Shown here in pieces: positions 1-64,000 of a DNA stretch of 64,000 nt. The notes beneath the pieces were generated by a model. It saw only the letters and a list, made by a program, of their open reading frames with translations. It did no database searches and had not been told where the DNA came from. Made by a program: the position numbers and the translations under genes. The stretch's first letter is position 1. The number at the start of each line of letters is the position of its first letter. This DNA is from Prevotella sp. (GTDB lineage: Bacteria > Bacteroidota > Bacteroidia > Bacteroidales > Dysgonomonadaceae), in NCBI GenBank assembly GCA_031285625.1, contig JAITVV010000070.1, positions 1 through 64,000 of the forward strand. The letters run 5' to 3'.

Positions 1-881
1 AATTTTGAGCCATCGACTTTATATAAAATACCATTATTCTCTAAAAACCACAGGAAAAGGAAGGCTGCAATCCGCTTGTTTCCATCACTGAACGAATGGT
101 TTTTAATAACCAGATATAACAACATTGCTGCTTTTTCCTCAATGCTCGGATATAAATCATCCCCTCCAAAAGTCTGGTAAATAGTATTGATAGAACTTTT
201 GAACGACTGGTCTTTTTCGTTACCGAATAATTCGCCGCTACTAAATTTTTGACGCAACGTCTCAATCGCTTCCGTTGCATTCTCATAAGTAGCCTGAAAT
301 GGTTCTTCCCTTGTCGTATTATCTATATCAAGGGATTGGTAATCGTATTTGTCCAGTGTATCAAGAGCATAGGTATAATCTTTAATTACCTGCAATATAT
401 CATTGGCCTGTCCTGTTGTACTTTCACTTCTGGCTGCTATTCCTGTGAGTACTTTTATTGAATCCAATGCTTCCTGTAACTGCTTTACTTTAGCCTGTTG
501 ATTAACAACGAACCCTTTGACAAGGTATTCTTTCAGGATTTTATTAGCCCAGATACGGAATTGAGTACCTTGATTCGATTTCACCCTGTATCCCACAGAG
601 ATAACCATGTCAATATTGTAATATTCAACTTGATAAGTTTTACCATCGGTGGCAGTTGTCGCAAATTTTGCGACAACTGGAATATTATCCAACTCCTCTT
701 TTAGAGCATTGTTAATGTGCTTGCCAATGGTTTTAACATCTCTATCAAACAGTTCTGACATCTGCTGACGGTTTATCCAAACATTCTCGCTGTCTAATTT
801 AACTGCAAGCTGGGTATTTCCATCAGCTGTTTGATATATTATGATTTGGCTATCGCCGATTTTCAATTCCCCTTTGTTCAT
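1..881 (-). CDS. RhuM-family protein with C-terminal Fic/Doc domain (partial, cut by window edge)
   Basis: I translated the minus strand from the ATG at 881-879; the frame stays open to base 1, so the C-terminus lies outside the window. Residues about 1-125 are a RhuM (virulence protein) domain, with the characteristic run YYNIDMVISVGYRVKS and then QFRIWANKILKEYLVKG. Residues about 215-293 are a Fic/Doc domain with the motif HSFSDGNKR at 262-270. That motif has the Doc-type GNK instead of the AMPylating GNGR, so a kinase-like or phosphotransferase activity is possible. The gene starts 13 bases after the integrase stop on the same strand, so the two are probably co-transcribed mobile-element cargo. 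A perfect inverted repeat lies inside it at 653-679. The domain calls are firm; the biological role (toxin or regulator) is unknown. Confidence 0.85.
   Translation of the reverse strand, partial: MNKGELKIGDSQIIIYQTADGNTQLAVKLDSENVWINRQQMSELFDRDVKTIGKHINNALKEELDNIPVVAKFATTATDGKTYQVEYYNIDMVISVGYRVKSNQGTQFRIWANKILKEYLVKGFVVNQQAKVKQLQEALDSIKVLTGIAARSESTTGQANDILQVIKDYTYALDTLDKYDYQSLDIDNTTREEPFQATYENATEAIETLRQKFSSGELFGNEKDQSFKSSINTIYQTFGGDDLYPSIEEKAAMLLYLVIKNHSFSDGNKRIAAFLFLWFLENNGILYKVDGSK
653..679. repeat. 27-bp perfect inverted repeat inside the RhuM domain
   Basis: CAGTTGTCGCAAA, one T, then TTTGCGACAACTG: two 13-base arms that are exact reverse complements. It encodes VVAKFATT of the RhuM protein. 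Seen directly. The function is unknown; it could be an operator, an mRNA hairpin, or chance forced by coding. Confidence 0.8.
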
Positions 882-894
882 ATATATAATATTT

Positions 895-2016
895 TTAAAG
901 TTTTATTTCCGGCAATGAATTTACAGCTCTTTCTTTCAGTGAATCCACCGCACGCGTATATTTCTCCGTATGTTTCAATCCGCTATGGCCCAACAATGAA
1001 GCTACAGTCTTTATATCCGTCTGGCATTCGCCTAAAAGATTAACGGCAAACGAGTGCCGGGCACAATGCCACGTAATGTGTTTGTCTATTCCGGCACGTT
1101 TCACCCATATACGAAGTGCTTTCAAACATCCCGTATGGCTCGGTAGCTTGAATATATAATCATCTTTCTCTGGCTTTTCCCCAATAAGGCTTAACAATGT
1201 TTGGCTGAGAGGAATAATAACAATAGAATTTTTGGAATGTCCTTTTGTTTTCGCCTGTTCGAATTTTATTCTTTTACCTGAATAATCGACATTCCCATAT
1301 TTCAAATCTACCACATCACAATATCGCAATCCTGCATACAGGCAAAAGAGAAATGCTCTTTTTATATCCATATTTTGGTACGGCGTTTTCGCAAGCTGCT
1401 GTATTTCGTCTATTGTTAGCACATCTTTTGTGAGGGCTGTGTCATCCACAACACAACTAACTCCGTTACATGGATTTTTCAGGAATATGTCTTTCTCTGT
1501 GGCATATTTGACAACTTTCTTAAAACGCTGGAAATAGCCTCTTGCGCCTTCTCCAATAGAACGGCTTTGAAGATATTCTACAAAACTGATCATCATTTCT
1601 TTATCTATTTGTTCGGGTTTGACATAGTTTTTTATAGCCGGATATGATTCGACTAGAAAATCTCTGAAACGTTGCAGGCTGCCTTGCATCATCCTCAAAT
1701 CTTTCTTTGTGTATGTGTCCACATAGTTTTGATAAAACTCAAGAAAATTAATCTTCTTTTTTACAGGGCTGACCAATCCAAAAGCAGAATGATTTAACTC
1801 ACTTTCACGTGCTGTTCTTATTTCTTCTGCTAATTGTAGAGTTTCTTTGTTTTGCTGTCTTTCCATTGTGTCTTTCGGTTTATTTACAATATACAGTTTT
1901 AAGTATTCTTTTACTCTCACACCATCTCTGTAAATATCCAGATAAAGGGATATATTGCCATTAGACAAAGGTTTCTCCCTTAATGTGACATTGTTCTTTT
2001 TTGTCCCTTTTCTCAT
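895..2016 (-). CDS. Tyrosine recombinase / site-specific integrase
   Basis: This is a 373-residue phage-type integrase of the Bacteroidetes kind. It has an N-terminal arm-binding domain (about 10-70), a SAM-like core-binding domain (about 88-185) and a catalytic domain (about 200-365). The catalytic residues are visible: R231 in AGLRYCD, H317 and R320 in HCARH, H344 in LLGHSG, and the nucleophile Y353 in EKYTRAV. It therefore looks active. The family inserts and excises conjugative or mobilisable elements and islands. RhuM-Fic follows 13 bases downstream. A degenerate second copy of its C-terminal end lies at 3977-4215, which suggests repeated insertion at this site. Confidence 0.95.
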   Translation of the reverse strand: MRKGTKKNNVTLREKPLSNGNISLYLDIYRDGVRVKEYLKLYIVNKPKDTMERQQNKETLQLAEEIRTARESELNHSAFGLVSPVKKKINFLEFYQNYVDTYTKKDLRMMQGSLQRFRDFLVESYPAIKNYVKPEQIDKEMMISFVEYLQSRSIGEGARGYFQRFKKVVKYATEKDIFLKNPCNGVSCVVDDTALTKDVLTIDEIQQLAKTPYQNMDIKRAFLFCLYAGLRYCDVVDLKYGNVDYSGKRIKFEQAKTKGHSKNSIVIIPLSQTLLSLIGEKPEKDDYIFKLPSHTGCLKALRIWVKRAGIDKHITWHCARHSFAVNLLGECQTDIKTVASLLGHSGLKHTEKYTRAVDSLKERAVNSLPEIKL

Positions 2017-2119
2017 ATTCTTTGTTTTTATTGTGTTTTTCTGTGTTTCATATAATTTATTACTATCTGATTACAAATGTAATAAAAGAATTAAGATGAG
2101 GGACAAAATAGGGACAAAA
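1999..2119. repeat. Three GGGACAAAA-type repeats around the integrase start
   Basis: GGGACAAAA occurs at 2100-2108 and 2111-2119 (11 bases apart, same orientation). The inverse TTTTTGTCCC lies at about 1998-2007 inside the first codons of the integrase. Short spaced repeats next to an integrase gene suggest arm-type recombinase binding sites. This is inference from position only. Confidence 0.35.
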
Positions 2120-2260
2120 AGTTGAGAAAAATAAGAAAATAGGTATAATTAGCTTAAGTATTAATAAATATAAACTATTGATAATATGCCATTTATTTAT
2201 TTTTAGTTTGCTTTGTTTGATAGGTTGCGTATCGGCTCTGGGTACTTGGACAAAAAAGCT

Positions 2261-2296
2261 AAAGGCTGTAATTCAATAAATTGCAGCCTTTTTTAT
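2261..2296. terminator. Hairpin terminator
   Basis: A 13-base stem (2261-2273 with 2279-2291, one T-G pair, core GGCTG/CAGCC) with a 5-base loop is followed on the plus strand by T residues. On the minus strand the hairpin is followed by AGCTTTTTTG, so it may terminate the VOC remnant or RarD transcripts. No plus-strand gene ends here. Confidence 0.6.
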
Positions 2297-2363
2297 TTAG
2301 ACTGCATAAATATTGCATAACTTTTCTCAATTTCAGTATTCCGAAGAACCATTCTACTGATAA

Positions 2364-2538
2364 TTATATCTTATCTGTATTTCCTACTGATGGAGCCATC
2401 TATGCCATCTGCTACTTTGAAACTGGCGTATCCACTATTCGCATCTCCCCAAGTTGCTTCCAATCCGAATTGCTCAGTGTAAAACTTAAAACATTTCGCA
2501 AAATCTCTAACTAATAACCTTATATTACTAAACTTCAT
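2364..2538 (-). pseudogene. VOC (glyoxalase/bleomycin-resistance fold) protein remnant
   Basis: The minus strand from the ATG at 2538 reads MKFSNIRLLVRDFAKCFKFY and continues through TEQFGLEATWGDANSGYASF to KVADGIDG, a typical first half of a VOC-superfamily protein. This frame then stops at 2371. A second frame over the same bases reads MAPSVGNTDKI and stops at 2364, and it looks like the sequence that would normally follow about ten residues later in this family. I infer an internal deletion with a frameshift, and loss of the C-terminal half. About 56 residues remain out of the usual 120-130, so it is not functional. Confidence 0.6.
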
Positions 2539-2596
2539 TGTTATTAATTTTTATGGTTATTCTTTTTCTGTAATCTTCATCTTTCTTTTTCCTGAA

Positions 2597-3496
2597 TTAT
2601 CTGACTTTAAACTTAAACCTTTTTCTAACGCTGTTGAATGTAAAAACAGTAAGACCAGCCCAAATTAATCCGAAACATATCCAATGCGAAGATGTAAACC
2701 TCTCATGAAAAATAAGAACAGCAATTATAAGTTGTAAAGTGGGCCCGATATACTGTAAAAATCCAACAGTTATATAAGAAATTGACTTTACTGCCTTGGC
2801 AAACATCAGTAACGGAATAGCCGTTACAAGCCCTCCGGCAGCAAGAAGTATAGCTTCGGTCAGAGTCAAATTAAAAACTGTTTCAGGAGTGTCTACAAAA
2901 GTCCATGTAAAGTAAATTAATACAATAGGCAATATCATAATATTTTCAAGAGCCAAAGCCGGCACAACTGGCAATCCTGCTTTCTTTTTCACGACGCCAT
3001 ACAAACTAAAAGTGAGAGCCAAAATAAGACTAATGACGGGCAGAGAACCGTAGCTGAATGTCATATATGCAACTCCCGAAAAAGCTAATGCTGCTGATAT
3101 TTTTTCATAAATATTCAATCGCTCTTTAAAGAATGCCATCCCCATCACAATATTTACAAGTGGATTGATGTAATACCCCAGACTCGATTCTATCAGGTAT
3201 CCGTTGTTAACAGCATAAATAAATGTACCCCAATTCATTGTAATCAATATGCCGGAAAGCGACATGTATTTTACATTTGTTTTATTCGAAATAATATGGA
3301 TAAATGTTTTTCGATTCCATATAACACAAAATATAGTCAAGAATATAGCTGACCACAATGCACGGTTAGCCAATATGAAAAGCGATGGTACATGGTCTAA
3401 TAGTTTCCAATATAGCGGAAAAATGCCCCACAGCACATAACAAGCTGCACATAGAGCTAAACCTCTGTTGTATTCGGATGTCTGGGATTTAGTCAT
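2597..3496 (-). CDS. rarD: RarD-type EamA/DMT superfamily transporter
   Basis: A 299-residue, ten-helix inner-membrane protein built from two EamA repeats. The N-terminal stretch YVLWGIFPLYWKLLDHVPS and the later LIESSLGYYINPLVNI and FLQYIGPTLQL segments are typical of RarD. The family is annotated as chloramphenicol-sensitive or permease proteins of unknown substrate. It sits alone between gene fragments, with pseudogenes on both sides, and is the only intact gene between the integrase and the integrase remnant. It could be island cargo or the native gene of the insertion site. Confidence 0.88.
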   Translation of the reverse strand: MTKSQTSEYNRGLALCAACYVLWGIFPLYWKLLDHVPSLFILANRALWSAIFLTIFCVIWNRKTFIHIISNKTNVKYMSLSGILITMNWGTFIYAVNNGYLIESSLGYYINPLVNIVMGMAFFKERLNIYEKISAALAFSGVAYMTFSYGSLPVISLILALTFSLYGVVKKKAGLPVVPALALENIMILPIVLIYFTWTFVDTPETVFNLTLTEAILLAAGGLVTAIPLLMFAKAVKSISYITVGFLQYIGPTLQLIIAVLIFHERFTSSHWICFGLIWAGLTVFTFNSVRKRFKFKVR

Positions 3497-3526
3497 TTTT
3501 ATATAAGACCTAATTGTTCTATAATT

Positions 3527-3965
3527 TTATAGTTGTTTTTTTTTTCTATAATCTTCGTCTTTCTTCTTCTTAAAGTCATTGCTCAATAATGCTTTTATGG
3601 AGAAGATATTTTCTTCAGAAGGGTCTGCCGACATTTCACACCTGCCCGATTCTACAATCTTTTCCTCTAATTCCTGAATGATAATTTTACTGATGCCTTA
3701 TTCAGATATTCCTCTTCACCAATCAGATATCCTATTTCAAATGTTTGATTTCCTTCTGTCACATCGTCATATAGACTCACGAAATCGTGTCCCTTCTCGT
3801 TCAAATCTTTCAAAAAGAAGCAATCAGCATAAAGACAATATCCAATCTTACGGTTATTGTGGAAAACAATAAAATGCGTTAGAAAATTATATTCACCATC
3901 CTTATTGTTTACTTCATCCAACCAAGCCTTTAGATTCAACCATTTATAGATATATTCTTTATTTA
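3527..3965 (-). pseudogene. GNAT N-acetyltransferase, frameshifted and 5'-truncated
   Basis: The frame reading KEYIYKWLNLKAWLDEVNN and on to FEIGYLIGEEEYLNK stops at 3667. Shifting frame at about 3696-3699 (AAGGCATC where AAGGGCATC would keep the frame) gives GISKIIIQELEEKIVESG and continues to a stop at 3527. Joined, they make GNAT motif A (YLIGEEEYLNKG plus IIIQELEEKI). No start codon is usable upstream: an in-frame TAG occurs about 20 bases into the integrase remnant. The N-terminal part normal for such acetyltransferases is missing. The gene thus has a broken 5' end and a one-base deletion. Homology to aminoglycoside-type acetyltransferases is possible but not shown. Confidence 0.7.
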
Positions 3966-3976
3966 TGGTTATATGT

Positions 3977-4215
3977 TTATTCTAAGCTAATTTCCGGCAA
4001 TGAATTTACAGCTTTTTCTTTTAATGAATCGACTGCACGAGTATATTTCTCAGTATATTTCAACCCACTATGTCCTAACAATGAGGCTACAGTTTTAATA
4101 TCCGTTTGACATTCCCCTAATAAATTGACTGCAAAAGAGTGTCATGAACAATGCCAAGTGTGCTTATCTATTCCCGTACGCTCTACCCATGTTCTCAATG
4201 CTTTTAAATACAACG
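3977..4215 (-). pseudogene. C-terminal fragment of a second tyrosine integrase
   Basis: The minus strand gives LKALRTWVERTGIDKH, then WHCS, a stop codon, HSFAVNLLGECQTDIKTVAS, then LLGHSGLKYTEKYTRAVDSL to a TAA at 3979-3977. It matches residues about 298-373 of the intact integrase at 895-2016 almost residue by residue. The Arg of the HxxR motif is replaced by TGA (from CGA), and one codon before it is missing. Nothing N-terminal of this remains. It is a dead relic of a related element or a duplicated integrase end. Confidence 0.9.
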
Positions 4216-4970
4216 GCGTAATAATAAAAATTCGGGAATATAATGACTATGAACGGTTATTCTTTTTATTTGGAATTCCTTTCAGGAATCTATTCAGATT
4301 TTTTTATTATAAATGGGTACATCATACGACAGATGTTACATTCGACTTTAGTCTCTCTGATGTTAAACTTCCTCACCGTGTAATAGACTTGTGTAATAAA
4401 ATAGAAGAATACCTGCCTCAGGTAAGCAATAATACATATATCCTGGATCCTAATATATTGTATAATTCGTTAGTAGACATACAATATTATTACAGAAGAA
4501 AGCTTATTCGCAATGATGAAATATCTGATATAAAAGGGGAACTGAAAGCTATGATAGATATGACTGAAAAGATAATCAGAAAAGGCATGTACATGAATAC
4601 AGGTTCTACATTTGACTACTATATATCATTACTACCAATAGAATCGAATAGTGTTTATACTAATTCGGTAGGGCATACTATATCTTATTTCTATCCTTAT
4701 TCAGTAAATCCTATGATAATCCGAAATACGGAAATCTGCTCGGTACACAAACGATGGCTCGAATCACTAAAGAAATATTCTATATTGATAACACAGTCGA
4801 ATGAAGAACTTTATCGGAATTTTTTAGTCATCAGTTTGAGTATGTCGACAATATGGACAAGCTTATGTATTGATTGAAAGAGAGGTACGTTTCTATTGGA
4901 ATGGTTATTTTTGTATAAGGAAAATAAAGATTTGAATTTTTCAAAAAACAGCGGGAATATTTAGATGAAA
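4216..4970 (+). pseudogene. Unrecognised ORF fragment fused to integrase remnant
   Basis: An open frame runs to 4877, but its first 30 codons (from 4125) are antisense to the integrase remnant, so the apparent start is an artefact. From about 4216 the reading is YNGVIIKIREYNDYERLFF and on. It is rich in Tyr, Ile and Asn, with a helical middle (IDMTEKIIRKGMY), and I recognise no family. Near a T6 run at about 4821, a one-base shift gives FSHQFEYVDNMDKLMY, which reads more like a protein than the listed end. I infer a 5'-truncated and possibly frameshifted gene joined to the integrase relic. Confidence 0.4.
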
Positions 4971-5004
4971 TATTTAAATAGTTTTAATGCTGAATGTAAT
5001 ACAG

Positions 5005-5042
5005 GAAAGAGGCTACTCCCATCAGGGAAATAACCTCTTTTC
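5005..5042. terminator. Two-stage hairpin terminator
   Basis: GAAAGAGG at 5005-5012 pairs with CCTCTTTTC at 5034-5042, with an inner TCCC/GGGA stem. It lies between the broken ORF and the YjdI stop, so it can serve the LtrA-YjdJ-YjdI transcript on the minus strand or the plus-strand fragment. Confidence 0.5.
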
Positions 5043-5067
5043 GGGGAATATATAAATGTAAAGTCTT

Positions 5068-5295
5068 TTAACTCTTTGGCTCGTTATTCATGCGATATGT
5101 TAATGCTCCTGAAGGACATTTGCTTATTTGAGCTATAAGTTGCTCTGTTGTTGCATTTTCCGGTTTCACCCAAGGCCTGTCTTTGGGATGATAAACTTCG
5201 GGCAACATTTTCACACAGATACCCGCATGTTGACATTTTTCGGGCTTCCATATTACAGTTAGTTCACCATTAGTATATTCTACAATCTTTTCCAT
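5068..5295 (-). CDS. yjdI: YjdI-type (4Fe-4S) mono-cluster protein
   Basis: A 75-residue protein with cysteines in KCQHAGICVKMLPEVY and KCPSGAL, the pattern of the small Fer4-like YjdI family. The residues WKPEKCQHAG and PWVKPENA are also characteristic. The role is unknown; an electron-transfer or regulatory iron-sulfur protein is likely. It lies 46 bases after the GNAT gene on the same strand, the same pairing (yjdI-yjdJ) as in enterobacteria, which strengthens both calls. Confidence 0.88.
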   Translation of the reverse strand: MEKIVEYTNGELTVIWKPEKCQHAGICVKMLPEVYHPKDRPWVKPENATTEQLIAQISKCPSGALTYRMNNEPKS

Positions 5296-5341
5296 TTTCT
5301 TAACTTTGATAATTAGTTGATCTCTTAATATATTAAAGGTA

Positions 5342-5638
5342 TTATATATTTATACCTCTCATTACAATGCGCCTCCAGTCCTGATGTTTTTTTATATATC
5401 CGGCGATAAAAGGACATAAAGGTACTAATCTTAATCCTTGTTTTTCTATATCTGCAAGAACTTTTTCAGCTAGTTGGCTACCTATGCCCTGCCCCTCCAA
5501 TACAACAGGCACTTCAGTGTGAGTCAGGTAAATTTCGCCATTGTTTGTTTTAATGTATTCTATCTTAGGAATGTACTTCCCAACATGAAATTCATACTGA
5601 TTTTCATCTGTGTTATCGATCAATTCATAATTTTCCAT
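5342..5638 (-). CDS. yjdJ: YjdJ-type GNAT-fold N-acetyltransferase (NATD1-like)
   Basis: A 98-residue minimal GNAT protein with the acetyl-CoA loop LEGQGIGSQLAEKVL and the C-terminal VPLCPFIAGYIKKHQDW typical of the YjdJ/NATD1 family. The substrate is unknown. It sits between LtrA (51 bases upstream) and YjdI on the same strand, likely one operon. Confidence 0.9.
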   Translation of the reverse strand: MENYELIDNTDENQYEFHVGKYIPKIEYIKTNNGEIYLTHTEVPVVLEGQGIGSQLAEKVLADIEKQGLRLVPLCPFIAGYIKKHQDWRRIVMRGINI

Positions 5639-5689
5639 ATCTTAAAATTATTATGTTTATTAATAAAACATCGCATTAATCGCTTTTGT

Positions 5690-6865
5690 TTACTCTGGTA
5701 TGTGTTTCTTCTTTATAGAACCTACAACTTCGTAAATACTGATAAAAACAAAAACAGATACTGATAATAGATTAATTATAAGCAGATTCAGGTAGGGTGT
5801 AAACGGAATTATCAATATGAGGGTAGCAATACCAATAAGATGCGACTTGGCTACAATATGACATGTAAACCATTTGTAGATCATATTGGCTATAAGATAA
5901 ATGACAGGTCCGACAATAATAACGAAGACGGCTTCAGCACTGATATGCCCGAAGGGGTGATTTACGACCAGTTCATCACCCACAGCACTCATTATAAGCG
6001 CTCCAACCAGTACCACATGTATAGAATGATATTTTAATCCCAACTTGCCCGGATCAGTCACTTCCCGTATTTTTTCTGCTCCCGCCTCACTGCTTGTGTC
6101 AAAATAAATCCACCACATAGCCAAACTATTAACCGCAGAGATAAGAGCTGCCGATATTACAGGGAATGACCACACTTCTATTTCACTAAGGGAGGCTCCG
6201 GTCATTAATATTGTTTCTCCAAATGCAATGATAACAAAAAGCTGACTTCGCTCTGTTAGATGGTGTCCCTCAATTGTCCATTCTTTTTCTGAATCGGATC
6301 GCCCTAAAAAAGGAAGATAAAAGCCGTGCATAGGCGCTGTATAGTCGCTCAGTACTGCTATTGCCCACATAAGGATGCGTGCTTCACCTTCCATATATGC
6401 ACCTATAATCCAAAAGAAAGAAGATATAATAAACCATCCCAGTATACGCCTGAAATTAGCTGTCAATGCATGCTTCTTTCCCAGAATAAACAAAACGCAA
6501 ATGGTCCGGCCTACCTGAGTCGCAATATAGCTGCCAACAAATATCCATGCCCTGTCTCCGAATGCGTCGGGTATAGCTGCTGCAGTAATAAGACCTATGA
6601 GCATCAGAGCAAACAGAAGAACCCGTATAGAACGGATATTAGGATTGAACCAGTTGGTAACCCAGGTCGTATGCTGCCATCCCATCCATACTGCAAACCA
6701 GAGTATGGTACTATGCACAAAGCCCAACCAATTGAGGTTGTGTAGCAGATAATGGGAGATTTGTGTAACAGCAAACACATAAATGAGGTCGAATAGCAGT
6801 TCTGAAAAAGAAACAGAAGCTATGCCTTCTTCTCTGCGACGAAGGAGTGAATGCGGATGAGACAT
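5690..6865 (-). CDS. ltrA: Low temperature requirement protein A (LtrA)
   Basis: A 391-residue membrane protein with about ten helices. It begins with the LtrA signature RRREEGIASVSFSELLFDLI, then YVFAVTQISHYL, and has the mid-protein ERSQLFVIIAFGETI motif. The family was named for a Listeria mutant that grows poorly in the cold; its molecular function is not known. It is first in a probable minus-strand operon with YjdJ and YjdI. No promoter motif is obvious in the 237 bases shared with dapB. Confidence 0.93.
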   Translation of the reverse strand: MSHPHSLLRRREEGIASVSFSELLFDLIYVFAVTQISHYLLHNLNWLGFVHSTILWFAVWMGWQHTTWVTNWFNPNIRSIRVLLFALMLIGLITAAAIPDAFGDRAWIFVGSYIATQVGRTICVLFILGKKHALTANFRRILGWFIISSFFWIIGAYMEGEARILMWAIAVLSDYTAPMHGFYLPFLGRSDSEKEWTIEGHHLTERSQLFVIIAFGETILMTGASLSEIEVWSFPVISAALISAVNSLAMWWIYFDTSSEAGAEKIREVTDPGKLGLKYHSIHVVLVGALIMSAVGDELVVNHPFGHISAEAVFVIIVGPVIYLIANMIYKWFTCHIVAKSHLIGIATLILIIPFTPYLNLLIINLLSVSVFVFISIYEVVGSIKKKHIPE

Positions 6866-7062
6866 TATTTGTTAATTTAATTTTTTAATGATAACAAGCT
6901 GTACAATCTTTTGTTCAGTATATATCAGCGGAATGGTTACCAAATGAAAAATTTCAATAAATTATGTTTAGTTTTCTTATCCGGTGCAATTTTTTTGAGA
7001 TAAAAAAGACTTATAATCAGGGATAAATTAAGAGACGAATCCTAAAGAAATAAGTTTTTATG

Positions 7063-7070
7063 TATATTTG
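7063..7070 (+). promoter_or_regulatory. Bacteroidetes -7 element for dapB
   Basis: TATATTTG matches the TAnnTTTG -7 consensus and lies 32 bases before the dapB ATG. No clear -33 TTTG is seen. Confidence 0.45.
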
Positions 7071-7102
7071 TAGGCTTTAGTCACTTATTAACAACAATCA
7101 GA

Positions 7103-7819
7103 ATGAATATAGCACTTATAGGATATGGAAAAATGGGGCATGAAATTGAAAAAATAGCCCTGGACAGAGGTCATAAAATTGTAGCAATAATCGATGTAAA
7201 TAATGTAGCTGATTTTGATTCACCTGCATTTAAAAGTGCAGATGTGGCGATTGAATTTTCCACACCGGACAGTGCAATAAACAATTATCGTAAATGTTTT
7301 GAAGCAAATGTTCCGGTTGTAGCTGGAACTACAGGTTGGCTTGAACATATGGACGAAGTAAAGAAAGCTTGTGCTAAACAGGGTAAAACCTTCTTTTATG
7401 CATCGAATTATAGCTTAGGGGTCAATATATTTTTTACAATGAACAAATATCTTGCTAAAATAATGAATAATTATTCCGACTATGATGTAAAAATGGAAGA
7501 GATACATCATATTCACAAACTTGATGCACCAAGTGGAACAGCCATTACTTTAGCCGAAGATTTGATAAAAGAGGTTGACCGGAAAGAACGTTGGAATCTG
7601 GAAGTGGAAGAGAAGAAAACAGATGTAGCTATTCACTGTATACGTGAAGGAGAGGTTCCCGGGATACATGAGGTAATATACGAATCGGAAGTAGACGTAA
7701 TTAGCATAAAGCACGAATCTAAAAACCGTAAAGGACTAGCCTTAGGTGCAGTTATAGCAGCTGAATTTACAAATGGCAAGAAAGGCTTTTTAGGAATGAA
7801 CGATATGCTAAATTTTTAA
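7103..7819 (+). CDS. dapB: 4-hydroxy-tetrahydrodipicolinate reductase
   Basis: Reduces 4-hydroxy-tetrahydrodipicolinate with NAD(P)H in lysine and diaminopimelate synthesis. The 238-residue protein has the N-terminal nucleotide-binding loop GYGKMGHEIE and the active-site stretch EIHHIHKLDAPSGTA, containing the catalytic His and Lys. It is a little shorter than the E. coli enzyme (273 residues), as is usual in Bacteroidetes. It is followed 7 bases later by lepB, so it heads a dapB-lepB-lepB2-wbqC operon. Confidence 0.97.
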   Translation: MNIALIGYGKMGHEIEKIALDRGHKIVAIIDVNNVADFDSPAFKSADVAIEFSTPDSAINNYRKCFEANVPVVAGTTGWLEHMDEVKKACAKQGKTFFYASNYSLGVNIFFTMNKYLAKIMNNYSDYDVKMEEIHHIHKLDAPSGTAITLAEDLIKEVDRKERWNLEVEEKKTDVAIHCIREGEVPGIHEVIYESEVDVISIKHESKNRKGLALGAVIAAEFTNGKKGFLGMNDMLNF

Positions 7820-7826
7820 ATAGAAT

Positions 7827-9458
7827 ATGGGAAAGACATCGAATCAAGACGATAGCAAAGGGTGGATTGGTAACATTATTGTAGGAATACTTGGACTTTT
7901 TACCGGAGTTAGTGCTACAGGCGACAGTGAGCCTCGAAAGCGAAAGAAACCGGGTGTAAGACAATGGATATATGCTATTATAGCCTGTATATGTTGTATT
8001 TTATTTGTAATATGGACAGGGTATTGGGCAGTACTTATACTTATCCCTGTATTCATCGATATATACATCACCAAATTTATACCCTGGGGTGCATGGCGTA
8101 ATGCAAAGAATAAGAATGTAAAAACTGTGCTTGACTGGGTAGATGCCATCCTGTTTGCTTTGGTTGGTGTATATTTTATAAATACATTCTTTTTCCAGAA
8201 CTATCAGATACCATCTTCTTCTCTCGAGAAATCGTTACTCGTAGGAGATTTCCTTTGTGTAAGCAAAGTCAGTTACGGAGCCCGTTCACCAATGACTCCA
8301 TTCTCTTTACCTTTGATGCAACATACATTTCCTTTTTTCGGGTTTAAATCATATCTGGATAAGCCACAACTTGAATACAAGCGTTTTACCGGTACCGGGC
8401 ATATTGAACGCAATGATATTGTTGTTTTCAATTATCCGTCGGGTGATACGGTAGCTTCCAAGGTGCAAGAAGTGGACTATTATGTATTGTGCAAAGATGC
8501 AGGGAAAGATGTAATCGAAAAATCGGGACTAAAAGCAGGGTTAGAATCAGGTCGAAGCCAGGTATGGGCCGATAAACGTACATACGGAGATATTTTATAC
8601 CGCCCTGTCGACAGGCGCGAAAACTATGTAAAACGCTGTATCGGGCTTCCTGGAGAAACAATTTCGATAAAAGGTGACACCGTATATATTAACGGAAACC
8701 CGATTGAAAGACCTGAAAAGATGCAACTGTTATATTGTGTTCAGACAGATGGTACTGAAATATCTTCTGCCACATTTGACGATTTAGGCTTAAGCCAGGA
8801 AGACAAGAGGCGTATAGGTGCACAGGATTTGAGTAGTATTGACAGTCTCTCCCTTTCTACTTATAATTTATTCTATATGAGAAGAATTTTCCCAAATGCA
8901 AAAAATGGGAATCCGGGCATTTTATATATGGATGTAAATATGACTCAGGAGATGGTGGAAAAAATGAAAGAGAAGCCATTTGTAGAAAAAGTTATGCCTC
9001 AAAATCAATTTTATAAGCAAGCAAACAAGATCGGGCAGAGATTTATTCAGCCTACTACTTATCCGATTACATATAATACCCAAACTGAACCGGGTGACTA
9101 CCATGCCTTATGGATACCTAAAAAAGGAGAGACCATCAAATTTGATACGGATGTTGATTTCAAAGTAGCAGCATATATACGCTGTATTAAAAACTATGAG
9201 CTCAACGATTTTGATTATCGTGATGGTAAAGTATATATCAATGGCCAACAAGCCGATTCGTATACGTTTAAACTGGACTACTATTTTATGATGGGAGATA
9301 ACCGGGATAATTCCGCAGACTCACGTGTTTGGGGATTTGTTCCTGAAGATCATATCGTTGGTAAGCCATTATTTATATGGCTGTCTCTTGATCCGGACAA
9401 GAGCTTCTTTAGCGGAATACGCTGGAGCAGATTGTTCACAACGGGTAATAAGAAATAA
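7827..9458 (+). CDS. lepB: Signal peptidase I (long Bacteroidetes form)
   Basis: Cleaves signal peptides on the outer face of the inner membrane. The 543 residues carry two membrane segments at about 47-82 and another at about 105-122. The nucleophile Ser132 is in PSSSLEKSL and the general-base Lys269 in NYVKRCIGLPGE, and the C-terminal GDNRDNSADSR box is intact. A long insertion of about 180 residues between the two halves explains the size, as in other Bacteroidales LepB. Second gene of the dapB operon. Confidence 0.95.
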   Translation: MGKTSNQDDSKGWIGNIIVGILGLFTGVSATGDSEPRKRKKPGVRQWIYAIIACICCILFVIWTGYWAVLILIPVFIDIYITKFIPWGAWRNAKNKNVKTVLDWVDAILFALVGVYFINTFFFQNYQIPSSSLEKSLLVGDFLCVSKVSYGARSPMTPFSLPLMQHTFPFFGFKSYLDKPQLEYKRFTGTGHIERNDIVVFNYPSGDTVASKVQEVDYYVLCKDAGKDVIEKSGLKAGLESGRSQVWADKRTYGDILYRPVDRRENYVKRCIGLPGETISIKGDTVYINGNPIERPEKMQLLYCVQTDGTEISSATFDDLGLSQEDKRRIGAQDLSSIDSLSLSTYNLFYMRRIFPNAKNGNPGILYMDVNMTQEMVEKMKEKPFVEKVMPQNQFYKQANKIGQRFIQPTTYPITYNTQTEPGDYHALWIPKKGETIKFDTDVDFKVAAYIRCIKNYELNDFDYRDGKVYINGQQADSYTFKLDYYFMMGDNRDNSADSRVWGFVPEDHIVGKPLFIWLSLDPDKSFFSGIRWSRLFTTGNKK

Positions 9459-9499
9459 AGCTTTCTTACGGGAAGGTAATTAAGTAAAGTATTAATGAC

Positions 9500-9512
9500 A
9501 GGTCTGTGACCT
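9500..9512 (+). repeat. Palindromic intergenic repeat, copy 1
   Basis: AGGTC-TGT-GACCT, preceded by AAAGTATTAATGAC. One of five copies in the window (see 11366, 19638, 20753, 48246). It lies just before the lepB2 start. Confidence 0.75.
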
Positions 9513-9523
9513 TAACTTTTTCT

Positions 9524-10498
9524 ATGCCTTCAAAGAAAAAAAATATTTACATATTCCTGAGCAAAGTAACGATAATTACTTTGCTCATTGTGTTATGTGT
9601 ACGCACTTTTTGGGTAGAGCCATACACTGTATCTTCCGTGCAGATGGAAACCTATCTTACAGAGGGTGATAAAATACTCATAGATAAAACAGCATACGGT
9701 ATACGCCTGCCTATCACAATTCTCAGCATACCGTTTACTTTTGATAATATCTTTGGACTAAAAGCCTATTCATCAGCTATTGAATTCCCTTATAAACGTA
9801 TTTTTGAGAAAGAAATATTACGAAATGATGTTGTGCTCTTCAATAATCCGACAGAAATAGAAAAACCTCTAGATAAAAGAAGCCTTTTGCTTAGCAGGTG
9901 TATAGCTATACCCGGTGATTCGGTTCTGGTGCAAAATGGAATTTTCCTGATAAATGGAAAACAATATGCTGTATCTCCTGATGTTATAGGGGAATATATT
10001 ATAAAACCGGAGAATATAGATAATATCTTAGGCATTATAGAAGATCAGGATATAACTCCCCGTAGTATTATGCAGCAATCAGACACACTCTCCATACAGT
10101 TGAGTAAACTGGAAGCATTTATAATCAATCAGTATCTTCCTGACTCATTATCTCTTATAAATAAGATAGATACAACACAAAGTTATCAGTTTTCGATACC
10201 GTCCAGAGGTAATATCGTAAATATCGATGCCAGAAGCCTTATCTTATACAAACAGATTATAGTGCAAGAACAAGGCGAGAAGGCTAAATTTACAGATGGT
10301 AAACTATTTATAAATGGCAAAGAGCAAGCAAAGTACAGTTTTGAAGATGACTACTACTGGATGCTTTCAGATAATACATTAAATTCTACTGATTCACGTA
10401 CATTAGGTTTTATCCCGCTCAAGAGCGTGATAGGGAAAGCCCGTTTTATATGGTACAATTCACTTAAAAACAGTTTTTGTTTCTCATCATTAGATTAA
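9524..10498 (+). CDS. Signal peptidase I paralogue lacking catalytic residues
   Basis: This is an S26-family protein of 324 residues (330 if the GTG at 9506 is used; that GTG lies in the palindromic repeat, so I prefer the ATG). One N-terminal membrane segment is followed by the S26 fold. Aligned with LepB, the nucleophile Ser is Gln40 in SSVQMETYL, and the catalytic Lys is Ser124 in LLLSRCIAIPGD. The GDNRDNS box has become SDNTLNSTDSR. The fold is kept but the Ser-Lys dyad is gone, so it is probably a non-catalytic partner or chaperone of LepB. It overlaps no gene and ends one base before wbqC. Confidence 0.9.
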   Translation: MPSKKKNIYIFLSKVTIITLLIVLCVRTFWVEPYTVSSVQMETYLTEGDKILIDKTAYGIRLPITILSIPFTFDNIFGLKAYSSAIEFPYKRIFEKEILRNDVVLFNNPTEIEKPLDKRSLLLSRCIAIPGDSVLVQNGIFLINGKQYAVSPDVIGEYIIKPENIDNILGIIEDQDITPRSIMQQSDTLSIQLSKLEAFIINQYLPDSLSLINKIDTTQSYQFSIPSRGNIVNIDARSLILYKQIIVQEQGEKAKFTDGKLFINGKEQAKYSFEDDYYWMLSDNTLNSTDSRTLGFIPLKSVIGKARFIWYNSLKNSFCFSSLD

Positions 10499-10499
10499 T

Positions 10500-11129
10500 A
10501 TGGATATATATCTATCCTCAGCTTATTTAGCTCCTATACAATATTATTCCAAGTTTGTTACAGGTAACCGAATCGTAATAGAGAAGAATGATAGCTACCT
10601 GAAACAAACATATCGTAGCCGCTGTACGATAGCATCAGCCAACGGACTCATATCTCTGTCTATACCAGTTGTTCATTCTTCTTCGGAGAAAACGTTAATG
10701 AAAGATATACGGATTGCAGAACACGGAAACTGGCAGCATATGCACTGGAATGCAATTGTGTCAGCGTACAATTCCACTCCTTTCTTCGAATATTATCAGG
10801 ATGATTTTTATCCTTTTTATCATAAAAAACAAAATTTTTTATTCGATTTCAACGAGGAATTACAATATTTAATTTTTAGCCTTTTGAACATCGATTTACC
10901 CAAAATTTCATATACAGATGAATATGAAACAGAAACAAGAGGTCAGGACATGCGTGATGTGATCCATCCTAAAAAAGATTGGAAAGCCGACCCTGATTTT
11001 ATTCCTCTACCATACTATCAGGTCTTTGCTCAGAAATTTGGTTTCTTGGAGAACCTGAGTATTATAGACCTCCTTTTCAATATGGGTAATGAGAGTCTGC
11101 TGATTTTAAATAGCTCAATAAGAAAGTAG
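10500..11129 (+). CDS. WbqC family protein
   Basis: A 209-residue cytoplasmic protein of the WbqC-like family, seen in the opening YLSSAYLAPIQYYSKFV, the RSRCTIASANG stretch and the W-x-H-x-H-W run QHMHWNAIVSAYNSTPFFEY. Some members belong to O-antigen clusters; the biochemical role is not established. The start is set by the spacing, since ATG 10500 follows the lepB2 stop with one base between them, indicating translational coupling. Confidence 0.9.
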   Translation: MDIYLSSAYLAPIQYYSKFVTGNRIVIEKNDSYLKQTYRSRCTIASANGLISLSIPVVHSSSEKTLMKDIRIAEHGNWQHMHWNAIVSAYNSTPFFEYYQDDFYPFYHKKQNFLFDFNEELQYLIFSLLNIDLPKISYTDEYETETRGQDMRDVIHPKKDWKADPDFIPLPYYQVFAQKFGFLENLSIIDLLFNMGNESLLILNSSIRK

Positions 11130-11365
11130 CTATTAAAGTATTTTATAGACTCACTTGCGCTTTTATCTATAAAACGTTGTATTTTTGCGTTGATTAAACA
11201 ATCAGTAGCTAAAGAATGACTGTTACTTTCTTTTTTGTAATTTTATCTATATAATGCAGAGAACAAGCACATTATTGAATAAAAAGTTACAGTGAAATAC
11301 TCTCGAAAGTTGTTACCTTTGTCACTTTTTAACAATAGTATTGTCCAACTTATATAATAATAAAT

Positions 11366-11378
11366 AGGTCGCAGACCT
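11366..11378 (+). repeat. Palindromic intergenic repeat, copy 2
   Basis: AGGTC-GCA-GACCT after AATAATAAAT. It ends 10 bases before the start codon of the Ig-like lipoprotein gene. A TACCTTTG box (-7 type) lies at 11314-11321 upstream. Confidence 0.75.
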
Positions 11379-11388
11379 TTGAATAAAG

Positions 11389-13470
11389 ATGATACAACTT
11401 ATAAAGAAATACATTGCCTTATCCCTGGTCTTAGTTTTTATAACCTTGATTGCTGTCGCGTGTGCAAATATGGCTACGCCTTCGGGTGGAGCGATAGATC
11501 TGGAACCACCAAAAGTTGTAAGAACATCTCCGGGCTTTAATGCTACACAGGTTGAGAAAGGAAAGATTACAATAGAGTTTGACGAGAATGTAACGATAAA
11601 AAATCCATCGGAAAATGTAATCATTACCCCTCCTCAAAAAGCTTTCCCCATTATACGCGGTGAAAACCGGAAGGTAACTGTAGAGCTGAGAGACACACTT
11701 ATTCCCAATACCACTTATACTATCGATTTTACAAACTCTATAGTAGATAACAACGAAGAAAACCCACTGGAGAATTTCTCTTATTCATTTTCTACAGGCG
11801 ATGTGGTAGACTCGTTGGCAATATCAGGAAAAGTGCTTACCGCCGACAACCTGGAACCTGTAAAAGGTATTTATGTGGGGCTGCATTCCAATCTGGAAGA
11901 TTCTGCTTTTACTAAAATTAAGTTTGACCGCATATCCCGTACAAATGATGCAGGTACTTTTACCATCAGGGGAGTAGCTCCCGGCAAATATAAGTTATAT
12001 GCATTAGATGATGCCAACAGAGATTATATGTATGATAATCCGGCCGAAGCTATTGCCTTTATGGAAACTATTATAGAACCGACTACCGAAAGGGCGGTAA
12101 GAAATGATACGATATTTGTTGAACATGATCACGACCATGACCATGAAGCAGAAACGACTAATACAAACCAAAATCAACCTCCTAAGAAAGAGATAGATAC
12201 AATTAAAGCTGTGGAATATACCCGTTTCTTGCCTGATAATATCGTTCTGCGGTCATTCAAATCCGGATTTCAACGTCAGTTTTTACAAAAACATGAACGG
12301 TCAGAACATCAGTTGTCTATATTCTTTGGAGCACCTACCGGGATGCCGGAAGTAGAACCTTTGAGTTTCGAAAAAGATAAAGACTGGTATATTCTGGAAA
12401 AAACACCTAAGAATGATACGCTGATCTATTGGGTAAAAGATCCGTCTATTTTGTCAATAGATACTATTGCTTTTCGTGTAACCTACATGAAAACAGACTC
12501 TCTTAATCAGTCTGTACCGCAAACAGATACTCTCAAATTTATAGACAGAATCCGTAAAAAAGATAAGGAAAAGGAGGAAAAGGAAAAGAAGAAAAAAATT
12601 AAAGAGGGAGAAGAACCTGAAATTACGTTCCTTACAATTAATAATAATCTAAGCTCAGCATGGGATACCTATAAGAATATATATCTGGAATTTGGTGAGC
12701 CGATAAAAGATTCATTGAGAAGTAAAATAGTATTGCAGCAGAAGAAAGATAGTACATATAGCGATATACCGTTTCAGTTATTGCAAGATTCTGTAAATCC
12801 GCGTAAATATACAATAAAAAACAGATGGGCTTATGGGGCTGAATATCAAATAAAATTGGATTCGGCATCTATATACAGTATTTATGGATTATGGAATAAT
12901 AAGCTGGAACAAAAATTTAAAGTAAAGAATGAAGACCAGTATGGACAGCTAGCTGTATGGGTAGAGGGGATAGACAGTATACCTGCTTTTATGGAAATTT
13001 TAGATAAGTCGGATAAACCAATTCGAAAATCGCGAGTCATAGATAATGTTGCTGTATTTAAAGACCTTGATCCGGGAACATATTACTTCCGTGTAGTGTT
13101 AGATAGAAACAACAATGGAGTTTGGGATACAGGTGACTATAACAATAAACAGCAGCCTGAAATGGTGTATTATATGGGGAAAGCCCTGGAAGTAAAGGCA
13201 AACTTTGAAGTAGAAGAGAATAATCCTGCGTGGAGGATAGATCCTACAAGTATGGATAGCCAGAAGCCATTGGATATAACAAAACAGAAGCCGGAGGATA
13301 AAGAGGCCAGAAGAAAGAAACTGGAAGAAAAAGACGAAAAGAATCAGAGTAGGAACCGTAATAACAGAGATGGTAATTCTCAACAAGGAAATAATAGAAA
13401 CAATAATAGTCAATATAACAACAGTTATAATACCAATAATTATAACAATACCAATTATAACCAATATTAG
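11389..13470 (+). CDS. Ig-like domain lipoprotein (SbsA/Big_5 type)
   Basis: A 693-residue predicted lipoprotein: after a hydrophobic signal the lipobox is AVAC at residues 23-26. Residues about 35-135 form a Big_5/SbsA Ig-like domain (PPKVVRTSPGF, IEFDENVTI, NTTYTIDFTNSIVD). A carboxypeptidase-regulatory-like segment follows (ISGKVLTADNLEPVKGIYVG). A short His/Asp run (HDHDHDHE) occurs near residue 247. After about residue 640 the tail is Asn/Gln/Arg-rich low complexity. The family is common in Bacteroidetes, exported to the cell envelope, with unknown function. DUF3108 follows 26 bases later in the same direction. Confidence 0.88.
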   Translation: MIQLIKKYIALSLVLVFITLIAVACANMATPSGGAIDLEPPKVVRTSPGFNATQVEKGKITIEFDENVTIKNPSENVIITPPQKAFPIIRGENRKVTVELRDTLIPNTTYTIDFTNSIVDNNEENPLENFSYSFSTGDVVDSLAISGKVLTADNLEPVKGIYVGLHSNLEDSAFTKIKFDRISRTNDAGTFTIRGVAPGKYKLYALDDANRDYMYDNPAEAIAFMETIIEPTTERAVRNDTIFVEHDHDHDHEAETTNTNQNQPPKKEIDTIKAVEYTRFLPDNIVLRSFKSGFQRQFLQKHERSEHQLSIFFGAPTGMPEVEPLSFEKDKDWYILEKTPKNDTLIYWVKDPSILSIDTIAFRVTYMKTDSLNQSVPQTDTLKFIDRIRKKDKEKEEKEKKKKIKEGEEPEITFLTINNNLSSAWDTYKNIYLEFGEPIKDSLRSKIVLQQKKDSTYSDIPFQLLQDSVNPRKYTIKNRWAYGAEYQIKLDSASIYSIYGLWNNKLEQKFKVKNEDQYGQLAVWVEGIDSIPAFMEILDKSDKPIRKSRVIDNVAVFKDLDPGTYYFRVVLDRNNNGVWDTGDYNNKQQPEMVYYMGKALEVKANFEVEENNPAWRIDPTSMDSQKPLDITKQKPEDKEARRKKLEEKDEKNQSRNRNNRDGNSQQGNNRNNNSQYNNSYNTNNYNNTNYNQY

Positions 13471-13496
13471 ATTTAACTGACTTAAACGAAAAGATT

Positions 13497-14309
13497 ATGA
13501 TAAAAAAGATTACAGGAATCATATTTATGCTTTCAGTCGTATTCTGTCTGACAGCAAATGCTCAATGTAAATTAAATAATACTTTCTTTCAGGCAGGTGA
13601 AGAAATGACATATGATCTCTACTTTAAATATGGGATCATTTACACTAAAGCCGGAACATCTTCGCTGAAGACTGTTGCTGAAAAATACAATGGTACAGAT
13701 GCATATAAAATGACATTGCTTGCACAATCTACAGGCACAGTCCGTAAATTATTCTCATTGAATGATACATTGTCCTGTTATACAACTAAGGACCTTGTTC
13801 CTTTGGCTTATATAAAAGATGCTTTTGAGGGGAAAGATTATACGCAGGAACATGTACGTTATACTTATACCGGTCAGGGAGTAAGTATAAATACTAAACG
13901 GCATAAAAACGGGAATTTCAGATTTGATGAAACTATTACATCCAACTCCTGTATGTATGATATGATGAGTGTGGTATTTTATGCACGTACACTCAATTAT
14001 ACTACAATGAAAAAAGGTGATACTTCAAAAGTGGATTTCATATCAGGAAAGAAGAAAGTTAGCATGATTATAGAATATGACGGGATTGAAACTGTTGAAG
14101 CCAATGATGATAAAAAATACAGTTGCATAAAACTTGTATTAAGTATTATGGACGATGCATTCAGCGATAAAAAGGAAGCAATGAAAGTATATATTACAAA
14201 TGATAATAACCGTATGCCTGTACGTCTTGACTCAAAATTAAATATCGGTTCAACACGTGCTATCCTGAAAACCTATAAGGGGAATAAACATCCGGTAGTA
14301 ACGAAATAA
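13497..14309 (+). CDS. DUF3108 domain-containing exported protein
   Basis: A 270-residue protein with a signal peptide ending near NAQ (residue 22). It contains the DUF3108 signature: FQAGEEMTYDLYFKYGII near the start, then LNDTLSCYTTKDLVPL and the late PVRLDSKLNIGS. The family is periplasmic or outer-membrane associated, with no known activity. It probably forms a two-gene operon with the Ig-like lipoprotein, and a bidirectional terminator follows directly. Confidence 0.9.
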   Translation: MIKKITGIIFMLSVVFCLTANAQCKLNNTFFQAGEEMTYDLYFKYGIIYTKAGTSSLKTVAEKYNGTDAYKMTLLAQSTGTVRKLFSLNDTLSCYTTKDLVPLAYIKDAFEGKDYTQEHVRYTYTGQGVSINTKRHKNGNFRFDETITSNSCMYDMMSVVFYARTLNYTTMKKGDTSKVDFISGKKKVSMIIEYDGIETVEANDDKKYSCIKLVLSIMDDAFSDKKEAMKVYITNDNNRMPVRLDSKLNIGSTRAILKTYKGNKHPVVTK

Positions 14310-14321
14310 TAGTAAAAGTAA

Positions 14322-14350
14322 AGGCGATGAAATTCCATCGCTTTTTTTAT
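14322..14350. terminator. Bidirectional terminator
   Basis: GCGATG at 14324-14329 pairs with CATCGC at 14336-14341, with A-rich and T-rich flanks. It sits between the convergent DUF3108 and EEP-phosphatase stops. Confidence 0.8.
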
Positions 14351-15507
14351 TTAAACGCCAAATACGTCCATACCGGATAGTGATCTGAATACTTTACTTT
14401 ATCTATTGTACAATTATAAGATTGTAATGCCAAAGAGTGCATTATAAAATCGATACGAAACCAGAATTTATTTTCATGGTAAGTTATTCCATATCCCAGA
14501 CCACTGTTAGCATATGAATCCACCAAGTCACCTTTTATAGTGTAATAGGCGTATGAGATTGGCGAATCGTTGAAATCACCACAGACAATAGTAGCATCAG
14601 ACTCCTGTTCATCGATAAGCTTTCGTATTGTCTCTGCCTGAACCTCTCTTATCTGATATGCTGCTCCCAGTCTATTTTGTATATTCATCGCAACCTCTCC
14701 GAAAGTTTCTTTATCCCTTGTCTTAAAGAACTCTTTATATAGCTGCTTATCTTCGGCAGTAATACGATTCGATTCTAAATGATTATTGACCAGGGTTACC
14801 CTCTTTTTATTTATAACAACTTCAAACATCGCAGAACCATTATATGAACTCTCCAACGGAAGCCGGCTCGCCTTTTCTATTGGAAACTTTGAGTAGCAGG
14901 CTAATCCATACATTAAGTTTCCACGGGATGTCCCCAACATAATAATCTTATGGTATGGATAATCTTTTAATATGTCATTTAGCTCACTCTCTGATATAAT
15001 TCCTTTGTTATTCTTTTTAGATGATACAGCAAACTCCTGTAGGCAGATGATATCAGCTTTGCTATCTACCAAATATTTAAATATAGGATTCTCCCGGGCT
15101 TCTTTACCTCTTTTCCAATTAAAGGCCCTTACGTTATAAGTAAGCACTTTAAATTTATTTTCAGGTAGTTTTTGCTCTTCCGTTTTAAGGTGGATAGGGA
15201 AGCATGTCATTATTGGTTGCCAACATGCCAGAATAACAATAAGTTGGACTAATGCATATTTCCATCTGAAAGTTATTACCCAAAGGATCAGATATAATGT
15301 ATTAAGAAATAGGATTACAGGGAATCCAAGCCCTAAATATGCAATGATAGATACTTTTGAGGGCACTACATACCAGGCAAGAATAGACATCAAAAGAATA
15401 ATGATGGCTATAATGTTTGTTGCAAAAATAGTGTACTTTAAGATTCTCCCAACCTTTATTTTTGATAGCTTATTTTTTACTTGCATCGAATAATCGTTTT
15501 TTTTCAT
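14347..15507 (-). CDS. Membrane-anchored endonuclease/exonuclease/phosphatase family protein
   Basis: 386 residues: three N-terminal helices (about 22-100), then an EEP domain from about residue 122. The EEP active-site blocks are all present: KVLTYNVRAFNW, DIICLQEF, LVNNHLESNR, IVCGDFNDSP and the final YSDHYPVW. The class covers nucleases and phospholipid phosphatases; the anchored form in Bacteroidetes is usually of unknown substrate. Its ATG overlaps the end of the upstream rhomboid gene by 38 bases, so the two are translationally linked. Confidence 0.9.
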   Translation of the reverse strand: MKKNDYSMQVKNKLSKIKVGRILKYTIFATNIIAIIILLMSILAWYVVPSKVSIIAYLGLGFPVILFLNTLYLILWVITFRWKYALVQLIVILACWQPIMTCFPIHLKTEEQKLPENKFKVLTYNVRAFNWKRGKEARENPIFKYLVDSKADIICLQEFAVSSKKNNKGIISESELNDILKDYPYHKIIMLGTSRGNLMYGLACYSKFPIEKASRLPLESSYNGSAMFEVVINKKRVTLVNNHLESNRITAEDKQLYKEFFKTRDKETFGEVAMNIQNRLGAAYQIREVQAETIRKLIDEQESDATIVCGDFNDSPISYAYYTIKGDLVDSYANSGLGYGITYHENKFWFRIDFIMHSLALQSYNCTIDKVKYSDHYPVWTYLAFK

Positions 15508-16378
15508 CAGAACTCAGGCTGTTGTAGCCTGAAGCCTTTATTTTATCAAGAATACGATCTATATCTTCTGTCTCATTTTTGCGACGTTCATTATATTGAT
15601 AATCGTCTTCCCGTTTTTTGTACTTTACCTTCATCTTTTTCGGAGATTTAGGCTTCGTTAAATTAACAAACCAATCTATGATCTTGTTGATCCATCGTGT
15701 AATATCTTTCCCTCTGAGATATTGTTTCGCATAAATATATCCCATTATAGCCCCGCCTATGTGGGCTACATGCCCACCTGGATTCGTTTTGCTATCTAAG
15801 GATATAAAGTCGATAATAAACAGGAATATAGCGATATAAATTATCTTTAGGCGAAATACCATGAATAGATTAACCTCTGCATTGGGTCTGTAAAACGCAG
15901 CAGCAAAGATAATGGCCATAACCGAGGCGGATGCTCCAATCATTGCAAGAGGATGCCCTAACTCTGTCTGAGTTGTATTTATATCTACATAGTAGGGAAT
16001 GAGGTTAAAAGCAATAATATAAATAACTGCACCAGCCAATCCACCTAAAACATACAAACTTCCCAGATTTTTCGGACTGAAATAGGATAGAAACAATTGC
16101 CCAAACCAGAATAGCATAAGCATATTAAACAGAATGTGAAAAAATGCCTGATGCGCAAACATATAGGTAAATAACGTCCATGGACGCTTAATTAACAAAT
16201 GCAGGTCTGCAGGTACACCGATGTATTCGACCAGTTCTATATTATTTAGCTTAAACAAGGTACAGAAAAGCCCTACCAATGCAAAAATAAGAAATACAGC
16301 TATATTTATTATAATAAGCTGGATAAGTATGTCTTTTTGTTTGAATCGTCGTTTAATATTGTCTAAAATCGTGCCCAT
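15470..16378 (-). CDS. Rhomboid family intramembrane serine protease
   Basis: 302 residues with six or seven membrane helices. The catalytic Ser is in GASASVMAI and the catalytic His in GGHVAHIGGAIMG, the rhomboid dyad. The conserved HILFNMLMLFWFG loop is present, and a charged cytoplasmic tail follows the last helix. I chose the ATG at 16378 over the longer frame from 16411 because AAGGAAAAGCAC precedes it. It overlaps the upstream rhomboid by 26 bases. Part of a rhomboid-rhomboid-EEP operon. Confidence 0.93.
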   Translation of the reverse strand: MGTILDNIKRRFKQKDILIQLIIINIAVFLIFALVGLFCTLFKLNNIELVEYIGVPADLHLLIKRPWTLFTYMFAHQAFFHILFNMLMLFWFGQLFLSYFSPKNLGSLYVLGGLAGAVIYIIAFNLIPYYVDINTTQTELGHPLAMIGASASVMAIIFAAAFYRPNAEVNLFMVFRLKIIYIAIFLFIIDFISLDSKTNPGGHVAHIGGAIMGYIYAKQYLRGKDITRWINKIIDWFVNLTKPKSPKKMKVKYKKREDDYQYNERRKNETEDIDRILDKIKASGYNSLSSDEKKRLFDASKK

Positions 16379-17114
16379 GTGCTTTTCCTTTCTTTTTCCA
16401 ATAAAGAACAATCAGAAATCCTGTAATCAATCCTCCCAGATGGGCGAAGTGAGCTACATTGTCTCCTGCACCATCCCACACTCCAAGGACAAGCTCCATT
16501 ACACCGTAACCTATTACAAACCATTTGGCTTTGATAGGAACCGGGAAGAATAACATCATTAATTCTACATTAGGGAACAACATACCAAATGCAACTAAAA
16601 CGCCAAATACAGCTCCGGAAGCTCCTACCATTGGGGTGTTGATCAGTACATTCAATGTTCCCATACCCGAATCTATATAATTCTTTCCACTCATGAGTAC
16701 AGCTAAACCTTCACTATGTACCATGGATATAGCCTCAGAAGTCATATTTGCTTCTATGGAATGTATTCTGATATATGTAATTAACAACTGAAGAGCGGCA
16801 GCACCAATTCCCGTTAACATATAGTAGACGAGAAATCTCTTTGGCCCCCAGACCATCTCCAGTGTACGTCCAAACATATATACAGCAAACATATTGAAAA
16901 ACACATGCCCCAGACTTCCATGCATAAACATGTATGTAATGATCTGATGAGGCATGAAATAGTCCGATGAAAAATAATGTAGTGCCAGATATCTACCCAT
17001 ATCAAACTGATTGGATAACAAAGTGTCGGCAATCCACACTAAGAAGTTGATGATGATTAGGTTTCTCGTTACGACTGGAATCGAGCTCATAAAACCTGCA
17101 TTATTTTGATTCAT
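16353..17114 (-). CDS. Rhomboid family intramembrane serine protease
   Basis: 253 residues, six helices. The catalytic Ser is in GASGAVFGVLVAFG and the His in AHFAHLGGLITGF; GSLGHVFFNMFAVYMFGR forms the first conserved loop. It starts at ATG 17114 (MNQNNAGFMSS), preceded by AGAGGAAAT, a good ribosome-binding site; the longer open frame to 17258 has no support. First gene of the operon with the second rhomboid and the EEP phosphatase. Confidence 0.93.
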   Translation of the reverse strand: MNQNNAGFMSSIPVVTRNLIIINFLVWIADTLLSNQFDMGRYLALHYFSSDYFMPHQIITYMFMHGSLGHVFFNMFAVYMFGRTLEMVWGPKRFLVYYMLTGIGAAALQLLITYIRIHSIEANMTSEAISMVHSEGLAVLMSGKNYIDSGMGTLNVLINTPMVGASGAVFGVLVAFGMLFPNVELMMLFFPVPIKAKWFVIGYGVMELVLGVWDGAGDNVAHFAHLGGLITGFLIVLYWKKKGKAHGHDFRQY

Positions 17115-17259
17115 TTTATTTCCTCTGTGAATTTGTTTTAAAGCCCCAAAAATACAGATATTTTTTGTTTTACAGGTGAAATAGGGTGTGATGTTTAGAT
17201 ATTTTCTCATTTCAAGCGAGTTTTTCCATTTTTTTTTTATGATTATTAAATAAAACACT

Positions 17260-17267
17260 TATATTTG
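17260..17267 (+). promoter_or_regulatory. Bacteroidetes -7 element for the HU gene
   Basis: TATATTTG, about 70 bases before the HU start codon; matches TAnnTTTG. Confidence 0.4.
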
Positions 17268-17337
17268 AATGCCAGAACTGGGAATGAACATAAACAATTC
17301 AGTTATATAATGTTTAATTAAATCATTACATTCAATT

Positions 17338-17604
17338 ATGAACAAAACAGAACTTATCAATGCAATTGCTGAAAAATCAGGCTTGAGCAAAGTTGATTCT
17401 AAAAAAGCGCTTGAAGCGTTTATCGAATCGGTAACAGGAGAAGTGAAAAATGGTGGTAAAGTAGCACTAGTAGGCTTTGGTACATTTTCTGTAACTCAAA
17501 AAGCTGCAAGAAAAGGTATTAACCCTAGAACTAAAGCTGTTATCAATATCCCGGCTAAGAAAACTGTTAAATTCAAAGCAGGCTCTGATTTAGCTGCATT
17601 ATAA
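17338..17604 (+). CDS. hup: HU family DNA-binding protein
   Basis: An 88-residue nucleoid protein. It starts MNKTELINAIAEKSGLS and carries the DNA-binding arm region GFGTFSVTQKAARKGINPRT with the IPAKKTVKFKAG end typical of HU. It binds and bends DNA as a dimer. Monocistronic, with a -7 box upstream and a terminator downstream. Confidence 0.97.
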   Translation: MNKTELINAIAEKSGLSKVDSKKALEAFIESVTGEVKNGGKVALVGFGTFSVTQKAARKGINPRTKAVINIPAKKTVKFKAGSDLAAL

Positions 17605-17627
17605 TCAGCAGAACTAAAGAAAAACGA

Positions 17628-17660
17628 AGGCGGGGAAGAAAATCTTTCCTGCTTTTTTTA
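17628..17660 (+). terminator. Rho-independent terminator of the HU gene
   Basis: GCGGGGAAGA at 17630-17639 pairs with TCTTTCCTGC at 17643-17652, with two G-T pairs, followed by a run of T. Confidence 0.8.
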
Positions 17661-17759
17661 TATACCTGTAACTCATTATTTCTACCAAGTATCAGATATA
17701 TAGCCACTTTTTTCTTAATTTTGCAGGCTAATTATTGAATGTAATTTTCGACATATAAT

Positions 17760-19553
17760 ATGAAACTAGAAATTAAATTGCAAGATGCTGTAATAAAGTC
17801 AATAGAAGCTCTTTATGGCCAAACAGTAACCAGAGAACAGCTCTCTTTGCAGAAAACTAAAAAAGAATTTGAAGGACATTATACATTGGTTGTTTTCCCT
17901 TTTCTAAAGATGTCTAGAAAAAATCCGGAGCAAACAGCTCAGGAAATAGGAGAATGGCTGGTAAGCAACACATCTGAAGTAGAACGTTTCAATGTCATCA
18001 AAGGATTTCTCAATTTATCTGTTTCTACAGTTTGCTGGCTAGAATTGCTAAATGAGGTTCACTCTACCGGTAACTATGGTATAAGAAAAGCTGATGGTAA
18101 TTCTCCTTTGGTTATGGTGGAATATTCATCCCCTAACACAAATAAGCCATTGCATCTGGGACATATTAGAAATAACCTGTTAGGTTTCGCATTATCTGAA
18201 GTGTTAAAAGCCAATGGTAATAAAGTTGTAAAAACGAATATTGTGAATGATAGGGGGATCCACATTTGCAAATCAATGCTGGCCTGGAAAAAATGGGGCA
18301 ATGGAGAAACTCCTGAGTCAAGTGGCAAAAAAGGAGATCATCTGGTAGGAGACTATTATGTGTTGTTTGATAAACATTACAAAGCAGAATTAGCAGAATT
18401 ACAGGCTAAAGGCTTATCCAAGGAAGAAGCAGAAGCACAATCGGCATTGATGGCAGAAGCGCGCAATATGCTTCGTTTGTGGGAAGCCGGTGATATGGAG
18501 GTTGTATCTATGTGGGAGATGATGAACTCGTGGGTATATGCCGGATTTGATGAAACATATAAACGTCTTGGAGTAGACTTTGATAAAATATACTACGAGT
18601 CCCAGACATATCTGGATGGAAAAGAGACTGTGCTAGACGGTTTGCAGAAAAATATCTTTTATAAAAAAGAAGATGGTTCGGTATGGGCTGATCTAACGAA
18701 TGACGGACTCGATCATAAATTATTGCTTCGTAGTGATGGTACTTCTGTATATATGACCCAGGATATAGGTACAGCTAAGCTTCGTTTTGACGACTACCCG
18801 ATCAATACGATGGTTTACGTTGTGGGCAATGAGCAAAATTACCACTTTCAGGTTTTATCAATACTATTAGATAAACTTGGGTTTGAGTTTGGTAAAGGCC
18901 TTGTTCATTTTTCTTATGGAATGGTAGAACTTCCTGAAGGTAAGATGAAATCACGTGAAGGTACTGTGGTTGATGCCGATGATATGATAGACGAAATGAT
19001 ATCTACAGCCAAAGAAACATCTGAAGAATTAGGGAAACTGGACGGAGTAAGTGAAGAAGAAGCAAATAATATTGCGCGTATAGTGGGAATGGGTGCTTTA
19101 AAGTATTTTATACTGAAAGTAGATCCTAAAAAGAATATGACTTTCAATCCGAAAGAGTCCATCGATTTTAATGGGAATACCGGACCGTTTATACAATATA
19201 CTCATGCGCGTATACAATCTGTGCTGCGTAAAGCTGCTGAACAAAGTCTGATAATCCCGGAAGCTTTAAATACGGATATTCCACTTAGTGTGAAAGAAGA
19301 AAACCTTATTCAGCAAGTGGCTGATTACGCAACTATAGTAAAACAGGCTGGTGATGAATATAATCCTGCTCTGATAGCTAATTACATATATGACCTGACA
19401 AAAGAGTATAACCAGTTTTATCACGATTATACAATTCTCAAAGAAGAAAATACTGAATTGAAAAATTTCAGATTAGTACTTTCAGAGAATGTAGCCCGTA
19501 TTATAAAAAGTGGAATGGGGCTGCTAGGTATTGAAGTACCAGACAGAATGTAA
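17760..19553 (+). CDS. argS: Arginyl-tRNA synthetase
   Basis: Charges tRNA-Arg. The 597-residue class I enzyme has an N-terminal additional domain (about 1-110), the HIGH-type motif HLGH in NTNKPLHLGHIRNNLLG, the KMSKS-equivalent GKMKSREGT and a DALR anticodon-binding C-terminus (TGPFIQYTHARIQS onward). A TAATTTTG -7 box lies at 17716-17723. It converges on the DUF6340 gene. Confidence 0.98.
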   Translation: MKLEIKLQDAVIKSIEALYGQTVTREQLSLQKTKKEFEGHYTLVVFPFLKMSRKNPEQTAQEIGEWLVSNTSEVERFNVIKGFLNLSVSTVCWLELLNEVHSTGNYGIRKADGNSPLVMVEYSSPNTNKPLHLGHIRNNLLGFALSEVLKANGNKVVKTNIVNDRGIHICKSMLAWKKWGNGETPESSGKKGDHLVGDYYVLFDKHYKAELAELQAKGLSKEEAEAQSALMAEARNMLRLWEAGDMEVVSMWEMMNSWVYAGFDETYKRLGVDFDKIYYESQTYLDGKETVLDGLQKNIFYKKEDGSVWADLTNDGLDHKLLLRSDGTSVYMTQDIGTAKLRFDDYPINTMVYVVGNEQNYHFQVLSILLDKLGFEFGKGLVHFSYGMVELPEGKMKSREGTVVDADDMIDEMISTAKETSEELGKLDGVSEEEANNIARIVGMGALKYFILKVDPKKNMTFNPKESIDFNGNTGPFIQYTHARIQSVLRKAAEQSLIIPEALNTDIPLSVKEENLIQQVADYATIVKQAGDEYNPALIANYIYDLTKEYNQFYHDYTILKEENTELKNFRLVLSENVARIIKSGMGLLGIEVPDRM

Positions 19554-19637
19554 GGATAGAATTAAGCACCAGTAAGAATTTAATGATATAATTACATCAT
19601 AACAACTTATTGTTGTCTTACTAGCAAAGTAATGAAT

Positions 19638-19650
19638 AGGTCTGAGACCT
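19638..19650. repeat. Palindromic intergenic repeat, copy 3
   Basis: AGGTC-TGA-GACCT after AAAGTAATGAAT. It lies between argS and the convergent DUF6340 gene and touches that gene's stop codon. Confidence 0.75.
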
Positions 19651-20699
19651 TATTCTACAATATCTTCCTCTATTGGAGGTTCAATCCCAAGTTGTTGATA
19701 TAATTTGGGATTATTATTTGCCCTTCGTGTAAGAATCTCTTTATACCTGATAATTTCAGCAGTTAGATCGGATTTACTACTATCTGGTAATAAATCAAAG
19801 GCTATATCTATCCAGCTGACTGCATTATCTACATCGTCGAGACTTTCATTTGCCAAAGCAATATTAGAAGCCAGACGTATTTTTTTGTTTCTATTTGTCT
19901 CTTTTTCAAATAGCTCCCCCCATATATTAGCAGCTTCCTGCCATTTCCCGTTTTTTACAAAAGTGAGAGCATTTTTTTGTTCTTTAGAATTATCTGAATA
20001 AAACCATCTGTCCTGTGTTTTCCAGGATGGAATAAAAACGCTTGTTATATCATCAGCAGCTTTTACCGAGATGTCATTTACTAATTTATTAATCTCGGGA
20101 ATACTATTGCTTAGTTTACTCCAATCATTAAATCCTTCCATAAAAAGACTGTCTACATGAGCTATCGGTGGGGATAATTGGCTCCCATCTATATTGTAAA
20201 CTCTCATCATAGTACCGATTTTTGCTTTCAGAACATTATAGACACTAAAATATTCAGTACTTACAGATTCCAGTTCTGCAGTAACAAGAAATAGATCTAG
20301 GGCGATAAGTGCATCTGCTTTTCTCTCATGGCATATTGTCTGTACATTTCGTGCTGATAAAGGTTTAACATCGTTCCTTTCACCGCTATTTGTTGCGTAT
20401 GGATATATGTCGACTTTGTCAAAATATTTTTCTTCATTCATAAACTGTTGTAATGAACTTGTAAATAATATTTTTGCACTATCAGTGGAGATTACAGAAA
20501 GGTCGCTCTTTTTTTCTCCATTAGCTTGTATTTCCTCATCAGCCTGTGATGCGCTGTTATTGACAATCACAATATTTTTTATTTCGGGCTCAAATGAAAC
20601 CACAGCAGGCTCACGTACATCAATTGTAATGTAATTAGTTGTTACGCAGGATGAGAAATGGAGCATTAACAAAAATACCGGAATTATATATTTTGCCAT
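19650..20699 (-). CDS. DUF6340-type lipoprotein
   Basis: 349 residues with a lipoprotein signal (LMLHFSSC, Cys18). The first half contains CHERKADALIALDLFLV and MMRVYNIDGSQLSPP. The second half has helical, TPR-like repeats (KNGKWQEAANIWGELFE, RLASNIALANESLDDVDNAV). This matches a Bacteroidales lipoprotein family of unknown function, which I recall as DUF6340. It is probably anchored in the cell envelope and is divergent from the helicase gene, with a palindromic repeat between. Confidence 0.75.
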   Translation of the reverse strand: MAKYIIPVFLLMLHFSSCVTTNYITIDVREPAVVSFEPEIKNIVIVNNSASQADEEIQANGEKKSDLSVISTDSAKILFTSSLQQFMNEEKYFDKVDIYPYATNSGERNDVKPLSARNVQTICHERKADALIALDLFLVTAELESVSTEYFSVYNVLKAKIGTMMRVYNIDGSQLSPPIAHVDSLFMEGFNDWSKLSNSIPEINKLVNDISVKAADDITSVFIPSWKTQDRWFYSDNSKEQKNALTFVKNGKWQEAANIWGELFEKETNRNKKIRLASNIALANESLDDVDNAVSWIDIAFDLLPDSSKSDLTAEIIRYKEILTRRANNNPKLYQQLGIEPPIEEDIVE

Positions 20700-20752
20700 A
20701 GCAGGTTTTTAAGTAATAGTAAGTTTAAAAAGCACTTATAAAAGTAATAAAT

Positions 20753-20765
20753 AGGTGCGAGACCT
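20753..20765 (+). repeat. Palindromic intergenic repeat, copy 4 (imperfect)
   Basis: AGGTGCGAGACCT after AAAGTAATAAAT; one arm position mismatches. It lies 63 bases before the helicase ATG at 20829. Confidence 0.65.
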
Positions 20766-20793
20766 AAACATCTTATGATACAAAAATAAGAGT

Positions 20794-20801
20794 TATATTT
20801 G
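20794..20801 (+). promoter_or_regulatory. Bacteroidetes -7 element for the helicase gene
   Basis: TATATTTG, 27 bases before the ATG at 20829. Confidence 0.45.
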
Positions 20802-20828
20802 TAAATTGAGTTGAAAAATGATCAAATA

Positions 20829-22985
20829 ATGGATGCATCTACAAACAGTATTTTCGAGTTAGCTACCGATATAGTTTTACACACTTCGCAATCAGTATTT
20901 CTAACAGGGAAGGCAGGGACAGGAAAGACTACTTTTCTTCATCATATACGCGAGAGAGCTGATAAGAATATAATTGTAGCTGCACCCACCGGAGTTGCTG
21001 CTATTAATGCGGGCGGCGTTACATTGCATTCTTTACTCCAGCTTCCTTTCGAGCCGTTTATTCCTAACTTTGAAGGGAAGAAGAAGCTTGATTATCATTT
21101 CAAACTACGCAAGTCGAAAATAGAAATGCTACGTGAACTCGACTTACTTATTATAGATGAAGTAAGTATGCTCCGTGCCGATATGCTGGATGCAATAGAT
21201 TATATGCTTCGCAGATACCGTAACAATCAACAGCCATTTGGAGGAGTTCAGATACTTTTTATCGGAGATATGTTCCAATTACCTCCTGTGGTTCAAAATG
21301 CAGAGTGGGAACAGTTGAAGCATTATTACCCTTCCCCGTTCTTTTTTCATGCACAGGTATTGGAGAATTTTCCATTACTATATGTCGAATTAAAAACAAT
21401 ATATCGCCAGCAAGACCAGCACTTTATAAGTATATTGAACAATGTGCGTAATAACTGTACTACAACGCAAGATCTGCAATTATTAAACGGACGGTATAAC
21501 CCTTCTTTTAAGTTGACTAAAAAGAACAACTATATTGTTTTGTGTACTCATAATTATAAGGCTGACAGGATTAATAATGAAGAGCTTGCTCAACTTGGTG
21601 GAAAGGAATATATTTTCAAAGGAAAGATACAAGGAGATTTTTCGGAAAATGCTTTGCCTACCGAACATGATCTGATCCTAAAAGAAGGAGCCCAGATAAT
21701 GTTTGTGAAAAATGATATGGGTGAGAGCCGCCGTTATTATAATGGTAAGCTCGGTATTATAAAGCAATTGAAAGAGGATAAAATTCTTGTAAGCTTCGAA
21801 AATGGCGATGAAATGGAACTGGAACTCGATTCCTGGAAAAATGTTCGCTATACCTTGAATGAAGAATCGGGAGAAATAGAGGAAGAAGAACTAGGATCAT
21901 TCACTCAGTATCCAATACGGCTTGCGTGGGCGATAACTATTCATAAAAGCCAGGGACTTACTTTCGATCGTGTAGTGATTGATGCTGGACAGGCTTTTGC
22001 AGCAGGGCAGGTGTATGTAGCGCTTAGCCGTTGTACAACTCTGGATGGTATTATTTTATTTTCCCGCATTACCCCACAGAGCATTAGTACCGATCCGTAT
22101 GCAATAGAATTTGCGCGTAACGAGCAGGATGTTTCCTTCCTTAATGATATTTTAAAAAAGGAAAAGCCAAATTATTGCGCTACTCAGCTAGTAAAAAATT
22201 TTGACTGGAATCCTTTTATCCGTAGTTTACATTCATTGCATGAAATTGCAGCAGAAAAGAAAATCCCAGATAAGGAGGAGGTTCAGGCTATGATTGCACA
22301 AATGTGCAGTAAAGCAATCGAACAACAGGAGATTGCACAGAATTTTATAAAAGAACTCCGGCGTTTACTGTCAACTCCAACTCCGGATATAGACAGGCTG
22401 AAAGACCGTGTGCAAAAGGCTGCCTTATATTTTCATAAAGATGTACTGGAAAATATAGTTCTCCCAATAGAGTTGCATATGGAAAGATTTAAACATAAAT
22501 CGAAAGTAAAAGCATATCTGAAAAAGGCAAACGAGATACATGCGACTTTACTTAGGCTGCTCTCGCGAATAGAGCATATCAGATATGGGAATATTGACCT
22601 GACATCAGATCTAACCTTTACAAAAGCGACAATGTCTAAGGTTGAAGTTCAAAAAGAAGAAAAGAATAAGCCTCAAAAGGGAGATAGTCACCGGCTATCA
22701 TTAACCTTATTCAACGAAGGAAAATCTGTAAAGGAGATTGCCGCAGAACGTAATTTAACTCCGACAACAATAGAAGGACATTTAGCTAGCTTTATTCTTA
22801 CAGGGGAATTGGATGTAATAAAACTTGTACCGGATAATAAAATCCAATACTTGTTACCTGTACTTAAAAATATAGATCCGAAAACATCCCTCTCTATAAT
22901 AAAAGAAAAACTACCGAAAGAATGTACCTATATGGATATAAAAGCTGTTTTAAATTACATAAAATATATGGAAGATACTAAATAA
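20829..22985 (+). CDS. Pif1-like DNA helicase with C-terminal helix-turn-helix
   Basis: 718 residues. Superfamily 1 helicase motifs are clear: Walker A GKAGTGKTTFL, Walker B LLIIDEVSMLR, and motif VI near AWAITIHKSQGLTFDRV followed by VYVALSRCT. Residues about 640-705 form an HTH-like domain (FNEGKSVKEIAAERNLTPTT). I place the start at ATG 20829; the open frame begins at a TTG six codons earlier, but the ATG fits the -7 box better. The family unwinds DNA with 5'-3' polarity; in Bacteroidetes the HTH fusion is common. Confidence 0.92.
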   Translation: MDASTNSIFELATDIVLHTSQSVFLTGKAGTGKTTFLHHIRERADKNIIVAAPTGVAAINAGGVTLHSLLQLPFEPFIPNFEGKKKLDYHFKLRKSKIEMLRELDLLIIDEVSMLRADMLDAIDYMLRRYRNNQQPFGGVQILFIGDMFQLPPVVQNAEWEQLKHYYPSPFFFHAQVLENFPLLYVELKTIYRQQDQHFISILNNVRNNCTTTQDLQLLNGRYNPSFKLTKKNNYIVLCTHNYKADRINNEELAQLGGKEYIFKGKIQGDFSENALPTEHDLILKEGAQIMFVKNDMGESRRYYNGKLGIIKQLKEDKILVSFENGDEMELELDSWKNVRYTLNEESGEIEEEELGSFTQYPIRLAWAITIHKSQGLTFDRVVIDAGQAFAAGQVYVALSRCTTLDGIILFSRITPQSISTDPYAIEFARNEQDVSFLNDILKKEKPNYCATQLVKNFDWNPFIRSLHSLHEIAAEKKIPDKEEVQAMIAQMCSKAIEQQEIAQNFIKELRRLLSTPTPDIDRLKDRVQKAALYFHKDVLENIVLPIELHMERFKHKSKVKAYLKKANEIHATLLRLLSRIEHIRYGNIDLTSDLTFTKATMSKVEVQKEEKNKPQKGDSHRLSLTLFNEGKSVKEIAAERNLTPTTIEGHLASFILTGELDVIKLVPDNKIQYLLPVLKNIDPKTSLSIIKEKLPKECTYMDIKAVLNYIKYMEDTK

Positions 22986-22990
22986 AAAAA

Positions 22991-23018
22991 CGAATAGATA
23001 TCAAATGATATCTATTCG
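22991..23018. terminator. Bidirectional terminator
   Basis: CGAATAGATATCA and its exact reverse complement separated by AA, flanked by A7 and T5. It lies between the convergent helicase and TonB-receptor genes. Confidence 0.85.
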
Positions 23019-23036
23019 TTTTTGGTTAGTTCCATA

Positions 23037-25415
23037 TTACAATAAATTTCCGATCTTAAATCCGAGAAACACTGTACGTGGTAAGCTTGGCCCGTAAATA
23101 TAAGACGGATCACGGTCAATGCCTTTATCAAAATCGTCTTGGTACGAATTGAAAATATTTTTCATTCCGGCAAACCATTCTATAGTCACATTTCCTGTTA
23201 ACCTCATATCATAATGCAATTTCAATCCTGCATCAAAAAAACTTTTCGATTTATATAATTTTCCTTCTTCAGGATTCGCTATCTCAGGTCCAAAATATGG
23301 TACAAGCATTTTTCCTGTATAGTTCCCTGTTACTGATACACCCAGATTGCGGACAAACTCCCAATCCATAGCAAAGAATCCATAGTTGTCAGGTGTTCTG
23401 AAGAATTTCTTTTCTCCAAATGTTTCTTCAGCCACATTGTATTTACTTGATTGTACTGTAAATCCGGCACTGAAATTTAGCTTATCAGATGGTATCAATT
23501 TCAATTCGAGATTTACACCTTGTACTACAGCTCCGTCTTTGGAGTTTATACGAGTATATATTACAGTCCCGTTTTCGTCCGGTTCTCCTATCTCGTTCCG
23601 GAAGGGATTGTGTAACTTATTATAAAAACCTTCAACTAAGATATTCGTGTTTACTCCTCCTATCTTTTTATTAAAATCGAAAGATAACGTGAAGCTTGTG
23701 CTATTCTCTTGTTTCAGATCCGGATCATTCTTATTAATAACCTGACGTGAACCGGATGTTTCGATATGTAAATCCTCATCGAAGATCTGAGGGGCGCGAT
23801 AACCTCTCGAGAATCCTAAACGCGTTTGCAAATATGGCATAACATCATACATAACGCTTGCACGCGGAACAAAAACAGTTCCCGATTTATCACTATCTGT
23901 TTGTTTATCGTTTATTGAATAATGCTCTACCCGTGCTCCTGCCAGAAACTTAGCTTTACCAACTTTTATCTCATACTGGGCAAAGCCTCCGGTGGTTGAT
24001 AAAGATTGATCAGAGACAATGCGGTTTGGAACGTGATTAACAATTATCTCTGTTCCCGTTTCATCTATTTCATATTCCGGATAACCAAGCTTCTTATCTA
24101 TCAGGTGCGAACCTGTATGTTCGATTCCTCCAATCAATGAAGAATTATCATTGATTGAGATTTTATACTGAGCCCCTACATTATAGGTTTTATCTTTTGT
24201 ATTTCCATAATCGCTCAACGATTGGTTTGCTCCATAATAAGAATCACGATCAAGATACTGTCCCGAGCCGAATACTGTCAGCAGATCGCTTTCGCGAAGA
24301 TATTGCTCATAGGTTAAAGCTCCTGTTATCATGTCATGTTTTACAGATTCGGATATATCCCTTTCATGATCAGGATAGTCTTGTTTGTTTCCACCTTTAC
24401 GTTGTTCGCGTATATTGAAGAAATCGAGACTTAGTTTGCTCCTGTATGCCGGACGATAGAATATGCGTGTGCCAATAACAGTATTCTTCATTGGTGCTAT
24501 CTCTGAAAAACTGTCGTCATTTGCATCAAACATTTTTCGGTCACGCATATTACCAAAAACAGAAATACCTGCTTTATGGTCATCTGTAACCAGTGTTGCA
24601 TTAAAAGTGGCGTTGTAATCAGCTGCAGGACCATTAGATCCGTTTACTCCGGTACCAATGAGTGAAGTGTTGAATCCAGCCTCGAAACTATTTGTCTTAG
24701 GGTCTTTAAGTATGAGGTTGATAGTTCCGGCAATAGCATTGGAACCATAAAGAACAGATCCACCTCCTCTGACAACCTCAATGCGTTCGAGCATATTTGC
24801 CGGGATCAATTCCAGACCATACACTCCGGCTAATCCGCTGAATATAGGACGGCTATTAATCAATATCTGAGAGTAAGGCCCTTCCATACCATTCATCCTG
24901 ATTTGAGAAAAGCCACAATTCTGACAATCATTTTCGTAACGTAGTCCGGTGCAATAATTTAATCCTTCGCCTAAAACTACAGATTGCGTGGTCTCAAGCA
25001 TTTTTGCACTGATTGTATTTACTATAACCGGAGCCTCATTGCGCTTTTGGGATGTACGGCCGGCAGTAACAACTACTTCGTTCAGCTTCAAAGCATCTTC
25101 TTCTATTTCGAAGTTGACTTCTACCGATTTTCCTCTTTTAAGCTCTATCTCTTTTTCTTGAGGTTTAAACCCAATACCTTCAGCAACTACAATAAACTTG
25201 CCTTCAGGAAGGTTTTTAAGGGCATAATGTCCTGTTGCATCGGTTGATATTCCTATTGTCGTATTTTTTAATACTACATTGATAAAAGGAACATGTTCTC
25301 CAGTTTGACGATTTATTACATGTCCGAATATATTCGCATCGGTACGGACAAGGCTTGCCTGTACATCAATTAATGTAAAGATGAATAGTGATAATATTAG
25401 TATATGTTTTTTCAT
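23037..25415 (-). CDS. TonB-dependent receptor with CxxC-bearing plug
   Basis: 792 residues: signal peptide, a carboxypeptidase-regulatory-like domain (about 28-115), a TonB box-like LNEVVVTAGR, a plug domain and a C-terminal barrel ending in FKIGNLL. The plug carries NDCQNCGF followed by NGMEGPYSQILINSRPIF, which marks a distinct Bacteroidetes subgroup. The substrate is unknown; a metal or metal chelate is likely because the gene just upstream encodes a small His-rich protein. The gap is 69 bases, so one operon is probable. Confidence 0.9.
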   Translation of the reverse strand: MKKHILILSLFIFTLIDVQASLVRTDANIFGHVINRQTGEHVPFINVVLKNTTIGISTDATGHYALKNLPEGKFIVVAEGIGFKPQEKEIELKRGKSVEVNFEIEEDALKLNEVVVTAGRTSQKRNEAPVIVNTISAKMLETTQSVVLGEGLNYCTGLRYENDCQNCGFSQIRMNGMEGPYSQILINSRPIFSGLAGVYGLELIPANMLERIEVVRGGGSVLYGSNAIAGTINLILKDPKTNSFEAGFNTSLIGTGVNGSNGPAADYNATFNATLVTDDHKAGISVFGNMRDRKMFDANDDSFSEIAPMKNTVIGTRIFYRPAYRSKLSLDFFNIREQRKGGNKQDYPDHERDISESVKHDMITGALTYEQYLRESDLLTVFGSGQYLDRDSYYGANQSLSDYGNTKDKTYNVGAQYKISINDNSSLIGGIEHTGSHLIDKKLGYPEYEIDETGTEIIVNHVPNRIVSDQSLSTTGGFAQYEIKVGKAKFLAGARVEHYSINDKQTDSDKSGTVFVPRASVMYDVMPYLQTRLGFSRGYRAPQIFDEDLHIETSGSRQVINKNDPDLKQENSTSFTLSFDFNKKIGGVNTNILVEGFYNKLHNPFRNEIGEPDENGTVIYTRINSKDGAVVQGVNLELKLIPSDKLNFSAGFTVQSSKYNVAEETFGEKKFFRTPDNYGFFAMDWEFVRNLGVSVTGNYTGKMLVPYFGPEIANPEEGKLYKSKSFFDAGLKLHYDMRLTGNVTIEWFAGMKNIFNSYQDDFDKGIDRDPSYIYGPSLPRTVFLGFKIGNLL

Positions 25416-25484
25416 TGTTTTATAATGATATGATGATCAATGTCAAAATTTCGCAATTCTGACGTTAATTAGTTCAATATTTCA

Positions 25485-25850
25485 TTATAAAACAGGAGGA
25501 GGGCGTAAGAAGAAACTGTCCTTCAGAATATTCTTCTTCTCGAATGAGTAGAATTTCAGAACAAGAATAGTGACTTCATTCCGGAATTTTGTAAAAGAAA
25601 AGGTAGGTGGAGCGAATTCTGATACTTCAACGGTCATAAGATGTTGTATCATCTTCAGTTCGGCACTGGAATGTGAGTGTGCTGATTTTTTCTCTCCTGA
25701 ATAAAGATGAGAGTGTAATATAACTTCACCATCTACAATATGAACATGGTGAAACAGATTAACAGAGGTGAGATATAATATTAAAACAAGTAATAGGCCA
25801 GCTTTGAGGGTGGCTATTGTAATCTTGTTATATTTAGTATCTCTATACAA
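25485..25850 (-). CDS. Small His-rich membrane protein upstream of TonB receptor
   Basis: 121 residues with one N-terminal membrane segment (about 14-30), then His-rich stretches (FHHVHIVDG, ILHSHLYSG, SAHSHSS) and a C-terminus ending LRPPPVL. I recognise no named domain. Small His-rich proteins with a terminal Arg/Pro-rich tail often precede TonB-dependent receptors in Bacteroidetes. The context suggests metal binding in the periplasm, linked to the receptor downstream. Function is inference. Confidence 0.7.
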   Translation of the reverse strand: MYRDTKYNKITIATLKAGLLLVLILYLTSVNLFHHVHIVDGEVILHSHLYSGEKKSAHSHSSAELKMIQHLMTVEVSEFAPPTFSFTKFRNEVTILVLKFYSFEKKNILKDSFFLRPPPVL

Positions 25851-25969
25851 GGTATGATATAATTAAATAAGCTGCAAAAGTATACAATTTGTATTCTTTT
25901 AACAATCCCTATTGTTAGGTATTTTTTATAAGTTTAATACCTAATTCTTTCGAGTTACAAAATAAAAAA

Positions 25970-25990
25970 AATCCGTGGTTTCCACGGATT
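25970..25990 (-). terminator. Rho-independent terminator of the outer-membrane barrel gene
   Basis: AATCCGTGG and CCACGGATT around TTT, followed on the minus strand by T8. It lies directly after the stop of the gene at 25999. Confidence 0.85.
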
Positions 25991-25998
25991 ATCATTTA

Positions 25999-28821
25999 TT
26001 ACATCATTGGACCACCAGGACCACCCGGAGGAGGTCCACCATGACCTCTGCCTCCCCAACCTCTGTTACCTGTGTCCAGGTCACTGCTTTTGGTTCCTTT
26101 ACCAAATATCTGGAATTTATATATGAGGTGAACCATAAAGTAGCTGTTGATCGTATTGGAAATACTTTCTTGTATATATTGTGCTGTCTGTTGATTGCTG
26201 ATATTGCTTCTCTCTTGTAAAATATCATATATCTTAAAGATACCCTTCATCAAACGATCCATGTCATAGGTCAATGAAGCATTCCATAACCATTCGTCCA
26301 GTTTATAGCCTGTAGAATACCCGGAGTTTGTCGAATACTGAATGTCAGACTGTAAGGTCAAACCATAAGGTAGATAAAAAGAGAAATCTCCTTTGCCTCC
26401 ATAAGTAAACACTTCCTGGTCTGATTGTGTGGATATCGTATTTTTTATATTATTATAAGAAAAATTCCCACTGACATTGAATAATACACGCGTATCCCTT
26501 AATGTTTTTATTTCATCACCTAATGCTCCTGTACGGAATTGTAAACCTATATTTTCACGAACGCTATATATATCTGCTTTGTTTTTGGATGTAATGTCAT
26601 TTGTATTTACATAGGTATTTTCTCGCTGATATCCTCCCATTGTCATCGTATTAAACGTGAACTTTTTATTCCGAAGTGGTGTATTGAATATGAAACGTAA
26701 GTTTCCATTCATATTTCCGTTCACATTTTTATATGTAGTCTCTCTGGATTGCCCCTGATACCTTGTAGTATTAACTATTGCATTATTGGTATAATTGAAA
26801 TTACCAAAAAGCATCATATTTGAAGCTGTCTCAGTATTAAATTTCTGATAACGTAGTCGTAGTCTATGAACAAAACTAGGCTTCAGATTGGGATTACCAT
26901 AAGTGATATTAAAACCGTTCTGAGAAATAATACCATCGTATAATTGGGTCGTAGTCGGCTGAGTAGTTCTTCCACTATAGTCCAATCTTATACTATGTCT
27001 TTTATCCCATCTATAATTGAATTGCCCGTTAGGAGCAAAACTAAGAAAATTTCGAGGCTTAATATCTTTTTCGGCCTCTCCCGGCTGAACGATACTGGTC
27101 TTTGAGCGGGATGGTTCTAAGCCAACACCTAATGTATAATCGAATTTTTCTCTTATGGATTTAAAATTTAATGATATATTCTGATTCAGGAAATCATTCT
27201 TTACGTTCCGGGTATATTCCTGAGCTACAGCATCATAATTACCTCCTGCATCTTTGTCATATGTGCGTCTGTCTGTCTCAGAATGGTTATTGCGTATATT
27301 ATATGTCAATTGCAGGAAATTATCCCTGCCTAATGGTTCAACATATGAAATAAAGGCACGCCAGTTATAGCTTTTATCATCCTGCAAAGATTTTTGGTCA
27401 CGGATGGAATCCTTTTTCAAAGGATCGGCATATGTAGAATGTGAGAAATCATAACCTTCACTATCCGAATTATCCAATCCGCCAGAAAAGCTAAAGCTTA
27501 GTACACGGCCCTCATTGTTTAGTTTTCGACTAATGTCGAGATCTCCATTTAGCGATAAACCTTTTCCTTCGGTATTATTACGCGATGATTCAGAATAGTT
27601 TTCTGTATTATTTTCCGAAAATGTAGTTTCACTCTCAGCGACCTGCTCATTTCTGTTTTTATTATATTGTATATTCGGTCTGAAAATTATTTTAGTCATT
27701 TCGTCTGGCGTCCACTCAAAGCGGAAATTTGCTCCGAAATTATTACTCCTGTTATTTCCAAAAGAATTTGTTTCCTCAGTTTGGTCTGTACCTGTATATC
27801 GCCTGGTAGAAGTCGTGGAGACATCATTATCAACCGATCCGTAACGGATATTACCTCCATATTTTAGCTTATCGGAATACTCTGTTGCGAAGTTAAATCC
27901 ACCATTGATTGTCTTTGCGACACCATTATTCGATCCAAATCTCATTCGACCGCCACCTCGACCGCCAAATGTATTAGATGCGAAATCTGTAAATCCGGCA
28001 TTATTTGTATTGTTTACACCTCCCAGTAATGTATATTGGCTATTATTCCGCATATAATTAACCATACCGTTTACCTCGTATCTGTCTTTGTTTCCCAATC
28101 CTGCGAAGGCATTGCCGAATACACCTTGTTTCATGCCTTTTTTTATTGTAAGGTTTATGACTGTTTCGTCATCTCCATCATCAAATCCGGTCATCTGGGA
28201 CATATCCGATTTCCGGTCGAGGACCTGCAGTTTATCTACCATGCTAGCCGGAAGATTTTTAGAAGCGACTTTAGGGTCGTCACTGAAAAATTCCTTACCA
28301 TCAACAAGGAATTTCTTCACCTCTTTCCCATTGATTGTAATCTTCCCGTTTTCATCGATTTCGGCTCCAGGCATCCGCTTTATCATATCTTCTATCACAT
28401 CGCTTTCTTGTGCTTTGTATGAATCTGCATTATATTCCAGTGTATCGCCTTTTACCTGTATTTCTATAGCCTTGGCTTCTACAACAGCTTCTCCTAACAT
28501 AATGGCATCTTCTTTCATATACACATCTCCTACAGATGTTTTTTGTGGACTTACATTGACAAAGTGATCAGAATATCCAATAAAAGAAATTTGAGTAATA
28601 TACCTTCCGGATTTTACGCTCACATTGAATTTACCATCTAGGTTGGTTACAGTTCCGGTTACATAAGAGCTGTCCTTTGCATTCAGAATCCTGATACTGG
28701 CCATTTCTATGGGTTCTTTCAGATCATCAAAAACAGTTCCGGTTATTTTTATATTTTGTGACTGTGCATTCACTCCCAAAAACATGCACAACAATAGAAT
28801 TAGCGGAGTATTCCTTTTCAT
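25999..28821 (-). CDS. Outer membrane beta-barrel (TonB-receptor-like) protein
   Basis: 940 residues: signal peptide ending NAQS, a carboxypeptidase-regulatory-like domain (TGTVFDDLKEPIEMASIRI), a plug-like region (ESDVIEDMIKRMPGAEID, INGKEVKKFLVDGKEFFSDD) and a long barrel of the OMP_b-brl_3 type. The plug lacks a clear TonB box. The C-terminus is an unusual Gly/Pro-rich tail (GHGGPPPGGPGG). The family is an abundant Bacteroidetes one with unknown cargo. It is a single gene with its own terminator. Confidence 0.87.
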   Translation of the reverse strand: MKRNTPLILLLCMFLGVNAQSQNIKITGTVFDDLKEPIEMASIRILNAKDSSYVTGTVTNLDGKFNVSVKSGRYITQISFIGYSDHFVNVSPQKTSVGDVYMKEDAIMLGEAVVEAKAIEIQVKGDTLEYNADSYKAQESDVIEDMIKRMPGAEIDENGKITINGKEVKKFLVDGKEFFSDDPKVASKNLPASMVDKLQVLDRKSDMSQMTGFDDGDDETVINLTIKKGMKQGVFGNAFAGLGNKDRYEVNGMVNYMRNNSQYTLLGGVNNTNNAGFTDFASNTFGGRGGGRMRFGSNNGVAKTINGGFNFATEYSDKLKYGGNIRYGSVDNDVSTTSTRRYTGTDQTEETNSFGNNRSNNFGANFRFEWTPDEMTKIIFRPNIQYNKNRNEQVAESETTFSENNTENYSESSRNNTEGKGLSLNGDLDISRKLNNEGRVLSFSFSGGLDNSDSEGYDFSHSTYADPLKKDSIRDQKSLQDDKSYNWRAFISYVEPLGRDNFLQLTYNIRNNHSETDRRTYDKDAGGNYDAVAQEYTRNVKNDFLNQNISLNFKSIREKFDYTLGVGLEPSRSKTSIVQPGEAEKDIKPRNFLSFAPNGQFNYRWDKRHSIRLDYSGRTTQPTTTQLYDGIISQNGFNITYGNPNLKPSFVHRLRLRYQKFNTETASNMMLFGNFNYTNNAIVNTTRYQGQSRETTYKNVNGNMNGNLRFIFNTPLRNKKFTFNTMTMGGYQRENTYVNTNDITSKNKADIYSVRENIGLQFRTGALGDEIKTLRDTRVLFNVSGNFSYNNIKNTISTQSDQEVFTYGGKGDFSFYLPYGLTLQSDIQYSTNSGYSTGYKLDEWLWNASLTYDMDRLMKGIFKIYDILQERSNISNQQTAQYIQESISNTINSYFMVHLIYKFQIFGKGTKSSDLDTGNRGWGGRGHGGPPPGGPGGPMM

Positions 28822-29294
28822 CGTTTCCTTATAATGAGATTATATAACAGTTATGTTCTGACTAATAAAATTGAAAAAGGTTTAATTAGACATCTTTTTT
28901 TATCAAAAATTTAATATTTATTTGCCTTTCTGTCAAACCATGTGTAATAATATCTGATACAGAGCAATAATGTAAGTTTATATATGTGTTATGATAAAAG
29001 ATAACTTCTTATTACGATAATATAGTTACAGCTTTTATAAACTTTTTTATAATATTAAAGTCAAATATCCTCAAAAATATGGATATCAATTATATCCGGC
29101 AATTATAATCGACAAAGGGTACTATTCTCTCGACAAAATGTCGAATGCATTCTGATTTAATGAAATATGTAATCTTATTTCCTGTCGCGTTGTTCATAAA
29201 AGATAAAAAAGACAAAGATATTCTTGATGAAAAAGCGTTATATTTGTGCTTAATTATTTTGTAAAATCGGGATAGGATATCCTTACTTCACTAT
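28822..29294. other. 473-base divergent intergenic region
   Basis: No ORF or RNA gene seen. It holds a TATATTTG -7 element at 29239-29246 for ftsK. It also holds two short inverted repeats of unknown role: GGATAT/ATATCC at 29081-29097 and CGACA/TGTCG at 29131-29143. Confidence 0.5.
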
Positions 29295-31775
29295 ATGGCA
29301 AAAAAAACAGTTCAAAAAAAGAAAACTCAAAATAAAGGTTCTTCATTTATAGAATTTATAAAAAGAGAACGTACCCGGTTTTTACTGGGTGTGTGCCTTG
29401 CATTTGTTGGGGCATATATTTTACTTGGTGAAATATCGTTTTTCTTTACAGGCGCGGCAGATCAAAGTAAAGTGACAAACAAATTCTTCTTTGACCTTAT
29501 TTCTCACAAACAGGAAATAAGTAACTGGACGGGCGTATTAGGCGCTTTTGTAGCAGAGAAGTTAATCAATAGTTGGTTTGGTATTTTCTCTTTACTCATC
29601 CCTGTATATTTTATTTTAATGGGATTGAAGTTGATGCGTGTATTGAAAGTTTCGGCTATACGTTCCTTCCTTCTCTCGGCATATGCTATTGTATGGGGCT
29701 CTCTCACTTGTGCATTTATTTCCAGATTGATAAATGATGGCAGTAACATTTCCTGGGGAGGGGATCATGGTACAGAAGTAGAGAGAATACTGGAAGCTGC
29801 TTTAGGTATTCCGGGAGTTATAATGGTTATTATACTATTACTAATTATTTTCCTGATCATAACTAAAAAGGCATCTATGGAATTTTTCAGAGGATTATTT
29901 AAGAATCCGCTGAGAAGTAATTCTGCAAATACGGAAGAAGAATATGAAGAAGAAGTGATAATCGAACCTGAAAAGGAAAAGAAAAGTTGGTTTAGTTTTC
30001 TAAAACGAAAGAAGGATGCTGTTGAACCAGAGATCATTTCCGATGATGTATTAATTCCAGATCCTTTACCTGTTGAGAAATTCGTTAAGCCTAAGAATAC
30101 TTCAACATTAAAAGTAGATAACGATTTTGAGATAGTTATTCCCAAAGATGAAGAATTTGTAGAGCCTATAAGAAGAACTATAGAACCTAAATCCAATACA
30201 ATATCAGATCCCGAGATACTTGATCCGGAAATCCTCACGGATATTATGCCGGAAGGTGAAGAGATGGAAGAATATGATCCTACAAAAGACCTCTCTAATT
30301 TTCATTTTCCATCCACAGAGCTTTTGAAAATATATGATACTACCGGAAAGGGGGTGGACATGGAGGAACAGAATGCCAATAAGAGTAAGATTATTACTAC
30401 TCTTCAGAATTATGGAATTGAAATCACCTCTATAAAAGCAACTGTTGGGCCTACCATCACATTGTATGAGATAGTGCCGAAAGCTGGAGTACGTATTTCA
30501 AAGATCCGGAATCTGGAAGATGATATTGCCCTCAGTTTATCAGCTTTAGGTATCCGTATTATTGCACCAATGCCAGGTAAAGGTACTATTGGTATAGAAG
30601 TGCCGAATAAAGATCCCCAAATTGTATCTATGCAGTCGGTGATTGCATCCCGTAAGTTTCAGGAATGCGCATTTGACCTGCCTGTTGCATTAGGAAAGAC
30701 AATCACCAATGAGATTTTTATGTTTGACCTGTGTAAAATGCCCCATCTATTGGTTGCAGGAGCAACAGGACAAGGTAAATCGGTAGGTTTAAATGCTATT
30801 ATTACGTCATTGCTTTATAAAAAGCATCCTGCAGAAATGAAGATGGTGCTTGTGGACCCTAAGATGGTGGAGTTCAATATCTATTCGCGTATAGAAAAGC
30901 ATTATCTGGCGAAATTACCTGATGCTGAAAAAGCTATTATAACGGATGTGTCTAAAGTAACTCAAACGCTGAATTCCTTGACAAAAGAGATGGATGACCG
31001 TTATGAACTATTGATGAATGCCGGGGTGCGTAATATAAAAGAATATAACGAAAAATTCCGAAAACGCCGCCTGAATCCACTTAAGGGACATCGATTCCTT
31101 CCTTATCTGGTTATTATCATCGATGAGTTTGGCGACCTGATTATGACAGCCGGAAAGGAAATTGAAATGCCGATTGCCCGTATTGCCCAAAAGGCGCGTG
31201 CTGTGGGTATGCATATGGTGATAGCAACACAACGTCCAACAACAAATATTATAACAGGAACAATCAAGGCAAATTTCCCTGCCCGCATGGCTTTCCGCGT
31301 AACTTCACAGATAGACTCGCGTACTATTCTGGATATGTCGGGAGCAAATCAGCTAATAGGACGTGGAGATATGCTTTTCTCTCAGGGAAGTGATCTGGTA
31401 CGTATCCAATGCGCATTTGTAGATACGCCTGAGGTCGAAGGAATTGCACAATATATCGGTAGCCAACAGGGGTATGCGAATGCATTTGAGCTGCCTGAAT
31501 ATGTGGGAGAAGGTAGTGATGATAAGATTGGAAATATTGATCTCAATGATCGTGACCCTCTCTTTGATGAGGCTGCAAGGTTAATTGTAGTTCATCAGCA
31601 AGGTTCGACATCCCTTATACAACGGAAGTTTTCAATCGGATATAATCGCGCAGGCCGCTTGATGGATCAGTTGGAGGCAGCAGGCATTGTTGGTCCTACG
31701 CAAGGTAGCAAAGCTCGTGACGTACTCATTGCAGATGAATACAGTCTGGAGCAAAAATTAAATTCATTTGGCTGA
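29295..31775 (+). CDS. ftsK: DNA translocase FtsK
   Basis: 826 residues. Four N-terminal membrane helices (about 29-190) anchor it at the septum. An acidic linker follows (about 200-345), then the alpha/beta motor with Walker A GATGQGKSVGLN and Walker B LVIIIDEFGDL, and a C-terminal gamma winged-helix domain (LIVVHQQGSTSLIQRKFS). It pumps DNA toward dif during division. A -7 box at 29239-29246 lies 48 bases before the ATG. Confidence 0.97.
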   Translation: MAKKTVQKKKTQNKGSSFIEFIKRERTRFLLGVCLAFVGAYILLGEISFFFTGAADQSKVTNKFFFDLISHKQEISNWTGVLGAFVAEKLINSWFGIFSLLIPVYFILMGLKLMRVLKVSAIRSFLLSAYAIVWGSLTCAFISRLINDGSNISWGGDHGTEVERILEAALGIPGVIMVIILLLIIFLIITKKASMEFFRGLFKNPLRSNSANTEEEYEEEVIIEPEKEKKSWFSFLKRKKDAVEPEIISDDVLIPDPLPVEKFVKPKNTSTLKVDNDFEIVIPKDEEFVEPIRRTIEPKSNTISDPEILDPEILTDIMPEGEEMEEYDPTKDLSNFHFPSTELLKIYDTTGKGVDMEEQNANKSKIITTLQNYGIEITSIKATVGPTITLYEIVPKAGVRISKIRNLEDDIALSLSALGIRIIAPMPGKGTIGIEVPNKDPQIVSMQSVIASRKFQECAFDLPVALGKTITNEIFMFDLCKMPHLLVAGATGQGKSVGLNAIITSLLYKKHPAEMKMVLVDPKMVEFNIYSRIEKHYLAKLPDAEKAIITDVSKVTQTLNSLTKEMDDRYELLMNAGVRNIKEYNEKFRKRRLNPLKGHRFLPYLVIIIDEFGDLIMTAGKEIEMPIARIAQKARAVGMHMVIATQRPTTNIITGTIKANFPARMAFRVTSQIDSRTILDMSGANQLIGRGDMLFSQGSDLVRIQCAFVDTPEVEGIAQYIGSQQGYANAFELPEYVGEGSDDKIGNIDLNDRDPLFDEAARLIVVHQQGSTSLIQRKFSIGYNRAGRLMDQLEAAGIVGPTQGSKARDVLIADEYSLEQKLNSFG

Positions 31776-31911
31776 CAAACTTAGTAATTTTGTTGGAAAC
31801 CATTCCTTTTTGTAAAAAAAATACAAAGCTATGCAACATCTGTTAATTGATTGCATCTACTTATAAGTAACATAAACTATAAATACACAAATTATTAATT
31901 TAGAAATTACT

Positions 31912-32517
31912 ATGTTTAAAACAAGATCTTATTTGTTAGTGGCCATCATGGCCTTATCTCTGGGCTTCATTAGTTGTAGTGATGATGACGATGATGATGT
32001 GAAATACCCTAAAAAACTTAGCTACAAAAGGACAGAAATTGTAGGATTCAGATTGTATGTCGGCTCCGAAAATGGAGGAAAAGAAGTATCTACCGTAGGG
32101 TTAAATCCTACAGAATACTGGTCGTTAGAATGGCTTTCCGAAGATCAGGACTGGGCAAAAGGCTTTTCGGTAGAATTTGTCGACGGTGATAATTTAACAG
32201 TAAATAATGAATTCGATTCTGAAAAATTTTCTACAAAATATAAATTTGAAGGAGATAAATTATTCTTGTTTGATAAGGAAGAAAATGAGTGGACTTCTTT
32301 TATTGATGGAAATAGAAATACACTTGCCCTTAAATCCGGATTTGCAAAATATAATCAGGTAAGAGCCGATGGTGCAAGTAGCGGAAGTAATTCCGATGAA
32401 ACTCATTTTAGTCTGGAAGACATGATTGGTGAGAATAAGATATTTAATTCTTTAAGTGAAATGAAGCATATTGAAGACACAGTAATGTGGTATAATATAA
32501 ACTATATATACGAATAA
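31912..32517 (+). CDS. Hypothetical lipoprotein with Asp-rich N-terminus
   Basis: 201 residues with a lipoprotein signal: LGFISC gives Cys22, followed by SDDDDDD. The rest is a beta-rich globular sequence (ESLEWLSEDQDW-like, YKFEGDKLFLFDKEENEWTSF) with no family I recognise. The Asp run after Cys resembles a lipoprotein export signal of Bacteroidetes surface lipoproteins, so surface display is possible. A single gene with a strong terminator. Confidence 0.75.
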   Translation: MFKTRSYLLVAIMALSLGFISCSDDDDDDVKYPKKLSYKRTEIVGFRLYVGSENGGKEVSTVGLNPTEYWSLEWLSEDQDWAKGFSVEFVDGDNLTVNNEFDSEKFSTKYKFEGDKLFLFDKEENEWTSFIDGNRNTLALKSGFAKYNQVRADGASSGSNSDETHFSLEDMIGENKIFNSLSEMKHIEDTVMWYNINYIYE

Positions 32518-32533
32518 TAGTATATTGTATAAG

Positions 32534-32570
32534 AAAGGAGGGCTATTATTATAATAATAGCCCTCCTTTT
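32534..32570 (+). terminator. Rho-independent terminator
   Basis: AAGGAGGGCTATTATTA followed by its perfect reverse complement, then a T-rich run. Ends the lipoprotein gene at 31912-32517. Confidence 0.9.
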
Positions 32571-32641
32571 TGTTTTTATTCCGCTTTGCCAATAATCATT
32601 GGAAGGGTAATTTATCTATATATAAGTTCGCTGTTGAAAAG

Positions 32642-32697
32642 AAAGTAACAGATAAATCAATCAAATACCTGTTACTTTTGTCACTTTTGTCACTTTT
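32642..32697. repeat. Hairpin with tandem TTTTGTCAC motifs
   Basis: AAAGTAACAG (32642-32651) pairs with CTGTTACTTT (32669-32678). The second arm runs into two tandem CTTTTGTCA units and a T run. Similar GTTAC-(T/C)TTTGTCAC strings occur at about 11312-11330 and 60106-60123. Confidence 0.45.
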
Positions 32698-32816
32698 TTA
32701 ATTAAACTCTGCTATGCATACAAAACGATCATTTTCTTATTAGGTTAATTAAATAAATATCATATTTTTGTATATTACATGATAAAACTGGATATTTAAT
32801 TACATTAACCTATCTA

Positions 32817-33395
32817 ATGAAAACAAATAAAAGAATTGGCGAGCGAATTAAAGAAATTCGCGAATCGAAATCCATTAGTGTTTCAGAAATGGTAGAACGT
32901 TCTGGATTAGAAGAGACACAAGTATTAGCTATTGAGAAAACCGGTGGTATACCATCCTTGGCTCCACTGATCAAAATAGCACGTGTGCTAGGTGTACGTC
33001 TGGGCACTTTTCTTGACGATTATGATGAATCAGGACCTGTAATATCCAGAAAAGGACAACATGAAAAAGGAGTCAGCTTTTCTACAAAAAATACTACATC
33101 TCATAAACATATGGATTACTACTCGTTATCCTCTACTAAATCGGGTAGGCATATGGAACCTTTTATCATACAAATAGAACCTGTTGTGAGAGGAGTAGAT
33201 TTTGTATTGTCAACTCATGAAGGTGAGGAATTTATTTATTGCCTGGAAGGTTTTGTTGAGATTAAATATGGTAATGAAACCTATTGGCTTGAAGAAGGGG
33301 ATAGCATTTATTATGACTCTATTGTTGCCCATCATGTACATGCAGGAGGAGAACAAGGCGCTAAAATTCTGGCTGTAGTTTATACTCCTATGTAA
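32817..33395 (+). CDS. XRE-family regulator with cupin sensor domain
   Basis: 192 residues: an HTH_3 domain at about 8-65 ([20 protein letters not shown]) and a cupin_2 domain at about 115-190 ([34 protein letters not shown]). In this common pair the regulator lies directly before a fatty-acid CoA ligase, here 17 bases downstream, and probably senses a product or precursor of that enzyme. A TATTTTTG -7 box lies at 32763-32770. Confidence 0.92.
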
Positions 33396-33412
33396 TTATA
33401 ATATCTTTTACC

Positions 33413-35065
33413 ATGCAACTTTCTGATAAAACACTTGGACAATGGCTTGAATATTGGGCCGAGAAAACTCCGGATAAAGAATATATAGTATATTCGGACA
33501 GGGATCTTCGGTTTACCTGGAAGCAATTTAACGAACGTGTAGACAATATGGCGAAAGGCTTATTGGCTATTGGAGTGAAACCCGGCTCACATTTGGGCAT
33601 CTGGGCTACAAACGTTCCCGACTGGCTTACGTTTCTGTATGCCGGGGCTAAAATCGGGGCTGTCCTTGTAACCATAAATACAAATTACAAGCAGCATGAG
33701 TTGGAATACATCGTTGATAATGCTGATATTGATACAATCTGTATTACAGAGGGGGTTTTTGATGGCAGTTATATAGATATGGTTTATGAAATGGCTCCCG
33801 AGCTAAAGACGATGCAACGGGGCTATCTGAATGTTTCGCGTTTTCCAAAACTTAAAAATGTAGTTTTTATAGGACAGGAGAAGTATAGGGGCATGTATAA
33901 TACTGCTGAAATACTGTTGCTTGGTAAAAACGTTCCGTGTAATGTTTTAGATAAGGCGAAAGCAACTGTGAAGTGTCATGATGTAGTAAATATGCAATAT
34001 ACTTCCGGAACAACAGGTTTCCCAAAAGGAGTAATGCTTACTCATCATAATATTACGAATAATGGCTTTTTTACCGGTGAGGCTATGGCTTTCACCCCTG
34101 ATGATAAACTTTGCATATGTGTGCCTTTATTCCATTGTTTTGGCATCACCCTCGCCACTATGAATTGTTTAACACATGGCTCGACACAAGTCATGGTCGA
34201 ACGGTTTGATCCTCTTATTGTATTGGCCTCTGTACATAAAGAAAGATGTACAGCCCTTTATGGAGTTCCTACTATGTTTATAGCAGAGCTAAATCATCCT
34301 ATGTTCAATTTGTTTGATGTAAGTTCACTACGGACTGGCATTATGGCCGGTGCGCTATGCCCTATAGAACTGATGAGGCAGGTTACAGAAAAACTGCATA
34401 TAACACATATTACCAGTGTATATGGACTTACTGAGTCTTCTCCGGGGATGACCCACTCTACGATAGAAGACTCGTTTGAGGCGCGTTGCACCACAGTAGG
34501 AAAAGAATATCCTTTGACCGAGGTGAAGATTTTGAACCCTGAAACAGGAGAGGAGTGTCCTTCCGGGGAACAGGGCGAAGTTTGCTGTCGCGGATATTTA
34601 GTAATGAAAGGCTATTATAAAAATCCGGAGGCAACAGCTGAGGTTATTGATAAAGATGGATGGTTACATTCTGGAGATCTGGGTGTAAAAGATGAGAATG
34701 GTTATTATCGTATTACGGGGCGCATAAAGGATATGATAATACGTGGTGGTGAAAATATTTATCCACGCGAAATAGAAGAATATTTATACCATCTCAAAGG
34801 TATAAAGGACATTCAGGTCGTTGGCATTCCTTCTGCAAAATACGGAGAAGTTGTCGGGGCTTTTATTATCTTACAAGACGGAGCCACTCTTCTCTCCGAA
34901 GATGTAAAAGACTTTTGCCGAGGACAAATAGCACGTCATAAAATACCAAAATATATTTTCTTTGTGGACTCTTTTCCTCTAACGGGAAGCGGAAAGATAC
35001 AGAAATTCAAACTAAAGGATATTGGTTTGGAAACATTGAAAAAACAAGGAGTGGAAGTAATTTAA
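33413..35065 (+). CDS. Acyl-CoA synthetase / AMP-binding protein
   Basis: Activates a carboxylic acid, probably a fatty acid, to its CoA thioester via an acyl-AMP. The 550 residues carry the P-loop-like motif [13 protein letters not shown], the GLTESSPG motif, the TGD-equivalent SGDLG, and the C-terminal catalytic lysine region [10 protein letters not shown]. In operon with the upstream XRE-cupin gene. Confidence 0.93.
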
Positions 35066-35170
35066 TAAAACTTAAATTACGACAATAGCATTTATTAGGA
35101 AACATAAAAGGTTTATAATAAATTTGCCCCTCAAATAAAATTATGTTAACACTTTAGATTTCTAATAAAC

Positions 35171-36358
35171 ATGCACTCATCAACTACACTAACTAATAAC
35201 AATCGCATAGAGATTGCAGATGTATTACGTGGTTTTGCTGTAATGGGAATTACCCTTATCCATTTTATCGAACGGTTCAGTCTCAATAGCCACCCGGAAG
35301 AAACCTGCAACTTTCTGATGTTTACAGATAAGATAATCTGGGACAGCGTATTCTTTGCTTTTTCCGGTAAAGCGTATTGCATTTTTGCCTTACTTTTTGG
35401 TTTCAGTTTTTTTATTCAGGATAATAATCAACTTAAGAAAGAAAAAGATTTTCGAGGACGATTTGCCTGGCGGTTAGTATTACTTTTTTTTATCGCCTGC
35501 ATCAATTCCACTTTATTTCCCGGTGAAATATTGGTTCTCTATGCATTGGTTGGTTATGTACTTATTGTAGTTTGCCGTCTTTCCACCCGCACAGTTGCGG
35601 TCATTGCGATTGTTCTTTTGTTACAACCTTTGGAATGGGGACAAATAATTTATGCACTCTTTAATCCTGAGTATGTAGCAAATGCAGCGTTTGATGCTCC
35701 ATACTGGGAAATAGTCAATACAGCCCAGAAAGAAGGCTCCTTCCTCGAAATGAGTAAAACTGCTATATGGACAGGCAACATTGCTAATATGGGATGGATG
35801 TTATTGCATGGAAGGGTTACCCAAACGGCAGCGTTGTTTATGACAGGTATGCTAATAGGACGTGGTAATCTGTTTCCTTATTCAGAAGATAATATAAAAT
35901 TATGGGTTAAAGTATTTATAATAACCACCATTGCCTTTTTCCCGATTTATGGTCTGATAGCTATACTCCCCGATTTTATAAGCCGGGAGGCCTTACTTGT
36001 GCCTTCTGTCCTTATACTTAAATCTCTTTCTAATATTGCATTTACAGGAATCCTGTTTGCCGGGGTAATACTTGTTTATTATCTGACAAGGTTTAAACGT
36101 GTTCTCCATCAATTAGCTCCTTATGGACGCATGAGTTTGACAAATTATTTATCTCAGTCTTTGATAGGAGCATTCCTTTTTTATCATTGGGGACTGGAGC
36201 TCTATAAATACACTGGTATTACAGCCTGTTTCTTAATGGGTATCGGAATGTTTCTTATGCAGTTCTTCTTCTGTCGTTGGTGGCTTCGTTCACATCGTCA
36301 GGGTCCATTAGAATGGTTGTGGAAAAAGGCAACATGGATTAAAATAGGAAAAGGATAA
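35171..36358 (+). CDS. DUF418 family membrane protein
   Basis: 395 residues, about nine or ten helices. It begins with the family pattern RIEIADVLRGFAVMGITL and ends with the DUF418 core GRMSLTNYLSQSLIGAFLFY. It is related to acyltransferase-3/heparan N-acetyltransferase-like membrane proteins; the substrate is unknown. A TAAATTTG -7 box is at 35119-35126. Confidence 0.9.
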   Translation: MHSSTTLTNNNRIEIADVLRGFAVMGITLIHFIERFSLNSHPEETCNFLMFTDKIIWDSVFFAFSGKAYCIFALLFGFSFFIQDNNQLKKEKDFRGRFAWRLVLLFFIACINSTLFPGEILVLYALVGYVLIVVCRLSTRTVAVIAIVLLLQPLEWGQIIYALFNPEYVANAAFDAPYWEIVNTAQKEGSFLEMSKTAIWTGNIANMGWMLLHGRVTQTAALFMTGMLIGRGNLFPYSEDNIKLWVKVFIITTIAFFPIYGLIAILPDFISREALLVPSVLILKSLSNIAFTGILFAGVILVYYLTRFKRVLHQLAPYGRMSLTNYLSQSLIGAFLFYHWGLELYKYTGITACFLMGIGMFLMQFFFCRWWLRSHRQGPLEWLWKKATWIKIGKG

Positions 36359-36381
36359 TTATTGTTTGATTAGATATGTAA

Positions 36382-36536
36382 TAGAAGCTGTGTCAAAAGT
36401 AATTTTCACTTTCTTTTTGTCGTGTTGAACGGAGTGAAACATCTCGTGTATGGAGAGTCGAGATCCTTCGTTACACTCAGGATGACAAAGAGGCTAACAC
36501 TTTGATAGTGCTGTTTTACTTTTGACACACCTTCTA
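36382..36536. repeat. 155-base REP/MITE-like element with 21-base terminal inverted repeats
   Basis: TAGAAG-C-TGTGTCAAAAGTAA at 36382-36402 is the reverse complement, with one mismatch, of 36516-36536. Inside is a second imperfect inverted repeat from GTCGTGTTGAACGGAGTGAA to ACTCAGGATGAC, similar to the core of the element at 61386-61466. It fills the gap between convergent genes and ends 5 bases before the stop of the ADP-ribosylglycohydrolase gene, so it can also end transcription. Confidence 0.75.
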
Positions 36537-36541
36537 TATTG

Positions 36542-38086
36542 TTATTCCGGATGTATTAGCAAATTCGGCTGATCCGAATATACTATATAATCCCATGATC
36601 GTAAGAAGTAATCATTATGAGCATCAACTTCAACTTTTATTTTATGCTTACCCTTAGGTAACTGATATTTCCAAAATAAATCATGCCTCCTGTATTTGAA
36701 ATCCGTTGGAAAAACGGATGTTTCGACTTTTTCCCCATCAATATACAATGAAGCTGTCAATTCTCCCTGTTCAGCACCGTTTCTTTTAATACCGGCATCG
36801 CCTCTCAAAGCAAAACCTGTACCATCTATCTCGAACTCGATAGTCCTGATATCATAATTGTGATAATTTATCCTACTTATAGGGAACATACCTTCAAAAC
36901 TTTGCTCATATTTTACAGTCTGAGGTTTTTGTACCTGAATGATAACGTTATCCCCATCAATCCTACCATTATTTCTTTCTATCATTTTCAGGGCATGTTC
37001 AAAACTAATGTCATATACCTTGTTTAATGACATATTGGTATATTTGAAGTTAATATCTTCTGCTCCGGTCAGTCCTTTTTTCCAATATTCAGGAATGTTA
37101 TCATAACCATACATCACTCCAAGAATACCACCGGCTGATGCCGGATTGCAATCTGAGTCCTGTCCGGCACGGGTTGATATTTCCAATGTGCGGGTATAGT
37201 TTCCTTTTCCGTAGAGTAGGCCTAGCACTACATAGGCCGCATTTATCCGGGCATCGATATTAAGGGCAGTAAAAACTCCCTCCGGGCATCCTATATCATC
37301 ACTATGGCCTTTTTGTAATAAGAGCCATGCCTGATGCCAATCGTCAGGATATTCTTTGTGCCATTTAATCACATCGGCAATACATTTATAAAATTTACTT
37401 TCTGTCGGAATAGTTTTTAAAGCCTCATTAACAATGAATTCAATATCATCCGATATAAAAGCCAGTGTATACATAGCTCCTATGTAAACTCCACCATACC
37501 AACCATCACCATAATTCATGATATGTCCTACTCTGTCACTTATCTCGGAGGCTGAATTTGTCATCCCGGGATTCATAAGTCCTGCAAAATCTGCTTCGAT
37601 CTGATAATCAATGTCATCAGCATGCGGATTGTTTAGCCAATGTCCAGGATCTTTAACACCATGCATTATATTATATCTTGCTGCCTGATTAGCATGCCAT
37701 AAATTGTAATCGGCATATGCAAAAGAATGTGCAAAAGAATCTACCGGAGCATCCATCCCTACTCTATCCAAGACCTCGACAAAGGTCAGGTCCATATAAA
37801 TATCATCAAAAAGATCGGGCCAACTATCCATAAGTTCTTTTACGTAACCTTCATGATAAGGTATAGGTTGAAAATCCTGAATAAATGTCCCATTATATTT
37901 AAACTCGGTATGACTGCCAAATGACACACCTATGGCTTGTCCTGCCCATCCACCTTTTATTTTATCATATAGCTGATTTTTTGAAAACGTTATTTTTTCA
38001 GGTAACAGTATCTCTTTTTTATCTGAATTACACGAATACTGGATAATACAAAACAAGACAATAAATATATTGAGATAATATTTCAT
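36542..38086 (-). CDS. Secreted ADP-ribosylglycohydrolase-fold lipoprotein
   Basis: 514 residues from the ATG at 38086. This start gives a clean lipoprotein signal (MKYYLNIFIVLFCIIQYSC); the longer frame from 38155 puts 23 extra residues before it. The DraG/ARH fold is marked by YDKIKGGWAGQAIGVSFG, the metal-binding DDIYMDLTFVEVLDRVG, and AGQDSDCNPASAGGILG, where classical members have DTD. The C-terminal 140 residues look beta-rich (FKYRRHDLFWKYQLPKGKHK) and may bind sugar. It would hydrolyse an N- or O-glycosidic bond to a ribose-like sugar outside the cytoplasm. Third gene of the susC-susD operon, 85 bases after susD. Confidence 0.88.
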   Translation of the reverse strand: MKYYLNIFIVLFCIIQYSCNSDKKEILLPEKITFSKNQLYDKIKGGWAGQAIGVSFGSHTEFKYNGTFIQDFQPIPYHEGYVKELMDSWPDLFDDIYMDLTFVEVLDRVGMDAPVDSFAHSFAYADYNLWHANQAARYNIMHGVKDPGHWLNNPHADDIDYQIEADFAGLMNPGMTNSASEISDRVGHIMNYGDGWYGGVYIGAMYTLAFISDDIEFIVNEALKTIPTESKFYKCIADVIKWHKEYPDDWHQAWLLLQKGHSDDIGCPEGVFTALNIDARINAAYVVLGLLYGKGNYTRTLEISTRAGQDSDCNPASAGGILGVMYGYDNIPEYWKKGLTGAEDINFKYTNMSLNKVYDISFEHALKMIERNNGRIDGDNVIIQVQKPQTVKYEQSFEGMFPISRINYHNYDIRTIEFEIDGTGFALRGDAGIKRNGAEQGELTASLYIDGEKVETSVFPTDFKYRRHDLFWKYQLPKGKHKIKVEVDAHNDYFLRSWDYIVYSDQPNLLIHPE

Positions 38087-38171
38087 TTTATATTCTTTAA
38101 TAAATGGTATACAAAGCATTATGTATTGGCCTGCCCCATATACAGACCAATACATAAAAAATTACAATAAA

Positions 38172-39965
38172 TCAATTTTTAGCACCAGACCATCCCGGGT
38201 TTTGAACAAAGGTGTCTGGGTTTTTATTTACTTCTTCTTGATGGAAAGGCCACAAATAGTGCTTAGGAGCATCAAAAACACGGTTTTCTACCCAAGTCCG
38301 TTTAAAGAAATTATCATCACGTGCATTAATATCCATACCATGAACTGCCTTTACCTGATCGCTTATCTTCCAGCGGTTGCAGTCGAAATAGCGATGTGTT
38401 TCAAGAGCTAATTCTACCTGGCGTTCGTGTCTTATTCTCTCTCTCATTTGATCCTTCGTCAGTCCTGTTTTCAAATTAGGCAAGCCGGCCCGTGTACGGA
38501 TCATATTCATATATTTGTATACATCACTAACCGGCCCCGAAGCCTCGTTCAGTGCTTCCGCATAGTTTAGATATATTTCAGCCATACGGAAATAATTCCA
38601 TGTTTTTTTAACAAATATACCCTTTGGCAGATCTACACCATTCTCATCTAAAAACTTACGCATCAGATAACCGGTGGTTGAGTAGTCCGGGCCGCCCCCA
38701 CGTCCGTCAGGTGCTCCCATGCGGAAGTCGATTTGACGACCACGCCAATGAGAGCCTGTATATGTAACCGTTGCATAAAAGCGCGGCTCGCGTTCAACAA
38801 ACATATTAAATGTATTTTCAGGATAATATCCCTTCGGGTGTGCCTCAGCTTTAAAGCCTTCTTCCAAATATCCTGATTCAGGATTAATGATTGGGCTACC
38901 ATCGGCATTATATCCCAAAATCGGAGTTTTCCCATTAGCCATTTCATATGCATCCACGAGCTCCTGAGTAGGACATAAGCCTGACCAACCGCCTAGGCTG
39001 AGAGGTCCTGCTGCGCGCTCCATTTGATCGTAGAATTCCATATTCTTAGCAAAAATTATTTCCTTATTCCAGTGTTCTGTAAATAAGTAGCGATAGTTAT
39101 CCAATGGGTCGCCCGATTCGGCATAGTATAATCCATAACCGCCAGCCTCCATTTCTTCAATACATTTTTTTGTATAGTCGGCAGCTATTTTCCAACGTTC
39201 GGCATCATAAGCTGTTGGGAACAGGTGATTGCCCTCCTTATCGGTAAAATTTGCATAGTCTGGGTTACCATTCCACAAAGGGCTTGCCCTGTATAGCAAT
39301 AGTCTTGACTTCAGCGCCATAGCGGCAGCCTTAGTTGCACGTCCGTACCTGTCGGATCCCTCTTTCATATTTAGGTAAGTTGTAGCTCTGTCGCACTCAT
39401 TGGCTATAAAATCCACACATTGATCCAGCGGCATACGGATAGTTGTTTCCGCAAAATTGTCGTTGGTCTCGAATACCCTTTCATAGATATGCGTCGGTCC
39501 ATAGATGCGTATCAGTTGGAAGTGAAAAAAAGCGCGTAAAAAAATGGCTTCACCAATCCAACCCTGACGTTTTTGTTCGTCCATTGGTACTTTATCTACA
39601 TTGGCGAGAAATATATTGGTCTTTCTGATTCCCTGATAGGCCATATTAGAAACATCTCTTAATACATTATCCGGAGTCCACGAGCCATTATTCATGAAAT
39701 AGGCAAAACAGTTGGTGTAGGGATAATCCAGTTCATCGGCCGCGCCTACAAATGGGTTTTGACCCCAGTCGTTTGTAAAATTAAGTTCCCACGGAGTGTT
39801 CCAGTAGGTGGATGATAAAAATTGCTCCGCATAATATTCATTTGAAAATACGGCATCAAGATCCAGATCCTCATCGGGTGCTTTCTCCAGATAATCCTCA
39901 CAGGAAGTGCCCATTCCCAGTAATATCATCAGCAAAATGCTGTATAGTATACTATTACGTTTCAT
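38172..39965 (-). CDS. SusD/RagB family outer-membrane lipoprotein
   Basis: 597 residues with a lipoprotein signal (GMGTSC, Cys22) and the SusD hallmarks: an N-terminal EDYLEKAPDEDLDLD, TPR-like helices, and the C-terminal RHERQVELALETHRYFDCNRW stretch followed by a YLWPFHQEEVNKN end. It binds a glycan at the cell surface and lids the SusC partner. It lies 32 bases after susC on the same strand. Confidence 0.95.
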   Translation of the reverse strand: MKRNSILYSILLMILLGMGTSCEDYLEKAPDEDLDLDAVFSNEYYAEQFLSSTYWNTPWELNFTNDWGQNPFVGAADELDYPYTNCFAYFMNNGSWTPDNVLRDVSNMAYQGIRKTNIFLANVDKVPMDEQKRQGWIGEAIFLRAFFHFQLIRIYGPTHIYERVFETNDNFAETTIRMPLDQCVDFIANECDRATTYLNMKEGSDRYGRATKAAAMALKSRLLLYRASPLWNGNPDYANFTDKEGNHLFPTAYDAERWKIAADYTKKCIEEMEAGGYGLYYAESGDPLDNYRYLFTEHWNKEIIFAKNMEFYDQMERAAGPLSLGGWSGLCPTQELVDAYEMANGKTPILGYNADGSPIINPESGYLEEGFKAEAHPKGYYPENTFNMFVEREPRFYATVTYTGSHWRGRQIDFRMGAPDGRGGGPDYSTTGYLMRKFLDENGVDLPKGIFVKKTWNYFRMAEIYLNYAEALNEASGPVSDVYKYMNMIRTRAGLPNLKTGLTKDQMRERIRHERQVELALETHRYFDCNRWKISDQVKAVHGMDINARDDNFFKRTWVENRVFDAPKHYLWPFHQEEVNKNPDTFVQNPGWSGAKN

Positions 39966-39997
39966 ATCTATTATAAGTTTAGTTATTTTTGTTTTTC

Positions 39998-42900
39998 TTA
40001 AAAATCTACTGAAAGCCCGAAGTTGATTGCCCGTTGGATAGGATACCAGTTATCTGATTCCGGATCAATTGTGTTATTTATCTTATCCCAGGTAATAAGG
40101 TTAGTACCATTGGCAAATACCCTGATATTCTTCATTTTCAGTTTGCTCATCACTTTCTTTGGCAGGGTATAGCCTATCTCCATATTTTTCAGGCGAATAA
40201 AGCTGGCATCTTTTTGCCATACAGTCGAACGTCTCATGCTCTGTGGGTTATTTCCGTCTGTAACCACCGGGTACTTAGCCGAAGCAGCCGTTTCAGGTGT
40301 CCATCGGTTGTCGTAAACTTCATTAAATACGTTGAAGAATCCCATCCCCATTTCGAATGGATAAAAAGTGCGGCCTTCAAACCACAAACTTGTACGGGCA
40401 GATCCTGTAAAGAAAACACTGAAGTCGAATCCTTTATACTCAATAGTACCACCAAATCCAAAAACTAATTCCGGGTCACGGGTGTAACCGATCGCTGTCT
40501 GGTCATTACTATCGATAATACCATCACCATTCACATCCTTGTATTTCACATCACCCGGTATAGGACGTCCACCAAGCAAGGTCTGGTCGTACCAGTTGTC
40601 AATATCTTCTTCGGACTGGAAAAATCCTTCAGCTACAAGCCCGAACGGTTGGCCGATAGAATGGCCTATTTCGGATAAATTATCCCAAAGTGGTTTTGCC
40701 TTATCATTCTCTATTACCTCGTTGTGTGCATAGGTTATATTACCTCGGAAAGAATAGAAAAATCCGGAAGACGTACGATCTTTAAATTCCAACTGAGCAT
40801 CAAAACCACTGTTTTTGGCCTCACCCAAGTTACCCCATAAGGAACTTGCAGAAATGAAACCCGCACCAGTTGGCACTGACGAACGCTGCATTAGAATACC
40901 TTTTCTTCTTTCGTGGAAGAAATCGGTCTGCAAAGAGATACGATCTTTCCAAAGCCCGAGATCAAACCCAGCATTTGTTTTGACTGCTGTTTCCCAAGTC
41001 ACATCATTATATCCAATCTTAGTCTCTATTATGCCGGGCCACAAGACTTGCGACTCACCAAAATAAGCTCTCTGATCCGATCCACCATCCAGTTTTGTCA
41101 GATACAAGAAGCGGTCTCCACCAATCTGATCGTTACCAACTTCACCATGTGAAAATCTGAGTTTCAGATTGCTTACCACTTTATCGTTCCAAAACGATTC
41201 GCCGGAAACTAACCAGCCGACAGATATAGCAGGGAAAAAGCCCATCTGTTTTCCTTTCGGAAAGTTTTCAGAACCATTATAGCCAGCATTAAACTCGACG
41301 AAATATTTCAGTCCATAATCATAGGTAGCACGCATCGCAAGTCCCTGGCTACGATATGGCAAATTCAAAAGAGAGGTTCCGGCCGATAAGTCATCATACT
41401 GCCTGCGATTGAAGAGCAACATACCCGAAACGGTATGCATCTTGTTGAACGTGCGTTGGTAATTAGCCGATACATCCCAATAGACAGACTGATTTGTATT
41501 TCGTGTTGCATTGTTGAATCCCATGGCCTGAGCTTCGCGAACAATATTGTACTGGTCTTCACCAGATTCATCTTTTCCCAGATATTGTTTTATTCCGAAC
41601 GTTTTATATCGTAATGCTTTATTTGCATGATAATAATCGAACGAAAAATGTCCTTTTACCGACAAGCCTTTTGTTATCAGGCGCGACAAATCCCATGTAA
41701 GTCCGGCTGTAGACTGTATAGTCGTCAAACGTTCGTCGGAATACCCGGTCTCGGTAGACTGCCCCCATGGATTGGAACCGATATAGGTAGGTATGCCTGC
41801 TATACTGCCGTCGGGATTGGTTTTAGGGAAAATGATAGGGCCTGTATCGCGCAAACCGTCGAAGATACCGGCAGCACCAGCACCAGGATAAGTACGGTCG
41901 TCAATAATACCGCCAACACCTAATTCTACGATTAAATCTCTGCTCAGGTTTATATCCACATTGGAACGATAATTGTATCGCGCTACCCCTGCATTCGTAT
42001 TATGTTCATTAGCGGGATTAGTCCTATATATACCTGTTTGATTAGAATATCCAAGGTTTACATAGTAACGTACGATTTCACTACCGCCGGTTACACTCAG
42101 GTTATTTATCGTTTGAAATGAATTCGGTTTCAGAACTTCGTCTATCCAATCCACATTGGGATAGAGGTAAGGGTCGGATCCTGTGCGGAATTTCTCCAGC
42201 TCTTCGGATGTCCAGCGGGCAGGTTTGCCCACATTTGCCAATCCCTCGTTCATTAATGAGGCATATTGGTAACCGTCTATATAATTCCTTTGAGACAAGC
42301 TAGTAAGAATAGCCATCTCTGTACGGAACGAAACCTGAGGTTTTCCTTGTTTACCTCTCTTGGTGGTAATCAAGATAACCCCATTGGCCCCTTTTACCCC
42401 ATACACAGCTGTCGCTGAGGCATCTTTAAGCACTGATAAGCTTTCTACCTCGTCCGGGTTGACAGTACCTATAGAACGTTCTATACCATCTACCAATACC
42501 AACGGATTTTTTGCACCCCATGTTGCCATACCGCGGATATATATATTTGCAGCATCAAATCCCGGTTCACCGGATGTTTGTCGGGTAATAATCCCCGGCA
42601 TACGCCCCGACAGGGCATTGGGTAATGAAGTAGTTGCAGTTCGTTTAATTTCGGCGGGCGCAATATTCGAAATCGAGCCAACAACACTCACTTTCTTTTG
42701 GGTACCATAACCCACTACAACCACCTCATCCATCAGATTCTGGTCGCTGCTCATTGTTATGTTTATTTCTGTTCTTCCTCTTAATGGTTCTTCCGTCGTT
42801 ACCAATCCGACATAGCTGTAAACTATTATTGCATCGGTAGGCACATCAAACGAATATCGTCCTTCAGCATCGGTAAAAGTACCTACAACGGTACCTTTCA

Positions 42901-43117
42901 CCGTTACGGTCACTCCAGGTAGAATGTCTCCTAAGTCATCCTTTACAATCCCGGATACTTTTATTTTACCTCCATCATTATTCTGAGCATTTACCATTAC
43001 AGGCAATAATGCCAACGAAAATATGATGCAGAATATCACTTTATGCAGATCGTGCATCTTCCATCTTCCAATAAGTACATTGGTTCCGGACTTTCTGTGA
43101 GTAGTTCGTTTTTTCAT
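39998..43117 (-). CDS. SusC/RagA family TonB-linked outer-membrane transporter
   Basis: 1039 residues: signal peptide ending VNAQ, carboxypeptidase-regulatory-like domain (about 52-130: GIVKDDLGDILPGVTVTVKG), TonB box DEVVVVGYGTQKK, plug domain (IYIRGMATWGAKNPLVLVDG) and a long barrel. It imports oligosaccharides captured by SusD. The start at 43117 puts about 25 residues before the signal core; M21 (43057) is an alternative. It is divergent from ribokinase 1, with a 555-base control region containing two palindromes. Confidence 0.95.
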   Translation of the reverse strand: MKKRTTHRKSGTNVLIGRWKMHDLHKVIFCIIFSLALLPVMVNAQNNDGGKIKVSGIVKDDLGDILPGVTVTVKGTVVGTFTDAEGRYSFDVPTDAIIVYSYVGLVTTEEPLRGRTEINITMSSDQNLMDEVVVVGYGTQKKVSVVGSISNIAPAEIKRTATTSLPNALSGRMPGIITRQTSGEPGFDAANIYIRGMATWGAKNPLVLVDGIERSIGTVNPDEVESLSVLKDASATAVYGVKGANGVILITTKRGKQGKPQVSFRTEMAILTSLSQRNYIDGYQYASLMNEGLANVGKPARWTSEELEKFRTGSDPYLYPNVDWIDEVLKPNSFQTINNLSVTGGSEIVRYYVNLGYSNQTGIYRTNPANEHNTNAGVARYNYRSNVDINLSRDLIVELGVGGIIDDRTYPGAGAAGIFDGLRDTGPIIFPKTNPDGSIAGIPTYIGSNPWGQSTETGYSDERLTTIQSTAGLTWDLSRLITKGLSVKGHFSFDYYHANKALRYKTFGIKQYLGKDESGEDQYNIVREAQAMGFNNATRNTNQSVYWDVSANYQRTFNKMHTVSGMLLFNRRQYDDLSAGTSLLNLPYRSQGLAMRATYDYGLKYFVEFNAGYNGSENFPKGKQMGFFPAISVGWLVSGESFWNDKVVSNLKLRFSHGEVGNDQIGGDRFLYLTKLDGGSDQRAYFGESQVLWPGIIETKIGYNDVTWETAVKTNAGFDLGLWKDRISLQTDFFHERRKGILMQRSSVPTGAGFISASSLWGNLGEAKNSGFDAQLEFKDRTSSGFFYSFRGNITYAHNEVIENDKAKPLWDNLSEIGHSIGQPFGLVAEGFFQSEEDIDNWYDQTLLGGRPIPGDVKYKDVNGDGIIDSNDQTAIGYTRDPELVFGFGGTIEYKGFDFSVFFTGSARTSLWFEGRTFYPFEMGMGFFNVFNEVYDNRWTPETAASAKYPVVTDGNNPQSMRRSTVWQKDASFIRLKNMEIGYTLPKKVMSKLKMKNIRVFANGTNLITWDKINNTIDPESDNWYPIQRAINFGLSVDF

Positions 43118-43673
43118 AGATTTTGGTTTTTATACAATGTATTTTTTAATAGATTATAGTTTATTAATTTCTAAACGCAGAGTTGAGTATATCGGATAAC
43201 TTATCTGGGCTTCATTGTATTACTTTAAATCAGGGGTAGGATTTGGGTAAAACAATTGTGAATTCCATGTATAATAGATTATGTAAATCAAAAATAAAAA
43301 CTATCTGATAGTCCTATTTCTCAATTTTATATGGTTTTTATATTTTCAAATAATTATATATAAAGTTCGTTCGTGTTTAAAAATTTGAATAACAGACATT
43401 TATTCAAATATTATTATCATGCTTTTATATAAATCAGATAGGAAAACACAAGCTTGGAAATATGCCTAATGAGTAGATCTTTAAAAAAATTAGAATAATT
43501 TTTTGATTCAAAAAATATATGAAGGGAATCAACTTGTTAAAAAAGGGCTTTAATTTGCAACAATATTAAAAACACAAAAAATAGTATCACAGATTTTTTT
43601 AATTAAGAATATTATTCCTTATATTTAGATGTAATCCCAGATAATCTATTAGAGTTTAATAGATATTCTTATA
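43118..43673. promoter_or_regulatory. susC / ribokinase divergent control region with two palindromes
   Basis: Two inverted repeats lie between the divergent genes. ATTTGAATAA/TTATTCAAAT spans 43383-43409 and ATTTTTTGA-T-TCAAAAAAT spans 43498-43516. Both share a TTTGA/TCAAA core and are candidate operators for one regulator. The rest is AT-rich and holds no ORF. Confidence 0.45.
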
Positions 43674-43700
43674 ATGAAGACACGTATATCTAACAGTACT

Positions 43701-44609
43701 ATGAAAGCACCAAAAATTGTCGTAATCGGTAGTTCCAACACCGATATGATTGTAAAAGCAAAGCAGCTGCCTGTTCCCGGAGAAACTATTTTAGGGGAGA
43801 ATTTCATTATAAACCCCGGAGGTAAAGGTGCCAATCAGGCTATAGCTGCCAAAAGATTGGGGGGAGATATTACCTTTATAACTAAAGTGGGCAATGATCT
43901 TTTTGGGATGCAGGCGTTTGAAATTTATCGTTCAGAATATATAAATACCGGTTATGTATTTAAGGACCCGGATAATCCATCAGGTGTTGCACTTATCTCT
44001 GTAGATTCGATGGGCGAAAATTGTATAATCGTTGCCGGGGGATCAAACATGCGACTTTCACCGGAAGATATAGATAAAGCTGAAGAAGCTATTAAAGAAT
44101 GTGACTTGGTTCTGATACAACTGGAGATTCCATTGGAAACTGTGGAATACGCTGTAGATCTGGCTCATCGCCATGGTAAAAAGGTTATATTGAACCCTGC
44201 ACCTGCAACATCTTTAAGTAATGACCTATTAAAAAAGTTGTATGCCATTCTTCCTAATAGAATAGAGGCACAGATGCTTTCGGGAATCCAGGTTACAGAT
44301 GAAAAATCAGCTTATGAAGCCTCTCATGCTATAAGCAAAAAAGGAATTGATAATGTAGTGATTACACTCGGTAAAGCAGGTGCGTTTGTGAAAGAGGATG
44401 ATAACTATCGGATGATACCTGCAAAAGAAGTTGAAACAATTGATACAACCGGGGCAGGAGATGTTTTCTGTGGCGCTATCAGCGTATATTTATCTGAAGG
44501 ATATTCATTAATGGATTCTGTAGCATTTGCAAATATGGCTGCATCAATATCTGTAACCAGAATAGGTGCGCAAAGTGCGATTCCTTTCAGACGGGAAGTA
44601 TTTTTATAA
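43701..44609 (+). CDS. rbsK: Ribokinase (paralogue 1)
   Basis: 302 residues of the PfkB family: the sugar-binding GGKGANQAIAAKRLGG near the N-terminus and the C-terminal ATP and catalytic loop DTTGAGDVFCGA with the catalytic Asp. It would phosphorylate ribose or another pentose with ATP. I start at ATG 43701 because it aligns with the second ribokinase; ATG 43674 would add 9 residues. It converges with the MFS gene of the corrinoid operon, leaving only 4 bases between stops. A close paralogue is at 55196. Confidence 0.9.
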   Translation: MKAPKIVVIGSSNTDMIVKAKQLPVPGETILGENFIINPGGKGANQAIAAKRLGGDITFITKVGNDLFGMQAFEIYRSEYINTGYVFKDPDNPSGVALISVDSMGENCIIVAGGSNMRLSPEDIDKAEEAIKECDLVLIQLEIPLETVEYAVDLAHRHGKKVILNPAPATSLSNDLLKKLYAILPNRIEAQMLSGIQVTDEKSAYEASHAISKKGIDNVVITLGKAGAFVKEDDNYRMIPAKEVETIDTTGAGDVFCGAISVYLSEGYSLMDSVAFANMAASISVTRIGAQSAIPFRREVFL

Positions 44610-44613
44610 AAGT

Positions 44614-45768
44614 CTATGCTGTGGGCTTTTTTATCATAAATCCGCAAAAACATAGATATAAAGCACAAATAGCAATTATAATTACCGAACCTGTTTGGCT
44701 ACCTATCAGTCCGGTACATTTAGCCATCAAAGGAGAGGTAACTGCTCCTCCTGCAACACCAGTAAGTAATAATCCTGAAATCTCATTGTTTTTTTGCGGT
44801 TCGGTTTGTAATGCAATTGAAAAAAGAATGGAAAAGACACAAGAACATGTAAAGGCAATAATGACTACCAAGGCTATTATAGAAAAATAAGAATCAGCAA
44901 ATAGTAAACCGGTAACAGCCAATATAGCGATGATTATATTGATACGGTAATATTTTATTTCGGATACCCGGACTAACAAAAACATACCTAAAAACGATCC
45001 GAGACTTCTTGCTCCAAAATACCAACTGGTACCATACCCTGCCACCTCTTTATTTAGCCCAACTCTTTCCATCAAAATTTTAGGCGTTGCAATGTTCATT
45101 CCTACATCCAGCCCTACGATGCATAATATTCCCAGAAAGAGAAGTATGATTTTTTTATTCTTTAATAATTGCAATGATGGACCGATAGAGGTAACTTGTT
45201 CTTGAACAACTTCTTTATCAATCTGTGTGAAATAGAGCCAGACAAAAGAGATTAAAGAAATAACAGCATATACAGGGAATAATATTTCCCAAGTGCCGAA
45301 CTTTAAAGAAAAAAATCCGGCTAGCAAAGGTCCCATAAATGCTGAAAGTGCTTTTATCAACTGACCCGCTGTTAGTGTACTTGTAAGCATCTTACCCTGA
45401 ACAATATTCGATAGCAAAGGATTTAATGATACCTGCATAAAAGTATTTCCGATACCCAGCATAGCAAAGGCTATATAACATGTAACTGGTGTAAAACGGA
45501 CAAAGGGAATCACCATACCAATAAAAGTAACTACCATACTGATAAGTACAATGTTCTTACGTCCTATTTTATTCATAAATATGGCTGTTGGAATAGAAAA
45601 AATCAGGAACCAGAAGAAAACCATGGTTGGTAAAAATCCGGCCTGTGTCTCTGTCCAATCAAACTGTACTTTTGCATACGTAACCGATATTCCAATGATG
45701 TCGGCAAAGCCCATTACAAAAAAGCCAAAAAGCAACGGTATAAGTTTTACAGTAGTCTTGCTATCCAT
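44614..45768 (-). CDS. FucP-type MFS sugar transporter
   Basis: 384 residues, twelve helices, of the FucP/glucose-galactose MFS group (MGFADIIGISVTYAKVQF, FLPTMVFFWFLIFSIPTA, GNTFMQVSLNPLLSN). It would import a monosaccharide by proton symport. It is the last gene of the corrinoid operon, 14 bases after the activation-domain gene, which ties its substrate to the methyl-transfer module. Confidence 0.9.
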   Translation of the reverse strand: MDSKTTVKLIPLLFGFFVMGFADIIGISVTYAKVQFDWTETQAGFLPTMVFFWFLIFSIPTAIFMNKIGRKNIVLISMVVTFIGMVIPFVRFTPVTCYIAFAMLGIGNTFMQVSLNPLLSNIVQGKMLTSTLTAGQLIKALSAFMGPLLAGFFSLKFGTWEILFPVYAVISLISFVWLYFTQIDKEVVQEQVTSIGPSLQLLKNKKIILLFLGILCIVGLDVGMNIATPKILMERVGLNKEVAGYGTSWYFGARSLGSFLGMFLLVRVSEIKYYRINIIIAILAVTGLLFADSYFSIIALVVIIAFTCSCVFSILFSIALQTEPQKNNEISGLLLTGVAGGAVTSPLMAKCTGLIGSQTGSVIIIAICALYLCFCGFMIKKPTA

Positions 45769-45782
45769 TATAATTAAAGGTA

Positions 45783-46487
45783 TTATTTCCGTTTTTTTCT
45801 ATATATGCACATCTCCAATTCGCAAAGCTGACATCCATATGCAGTATATTTTACATTTTTTCCACAACCAATGACTCCACTGATCGACTTCGATGGAATC
45901 ATTAACGATGATGGTGTTAATTTTACACCGCAAGGATTGTCTGGAAGCATAGAAAATACCTTAGCTTGTTCGTTTGTATTCCAATTACAATAACCCGGGC
46001 TATAGCGATTTGTTATGTTCATTCCTCTTGTTTTCATTTCTTCAGAAATATGTTCCTGTATGATATCCATTGCTTTTTCTACAATAATATTTCCGAGTAT
46101 ATCTACGAAGTAAGCTTTAACAAGTTCATTGGTGTTGATATATTCCTTATACTGTTGGGTAATGCCATGGCCCGATGTACAGACGAAAACAATAAGTTGT
46201 TCCGCATTTCTTAATTGACGGGCAATTTTACTTCCACAATTAAATTCTAAGCTATCCGCAGAAAATTCTTTTTTTCCGATGGATACTGTATCTAAGATTC
46301 TGTACAGAGCACTGGCTTTTGAAATGTTTTTCCCGATAGAAATTACTTCTTCCATTTCGGAAAGGAATGGTTCATAAGAAGGCACGGAAGCGTCTGACGT
46401 CTCAAAAAAATCTTCGGGATTTATTTGAAGGCGTTCATATGAAATCTCACTTTCATAAATTTCTATGCTACTAATGTTTCCAGCCAT
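45783..46487 (-). CDS. Stand-alone methionine-synthase activation-domain-like protein
   Basis: 234 residues. The fold is the C-terminal activation domain of B12-dependent methionine synthase: TRGMNITNRYSPGYCNW corresponds to the SAM-binding RxSPGY, followed by PSKSISGVIGCGKNVKYTAY. The end has a C-x2-C-x4-C cluster (C219, C222, C227) followed by IYRKK, typical of the stand-alone family. In MetH this domain helps re-reduce and re-methylate inactive cob(II)alamin, so here it probably services the corrinoid protein encoded just upstream. The genes overlap by 25 bases, so translation is coupled. Confidence 0.85.
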   Translation of the reverse strand: MAGNISSIEIYESEISYERLQINPEDFFETSDASVPSYEPFLSEMEEVISIGKNISKASALYRILDTVSIGKKEFSADSLEFNCGSKIARQLRNAEQLIVFVCTSGHGITQQYKEYINTNELVKAYFVDILGNIIVEKAMDIIQEHISEEMKTRGMNITNRYSPGYCNWNTNEQAKVFSMLPDNPCGVKLTPSSLMIPSKSISGVIGCGKNVKYTAYGCQLCELEMCIYRKKRK

Positions 46488-47134
46488 TTTACAGATTCTT
46501 GCGGATCACGGCCAAAGCCATCTGCCCCGATCGAGGATGCATATTCGGCGCTTACGGGAGCTCCTCCTACTATGACTTTTGTTTGAGGTGATATTTCTTT
46601 GATTTTCTGAATAGCAGGGCCCATATTACTCATAGTGGTTGTTAACAGAGCAGAGATTCCAATAACGGCATCAGGATATTTTTGCAGTGTATCAATAAAC
46701 TTCTCACTGGAAACATCTACACCAAGGTCGATAACTTCCCATCCTGCACCCTCAATCATCATTCCGCATAAGTTTTTACCAATGTCGTGAAGGTCTCCCA
46801 GGATTGTCCCTAGAATGAAAGTTCCTTTACGCTTCACCTCTCCTGATACGAAATAAGGTTTAAGATGTGCCATAGAGGCATTCATCGCTCTTGCAGATAT
46901 TAGCATCTGAGGAACGAAAATTTTATTCTCAGTGAAACGTTGTCCTACAATATCCATTCCCGGCACTAAGGCCTCATTCATAATATCAGACGGACTGATT
47001 CCTGTATCTAAAGCCTCTTTTGTCAGTTCGTCGGCACCAGGCATCCCTTTCATTTCGGGAGGAAAAGGAGTTGCTGCATTGATCTTTCCGGCTACAATGC
47101 AACTTTTCAATTGGTTTAATATTTCATTATTCAT
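46463..47134 (-). CDS. Methyltransferase corrinoid protein (MtbC/MtaC-like)
   Basis: 223 residues: an N-terminal cap domain (B12-binding_2, about 1-90) and a Rossmann-like cobalamin-binding domain with GDLHDIGKN (D114-x-H116, the lower-axial His), SALLTTT and GGAPVS. It carries the methyl group on cobalamin between a substrate methyltransferase and an acceptor methyltransferase. It lies 22 bases after the UroD-fold methyltransferase at 47157 and overlaps the activation protein. No cobalamin riboswitch precedes the operon. Confidence 0.95.
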   Translation of the reverse strand: MNNEILNQLKSCIVAGKINAATPFPPEMKGMPGADELTKEALDTGISPSDIMNEALVPGMDIVGQRFTENKIFVPQMLISARAMNASMAHLKPYFVSGEVKRKGTFILGTILGDLHDIGKNLCGMMIEGAGWEVIDLGVDVSSEKFIDTLQKYPDAVIGISALLTTTMSNMGPAIQKIKEISPQTKVIVGGAPVSAEYASSIGADGFGRDPQESVKWLETLVA

Positions 47135-47156
47135 ATCATTCTGTTTTTGTTAGTTC

Positions 47157-48218
47157 TTATTGTCTTTCTCTTCTTCTTATTTCTTTTACAGCATCGGTCA
47201 TTGCTTTAAAACCTTCAATACTCATATAGTCAGGAATCGAATTGCCGGATCCCAACCCATATCCATTTGCGTTTTTCCTGAAGCGTACACCGTCCTCTAA
47301 TACTTTCTCGAAAACAACATCATAAGGATTAAGAATCAGGTAATTCATATCGAATCCACCAAAGAGGCCTATTTGATCAGAATATTTTTCAATCCATGTA
47401 TCAAAAGGACAAATCTGATCTTCATTAGAATGTTTGGCATCGATACCAAGTGCAAGGATATCGGGCATAATTTCGAAAATATTACCACAACAATGCAGGA
47501 GAAACTTTTTATTCACACTGTGGGCAACATCAACTACCCGTTTGTGTTGGGGCAGAACGAACTTCCTGAATGTATCAGGTTCGAGCATAGTAGCAGTTTT
47601 ATGCCCCATATCGTCACCCATTCTGTAAAAGACAAAAATGTCATCATACTCTTTTACCATCTTAGACCATAGTTCAACAAACAAATCTCCGATCCGAATA
47701 AAAAGATCGGCAAATAAGTCCGGATCGATATATTGCATTACACATAAATTCTCGTACCCTACCAGATCCTGTGATGTTTCAAATATACCATAACCACAAC
47801 CACCGTACGCTTTCATCCCTTTTGGCATAACTTTTCGTATAGCCTCTAAACGGGGAGTGTATGTCTCCCAGAATATGCGGGGGATATCTCCGAATGGATA
47901 CTTATTGAAATCGTCGCGCGTTTGAATAGGTCCAAGCATTCCACCCAGAATAGCTCCATGCCCCGGTAAAATCTCGCATATAGCTGCTTCATAGCTGAAA
48001 GCATCATATCCGTGATCTTTCCAAAAACCGATATATTTCCTGAAATAATCTTCAAGTTCAGAAGAGTTATTTGAACTGATTTCTATTTTTTCACCTAAGT
48101 ATTTTGAAACAAAGGGAGCATCAATGTTGTGTTCGTACAATGGCAGATAATCTGGTCTTTGGTTGTACATCACTTTCAGTATATTTGTATAGTCCGGCTG
48201 GAATTTTTGCTGACTCAT
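47157..48218 (-). CDS. UroD-fold corrinoid methyltransferase, paralogue 1
   Basis: 353 residues of the uroporphyrinogen-decarboxylase/MtaA superfamily. The zinc-site half-motif is LLHCCGN (H242, C243, C244). At the place of the distal Cys the sequence is GLGSGNSIPDY, with no Cys. It could be the substrate:corrinoid methyltransferase, with changed metal ligands. It is next to the corrinoid protein (22 bases) and follows UroD paralogue 2. A palindromic repeat lies in its upstream gap (48246-48258). Confidence 0.88.
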   Translation of the reverse strand: MSQQKFQPDYTNILKVMYNQRPDYLPLYEHNIDAPFVSKYLGEKIEISSNNSSELEDYFRKYIGFWKDHGYDAFSYEAAICEILPGHGAILGGMLGPIQTRDDFNKYPFGDIPRIFWETYTPRLEAIRKVMPKGMKAYGGCGYGIFETSQDLVGYENLCVMQYIDPDLFADLFIRIGDLFVELWSKMVKEYDDIFVFYRMGDDMGHKTATMLEPDTFRKFVLPQHKRVVDVAHSVNKKFLLHCCGNIFEIMPDILALGIDAKHSNEDQICPFDTWIEKYSDQIGLFGGFDMNYLILNPYDVVFEKVLEDGVRFRKNANGYGLGSGNSIPDYMSIEGFKAMTDAVKEIRRRERQ

Positions 48219-48245
48219 TATGATAAAATATTAGTGTATTAATTA

Positions 48246-48258
48246 AGGTCACAGACCT
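48246..48258 (-). repeat. Palindromic intergenic repeat, copy 5 (reverse orientation)
   Basis: On the minus strand AGGTC-TGT-GACCT, with AAAGTAATAAAT before it. It lies 28 bases upstream of the UroD paralogue 1 start, inside the operon. Confidence 0.75.
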
Positions 48259-48269
48259 ATTTATTACTT

Positions 48270-49274
48270 TTACCTACTATGTGATTGGTTGTACTTCTTC
48301 ACTGCATCAAAAAAAGCCAAAATATTTTCTTCAGGAATAAAAGGTGGAATGTCACACCCCGATGAAATAACAAAGTTTTTGTATAAGGATGTTTTCTCCA
48401 GTAATTCACTTGTGATACTTTGTACCTGCTCTCTGGAACCTTGTTTGAAAGTTACTACCGGGTCGATATTACCCATAACCAAAATATCGGAAGGACATTC
48501 TTTCAGCACCTGTAATATGTCTATTTTATTACCAAAATGAAGTGCCTTCGCTCCACTTTTTATCATAGCATCCGTACATTGGCCTGTATTTCCGCAATTA
48601 TGCAGAATAACCATGAAGTCTTCGTCTTGTACCGCTTCTACGATTTTTTTTACAAATTCGGTGGAATAAGCCTGACAATCGTCATTTTGTAAAAGACCGG
48701 CTGCCGGTTCGGCTATTATTACCCCTGCTGTACCTGTATCTTTCAGTGTCTGGCAATATTGAATAAGGAAAGATGTGCATTTTTCCAAAAGTAACAGTAT
48801 TGTTTCAGGTTCGAGATAAATTGCCATCATTATTTCCGACATATCGAATAACCTTCCTGCAAGCGAGTATGGCCCTATACAGCCCGACAAAACAGGTTTG
48901 TCCTTTATGTTTTCGGCGGCTAGCTTATTTGCCGAGAGATATGCAGGGATCCTGGCTGCTGAAAGTCCGGGTACCTGAAGATTCTCTACATCATTCATAT
49001 TTGCCACTAAGCGGCCTATGACAGATGGAACGTCGTCCTCAGGAAAAATAATTTCGGCACCGAATGCCTCTGCTTCAACAGTCAGATCCATTATAACTGT
49101 ACATGCCGATGAATCATATTTCTCCGAAAGTGCTTTTATGGCTTTGTAATGTACGGTTCCATCCGTTACTGCATTCTTTACACTTTCTCCGATTATTTCC
49201 ATCCCGGGATTTGTCATTATGGGTATAGCTAACCGTGCCGTACTTTCTATTATATCATTTACGGATAATTTCAT
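48270..49274 (-). CDS. UroD-fold corrinoid methyltransferase, paralogue 2 (complete Zn site)
   Basis: 334 residues. The MtaA/MtbA-type zinc site is complete: H225-x-C227 in LHNCGN, then C307 in ISSGCDIPP, 80 residues on. This matches the methylcobalamin:acceptor methyltransferases (MT2) whose zinc activates a thiol or folate-like acceptor. It would take the methyl group from the corrinoid protein. 51 bases before UroD paralogue 1. Confidence 0.9.
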   Translation of the reverse strand: MKLSVNDIIESTARLAIPIMTNPGMEIIGESVKNAVTDGTVHYKAIKALSEKYDSSACTVIMDLTVEAEAFGAEIIFPEDDVPSVIGRLVANMNDVENLQVPGLSAARIPAYLSANKLAAENIKDKPVLSGCIGPYSLAGRLFDMSEIMMAIYLEPETILLLLEKCTSFLIQYCQTLKDTGTAGVIIAEPAAGLLQNDDCQAYSTEFVKKIVEAVQDEDFMVILHNCGNTGQCTDAMIKSGAKALHFGNKIDILQVLKECPSDILVMGNIDPVVTFKQGSREQVQSITSELLEKTSLYKNFVISSGCDIPPFIPEENILAFFDAVKKYNQSHSR

Positions 49275-49359
49275 ATATAATCTATTTTATTATGGTTTCA
49301 GGTTGTTTAAAGAAGTTTTGCAATTTATTGCGGTTCATTGCAAAACTTCTTATGGTCAA

Positions 49360-51912
49360 TTAATAACTACCTGTTAACCTCTGAGGAGTATTCAAATATT
49401 TATTTACAATAGCATCTTCCCTTGCTTTAGGATTATTCATAATTGGCATAGGGATGTAATATGAATCGGTAATATCCCTTACTTTTTCTACCGATGGTTT
49501 TCCTTTGTCGAAGGTCAGGTCAAATTCAAAAGTCATTTCACCTGGTGAGTCTACACAGAAGTTAACCACCCATAAATTATTATATAACATGCCGAATAAT
49601 TCATTCACATTTTCAGGTGCATTTTGCAATTTTTTACCCATGCTATGTCCGCCAAAGTTGACTATTGGAATATCACCCGACGACCAGATACGTGTACCGT
49701 CCTGTGAGTCATATTTTACCCAGCTATCTATTACAAAGAAGTCTTTACATGAGTTCGGAATCTGGTCTTTATATAATTCGTAAGGCATACCACCATTTGT
49801 TGCAACAGGTTGCTTGCATCCTTTTGGGAAAGGGAACCTGGCATAAAATACTTCCGGTGCGATAGAAGAAATCCTGTCAAAGAAAACATTTACTTTTGCC
49901 CGTGGTATTTCCTTAAATATTTCAACTTCCCTGCGCATGCTTTTCAGTCGTGGATGTTCCATATCCTGAGAAATAATCCATGAATACGGTGTTTCCCTTA
50001 CCTTGGCTTTATTTTGGGGTTTAGCCCAATTGATTTCTGTTATATCTTCCCATTTTTTGAGCCGCTTCTCGTCTTCCCAATGCATATAAACATCACCTTG
50101 CGAGTAGCGATCCATATCATTTACATTGACTACCATAAAGTCTGCCAGTCCTTCTGTAAAGAGAGGTTCGTCCATACCTTTCCATTTCGCAGAAGTTATC
50201 CAGTTGTTCTTATCGAATGTAAGTTCAGGCAAATCAGTTTTTACTTCTGTTGCTTTTACTTCAGATGTTTCCAGCATAAAGTGGGTATATGAATTAGCAG
50301 GCATATTATTTATCCAGAACCATGCCTGAGTGCCGCCCGGAACGGCTTCGCGGCTTGTATTTAAGTTCTCATCCACTACCCAACGCCAAACATAATCGCC
50401 TTCTTTGAATAAAGGATATGTTTCATTGGTTTTTACATCTCGTACCGATTTGTAGTCCACTTCCCTGAAACCAACTACATCCAGTTTTACCCAGCCTGTA
50501 TAAGAAGCATTGGATACATTTGAAACATACAGGCCTTCGTCCATATCGGTAAATTTATTACGAACTAACTGGCCCAGTAAGTATTTACTCCTTTCCCATG
50601 GACGATAGGCAAAACTGCCTTTTTCGTTCAATTGTCCCAGGGTATATAAACTGTAAGGGTAATCAGATGTTTCGTTAGAACCATATGTATGTTCAAAATA
50701 ACGGCATAATAAACGGTTGATATCTTTCAATTCTGTTTTAGCTCCATCATTCAATGTGCCCCATAACGGCGATTTTATGGCTTTGGTATTATATACTCCA
50801 CGACGGGCCACTTGCATTTCGCGTGGCATGGATGCACCTCCAAACGCCCACCAGTCCTGCCATTCACCTTCATAGGTTTCCAATTTGTCTCCAACTTCTT
50901 TTTCGATATTCTTCATGGCTTCGCCTGCTGTTTTCATTCTAAGCACCGGCTTAAGTCCCATTTCATTCCATTTGTTGATAAATGTAAGTAGCTGAGGCAT
51001 AGGGCCATCATTATCGCATCGCCATTCGTTAGTAAATGTCAGCGTAAGGAATGGATAGTCATAACCTTTATCACGCAAATCCTTCAGCCTTTTGATACAT
51101 ACTTCGTGCGATTCACGCATCGATGCTTCGTCGGTAAGAAGTATATTTCCGTTTCGTGGCCATGTTGTTTGTGTATTGGCATATTCACGTTGCTGTAAAC
51201 GCCACTCACGTTCGGCAAAAAAGAGGTAACCTTGCCAGTATGGATATCCAGACCAAACCAATAGTTTACGGCTATCAGGCATTTTCCACCAGAATGCGCC
51301 TGGCTGCTCTACCGGAGAACCTCCCCAATGCTGATTGATTCCCATCCACACATAGTTTATATCCCTGTCCAGCAGTTTTGTTGCTGCTATGCGGGGAAAA
51401 CCATTTACATCATGTTGCATTCCCACTTTTATATCCAGCTGGGTACGTATTTCTTCAGGTATCCAGTTCAGCATCTCATCCCATTGCTCCGAACTGGCAT
51501 AAGGATGTATATGGAAAGGCATGGCATTGATACCGATCTGCTTATTTTTTATCATTTTCAGCATATCATTTCTACGCTTTTCAGTAGTCTCTACCCACCA
51601 AGAATAAAATGGGTCGAGTGCTTCAACTGTCCATACAAAACGACTTTCAGGTTTTTCGTTTTGTGACTGTAAGGCTAAATCCAAAGCTACATCTATAAAC
51701 CTTTTATGCAAGTCGATATCAACAAGCGCATGATCGGTATAACCATAGTCGGTATGTGTTACATGCACAATATCTATGTATTTAAAATCCAGAGTATCTT
51801 TTCCTTCAATGCTGCTATCGCTTTCGGCTATATTCTCAGTTTTAGTGTTACAACTGAAGAATAGAAATAGAAATAATAAGCCGCTCAGCAGTTTACTAAT
51901 AGTAGATTTCAT
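49360..51912 (-). CDS. GH38-like lipoprotein (DUF5054)
   Basis: 850 residues with a lipoprotein signal (LFLFFSC, Cys21), so anchored outside the cytoplasm. The N-terminal domain resembles GH38/57-type (beta/alpha) mannosidases: H53-T-D55 in VTHTDYGYTD fits the first metal ligands, and D168 in MQHDVNGFPR sits where the GH38 nucleophile is found. The rest matches what I recall as DUF5054, with no demonstrated activity. It is encoded inside the corrinoid operon, so its product likely feeds that module. Confidence 0.8.
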   Translation of the reverse strand: MKSTISKLLSGLLFLFLFFSCNTKTENIAESDSSIEGKDTLDFKYIDIVHVTHTDYGYTDHALVDIDLHKRFIDVALDLALQSQNEKPESRFVWTVEALDPFYSWWVETTEKRRNDMLKMIKNKQIGINAMPFHIHPYASSEQWDEMLNWIPEEIRTQLDIKVGMQHDVNGFPRIAATKLLDRDINYVWMGINQHWGGSPVEQPGAFWWKMPDSRKLLVWSGYPYWQGYLFFAEREWRLQQREYANTQTTWPRNGNILLTDEASMRESHEVCIKRLKDLRDKGYDYPFLTLTFTNEWRCDNDGPMPQLLTFINKWNEMGLKPVLRMKTAGEAMKNIEKEVGDKLETYEGEWQDWWAFGGASMPREMQVARRGVYNTKAIKSPLWGTLNDGAKTELKDINRLLCRYFEHTYGSNETSDYPYSLYTLGQLNEKGSFAYRPWERSKYLLGQLVRNKFTDMDEGLYVSNVSNASYTGWVKLDVVGFREVDYKSVRDVKTNETYPLFKEGDYVWRWVVDENLNTSREAVPGGTQAWFWINNMPANSYTHFMLETSEVKATEVKTDLPELTFDKNNWITSAKWKGMDEPLFTEGLADFMVVNVNDMDRYSQGDVYMHWEDEKRLKKWEDITEINWAKPQNKAKVRETPYSWIISQDMEHPRLKSMRREVEIFKEIPRAKVNVFFDRISSIAPEVFYARFPFPKGCKQPVATNGGMPYELYKDQIPNSCKDFFVIDSWVKYDSQDGTRIWSSGDIPIVNFGGHSMGKKLQNAPENVNELFGMLYNNLWVVNFCVDSPGEMTFEFDLTFDKGKPSVEKVRDITDSYYIPMPIMNNPKAREDAIVNKYLNTPQRLTGSY

Positions 51913-51955
51913 CGTATTTTAATTTAAGTTATTATTAAGCTAAAATTTTCAAAAT

Positions 51956-53011
51956 TCAGTACACGCCATATTGCTTGACAGTTTCAATAAGGCAAAGCAC
52001 ATTTTCAGTCGGAATATTATCGTGGATACTGTGATCGGTGGAAATGATATATCCGCCACCGGATGCAGCCTCATTCAGACATTCCAAAACTTCATTCTTC
52101 ACATCATCGCTGTTAGCCGATTCCATTGTCACCTTGTTGTTCACATTCCCTATCGGGGTGATTCTTCCTTTGTATGTATCTTTCACTTTCTTCAAATCCA
52201 TACCTGCAGCCCTTTCTACAGGGTGTAAGGCATTAATGCCGCAATCAGCCAGATCGTCGATCACGTCCCATATCTGTCCGTCGTTATGCATAATAAAAGG
52301 TAATCCATATGCTTTTACAGCTTGTACCAGACGTTTGAAATAAGGTATGAAAAATTCCCTGAATTGTTCGGGTGCTATCAATAATCCATTTGTCCCACCC
52401 CAATCGTCAGATATCTGTACACAATCTACACCGCCTTCTTTGACAGCCAGTTCTAAAGCCTCCAGTGCCCATTTCAGGTATGCTTCATTGATTTCGTGAA
52501 TAAGGTCAGGATCGGTAAACATGTTTATTGAAAAAGTTTCCATATCCATAATATACCATGAAAGCATTGTAAAAGGTCCTAATAAACCAAGAACAACAGC
52601 TAAATCTGATTCGTTAGCAGCCAGTACATCTTTCAAGATACGTGTCCGGTATGGTGTATCTACTTCAGGTAATTTGTAATTTTCCCAATCTTCGCGGCAT
52701 TTTACCGGGGCACCGATCTGAGCAATAATAGGCCAGCCGTTTTTCCGGTATGTTACTTCCCATTCATCCTTATAGATCTCATCCTTTTCGTGCGGAGTTT
52801 CTTCTATTCCACAAAAACCGTTTATAGGAGTCCATATAGTATCGATACCCAATTTTGCAGCCAGTTCTACCTGAGCTTTTCCATCATACAATATGGTATT
52901 ATATCCCAATAATTCTTTTTGTAGTTTCAGGCTAAATAAATGTTCGTGAATAGGAACCCTGTCTGGTGTTCCCCCGGTGAGGGCAGTTAAAAATCTTTCA
53001 CGTGATGTCAT
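51956..53011 (-). CDS. UroD-fold methyltransferase, paralogue 3 (no cysteine ligands)
   Basis: 351 residues from the ATG at 53011 (MTSRERFLTALTGG is the usual UroD-superfamily opening; the open frame to 53050 has no motif). The zinc-site Cys is replaced: H242-x-D244 in MHNDGQI, and STDHSIHDNIP has no distal Cys. SDDWGGTNG lies mid-protein. This pattern suggests a substrate-specific methyltransferase (MT1) with different ligands. First gene of the minus-strand operon; a TATATTTG -7 box at 53128-53135 lies upstream. Confidence 0.87.
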   Translation of the reverse strand: MTSRERFLTALTGGTPDRVPIHEHLFSLKLQKELLGYNTILYDGKAQVELAAKLGIDTIWTPINGFCGIEETPHEKDEIYKDEWEVTYRKNGWPIIAQIGAPVKCREDWENYKLPEVDTPYRTRILKDVLAANESDLAVVLGLLGPFTMLSWYIMDMETFSINMFTDPDLIHEINEAYLKWALEALELAVKEGGVDCVQISDDWGGTNGLLIAPEQFREFFIPYFKRLVQAVKAYGLPFIMHNDGQIWDVIDDLADCGINALHPVERAAGMDLKKVKDTYKGRITPIGNVNNKVTMESANSDDVKNEVLECLNEAASGGGYIISTDHSIHDNIPTENVLCLIETVKQYGVY

Positions 53012-53372
53012 GGTGTTCCGATTAATTTGGTTACAATTTATAGGTATCAAATCTTAAGTTCAGCTAGCATTTTTATAAGATTTTCCGGTAGTGTATTTCA
53101 TTAGCTAGCCAGCAAAAAAACTCTAAGCAAATATAAATTCTTTACTACCCTTAAATTCACCAAATATTACCTAAAACAATAATCTCAAACTATTAAAAAA
53201 TCATATATAATGTTTTTAATACCTAATTATCAATTAGTTATATTTTGTTTTTTTATTCATTATTATAATTATTAAGAAAATGGCCAGTAGATAAGTAATT
53301 ATTTTATTTTCTACTTTTACAAAAAGCAAAGAACGCTCCCCATCATTTTTTCCAACAATAAATTTTTATAAA
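53012..53372. promoter_or_regulatory. Divergent control region of corrinoid operon and regulator
   Basis: It holds a minus-strand TATATTTG (53128-53135), about 115 bases before the UroD3 start. AT-rich, no ORF. I searched both strands for B12-box-like sequence and found none, so no cobalamin riboswitch is evident. Confidence 0.45.
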
Positions 53373-54926
53373 ATGAAAAAGATAGATTCTGTTATTTCAT
53401 TGTTGCATTCGTTATCCAAATCGGAGAAGAAGCATATTACTTTACATGTCTTGAGTGGAAATGAAAACAAAGATTATTTGATTATTTACGATCTTATAAT
53501 CAATCAGAAAATATATGATACACAGAGTATCAAAATGGAATTTACGAAATCAAAACCAACCGGTTCTTTTGAGATTGCAGTTCATTATTTATATGATAAA
53601 ATACTCAATTCTCTATTGATGCTTCGTAAAAAGAAGGACATAGTGTATGATTTGTTTCAAATAATAAGTAAAGTGAGGATGTTGTACGAGCGTTCCTTAT
53701 TTCATGAATGCTTCGAGCTGCTTTCCGAAGCGATTGAAATGGCCCGGAAATACCAATATTACGAAATATTGATAATTGCCTTAAGGCTTGAGTTGGAATA
53801 TTTGTTCCGCCTCAATTTTCCGGACATATCGGAACAGGAACTATATCATAGGCATTATGAGCTGGGTGATGCTATAAAAAACATTCGAAATATCACGGAA
53901 CAATCTTCTCTTCATGATACATTGAAATACCGGTTGATATATAAAGGAAGCATTCGTACAGATAAACAAAAGCGAGAAATGAATGACCTGATGGTTAGCG
54001 AATTTTATATTGCCGCATCTACAGAAAGTAAAAACAATTTTGAAATAAAAAAGAACCACCAGTTGTTTCAATCAAGCTATTTGATGGGTGTCGGTGATTT
54101 CAATTCAGCTTTAGAAACTCTGAAAGAACTAAATAGGGTCTTCGAAAATAATCCGGAGCACTGGGCAAATCCTCCAATCTACTATATGTCGGTATTGGAA
54201 GGTATATTGAGTAGCTTACGCTTCTATGGCAACTATGAAGAAATGGGATATTATGTCGAAAAACTGAAAATTTTAGCTGAATCGTCATCGGTAGAATTTA
54301 AAGTAAATACCTTATGTCTGGTTTTCCAATATGAATTGTTTCCTTGGCTAGATAAAGGTGATTATGAGAAATGTAAGGAGATTATAGAAGAGTATGATGA
54401 ACGTTTGTTCAGTAAAGAAAGCTGGTTAAATCCTATCCGGCTCAGTGAATTAATATTGTATACCTCGATAGTACATATTGGAATGAAAGAATTTTCTAAG
54501 GCAAAGAAACGTTTGAATAGTCTTTTATTTGATCGGTTTATGGATTATTTACCTATTAAAAAGATAATCCGCCTCATGCGTCTGATTGTTTATTATGAAT
54601 TGGGTGATTTTGATTTGATCAGATTTGAAACACGTTCTATCAAAAGAGGGATGACCAATAAAAAAGAGCCACATTACAGAACAGAGCATATGTTGCTTTG
54701 GTTTCTTAATAATGAAAATCTGCCTGTCTTTAACAAAGACAAAGATGATTTGTGGAAAAAAATTTCTAATCAACTTACCGAATGGCAGGATAACCGTTAT
54801 GAGCGCCAGATATTATATTTATTTGATTTTACTGCATGGATAGAAGCTAAAATCTTTAAGAAGCCACTTTCTACAATAATGGAAAAAAATTTTGAAGAAA
54901 AAATGAAAAATAATACACAGCATTAA
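53373..54926 (+). CDS. Helical-repeat protein, probable locus regulator
   Basis: 517 residues, predicted cytoplasmic, nearly all alpha-helical with TPR-like repeats (YERSLFHECFELLSEAIEMA, GMKEFSKAKKRLNSLLF). I see no classic DNA-binding domain. It lies between the corrinoid operon and the second ribokinase. A regulator of this size near ribokinases is known for the Bacteroides ribose locus (RbsR, from memory), and the KKIDSVISLLHSLSKSEKK opening looks like that type. Regulator is inference. Confidence 0.6.
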   Translation: MKKIDSVISLLHSLSKSEKKHITLHVLSGNENKDYLIIYDLIINQKIYDTQSIKMEFTKSKPTGSFEIAVHYLYDKILNSLLMLRKKKDIVYDLFQIISKVRMLYERSLFHECFELLSEAIEMARKYQYYEILIIALRLELEYLFRLNFPDISEQELYHRHYELGDAIKNIRNITEQSSLHDTLKYRLIYKGSIRTDKQKREMNDLMVSEFYIAASTESKNNFEIKKNHQLFQSSYLMGVGDFNSALETLKELNRVFENNPEHWANPPIYYMSVLEGILSSLRFYGNYEEMGYYVEKLKILAESSSVEFKVNTLCLVFQYELFPWLDKGDYEKCKEIIEEYDERLFSKESWLNPIRLSELILYTSIVHIGMKEFSKAKKRLNSLLFDRFMDYLPIKKIIRLMRLIVYYELGDFDLIRFETRSIKRGMTNKKEPHYRTEHMLLWFLNNENLPVFNKDKDDLWKKISNQLTEWQDNRYERQILYLFDFTAWIEAKIFKKPLSTIMEKNFEEKMKNNTQH

Positions 54927-55095
54927 TTCTCATCTTTTTAGTTGAATTTACAAAATGTAGATTTATATAAAAATGCAGATCAACGTATATATATAAAATT
55001 AATATTCAATTAATTACAAATAATTTTTATAATAAAACCAAATTTGAATTATATAAATAGCAATTTTTTAGTCATTATCTAGTAAATACTCACTA

Positions 55096-55103
55096 TATAT
55101 TTG
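55096..55103 (+). promoter_or_regulatory. Bacteroidetes -7 element for ribokinase 2 operon
   Basis: TATATTTG, 92 bases before the ATG at 55196. Likely drives the ribokinase-GH13 operon. Confidence 0.4.
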
Positions 55104-55195
55104 ATATTAATTAAATCAATATATGAAAATGCGATGAAAAATCCACATAAAAATCGCAATACTCATCATTAAGAAACATAATTATTTACTAATAC

Positions 55196-56092
55196 ATGAA
55201 AAAAATAGTTGTTATAGGAAGTAGTAATACAGATATGGTAATAAAGTCTGATAAATTGCCAAACCCGGGCGAAACAATCCTGGGTGGAGAATTTTTGCTA
55301 AATCCCGGAGGTAAAGGGGCTAATCAGGCAGTAACTGCTGCAAGACTTGGTGGAAAAGTCACATTTATTGCAAAAATAGGCAGTGATGCATTTGGCAAAA
55401 ATTCAATAAATCTATATTCGTCCGAAGGTATAAATACCGAATTTATTTTTTCTGATCCGGAAAAGCCGTCAGGTGTAGCATTAATAAATGTAAATGAAAG
55501 TGGTGAGAATTGTATTGTAGTAGCTCCGGGTGCTAATGGCTTATTATCGGTAGAAGATATAGAAAAAGCGAAATATGAGATTGAATCTGCCGATATCTTA
55601 TTAATGCAACTGGAAATCCCTCTATCTGTGGTTGAGTATTCCGCTAAGCTGGCATACGAAAAAGGTATAAAGGTTATTCTGAATCCGGCTCCGGCCAATG
55701 AACTTTCTAACTCCTTACTAAAATGTCTGTATATTATAACACCAAATAAGAATGAAGCGGAGGCACTCTCGGGAATAAAAATAACTGATATCGAAAGTGC
55801 AAAAAGTGCAGCTGCAGTAATAAGAGAAAAAGGAGTTGACACAGTAATAATTACGATGGGCGAATTAGGCGCTATCATTTGTGATGACCAACTTCATCAA
55901 ATCCCTGCCGTAAACGTAAAAACAGTGGATACAACAGCTGCGGGTGATGTATTTAATGGAGCTTTATCAGTGGCGCTGGCTGAAGATAAAAGCATAGTGG
56001 ATGCAGTAATATTTGCCTGTAAATGTGCTGCGCTGTCGGTGACCAAACTAGGTGCCCAGTCATCTATTCCCTACCGGAACAATATTGTTTGA
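55196..56092 (+). CDS. rbsK: Ribokinase (paralogue 2)
   Basis: 298 residues, PfkB family, about half identical by eye to the ribokinase at 43701. GGKGANQAVTAARLGG is intact, but the catalytic loop reads DTTAAGDVF, with Ala for the first Gly of GAGD; the catalytic Asp remains. It would phosphorylate a pentose. It starts a plus-strand operon with the GH13-like enzyme 35 bases downstream. Confidence 0.92.
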   Translation: MKKIVVIGSSNTDMVIKSDKLPNPGETILGGEFLLNPGGKGANQAVTAARLGGKVTFIAKIGSDAFGKNSINLYSSEGINTEFIFSDPEKPSGVALINVNESGENCIVVAPGANGLLSVEDIEKAKYEIESADILLMQLEIPLSVVEYSAKLAYEKGIKVILNPAPANELSNSLLKCLYIITPNKNEAEALSGIKITDIESAKSAAAVIREKGVDTVIITMGELGAIICDDQLHQIPAVNVKTVDTTAAGDVFNGALSVALAEDKSIVDAVIFACKCAALSVTKLGAQSSIPYRNNIV

Positions 56093-56127
56093 AATAATAT
56101 AAACCTATAAATCAAATACAAAATTAT

Positions 56128-58764
56128 ATGCGTAGTTTTTTATTTTTTATTTTAGTCATACTGGTTTCAATGAAGCCATTTGCTGTATTCCCAGGAGAGC
56201 AAAACCAAAATCTGTCTCTGTCCGGAATGGTAACGGCATCATCTAATGCCGGAAAGCAATATCATGAGAAGAATGTTGCCGATAATAACATGGAAACTTT
56301 ATGGAAGGCAAAAAAGTCAAATGCAGAACAATGGTTGCTTATCGATCTGAAGAGTAATTATGCATTAAATAAGATAAGCCAGACTTTTGGAAATACGGCT
56401 GTCTGGAAATTCAAGATTGAAGGTTCTGTAGATAAACAGAATTGGACAATGCTGGTTGATAAAACAAAGGGCGCCTCAGGAATATCATTTGCCGAAAGTG
56501 TGTCCGGGGTTTACCGTTATGTACGGTTAACAATATCCGGATCCGGTAACAATGATATTGCTTCATCAGCCGAATTTGCAATCTATGGAACCGATAAGGG
56601 TACTAATATTGCCTTGGGTAAATATTTTAACACTCATGTGCGACAAGAAGGCTTCGAACCGGAAAAAGCACTTGATGGCGATATTGCGACATATTGGAGA
56701 GCATCGAATACCTATCCGCAGACGTTGACTTTAGATTTGAGAAGAATGTGCATGATTACCGGGGTAAGACAGGTGTTTAAGCAGCATGACATATGGAAAT
56801 TTAAAATAGAAGGATCAAAGGACAACCAGCAATGGGATAGCCTGTTAGATAACTCACAAGGCGATAGGGGATTCGATTTCTCTACTTCTGTTTCGGGTGA
56901 CTACCATTTTATCCGGTTAACCATTCTGGAATCTTCATCAGGGTATATTGCCAATAGTTGCGAATTTTGTGTCTACGGATTCGAATCGGACAATAATGAA
57001 GTAAAGCCGCTCCGTAAGAATCTGGCTTATAATACAGCAGCATCTACTTCTTCATTCGACCGGAACGACTATTCGCAATATAAAGCTTTGGATGGTAATG
57101 AGCATACATTCTGGCGCGCCGACGATACATCAATGCCGCAATGGCTATTGGTTGATTTAGGAAACTCATGCCAAATCGATGAAATAAGCCAGGTATTTAC
57201 AAATGAGGATACATGGAAGTTTAAAATTGAGGCTTCGAACGATAAAGATAACTGGACAGAAATAGCTGATGAAACGGCCGGTTATACAGGTTCCCGTTAC
57301 TCAAAGGCTATGAATGGCTATTATCGTTACGTAAAGATTACTATAACAGATGCTGAAAATAAAAACCGGGCCGGAAGTAAGGAATTAGCTATATATGGTA
57401 CGGGATCTCCCAAGACAGCAAAATGGTGGGAAGATAAGTCCGGAATGTCACGCTATTATCCAAAATTCTATAAGCAGACTTTTCCATCCATTATCGACAG
57501 TTTAGATATTATTCAGGCACAGGGATATAATATTCTCGAATTCTCAGCTCCTTACGAGGGCGATCCTGAAGTATGGGGAGGTTTGGGAGCTACCAACAAT
57601 TATGCTATCGATCCTTCGATAGGCACAATGGAAGATTTTGAACGCTTACTCAGGGAAGCTCACGCCCGTGACATGAAGGTTATCTTCTTCGGAAATGTAG
57701 GTTATTGCTGGCATGAAGCTCCTTTTTTCCAAAAAGCATGTGACGATGAGAGGAATAAAGTAAACAGCAAAGAACGCAAATGGTTCCATTTTAGCCAGAC
57801 AAAACATAGCGACAGTTGGTTCTGGAGCGAGAGAGCCCAGGCATATTACTATTCATTCTGGGGTAATTCTGATGGTGCAGAAGGGCGTATACCTAATTAT
57901 AATTTCAACAATCAGGAATGGCGCGATGAATGTGTGAACTATCTTAATTTTTGGTCGAATAAAGGTGTTGACGGACTATTGCTTGATGCTCCCGGAGCCT
58001 ATGATGGTATCAATGATGCCATTATAGAAGAAAATATAGTGAAGGTTCTTAACCGTCATGGTATAGTTACTAATGCTGAAGGTTCAGGGGATGTATATCA
58101 TTGGATGCACCGTTTCGGATTCAACAGTATACAGGGATTTGATGTATATGGCTGGGGTGGAGGTAAGCGAAGTGATATACTTGCCGGGCGAAAGACAAAT
58201 ACCCCTCAGGGACTGGATAAAAAACTAAAGGAGTACAGAGACATGGCAAATGCTTTTAATGGTGTTACCATAACTCCTCCGATGTGGGAAATACCTGCTA
58301 CTGAAGATGAACGGATATTTGAAGTTGCTTATCTGACAACTTTAGGAACCATCTTTGTAAATCATTACGGGGATCATCACCGTGACTATATCGCACAATT
58401 TATTATGAGCAAATGGCCTCTTGAAAAGCAAAAAGAATTCTATGATCTTGTTCGCACCCAGAATAGCTATATTGGACTGGCTCCTTACGGACAACGCATG
58501 TGTTTGCCTACAAATGACGATGAAAAATATACGGCATTCAAGAGAACCAATAAGGATGGAAAAGTTTCGGCACTCGTTATCTTCAACTTTCAGGATGCAG
58601 AAAGTACTATATCTGTCGATCTTAGAAACTCTGGGATAGACCATTCACACACACCTATCGATTTGTTGACAGGGAAAGCGGCCAAACCGATCACTTCCGA
58701 TAAATATGCAGTTTCTGTACCTGCCTATGGATATCTGATTTTGGGTGTGGAAAACGAAATGTAA
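56128..58764 (+). CDS. Discoidin-bearing GH13-like hydrolase
   Basis: 878 residues, signal peptide (about 1-20). Three F5/8-type C (discoidin) domains at about 24-155, 158-285 and 296-424, each with the repeated WKFKIEGS-type core. A GH13-like (beta/alpha)8 domain follows at about 440-800. YAIDPSIGTMEDFERLLREA matches GH13. The nucleophile region is GVDGLLLDAPG (D620), acid/base NAEGSG (E651), and region IV is VNHYGDHH. The usual Arg two residues before the nucleophile is Leu, and region I lacks the NH pair. It is a divergent GH13-type enzyme with unknown specificity, probably acting on a surface glycan. Confidence 0.85.
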   Translation: MRSFLFFILVILVSMKPFAVFPGEQNQNLSLSGMVTASSNAGKQYHEKNVADNNMETLWKAKKSNAEQWLLIDLKSNYALNKISQTFGNTAVWKFKIEGSVDKQNWTMLVDKTKGASGISFAESVSGVYRYVRLTISGSGNNDIASSAEFAIYGTDKGTNIALGKYFNTHVRQEGFEPEKALDGDIATYWRASNTYPQTLTLDLRRMCMITGVRQVFKQHDIWKFKIEGSKDNQQWDSLLDNSQGDRGFDFSTSVSGDYHFIRLTILESSSGYIANSCEFCVYGFESDNNEVKPLRKNLAYNTAASTSSFDRNDYSQYKALDGNEHTFWRADDTSMPQWLLVDLGNSCQIDEISQVFTNEDTWKFKIEASNDKDNWTEIADETAGYTGSRYSKAMNGYYRYVKITITDAENKNRAGSKELAIYGTGSPKTAKWWEDKSGMSRYYPKFYKQTFPSIIDSLDIIQAQGYNILEFSAPYEGDPEVWGGLGATNNYAIDPSIGTMEDFERLLREAHARDMKVIFFGNVGYCWHEAPFFQKACDDERNKVNSKERKWFHFSQTKHSDSWFWSERAQAYYYSFWGNSDGAEGRIPNYNFNNQEWRDECVNYLNFWSNKGVDGLLLDAPGAYDGINDAIIEENIVKVLNRHGIVTNAEGSGDVYHWMHRFGFNSIQGFDVYGWGGGKRSDILAGRKTNTPQGLDKKLKEYRDMANAFNGVTITPPMWEIPATEDERIFEVAYLTTLGTIFVNHYGDHHRDYIAQFIMSKWPLEKQKEFYDLVRTQNSYIGLAPYGQRMCLPTNDDEKYTAFKRTNKDGKVSALVIFNFQDAESTISVDLRNSGIDHSHTPIDLLTGKAAKPITSDKYAVSVPAYGYLILGVENEM

Positions 58765-58788
58765 AGACTTTAATAATGAAGTCGTCTC

Positions 58789-58940
58789 GACTTTTTAAAC
58801 ACAGAGTAAAAGGAGTAACACGGAGTTTTTAGACTTTATAGCAGGAAACAGATGTATTTTAAAGATAAATATTCACTTTTTTGTCATGTAGTGTACATTT
58901 TTTACTCCGTGGAACTCTGTGAGACTCCGTGTTAAAAGTC
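58789..58940. repeat. Imperfect inverted repeat with CACAGAG/CACGGAG cores
   Basis: GACTTTTTAAACACAGAGT at 58789-58807 pairs imperfectly with ACTCCGTGTTAAAAGTC at 58924-58940. Internal CACGGAG, CTCTGTG and CTCCGTGG strings repeat the core. It fills the 249-base gap between the GH13-like gene and the permease. A repetitive element or mRNA-end structure is likely. Confidence 0.65.
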
Positions 58941-59013
58941 AAGATGAATTCAATAGAATATCTAATTGAAGTAAAACACTATCTATATTGTTAACAATTA
59001 AATAGAATAGAAT

Positions 59014-60024
59014 ATGTTTATTGTAGAAAGCTACCCTTTAGCAATATTATTTTGTGTAATAACAATGCTGTGTTGGGGTTCATGGGGAAATACACAAAAG
59101 TTAGCCGCTAAAACATGGCGATACGAGCTGTTTTATTGGGACTACGTGATTGGCATTGTAATTTTATCCGTAATACTTGGCTTCACACTTGGAAGTTTTG
59201 GTGAAGAGGGTAGAAGCTTTATCGAAGACCTGAAGCAAGTAAGCGGATCTATGGTTTTAAGTGCCATTATCGGAGGTATTGTGTTCAATGCTGCTAATAT
59301 ATTATTGTCTGCGTCTATTTCGCTGGCAGGTATGTCTGTCGCATTCCCATTAGGAGTAGGGCTGGCTTTGGTTTTGGGCGTATTCATTAATTATTTAAAT
59401 ACACCAAAAGGAGATCCGGTTATTTTATTTCTGGGTGTAGCTCTGATTGTAATTGCCATAATATTTAACGGCATTGCTTCCGGGAAAATGACTAAAAGCA
59501 GCGAAGAGATGAAAACTAGGAAAAAAGGAATAATCATCGCTGTTTGTGCAGGTATCCTTATGTCATTCTTCTACAGATTTGTGGCACGTGCTATGGATTT
59601 GGATAATTTCGAAAATCCTACTCCGGGCATGATGACTCCTTATTCTGCATTTTTTGTATTCTCGCTTGGAATATTAGCAAGTAACTTCCTGTTTAATACA
59701 TTGGTTATGAAGAAACCATTTGTTGGTGGCCCTGTCACTTATTCCGAATATTTCAAAGGTAATGCTAAAACACACATGGTAGGAATATTGGGCGGTTTGA
59801 TATGGGGGTTGGGTACCGCTTTCAGTTATATAGCAGCAGGCAAGGCCGGAGCTCCCATATCATATGCATTAGGTCAGGGAGCACCTATGATCGCCGCACT
59901 GTGGGGAGTCTTTGTCTGGAACGAATTTAAAGGAGCTAATAAGACAGTTAATATATTACTTACATGCATGTTTATTCTGTTTATATCGGGACTGGGACTT
60001 ATTGTGGTTTCAGGAGGAAATTAG
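59014..60024 (+). CDS. GRP/DMT-type sugar permease (RbsT/RhaT/ureide-permease-like)
   Basis: 336 residues, ten helices. MLCWGSWGNTQKLAAKTWRY, then ELFYWDYVIGIVI, with internal repeats (GGIVFNAANILLSASISLA, GGLIWGLGTAFSYIAAGKAG), fits the glucose/ribose porter-like DMT group. Related proteins import rhamnose, ribose or ureides. It would carry the released pentose across the inner membrane. Between the GH13-like and GH172 genes on the same strand. Confidence 0.8.
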   Translation: MFIVESYPLAILFCVITMLCWGSWGNTQKLAAKTWRYELFYWDYVIGIVILSVILGFTLGSFGEEGRSFIEDLKQVSGSMVLSAIIGGIVFNAANILLSASISLAGMSVAFPLGVGLALVLGVFINYLNTPKGDPVILFLGVALIVIAIIFNGIASGKMTKSSEEMKTRKKGIIIAVCAGILMSFFYRFVARAMDLDNFENPTPGMMTPYSAFFVFSLGILASNFLFNTLVMKKPFVGGPVTYSEYFKGNAKTHMVGILGGLIWGLGTAFSYIAAGKAGAPISYALGQGAPMIAALWGVFVWNEFKGANKTVNILLTCMFILFISGLGLIVVSGGN

Positions 60025-60064
60025 TTAATCTATAGGATTAGGATTTGAATTAGGTGTTTAAAGT

Positions 60065-60123
60065 AAAAGGTGACAAAGTGAAAATGCAAAGAGGGGTTAA
60101 AGCTGTAACTTTTGTCACCTTTT
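60065..60123. promoter_or_regulatory. Hairpin between permease and GH172 gene
   Basis: AAAAGGTGACAAA (60065-60077) pairs perfectly with TTTGTCACCTTTT (60111-60123) around a 33-base loop. It starts 41 bases after the permease stop, and its T-rich right arm could end transcription or stabilise mRNA. Its right arm shares the TTTTGTCAC string seen at 32642-32697. Confidence 0.5.
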
Positions 60124-60163
60124 CGATTATCGATCGAAGTCTAATATTTTAAAAATATTAATT

Positions 60164-61342
60164 ATGAAAAGAAAAATTCTTACGCATCTCTTTCTTATCA
60201 TATTTTTATTGGTAGGCAACTCTGTTTTTTCTCAAGATTTTGCTGGGGATCTCAGTAGCCTGATCACTATAAAAAAAGATATGAAAAGCCGCCGTATCAG
60301 CACGGCAGACCCAACAGGTAACAATCATGACAATACAGGGTTAATCAAGATTGGAGATAAGAAGGTAATCGAGATTGAAGGATCTGGAATCATCAATCAT
60401 ATCTGGATGACGATTGCTCCCTGGGATATGAGGCGAAATGATATTATTTTACGCATATATTGGGATGGAAATGACTATCCTTCAGTTGAATCACCGCTGG
60501 CTGCATTCTTTGGAAACGGCTGGGACGAAAAATATAATTATGCATCTTTGCCGCTGGCAGTAGGACCTGCCGACGGAACAGGTATGGTATCTTATTTTCA
60601 GATGCCATTTAAAAACGGAGCTAAAATAGAAATTGAAAATCAGGCAGATCGAAATATCGACTGTATATATTTCTATATAGATTATGTGGAAATGAATGAG
60701 CTACCTGATTATATAGGTCGTTTCCATGCATGGTACAATCATAAATTAACAGAAGCATTGCCAGAAGGCGAGACCGAATGGGGGGTTGTCGGCACAATGG
60801 AAAACAATGTAGATGGTGCCAGAAATTATGTTTTCATCGATACTAAGGGAAAAGGACATTTTGTAGGTATCAACTATTATGTACATTGCCCTTCTCCGAT
60901 GTGGTATGGCGAAGGAGACGATATGTTTTTTATAGATGGTGAAAAACGGGCATCGATTTTAGGTACGGGAACCGAAGACTTTTTCAATACCTCGTGGTGT
61001 CCCAAAACACTTTTCGCTCATCCTTATTACGGGTATGCCAGAGTAAATAATGAGATTGGCTGGCTGGGAAGGACACATGTATACAGGTTTTTTGTTTCAG
61101 ATCCAATATATTTTGACAAATCGCTAAAAGGTACTATCGAGCATGGTCATAACAATAATCTGACACTCGATATCGGTACTGTAGCATACTGGTACCAAAG
61201 TGAAGCGGGCATATTACCTCCGGCACCAACGAAAGAACAACGTGCTCCTAAAGCATTCATTATCGATCGTGATATACATAAGTGGCGTCATGAATGGAGA
61301 AAGAGTAAAGGAAATAGTTCTACATTGTGGGGTAATGAATAA
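60164..61342 (+). CDS. GH172 (DUF2961) glycoside hydrolase, single-domain
   Basis: 392 residues with a cleaved signal peptide (NSVFSQ). The DUF2961/GH172 core carries the two key acids E250 in WYGEGDD and E271 in GTGTED, 21 residues apart, matching the acid/base and nucleophile pair known for the family (Glu270/Glu291 in alphaFFase1, from memory). GH172 enzymes act on fructofuranosides or D-arabinofuranosides. The first of two GH172 genes after the permease. Confidence 0.92.
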   Translation: MKRKILTHLFLIIFLLVGNSVFSQDFAGDLSSLITIKKDMKSRRISTADPTGNNHDNTGLIKIGDKKVIEIEGSGIINHIWMTIAPWDMRRNDIILRIYWDGNDYPSVESPLAAFFGNGWDEKYNYASLPLAVGPADGTGMVSYFQMPFKNGAKIEIENQADRNIDCIYFYIDYVEMNELPDYIGRFHAWYNHKLTEALPEGETEWGVVGTMENNVDGARNYVFIDTKGKGHFVGINYYVHCPSPMWYGEGDDMFFIDGEKRASILGTGTEDFFNTSWCPKTLFAHPYYGYARVNNEIGWLGRTHVYRFFVSDPIYFDKSLKGTIEHGHNNNLTLDIGTVAYWYQSEAGILPPAPTKEQRAPKAFIIDRDIHKWRHEWRKSKGNSSTLWGNE

Positions 61343-61385
61343 TTAAAGCTAATCATTAGTATAACTTAGATATTGGTTACTTCTT

Positions 61386-61466
61386 GTCATTCTGAACATA
61401 GTGAAGAATCTCTTCTCTTCTATCTATGAAAAATGGGTTGGGATGTTTCACTCCGTTCAACATGAC
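61386..61466. repeat. REP-like inverted repeat (GTCATTCTGAAC type)
   Basis: GTCATTCTGAACATAGTGAA at 61386-61405 pairs imperfectly with TTTCACTCCGTTCAACATGAC at 61446-61466. This GTCATTCTGA element is a Bacteroidetes intergenic repeat, and its core matches the element at 36382-36536. It lies between the two GH172 genes. Confidence 0.75.
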
Positions 61467-61507
61467 AAAGAGAATTGAACGTAAAATAACTATATCAAAT
61501 TTTAAAG

Positions 61508-63598
61508 ATGAAATATCGGTTTGCAGTCAGTCTGTCTATTGTCTTAATCACTTTATTTTCATTATCCTGTGATAATGAAAATAAAGAAATAACCTTTCTT
61601 TCCTTATTGCATGAGATGACTGATAGAGAGTCTACCAGCAAATATCCCGATCCGTACTATACAGCTAAGCAGTTTAGCAGCTATGATCGTGCTTCGGATA
61701 CTGCCAGAATAGGATCTTTCTACTGGTTTGCAAACTGGGATTTTAGCCAGTTTTTACGTACGGAAGAAAATAATGGACGAAGGGAATTTGTATTGTTCGA
61801 TGCGGAGGGTCCGGGAGCTGTTGTAAGATTCTGGATAACTGTAGCCCATTATAATGACAATGGTATACTACGGTTCTATCTGGATAAGTCGGAAAAACCT
61901 GTGATAGAAGGTGAAGTACTATCTCTTATTAGTGGTGGAAAACTGGTAGGTGATCCTTTGTCGGTATCTGTTTCCGAAACAACACCCTACAAACAGAGAG
62001 GGCATAATTTGTACCTGCCCATTCCTTATTCACGACATTGTAAGATAACATATGAAACGCCCGGAATTATTGAAGCAGGAAGAAAACCTCCAGGTGAAAA
62101 TTTTTTCTATAGTGTTGCATATAGGACTTATGAAGAAGGTACTGACGTAAAAAGCTTTACAATGGAAGATCTGTTGCTCTATTCCGAAGATATAAAACTA
62201 ACGCAGCAAAAACTTAAATCGGAACCTGATTTTTCCAATTTTACCAAAACAGAATCTGAAACTAAAAATATAAAAAGCAAGGATTCTGAAAATATGGTTT
62301 CTTTAGCAGGTACAAAAGCAATCAAAGGTATCTCTGTTAAACTCACTGCCGAAGATTACGAACAAGCTTTGCGTTCGACAATACTTAAGATATCGTTTGA
62401 TGGAAACCAGTCGGTATGGGCACCGGTAGGTGACTTTTTTGCAACAGGAAACCGTCTTTCTCCTTACCGTTCTTTTTATACTACTGTAACAGGAGATTCG
62501 ATATTAGACTGTTATTGGGTGATGCCATTTAAAGACAAATGTGAAATTTCTCTGGAAAACTTAAACGGTAAACCTGTACAGGCATCACTTACAGTCTATT
62601 CATCGAATACCAAATGGGATAAAAACAGTATGTATTTCGGTGCCGGATGGACAGAATATAACCGTAAGCACACGGGCGAAAAAAGGAGTATAGATGGATC
62701 GTATGGAGCCAGTGATATTAATTTTGTTACACTTAATGGCAAAGGTATTTATGTGGGAGATGCTGTAACCATCTTCAACCCGATAGGTGACTGGTGGGGC
62801 GAAGGTGATGAGAAAGTATATGTGGATGGTGAAAGTTTTCCCTCGTTTTTCGGAACAGGGACAGAAGACTATTATGGTTATGCATGGTGTCTGCCAAACT
62901 TTTTTGAGCATCCGTTTATTGGCCAACCTGATGGGCAGGGTGCATACCAACCCGGCCATGTCTCGAACCTGCGCTATAGGGGATTGGATGGGATCACTTT
63001 TGATAAATCCATTATATTTGATATGGAATTCTGGCATCAGGGTGGTACATATATAAACTATGCTGTGACGACTTATTGGTACATGTTGCCCGGAGGTAAA
63101 ACCAACCGAAAGGAAGAGACTGCATTAGCTTCCTTGCCTATTGTAAAACATAAAAATGAACTGGTTAGCAATGTTCCTGACGAAAATGGGATCATTGAAG
63201 GCGAATACCTGAATATTAAAGTTCAGGGCGGTATGGAAAGAACCCAAAGCCTTATTGACTTTGAATGGCGCAACGGTACTCAATTCATCTGGCGCGAAGC
63301 TAATACGGGCGATATTGCATGGCTCGGGTTTGTAGCAAAAGATGAAGGTGTATATCAAATTAACTTTGAAATGACAACTGCTACAGACTATGGAAGGTTT
63401 GCACTTTACATTAACGATAAATTGGTAGAACAGTCATTTAATGCATATAGCTCTGTATTGCAGATGAAAACCCTTATTTTGAAAAATATACAGCTTAGAA
63501 AAGGAGAGAATATATTAAAGGTGGTACAATTACAGAGAGATCCGAAGGCTGTAAATACATTATTCGGACTGGATTATATGACTCTTATTAAAAAATAA
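61508..63598 (+). CDS. GH172 (DUF2961) lipoprotein with C-terminal domain
   Basis: 696 residues with a lipoprotein signal (LITLFSLSC, Cys21). The GH172 core runs from about residue 55 to 540. It carries E432 in WGEGDEK and E453 in GTGTEDYYGYAW, the same 21-residue spacing as its neighbour. A beta-rich C-terminal domain (about 565-696: EGVYQINFEMTTATDYGRF, LYINDKLVEQSF) looks carbohydrate-binding. It is probably surface-exposed, trimming the substrate before import, while its shorter partner works in the periplasm. Confidence 0.9.
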   Translation: MKYRFAVSLSIVLITLFSLSCDNENKEITFLSLLHEMTDRESTSKYPDPYYTAKQFSSYDRASDTARIGSFYWFANWDFSQFLRTEENNGRREFVLFDAEGPGAVVRFWITVAHYNDNGILRFYLDKSEKPVIEGEVLSLISGGKLVGDPLSVSVSETTPYKQRGHNLYLPIPYSRHCKITYETPGIIEAGRKPPGENFFYSVAYRTYEEGTDVKSFTMEDLLLYSEDIKLTQQKLKSEPDFSNFTKTESETKNIKSKDSENMVSLAGTKAIKGISVKLTAEDYEQALRSTILKISFDGNQSVWAPVGDFFATGNRLSPYRSFYTTVTGDSILDCYWVMPFKDKCEISLENLNGKPVQASLTVYSSNTKWDKNSMYFGAGWTEYNRKHTGEKRSIDGSYGASDINFVTLNGKGIYVGDAVTIFNPIGDWWGEGDEKVYVDGESFPSFFGTGTEDYYGYAWCLPNFFEHPFIGQPDGQGAYQPGHVSNLRYRGLDGITFDKSIIFDMEFWHQGGTYINYAVTTYWYMLPGGKTNRKEETALASLPIVKHKNELVSNVPDENGIIEGEYLNIKVQGGMERTQSLIDFEWRNGTQFIWREANTGDIAWLGFVAKDEGVYQINFEMTTATDYGRFALYINDKLVEQSFNAYSSVLQMKTLILKNIQLRKGENILKVVQLQRDPKAVNTLFGLDYMTLIKK

Positions 63599-63725
63599 TA
63601 TCTGTCGAACTGGATGTCTTGCCAAGTAATTATACAGGTTTAGCCTCTGCAACGGAGCAATGAAATAGCAGGTTTTTTATTGTTTTTATCTGTTACTTTC
63701 AATGATGAACTTGTATATAGACAAT

Positions 63726-63760
63726 TTTATCCTGCCAACATTCATTATTGGCAGGATAAA
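63726..63760. terminator. Strong hairpin terminator at the end of the locus
   Basis: TTTATCCTGCCAA and TTGGCAGGATAAA, a perfect 13-base stem with a 9-base loop. It lies between the last GH172 gene and the convergent gene at the right edge. Confidence 0.8.
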
Positions 63761-63786
63761 TATCATTTTGGGATATTGACGAAATC

Positions 63787-64000
63787 TTACAGTTTCAGAT
63801 CAAAGTGGCTTAATATTATAAAAGCGGCAGCTATAATAACAAGCATTAGTATCAATGCCAAAAACAGACCTAATATTACCTTACTAATGGCGGTTAACCA
63901 TGAAGAAGTCTTAAAAAATTGCACTAATCCCCATATAACATATATTTCAGACAAAACAAATACAAGCTTATATATTAAGATTGACTTTGTAAAATAGATT
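63787..64000 (-). CDS. Membrane protein C-terminus (partial, cut by window edge)
   Basis: Only the last 70 codons are in the window, read on the minus strand to a TAA at 63789-63787. They form at least one clear membrane helix (VILGLFLALILMLVIIAAAF) and a hydrophobic stretch before it. No family can be named. Confidence 0.6.
   Translation of the reverse strand, partial: IYFTKSILIYKLVFVLSEIYVIWGLVQFFKTSSWLTAISKVILGLFLALILMLVIIAAAFIILSHFDLKL

Follow-up and report, generated by a model that had tools for sequence, protein, structure and literature searches.

The closest described systems are those of the MtaA/MtbA and VdmB/OdmB type. The operon analysed here shares with them UroD-fold methyltransferases, a stand-alone corrinoid protein and a thiol-side enzyme with a His-Cys-Cys (H-C-C) site, but differs from them by two UroDs with His-Cys-Asn (H-C-N) and His-Asp-His (H-D-H) residues, by a glycosidase and an MFS protein encoded in the operon, and in that neither a RACE activase nor a folate enzyme was found. 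Type 1 mlp clusters similarly combine several UroDs with a corrinoid protein and no folate methyltransferase, but in the part of the source available to us nearly all Mlps have an H-C-C site, against one of the three UroDs here, the clusters encode a Ram/RACE protein, of which there is none in this operon, and they are linked to sulfur and selenium genes (PMC10418091). Cobalamin-dependent glycine betaine demethylation leading to methionine synthesis also uses one corrinoid protein common to both steps, but with a pfam06253 methyltransferase, a pterin-binding partner, RamA and an N-methyl substrate (available part of PMC12478193). Finally, the demethylation of 6-O-methyl-galactose in marine bacteria removes a sugar methyl ether during glycan degradation, but it is aerobic and oxidative, releases formaldehyde and relies on a cytochrome P450, not on B12 (available part of PMC10033563). 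This P450 reaction is the sole enzymatic sugar demethylation met in our search of the open-access literature, and among the matches listed, at the level of titles and abstract beginnings, there was no corrinoid demethylation of sugars or within a polysaccharide-utilisation locus (PUL).

A seven-gene corrinoid operon

The window (the whole stretch of DNA analysed, 64,000 nucleotides) carries a seven-gene corrinoid operon on its minus strand, at positions 44614-53011. The earlier note had described seven minus-strand genes with gaps of at most 85 bases and one overlapping pair, forming a corrinoid methyl-transfer set; open reading frames and coordinates agree with the former (gaps of 14, -25 (overlap), 22, 51, 85 and 43 bases in coordinate order), and the Pfam matches of the operon proteins with the latter.

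44614..45768, minus strand: MFS transporter, probable sugar importer (MFS_1, 106.6 bits, above the curated Pfam cut-off)
45783..46487, minus strand: ACT, MetH-activation-domain-like protein (Met_synt_B12, 42.5 bits)
46463..47134, minus strand: COR, stand-alone corrinoid (methyl carrier) protein (B12-binding, 85.8 bits; B12-binding_2, 74.5 bits)
47157..48218, minus strand: UroDb, presumed substrate-side UroD-fold methyltransferase (URO-D, 70.4 bits)
48270..49274, minus strand: UroDa, MtaA/MtbA-like UroD, presumed corrinoid-to-thiol methyltransferase (URO-D, 185.1 bits)
49360..51912, minus strand: GH38-type alpha-mannosidase-like lipoprotein (GH38N, 36.0 bits)
51956..53011, minus strand: UroDc, second presumed substrate-side UroD (URO-D, 132.4 bits)

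Each of the seven proteins scores higher than the curated threshold of a Pfam family. None reaches the curated cut-off of the NCBIfam corrinoid, UroD or transporter models, so that no named subfamily is assigned to any of them; the top NCBIfam model for the MFS protein, gluP, scores 48.7 bits against a cut-off of 202.55. UroDc has an alternative upstream TTG start at 53050. Within the window no Rfam match at gathering score, riboswitches included, and no tRNA were found.

The CAZyme gene lies within the predicted operon, with gaps of 85 bases to UroDa and 43 to UroDc, and its product looks like an alpha-mannosidase-like protein of family GH38. Its GH38N domain scores above the Pfam cut-off of 25 bits, and residues H53, D55, D168 and H408, which we take to be the zinc and nucleophile residues after Golgi mannosidase II, are invariant in all 12 aligned sequences. 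An LFFSC lipobox was recognized by eye. The structure model of this protein is weak (mean pLDDT 63.9) and its PDB matches are supportive only.

Zinc sites, corrinoid protein and methyl acceptor

UroDb has the UroD fold in its structure model (pLDDT 94.6, best PDB match 4ay7), and a presumed second methyltransferase with an H-C-C site, as in UroD-type corrinoid systems, is present in UroDa (H225, C227, C307). The corresponding columns are H242-C244-N326 in UroDb and His-Asp-His in UroDc. Among 121 UroDs of at least 300 amino acids, these columns are H-C-N in 54 (the UroDb family), H-C-C in 38 (UroDa and others), H-C-H in 11, H-D-H in four (including UroDc) and of other composition in 14. To our knowledge, a set of zinc ligands whose third member is Asn has not been described. 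The H-C-C site is a mark of S methyltransferases, and in O-methyltransferases carboxylates or non-ligands replace Cys (available part of PMC10418091). The absence of a thiol-type H-C-C site from UroDb and UroDc is what would be expected for O-methyl substrates under this rule, which was derived from families other than theirs. In two UroDs out of three, the zinc-site columns fit O-methyl rather than methylthio substrates.

COR carries the sequence GDLHDIG, DxHxxG being the corrinoid protein motif, and thus has the hallmark of a stand-alone corrinoid protein; its best PDB match is 1y80 (E 2.2e-46). Such a protein (open frame of 210-285 amino acids, E up to 1e-13, read from tables) is encoded in 35 of the 42 UroDb genomes versus 23 of 119 genomes of the order at large, or 24 if the 293-amino-acid corrinoid protein of genome G111, left out here, is counted (Fisher p 1.9e-13, uncorrected for relatedness, with at least three of the 119 background genomes carrying UroDb themselves). 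Six of the 42 UroDb genomes, many of which are drafts, show none, and one more is doubtful. A corrinoid gene lies within the examined DNA of only nine of the 56 UroDb loci. The genome that contains the window has a second corrinoid cluster, overlooked in the earlier note, on contig C95 with GH16, SusCD and GH97 genes. Gfo/Idh and isomerase-like genes adjoin it.

ACT has four conserved cysteines, of which C167, C219 and C222 are invariant in all 12 aligned sequences (that of the window included), and it matches PDB 1j6r and has an RxSPGY region. A RACE activase encoded elsewhere was considered: the PF14574 profile found none in the draft genome, the control being matched only in Methanosarcina acetivorans. 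The MetH-activation-like protein, with its conserved cysteines, may replace RACE in corrinoid reactivation. As for the acceptor, only two pterin-binding proteins were found in the genome, a 302-amino-acid protein, which is probably FolP, and MetH. Folate was discarded as the acceptor on this basis; as no dedicated folate methyltransferase was found, a thiol seems the likelier acceptor. The proposal that the methyl group is banked on a C1 carrier is, where that carrier would be folate, not supported by this pair of proteins.

Glycosidase genes near UroDb relatives

Two comparisons support a closer tie of UroDb relatives to glycan-degrading genes than is seen in the genome background or in control regions. 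Near UroDb, 20 GH38 genes lie in 0.685 Mb (48 of the 56 UroDb loci), compared with 196 in 195.9 Mb of 46 host genomes, an excess of about 29-fold. At least one of 12 GH families occurs in 27 of the 56 UroDb loci (a lower bound on their number, from two peptide patterns) compared with six of 40 control regions (p 9.5e-4), the GH profiles having been seeded from test loci, which biases the count toward the test set, and the control regions being set, non-random positions on UroDa-carrying contigs, mostly from genomes other than those with UroDb. For UroDa loci, a set that includes the window and the C95 cluster, the same comparison gives p 0.063, and seven of 21 loci have such genes when these two clusters are left out. 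Some loci shared by both test sets are one gene with two handles (L075/L116 and L077/L133). Among the same-strand close neighbours of UroDb, the families counted most often are GH38N (8), MFS_1 (7), GH92 (4), Sugar_tr (4), GH29 (3) and melibiase (3); 84 of 106 neighbours were scanned, leaving out ten COR/ACT genes, nine genes from three Clostridia loci and three small open reading frames. SusC/D genes are present in 12 of the 56 UroDb loci and eight of the 23 UroDa loci versus six of the 40 control regions, which is not significant, and SusC/D linkage was set aside as main evidence because it is not above the control. The tie to glycan systems advanced in the earlier note is supported for glycosidase genes near UroDb, but is not significant for SusC/D at the level of the family. 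Whether corrinoid homologues also stand without glycan genes, another point raised there, has a mixed answer, as 29 of the 56 UroDb loci (many on short contigs) and 14 of the 23 UroDa loci have none of the 12 families in the DNA examined. No connection with the use of amino acids or methylamines was noticed.

The explanation that we favour, and to which we give an even chance, is that the operon demethylates O-methylated sugars by a corrinoid route. Outside the cytoplasm, the GH38 lipoprotein would free an O-methylated hexose or deoxyhexose or open access to it, and the MFS protein would take up the O-methylated sugar. UroDb and UroDc would each transfer a methyl ether group to the Co(I) of the corrinoid protein, the pair acting perhaps on different sugars or at different methyl positions. 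UroDa would then pass the methyl group from methyl-Co(III) to a thiol, of which homocysteine would be the simplest, yielding methionine, and the MetH-activation-like protein with its four conserved cysteines would rescue oxidised Co(II). While gene content, zinc-site residues and co-occurrence with corrinoid proteins and glycosidases are observed, we infer the direction, substrate, acceptor and reactivation. The neighbouring GH38, GH92, GH29 and GH95 genes suggest mannose or a 6-deoxyhexose, and O-methyl mannose or an O-methyl deoxyhexose is a better guess than the pentose or methylthio-sugar proposed earlier: these neighbours do not favour a pentose, and the zinc-site columns of UroDb and UroDc are unlike those of thiol methyltransferases. 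O-methyl mannose is known in moss and green-algal N-glycans (available part of PMC8773788).

The occurrence of UroDb relatives near sugar-cleaving genes in other anaerobe-rich groups suggests an undescribed, oxygen-free sugar demethylation. We would only tentatively extend this to a widespread B12-dependent O-methyl-sugar route in anaerobes, in which family-specific H-C-N and H-D-H UroDs would demethylate mannose or deoxyhexoses released by GH38, GH92, GH29 and GH95 enzymes, an H-C-C UroD would pass the methyl group to a thiol to give methionine, and a cysteine-rich MetH-activation-type protein would do the work of RACE; this broader claim is somewhat improbable as it stands. Methylated sugars are found in mollusc, nematode and bacterial glycans. 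They are also present in plant RG-II (available part of PMC12282258). Should the proposal hold, anaerobes of gut and sediment would have an additional way of using methylated sugars, and glycan use would be linked with methyl metabolism and the supply of B12. What becomes of methyl sugars where oxygen is lacking could then be tested directly, with Parabacteroides gordonii and Draconibacterium aestuarii as two suitable examples.

The methyl donor could instead be a methoxyaromatic compound, such as a ferulate-type group from plant cell wall, with an indirect glycan link. OdmB and VdmB are UroD-superfamily phenolic O-demethylases (available part of PMC10418091), two SASA and two GDSL esterase-type genes are neighbours of UroDb, and a few xylan-type genes lie near it (GH43 in locus L148). 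We consider this unlikely, however, as mannosidase and fucosidase families are the commonest glycosidase neighbours, the top named match of the importer, below its cut-off, is a hexose transporter model, and OdmC is a RACE activase, yet none was found in the genome. A general methyl-supply system, or one for a small methyl-polyol such as methylinositol, with glycan genes only loosely gathered around it, is in our opinion rather improbable: five fetched regions (L078, L079, L089, L090 and L091) have UroDa but no other corrinoid gene, and the genes beside the C95 cluster would suit it, but the glycosidase gene within the operon and the GH38 excess near UroDb speak against it.

The flanking ribose locus

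The genes on either side of the operon are the following.

38172..43117, minus strand: SusD and SusC of the flanking locus (Pfam)
43674..44609, plus strand: ribokinase of the flanking rus locus (TIGR02152, 381.3 bits, above cut-off)
53373..54926, plus strand: RusR-type protein of the flanking rus locus (NF058569, 625.5 bits, cut-off 550)
55196..63598, plus strand: second PfkB kinase, amylase-domain protein, ureide-permease-type transporter and two GH172 (DUF2961) proteins (Pfam)

The SusC, SusD, two PfkB kinases, two DUF2961 (GH172) proteins and one alpha-amylase-domain protein that had been noted before were all found again. The protein encoded at 53373-54926, which had been overlooked, belongs to the NCBIfam BT2802 ribose-utilisation family, and the flanking locus is therefore a ribose-utilisation (rus) locus. 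SusCD lies inside it, separated from the operon by the ribokinase. The earlier placement of the methyl-transfer set within a PUL is right in that SusCD and the other genes flank it, but this PUL is a rus locus which, while its RusR-type protein, ribokinases and SusCD are those of a rus locus, differs from the seven other rus regions fetched from relatives in having corrinoid genes, absent from all seven.

The operon might nevertheless serve the rus locus by demethylating 2-O-methylribose from RNA or an O-methyl pentose, considering its position, with the ribokinase gene on one side and, on the other, the RusR-type gene, from which it is transcribed divergently. As none of these seven regions has corrinoid genes, we set aside the idea that the operon belongs to the ribose locus. 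UroDb and UroDc moreover recur with GH38 rather than with genes for ribose, and this service is quite unlikely. Lastly, an mlp-like methylthio substrate is very unlikely. In its favour, UroDa has an H-C-C site, mlp clusters likewise have several UroDs and a corrinoid protein without a folate enzyme, and ribose is handled by the flanking locus. Against it, the H-C-C site, near-universal in mlp clusters (available part of PMC10418091), is confined to UroDa among the three UroDs, the draft genome yielded no RACE activase, the gene set is absent from the seven other rus regions and UroDb relatives adjoin glycosidases.

Relatives of UroDc (67% or more) were found in three of the 60 loci searched, each of which also has UroDb and GH38; their hosts are Parabacteroides gordonii, a Bacteroidales MAG and Draconibacterium aestuarii.

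The seven-gene operon and its surroundings

The operon at 44614-53011 was recovered with the genes and gene order that the earlier note had described. In transcription order its genes are:

51956-53011, minus strand, UroDc, a UroD-fold protein
49360-51912, minus strand, GH38 lipoprotein
48270-49274, minus strand, UroDa, a UroD-fold protein
47157-48218, minus strand, UroDb, a UroD-fold protein
46463-47134, minus strand, COR, a stand-alone corrinoid protein
45783-46487, minus strand, ACT, a MetH-activation-like protein
44614-45768, minus strand, MFS transporter

They are separated by 43, 85, 51 and 22 bases, then by a 25-base overlap and by 14 bases. None scored above the curated cut-off of the named NCBIfam corrinoid, UroD or transporter models. 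About 120 bases before the first gene, TATATTTG (53128-53135, minus strand; located by eye) resembles the Bacteroides -7 promoter element.

The flanks (RusR-type protein, ribokinase, SusCD and further genes) are a ribose-utilisation (rus) locus:

36542-63598, rus locus, including an ADP-ribosylglycohydrolase, two GH172 and an amylase-domain protein with three F5/8 type C stretches
53373-54926, RusR-type protein, 625.5 bits (cut-off 550)
start 43674, ribokinase, above the model cut-off

RusR relatives (E up to 1e-30) occur in 7 of 61 genomes, the source genome included. The seven other rus regions fetched, which cover all eight RusR matches outside the window and of which one is only 5.9 kb long, gave no BLAST match to the UroD, COR or ACT proteins of the source genome. 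The corrinoid genes accordingly form a module of their own, which in this genome sits within a rus locus, and the adjoining SusCD is weak evidence for the operon's substrate.

Predicted methyl-transfer roles and possible corrinoid reactivation

Alignment with the MtaA-type structure 4ay7, which is also the nearest structure to the UroDb model (pLDDT 94.6; TM 0.74/0.77), gives UroDa a His-Cys-Cys zinc site. Over 121 UroDs of at least 300 aa from the window and fetched loci (some UroDb-family genes fetched twice), the commonest zinc-site residues are H-C-N (54, the UroDb family), H-C-C (38) and H-C-H (11); the rarer classes, in which misalignment is possible, are H-D-gap (9), H-D-H (4, including UroDc), H-D-N (2), and H-D-G, H-D-D and E-M-C (one each). 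According to Kountz and Balskus (PMC10418091), H-C-C is the mark of S-methyltransferases, and O-methyltransferases have carboxylates or non-ligands instead of Cys. By this rule, the partner of UroDb and UroDc would be an O-methyl donor, that of UroDa a thiol.

COR lies within the sequence of 9 of 56 UroDb loci, eight of which also hold a UroDa-clade gene. Of 42 UroDb genomes, 35 encode a stand-alone corrinoid protein, versus 23 of 119 genomes drawn evenly from the order (p 1.9e-13, ignoring relatedness); none was seen in six of the 42, and one more is doubtful, many genomes being drafts.

No RACE domain (PF14574) was found in the source draft, a 94%-complete assembly of 4.84 Mb in 96 contigs. 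The similarity of ACT to the MetH activation domain covers the C-terminal half of that domain; ACT also matches Thermotoga 1j6r (an entry named methionine synthase), RxSPGY stretch included. In 12 sequences of our choosing (window 45783-46487 and 11 homologues), Cys167, Cys219 and Cys222 are conserved throughout and Cys227 in nearly all, within SPGYC and YxCxxC...C. 1j6r has Gly at the position aligned to Cys167, and the MetH of the source genome lacks Cys between the corresponding RPAVGY site and the stop codon. The cysteines may bind a metal or an Fe-S cluster through which electrons are delivered, and ACT-type proteins with all four are possibly a different type of corrinoid reactivation protein. 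The draft yielded two pterin-binding proteins, one of 302 aa and MetH, and thus showed no dedicated folate methyltransferase.

Glycosidase linkage and proposed substrate

In 48 of the 56 UroDb loci there are 20 GH38 genes in 0.685 Mb, spread over 12 loci, where 0.69 would be expected from the 196 in 195.9 Mb of the 46 genomes that carry them, the two counts coming from different profiles (our own for loci, Pfam for genomes). Against 40 control regions of 20 kb that we placed on UroDa-bearing contigs, any of 12 GH families was found in 27/56 UroDb loci versus 6/40 (p 9.5e-4) and in 9/23 UroDa loci (p 0.063; 7/21 without the source genome), and GH38 in 16/56 UroDb loci versus 2/40 (p 0.003), comparisons biased towards the test loci by profile seeds taken from them and against UroDb loci by their often short contigs. 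SusC/D was not significantly enriched near UroDb (12/56 versus 6/40, p 0.60) or UroDa (8/23 versus 6/40, p 0.11).

Same-strand close neighbours of UroDb (n=84) include GH38N (8), MFS_1 (7), GH92 (4), Sugar_tr (4), GH29 (3), melibiase (3), GH130 (2), SASA (2) and GDSL esterase types (2). The Parabacteroides gordonii locus reads LacI regulator, GH38, GH38, UroDb, COR, UroDc, GH95-like, GH120-insert beta-helix protein, small protein, H-C-C UroD, small protein, GH38. Among Clostridia, UroDb has a GH38 gene nearby in locus L147, and in L148 it adjoins GH43, with a rhamnosidase-like gene nearby; the L148 relative (L148:6828-7877, a Clostridia-type MAG) is broken into two ORFs, possibly by a sequencing frameshift. 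Some UroDa-type sets adjoin GH29, GH106, GH31, GH141 or an Fkp-like fucose enzyme. The structure model of the window's GH38 lipoprotein is weak, but all of its top 40 PDB matches are alpha-mannosidases of GH38 type, and the protein's H53, D55, D168 and H408 are invariant in 12/12 aligned sequences.

The operon is best read as a B12-dependent route by which O-methyl sugars are demethylated without oxygen, a reading to which we give an even chance; any single sugar as substrate is a more doubtful proposal. An O-methyl pentose, among the candidates first put forward, now ranks behind mannose or a 6-deoxyhexose, which we judge likelier. Moss and green-algal N-glycans contain O-methyl mannose (PMC8773788), and GH139 targets 2-O-methyl fucose in RG-II breakdown (PMC12282258), a text in whose available part 'demethyl' is absent.

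Spread of UroDb and further candidate sets

A pattern scan of an 84,980-species collection found at least 56 UroDb loci, mostly in Bacteroidota and also in Verrucomicrobiota, a Planctomycete, a Spirochaete and Clostridia. UroDb is rare among close relatives: 150 examined yielded one full match (64%, another family) and a few fragments. Horizontal transfer is likely, because in two MAGs UroDb is 81-82% identical and ArgRS just 62-63%; the P. gordonii values are 78% and 76%.

Of the five UroD matches in the draft genome, three belong to the operon; the other two belong to a further corrinoid cluster, on contig C95:

389-18945 of L039 (C95:63000-82000), GH16, SusC, SusD, AraC, UroD (H-C-H), COR, ACT, UroDa (60%), Gfo/Idh, 3-keto-disaccharide hydrolase, GH97

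Such a gene set points to another system for methylated glycans, in which 3-keto chemistry may take part. In two other loci (L087:8804-13247 and L088:8847-13290; Pfam on the L087 copy), an Fkp-like fucose kinase/pyrophosphorylase directly adjoins ACT and UroDa, with no COR match in 20 kb. A UroD-like protein (L071:6094-7158, L072:6845-7909) was found by our own profile only (E 3e-27 and 1e-14), the L071 copy having no Pfam match; with an SSF symporter, GH31 and UroDa nearby, it is a candidate further substrate-side enzyme.
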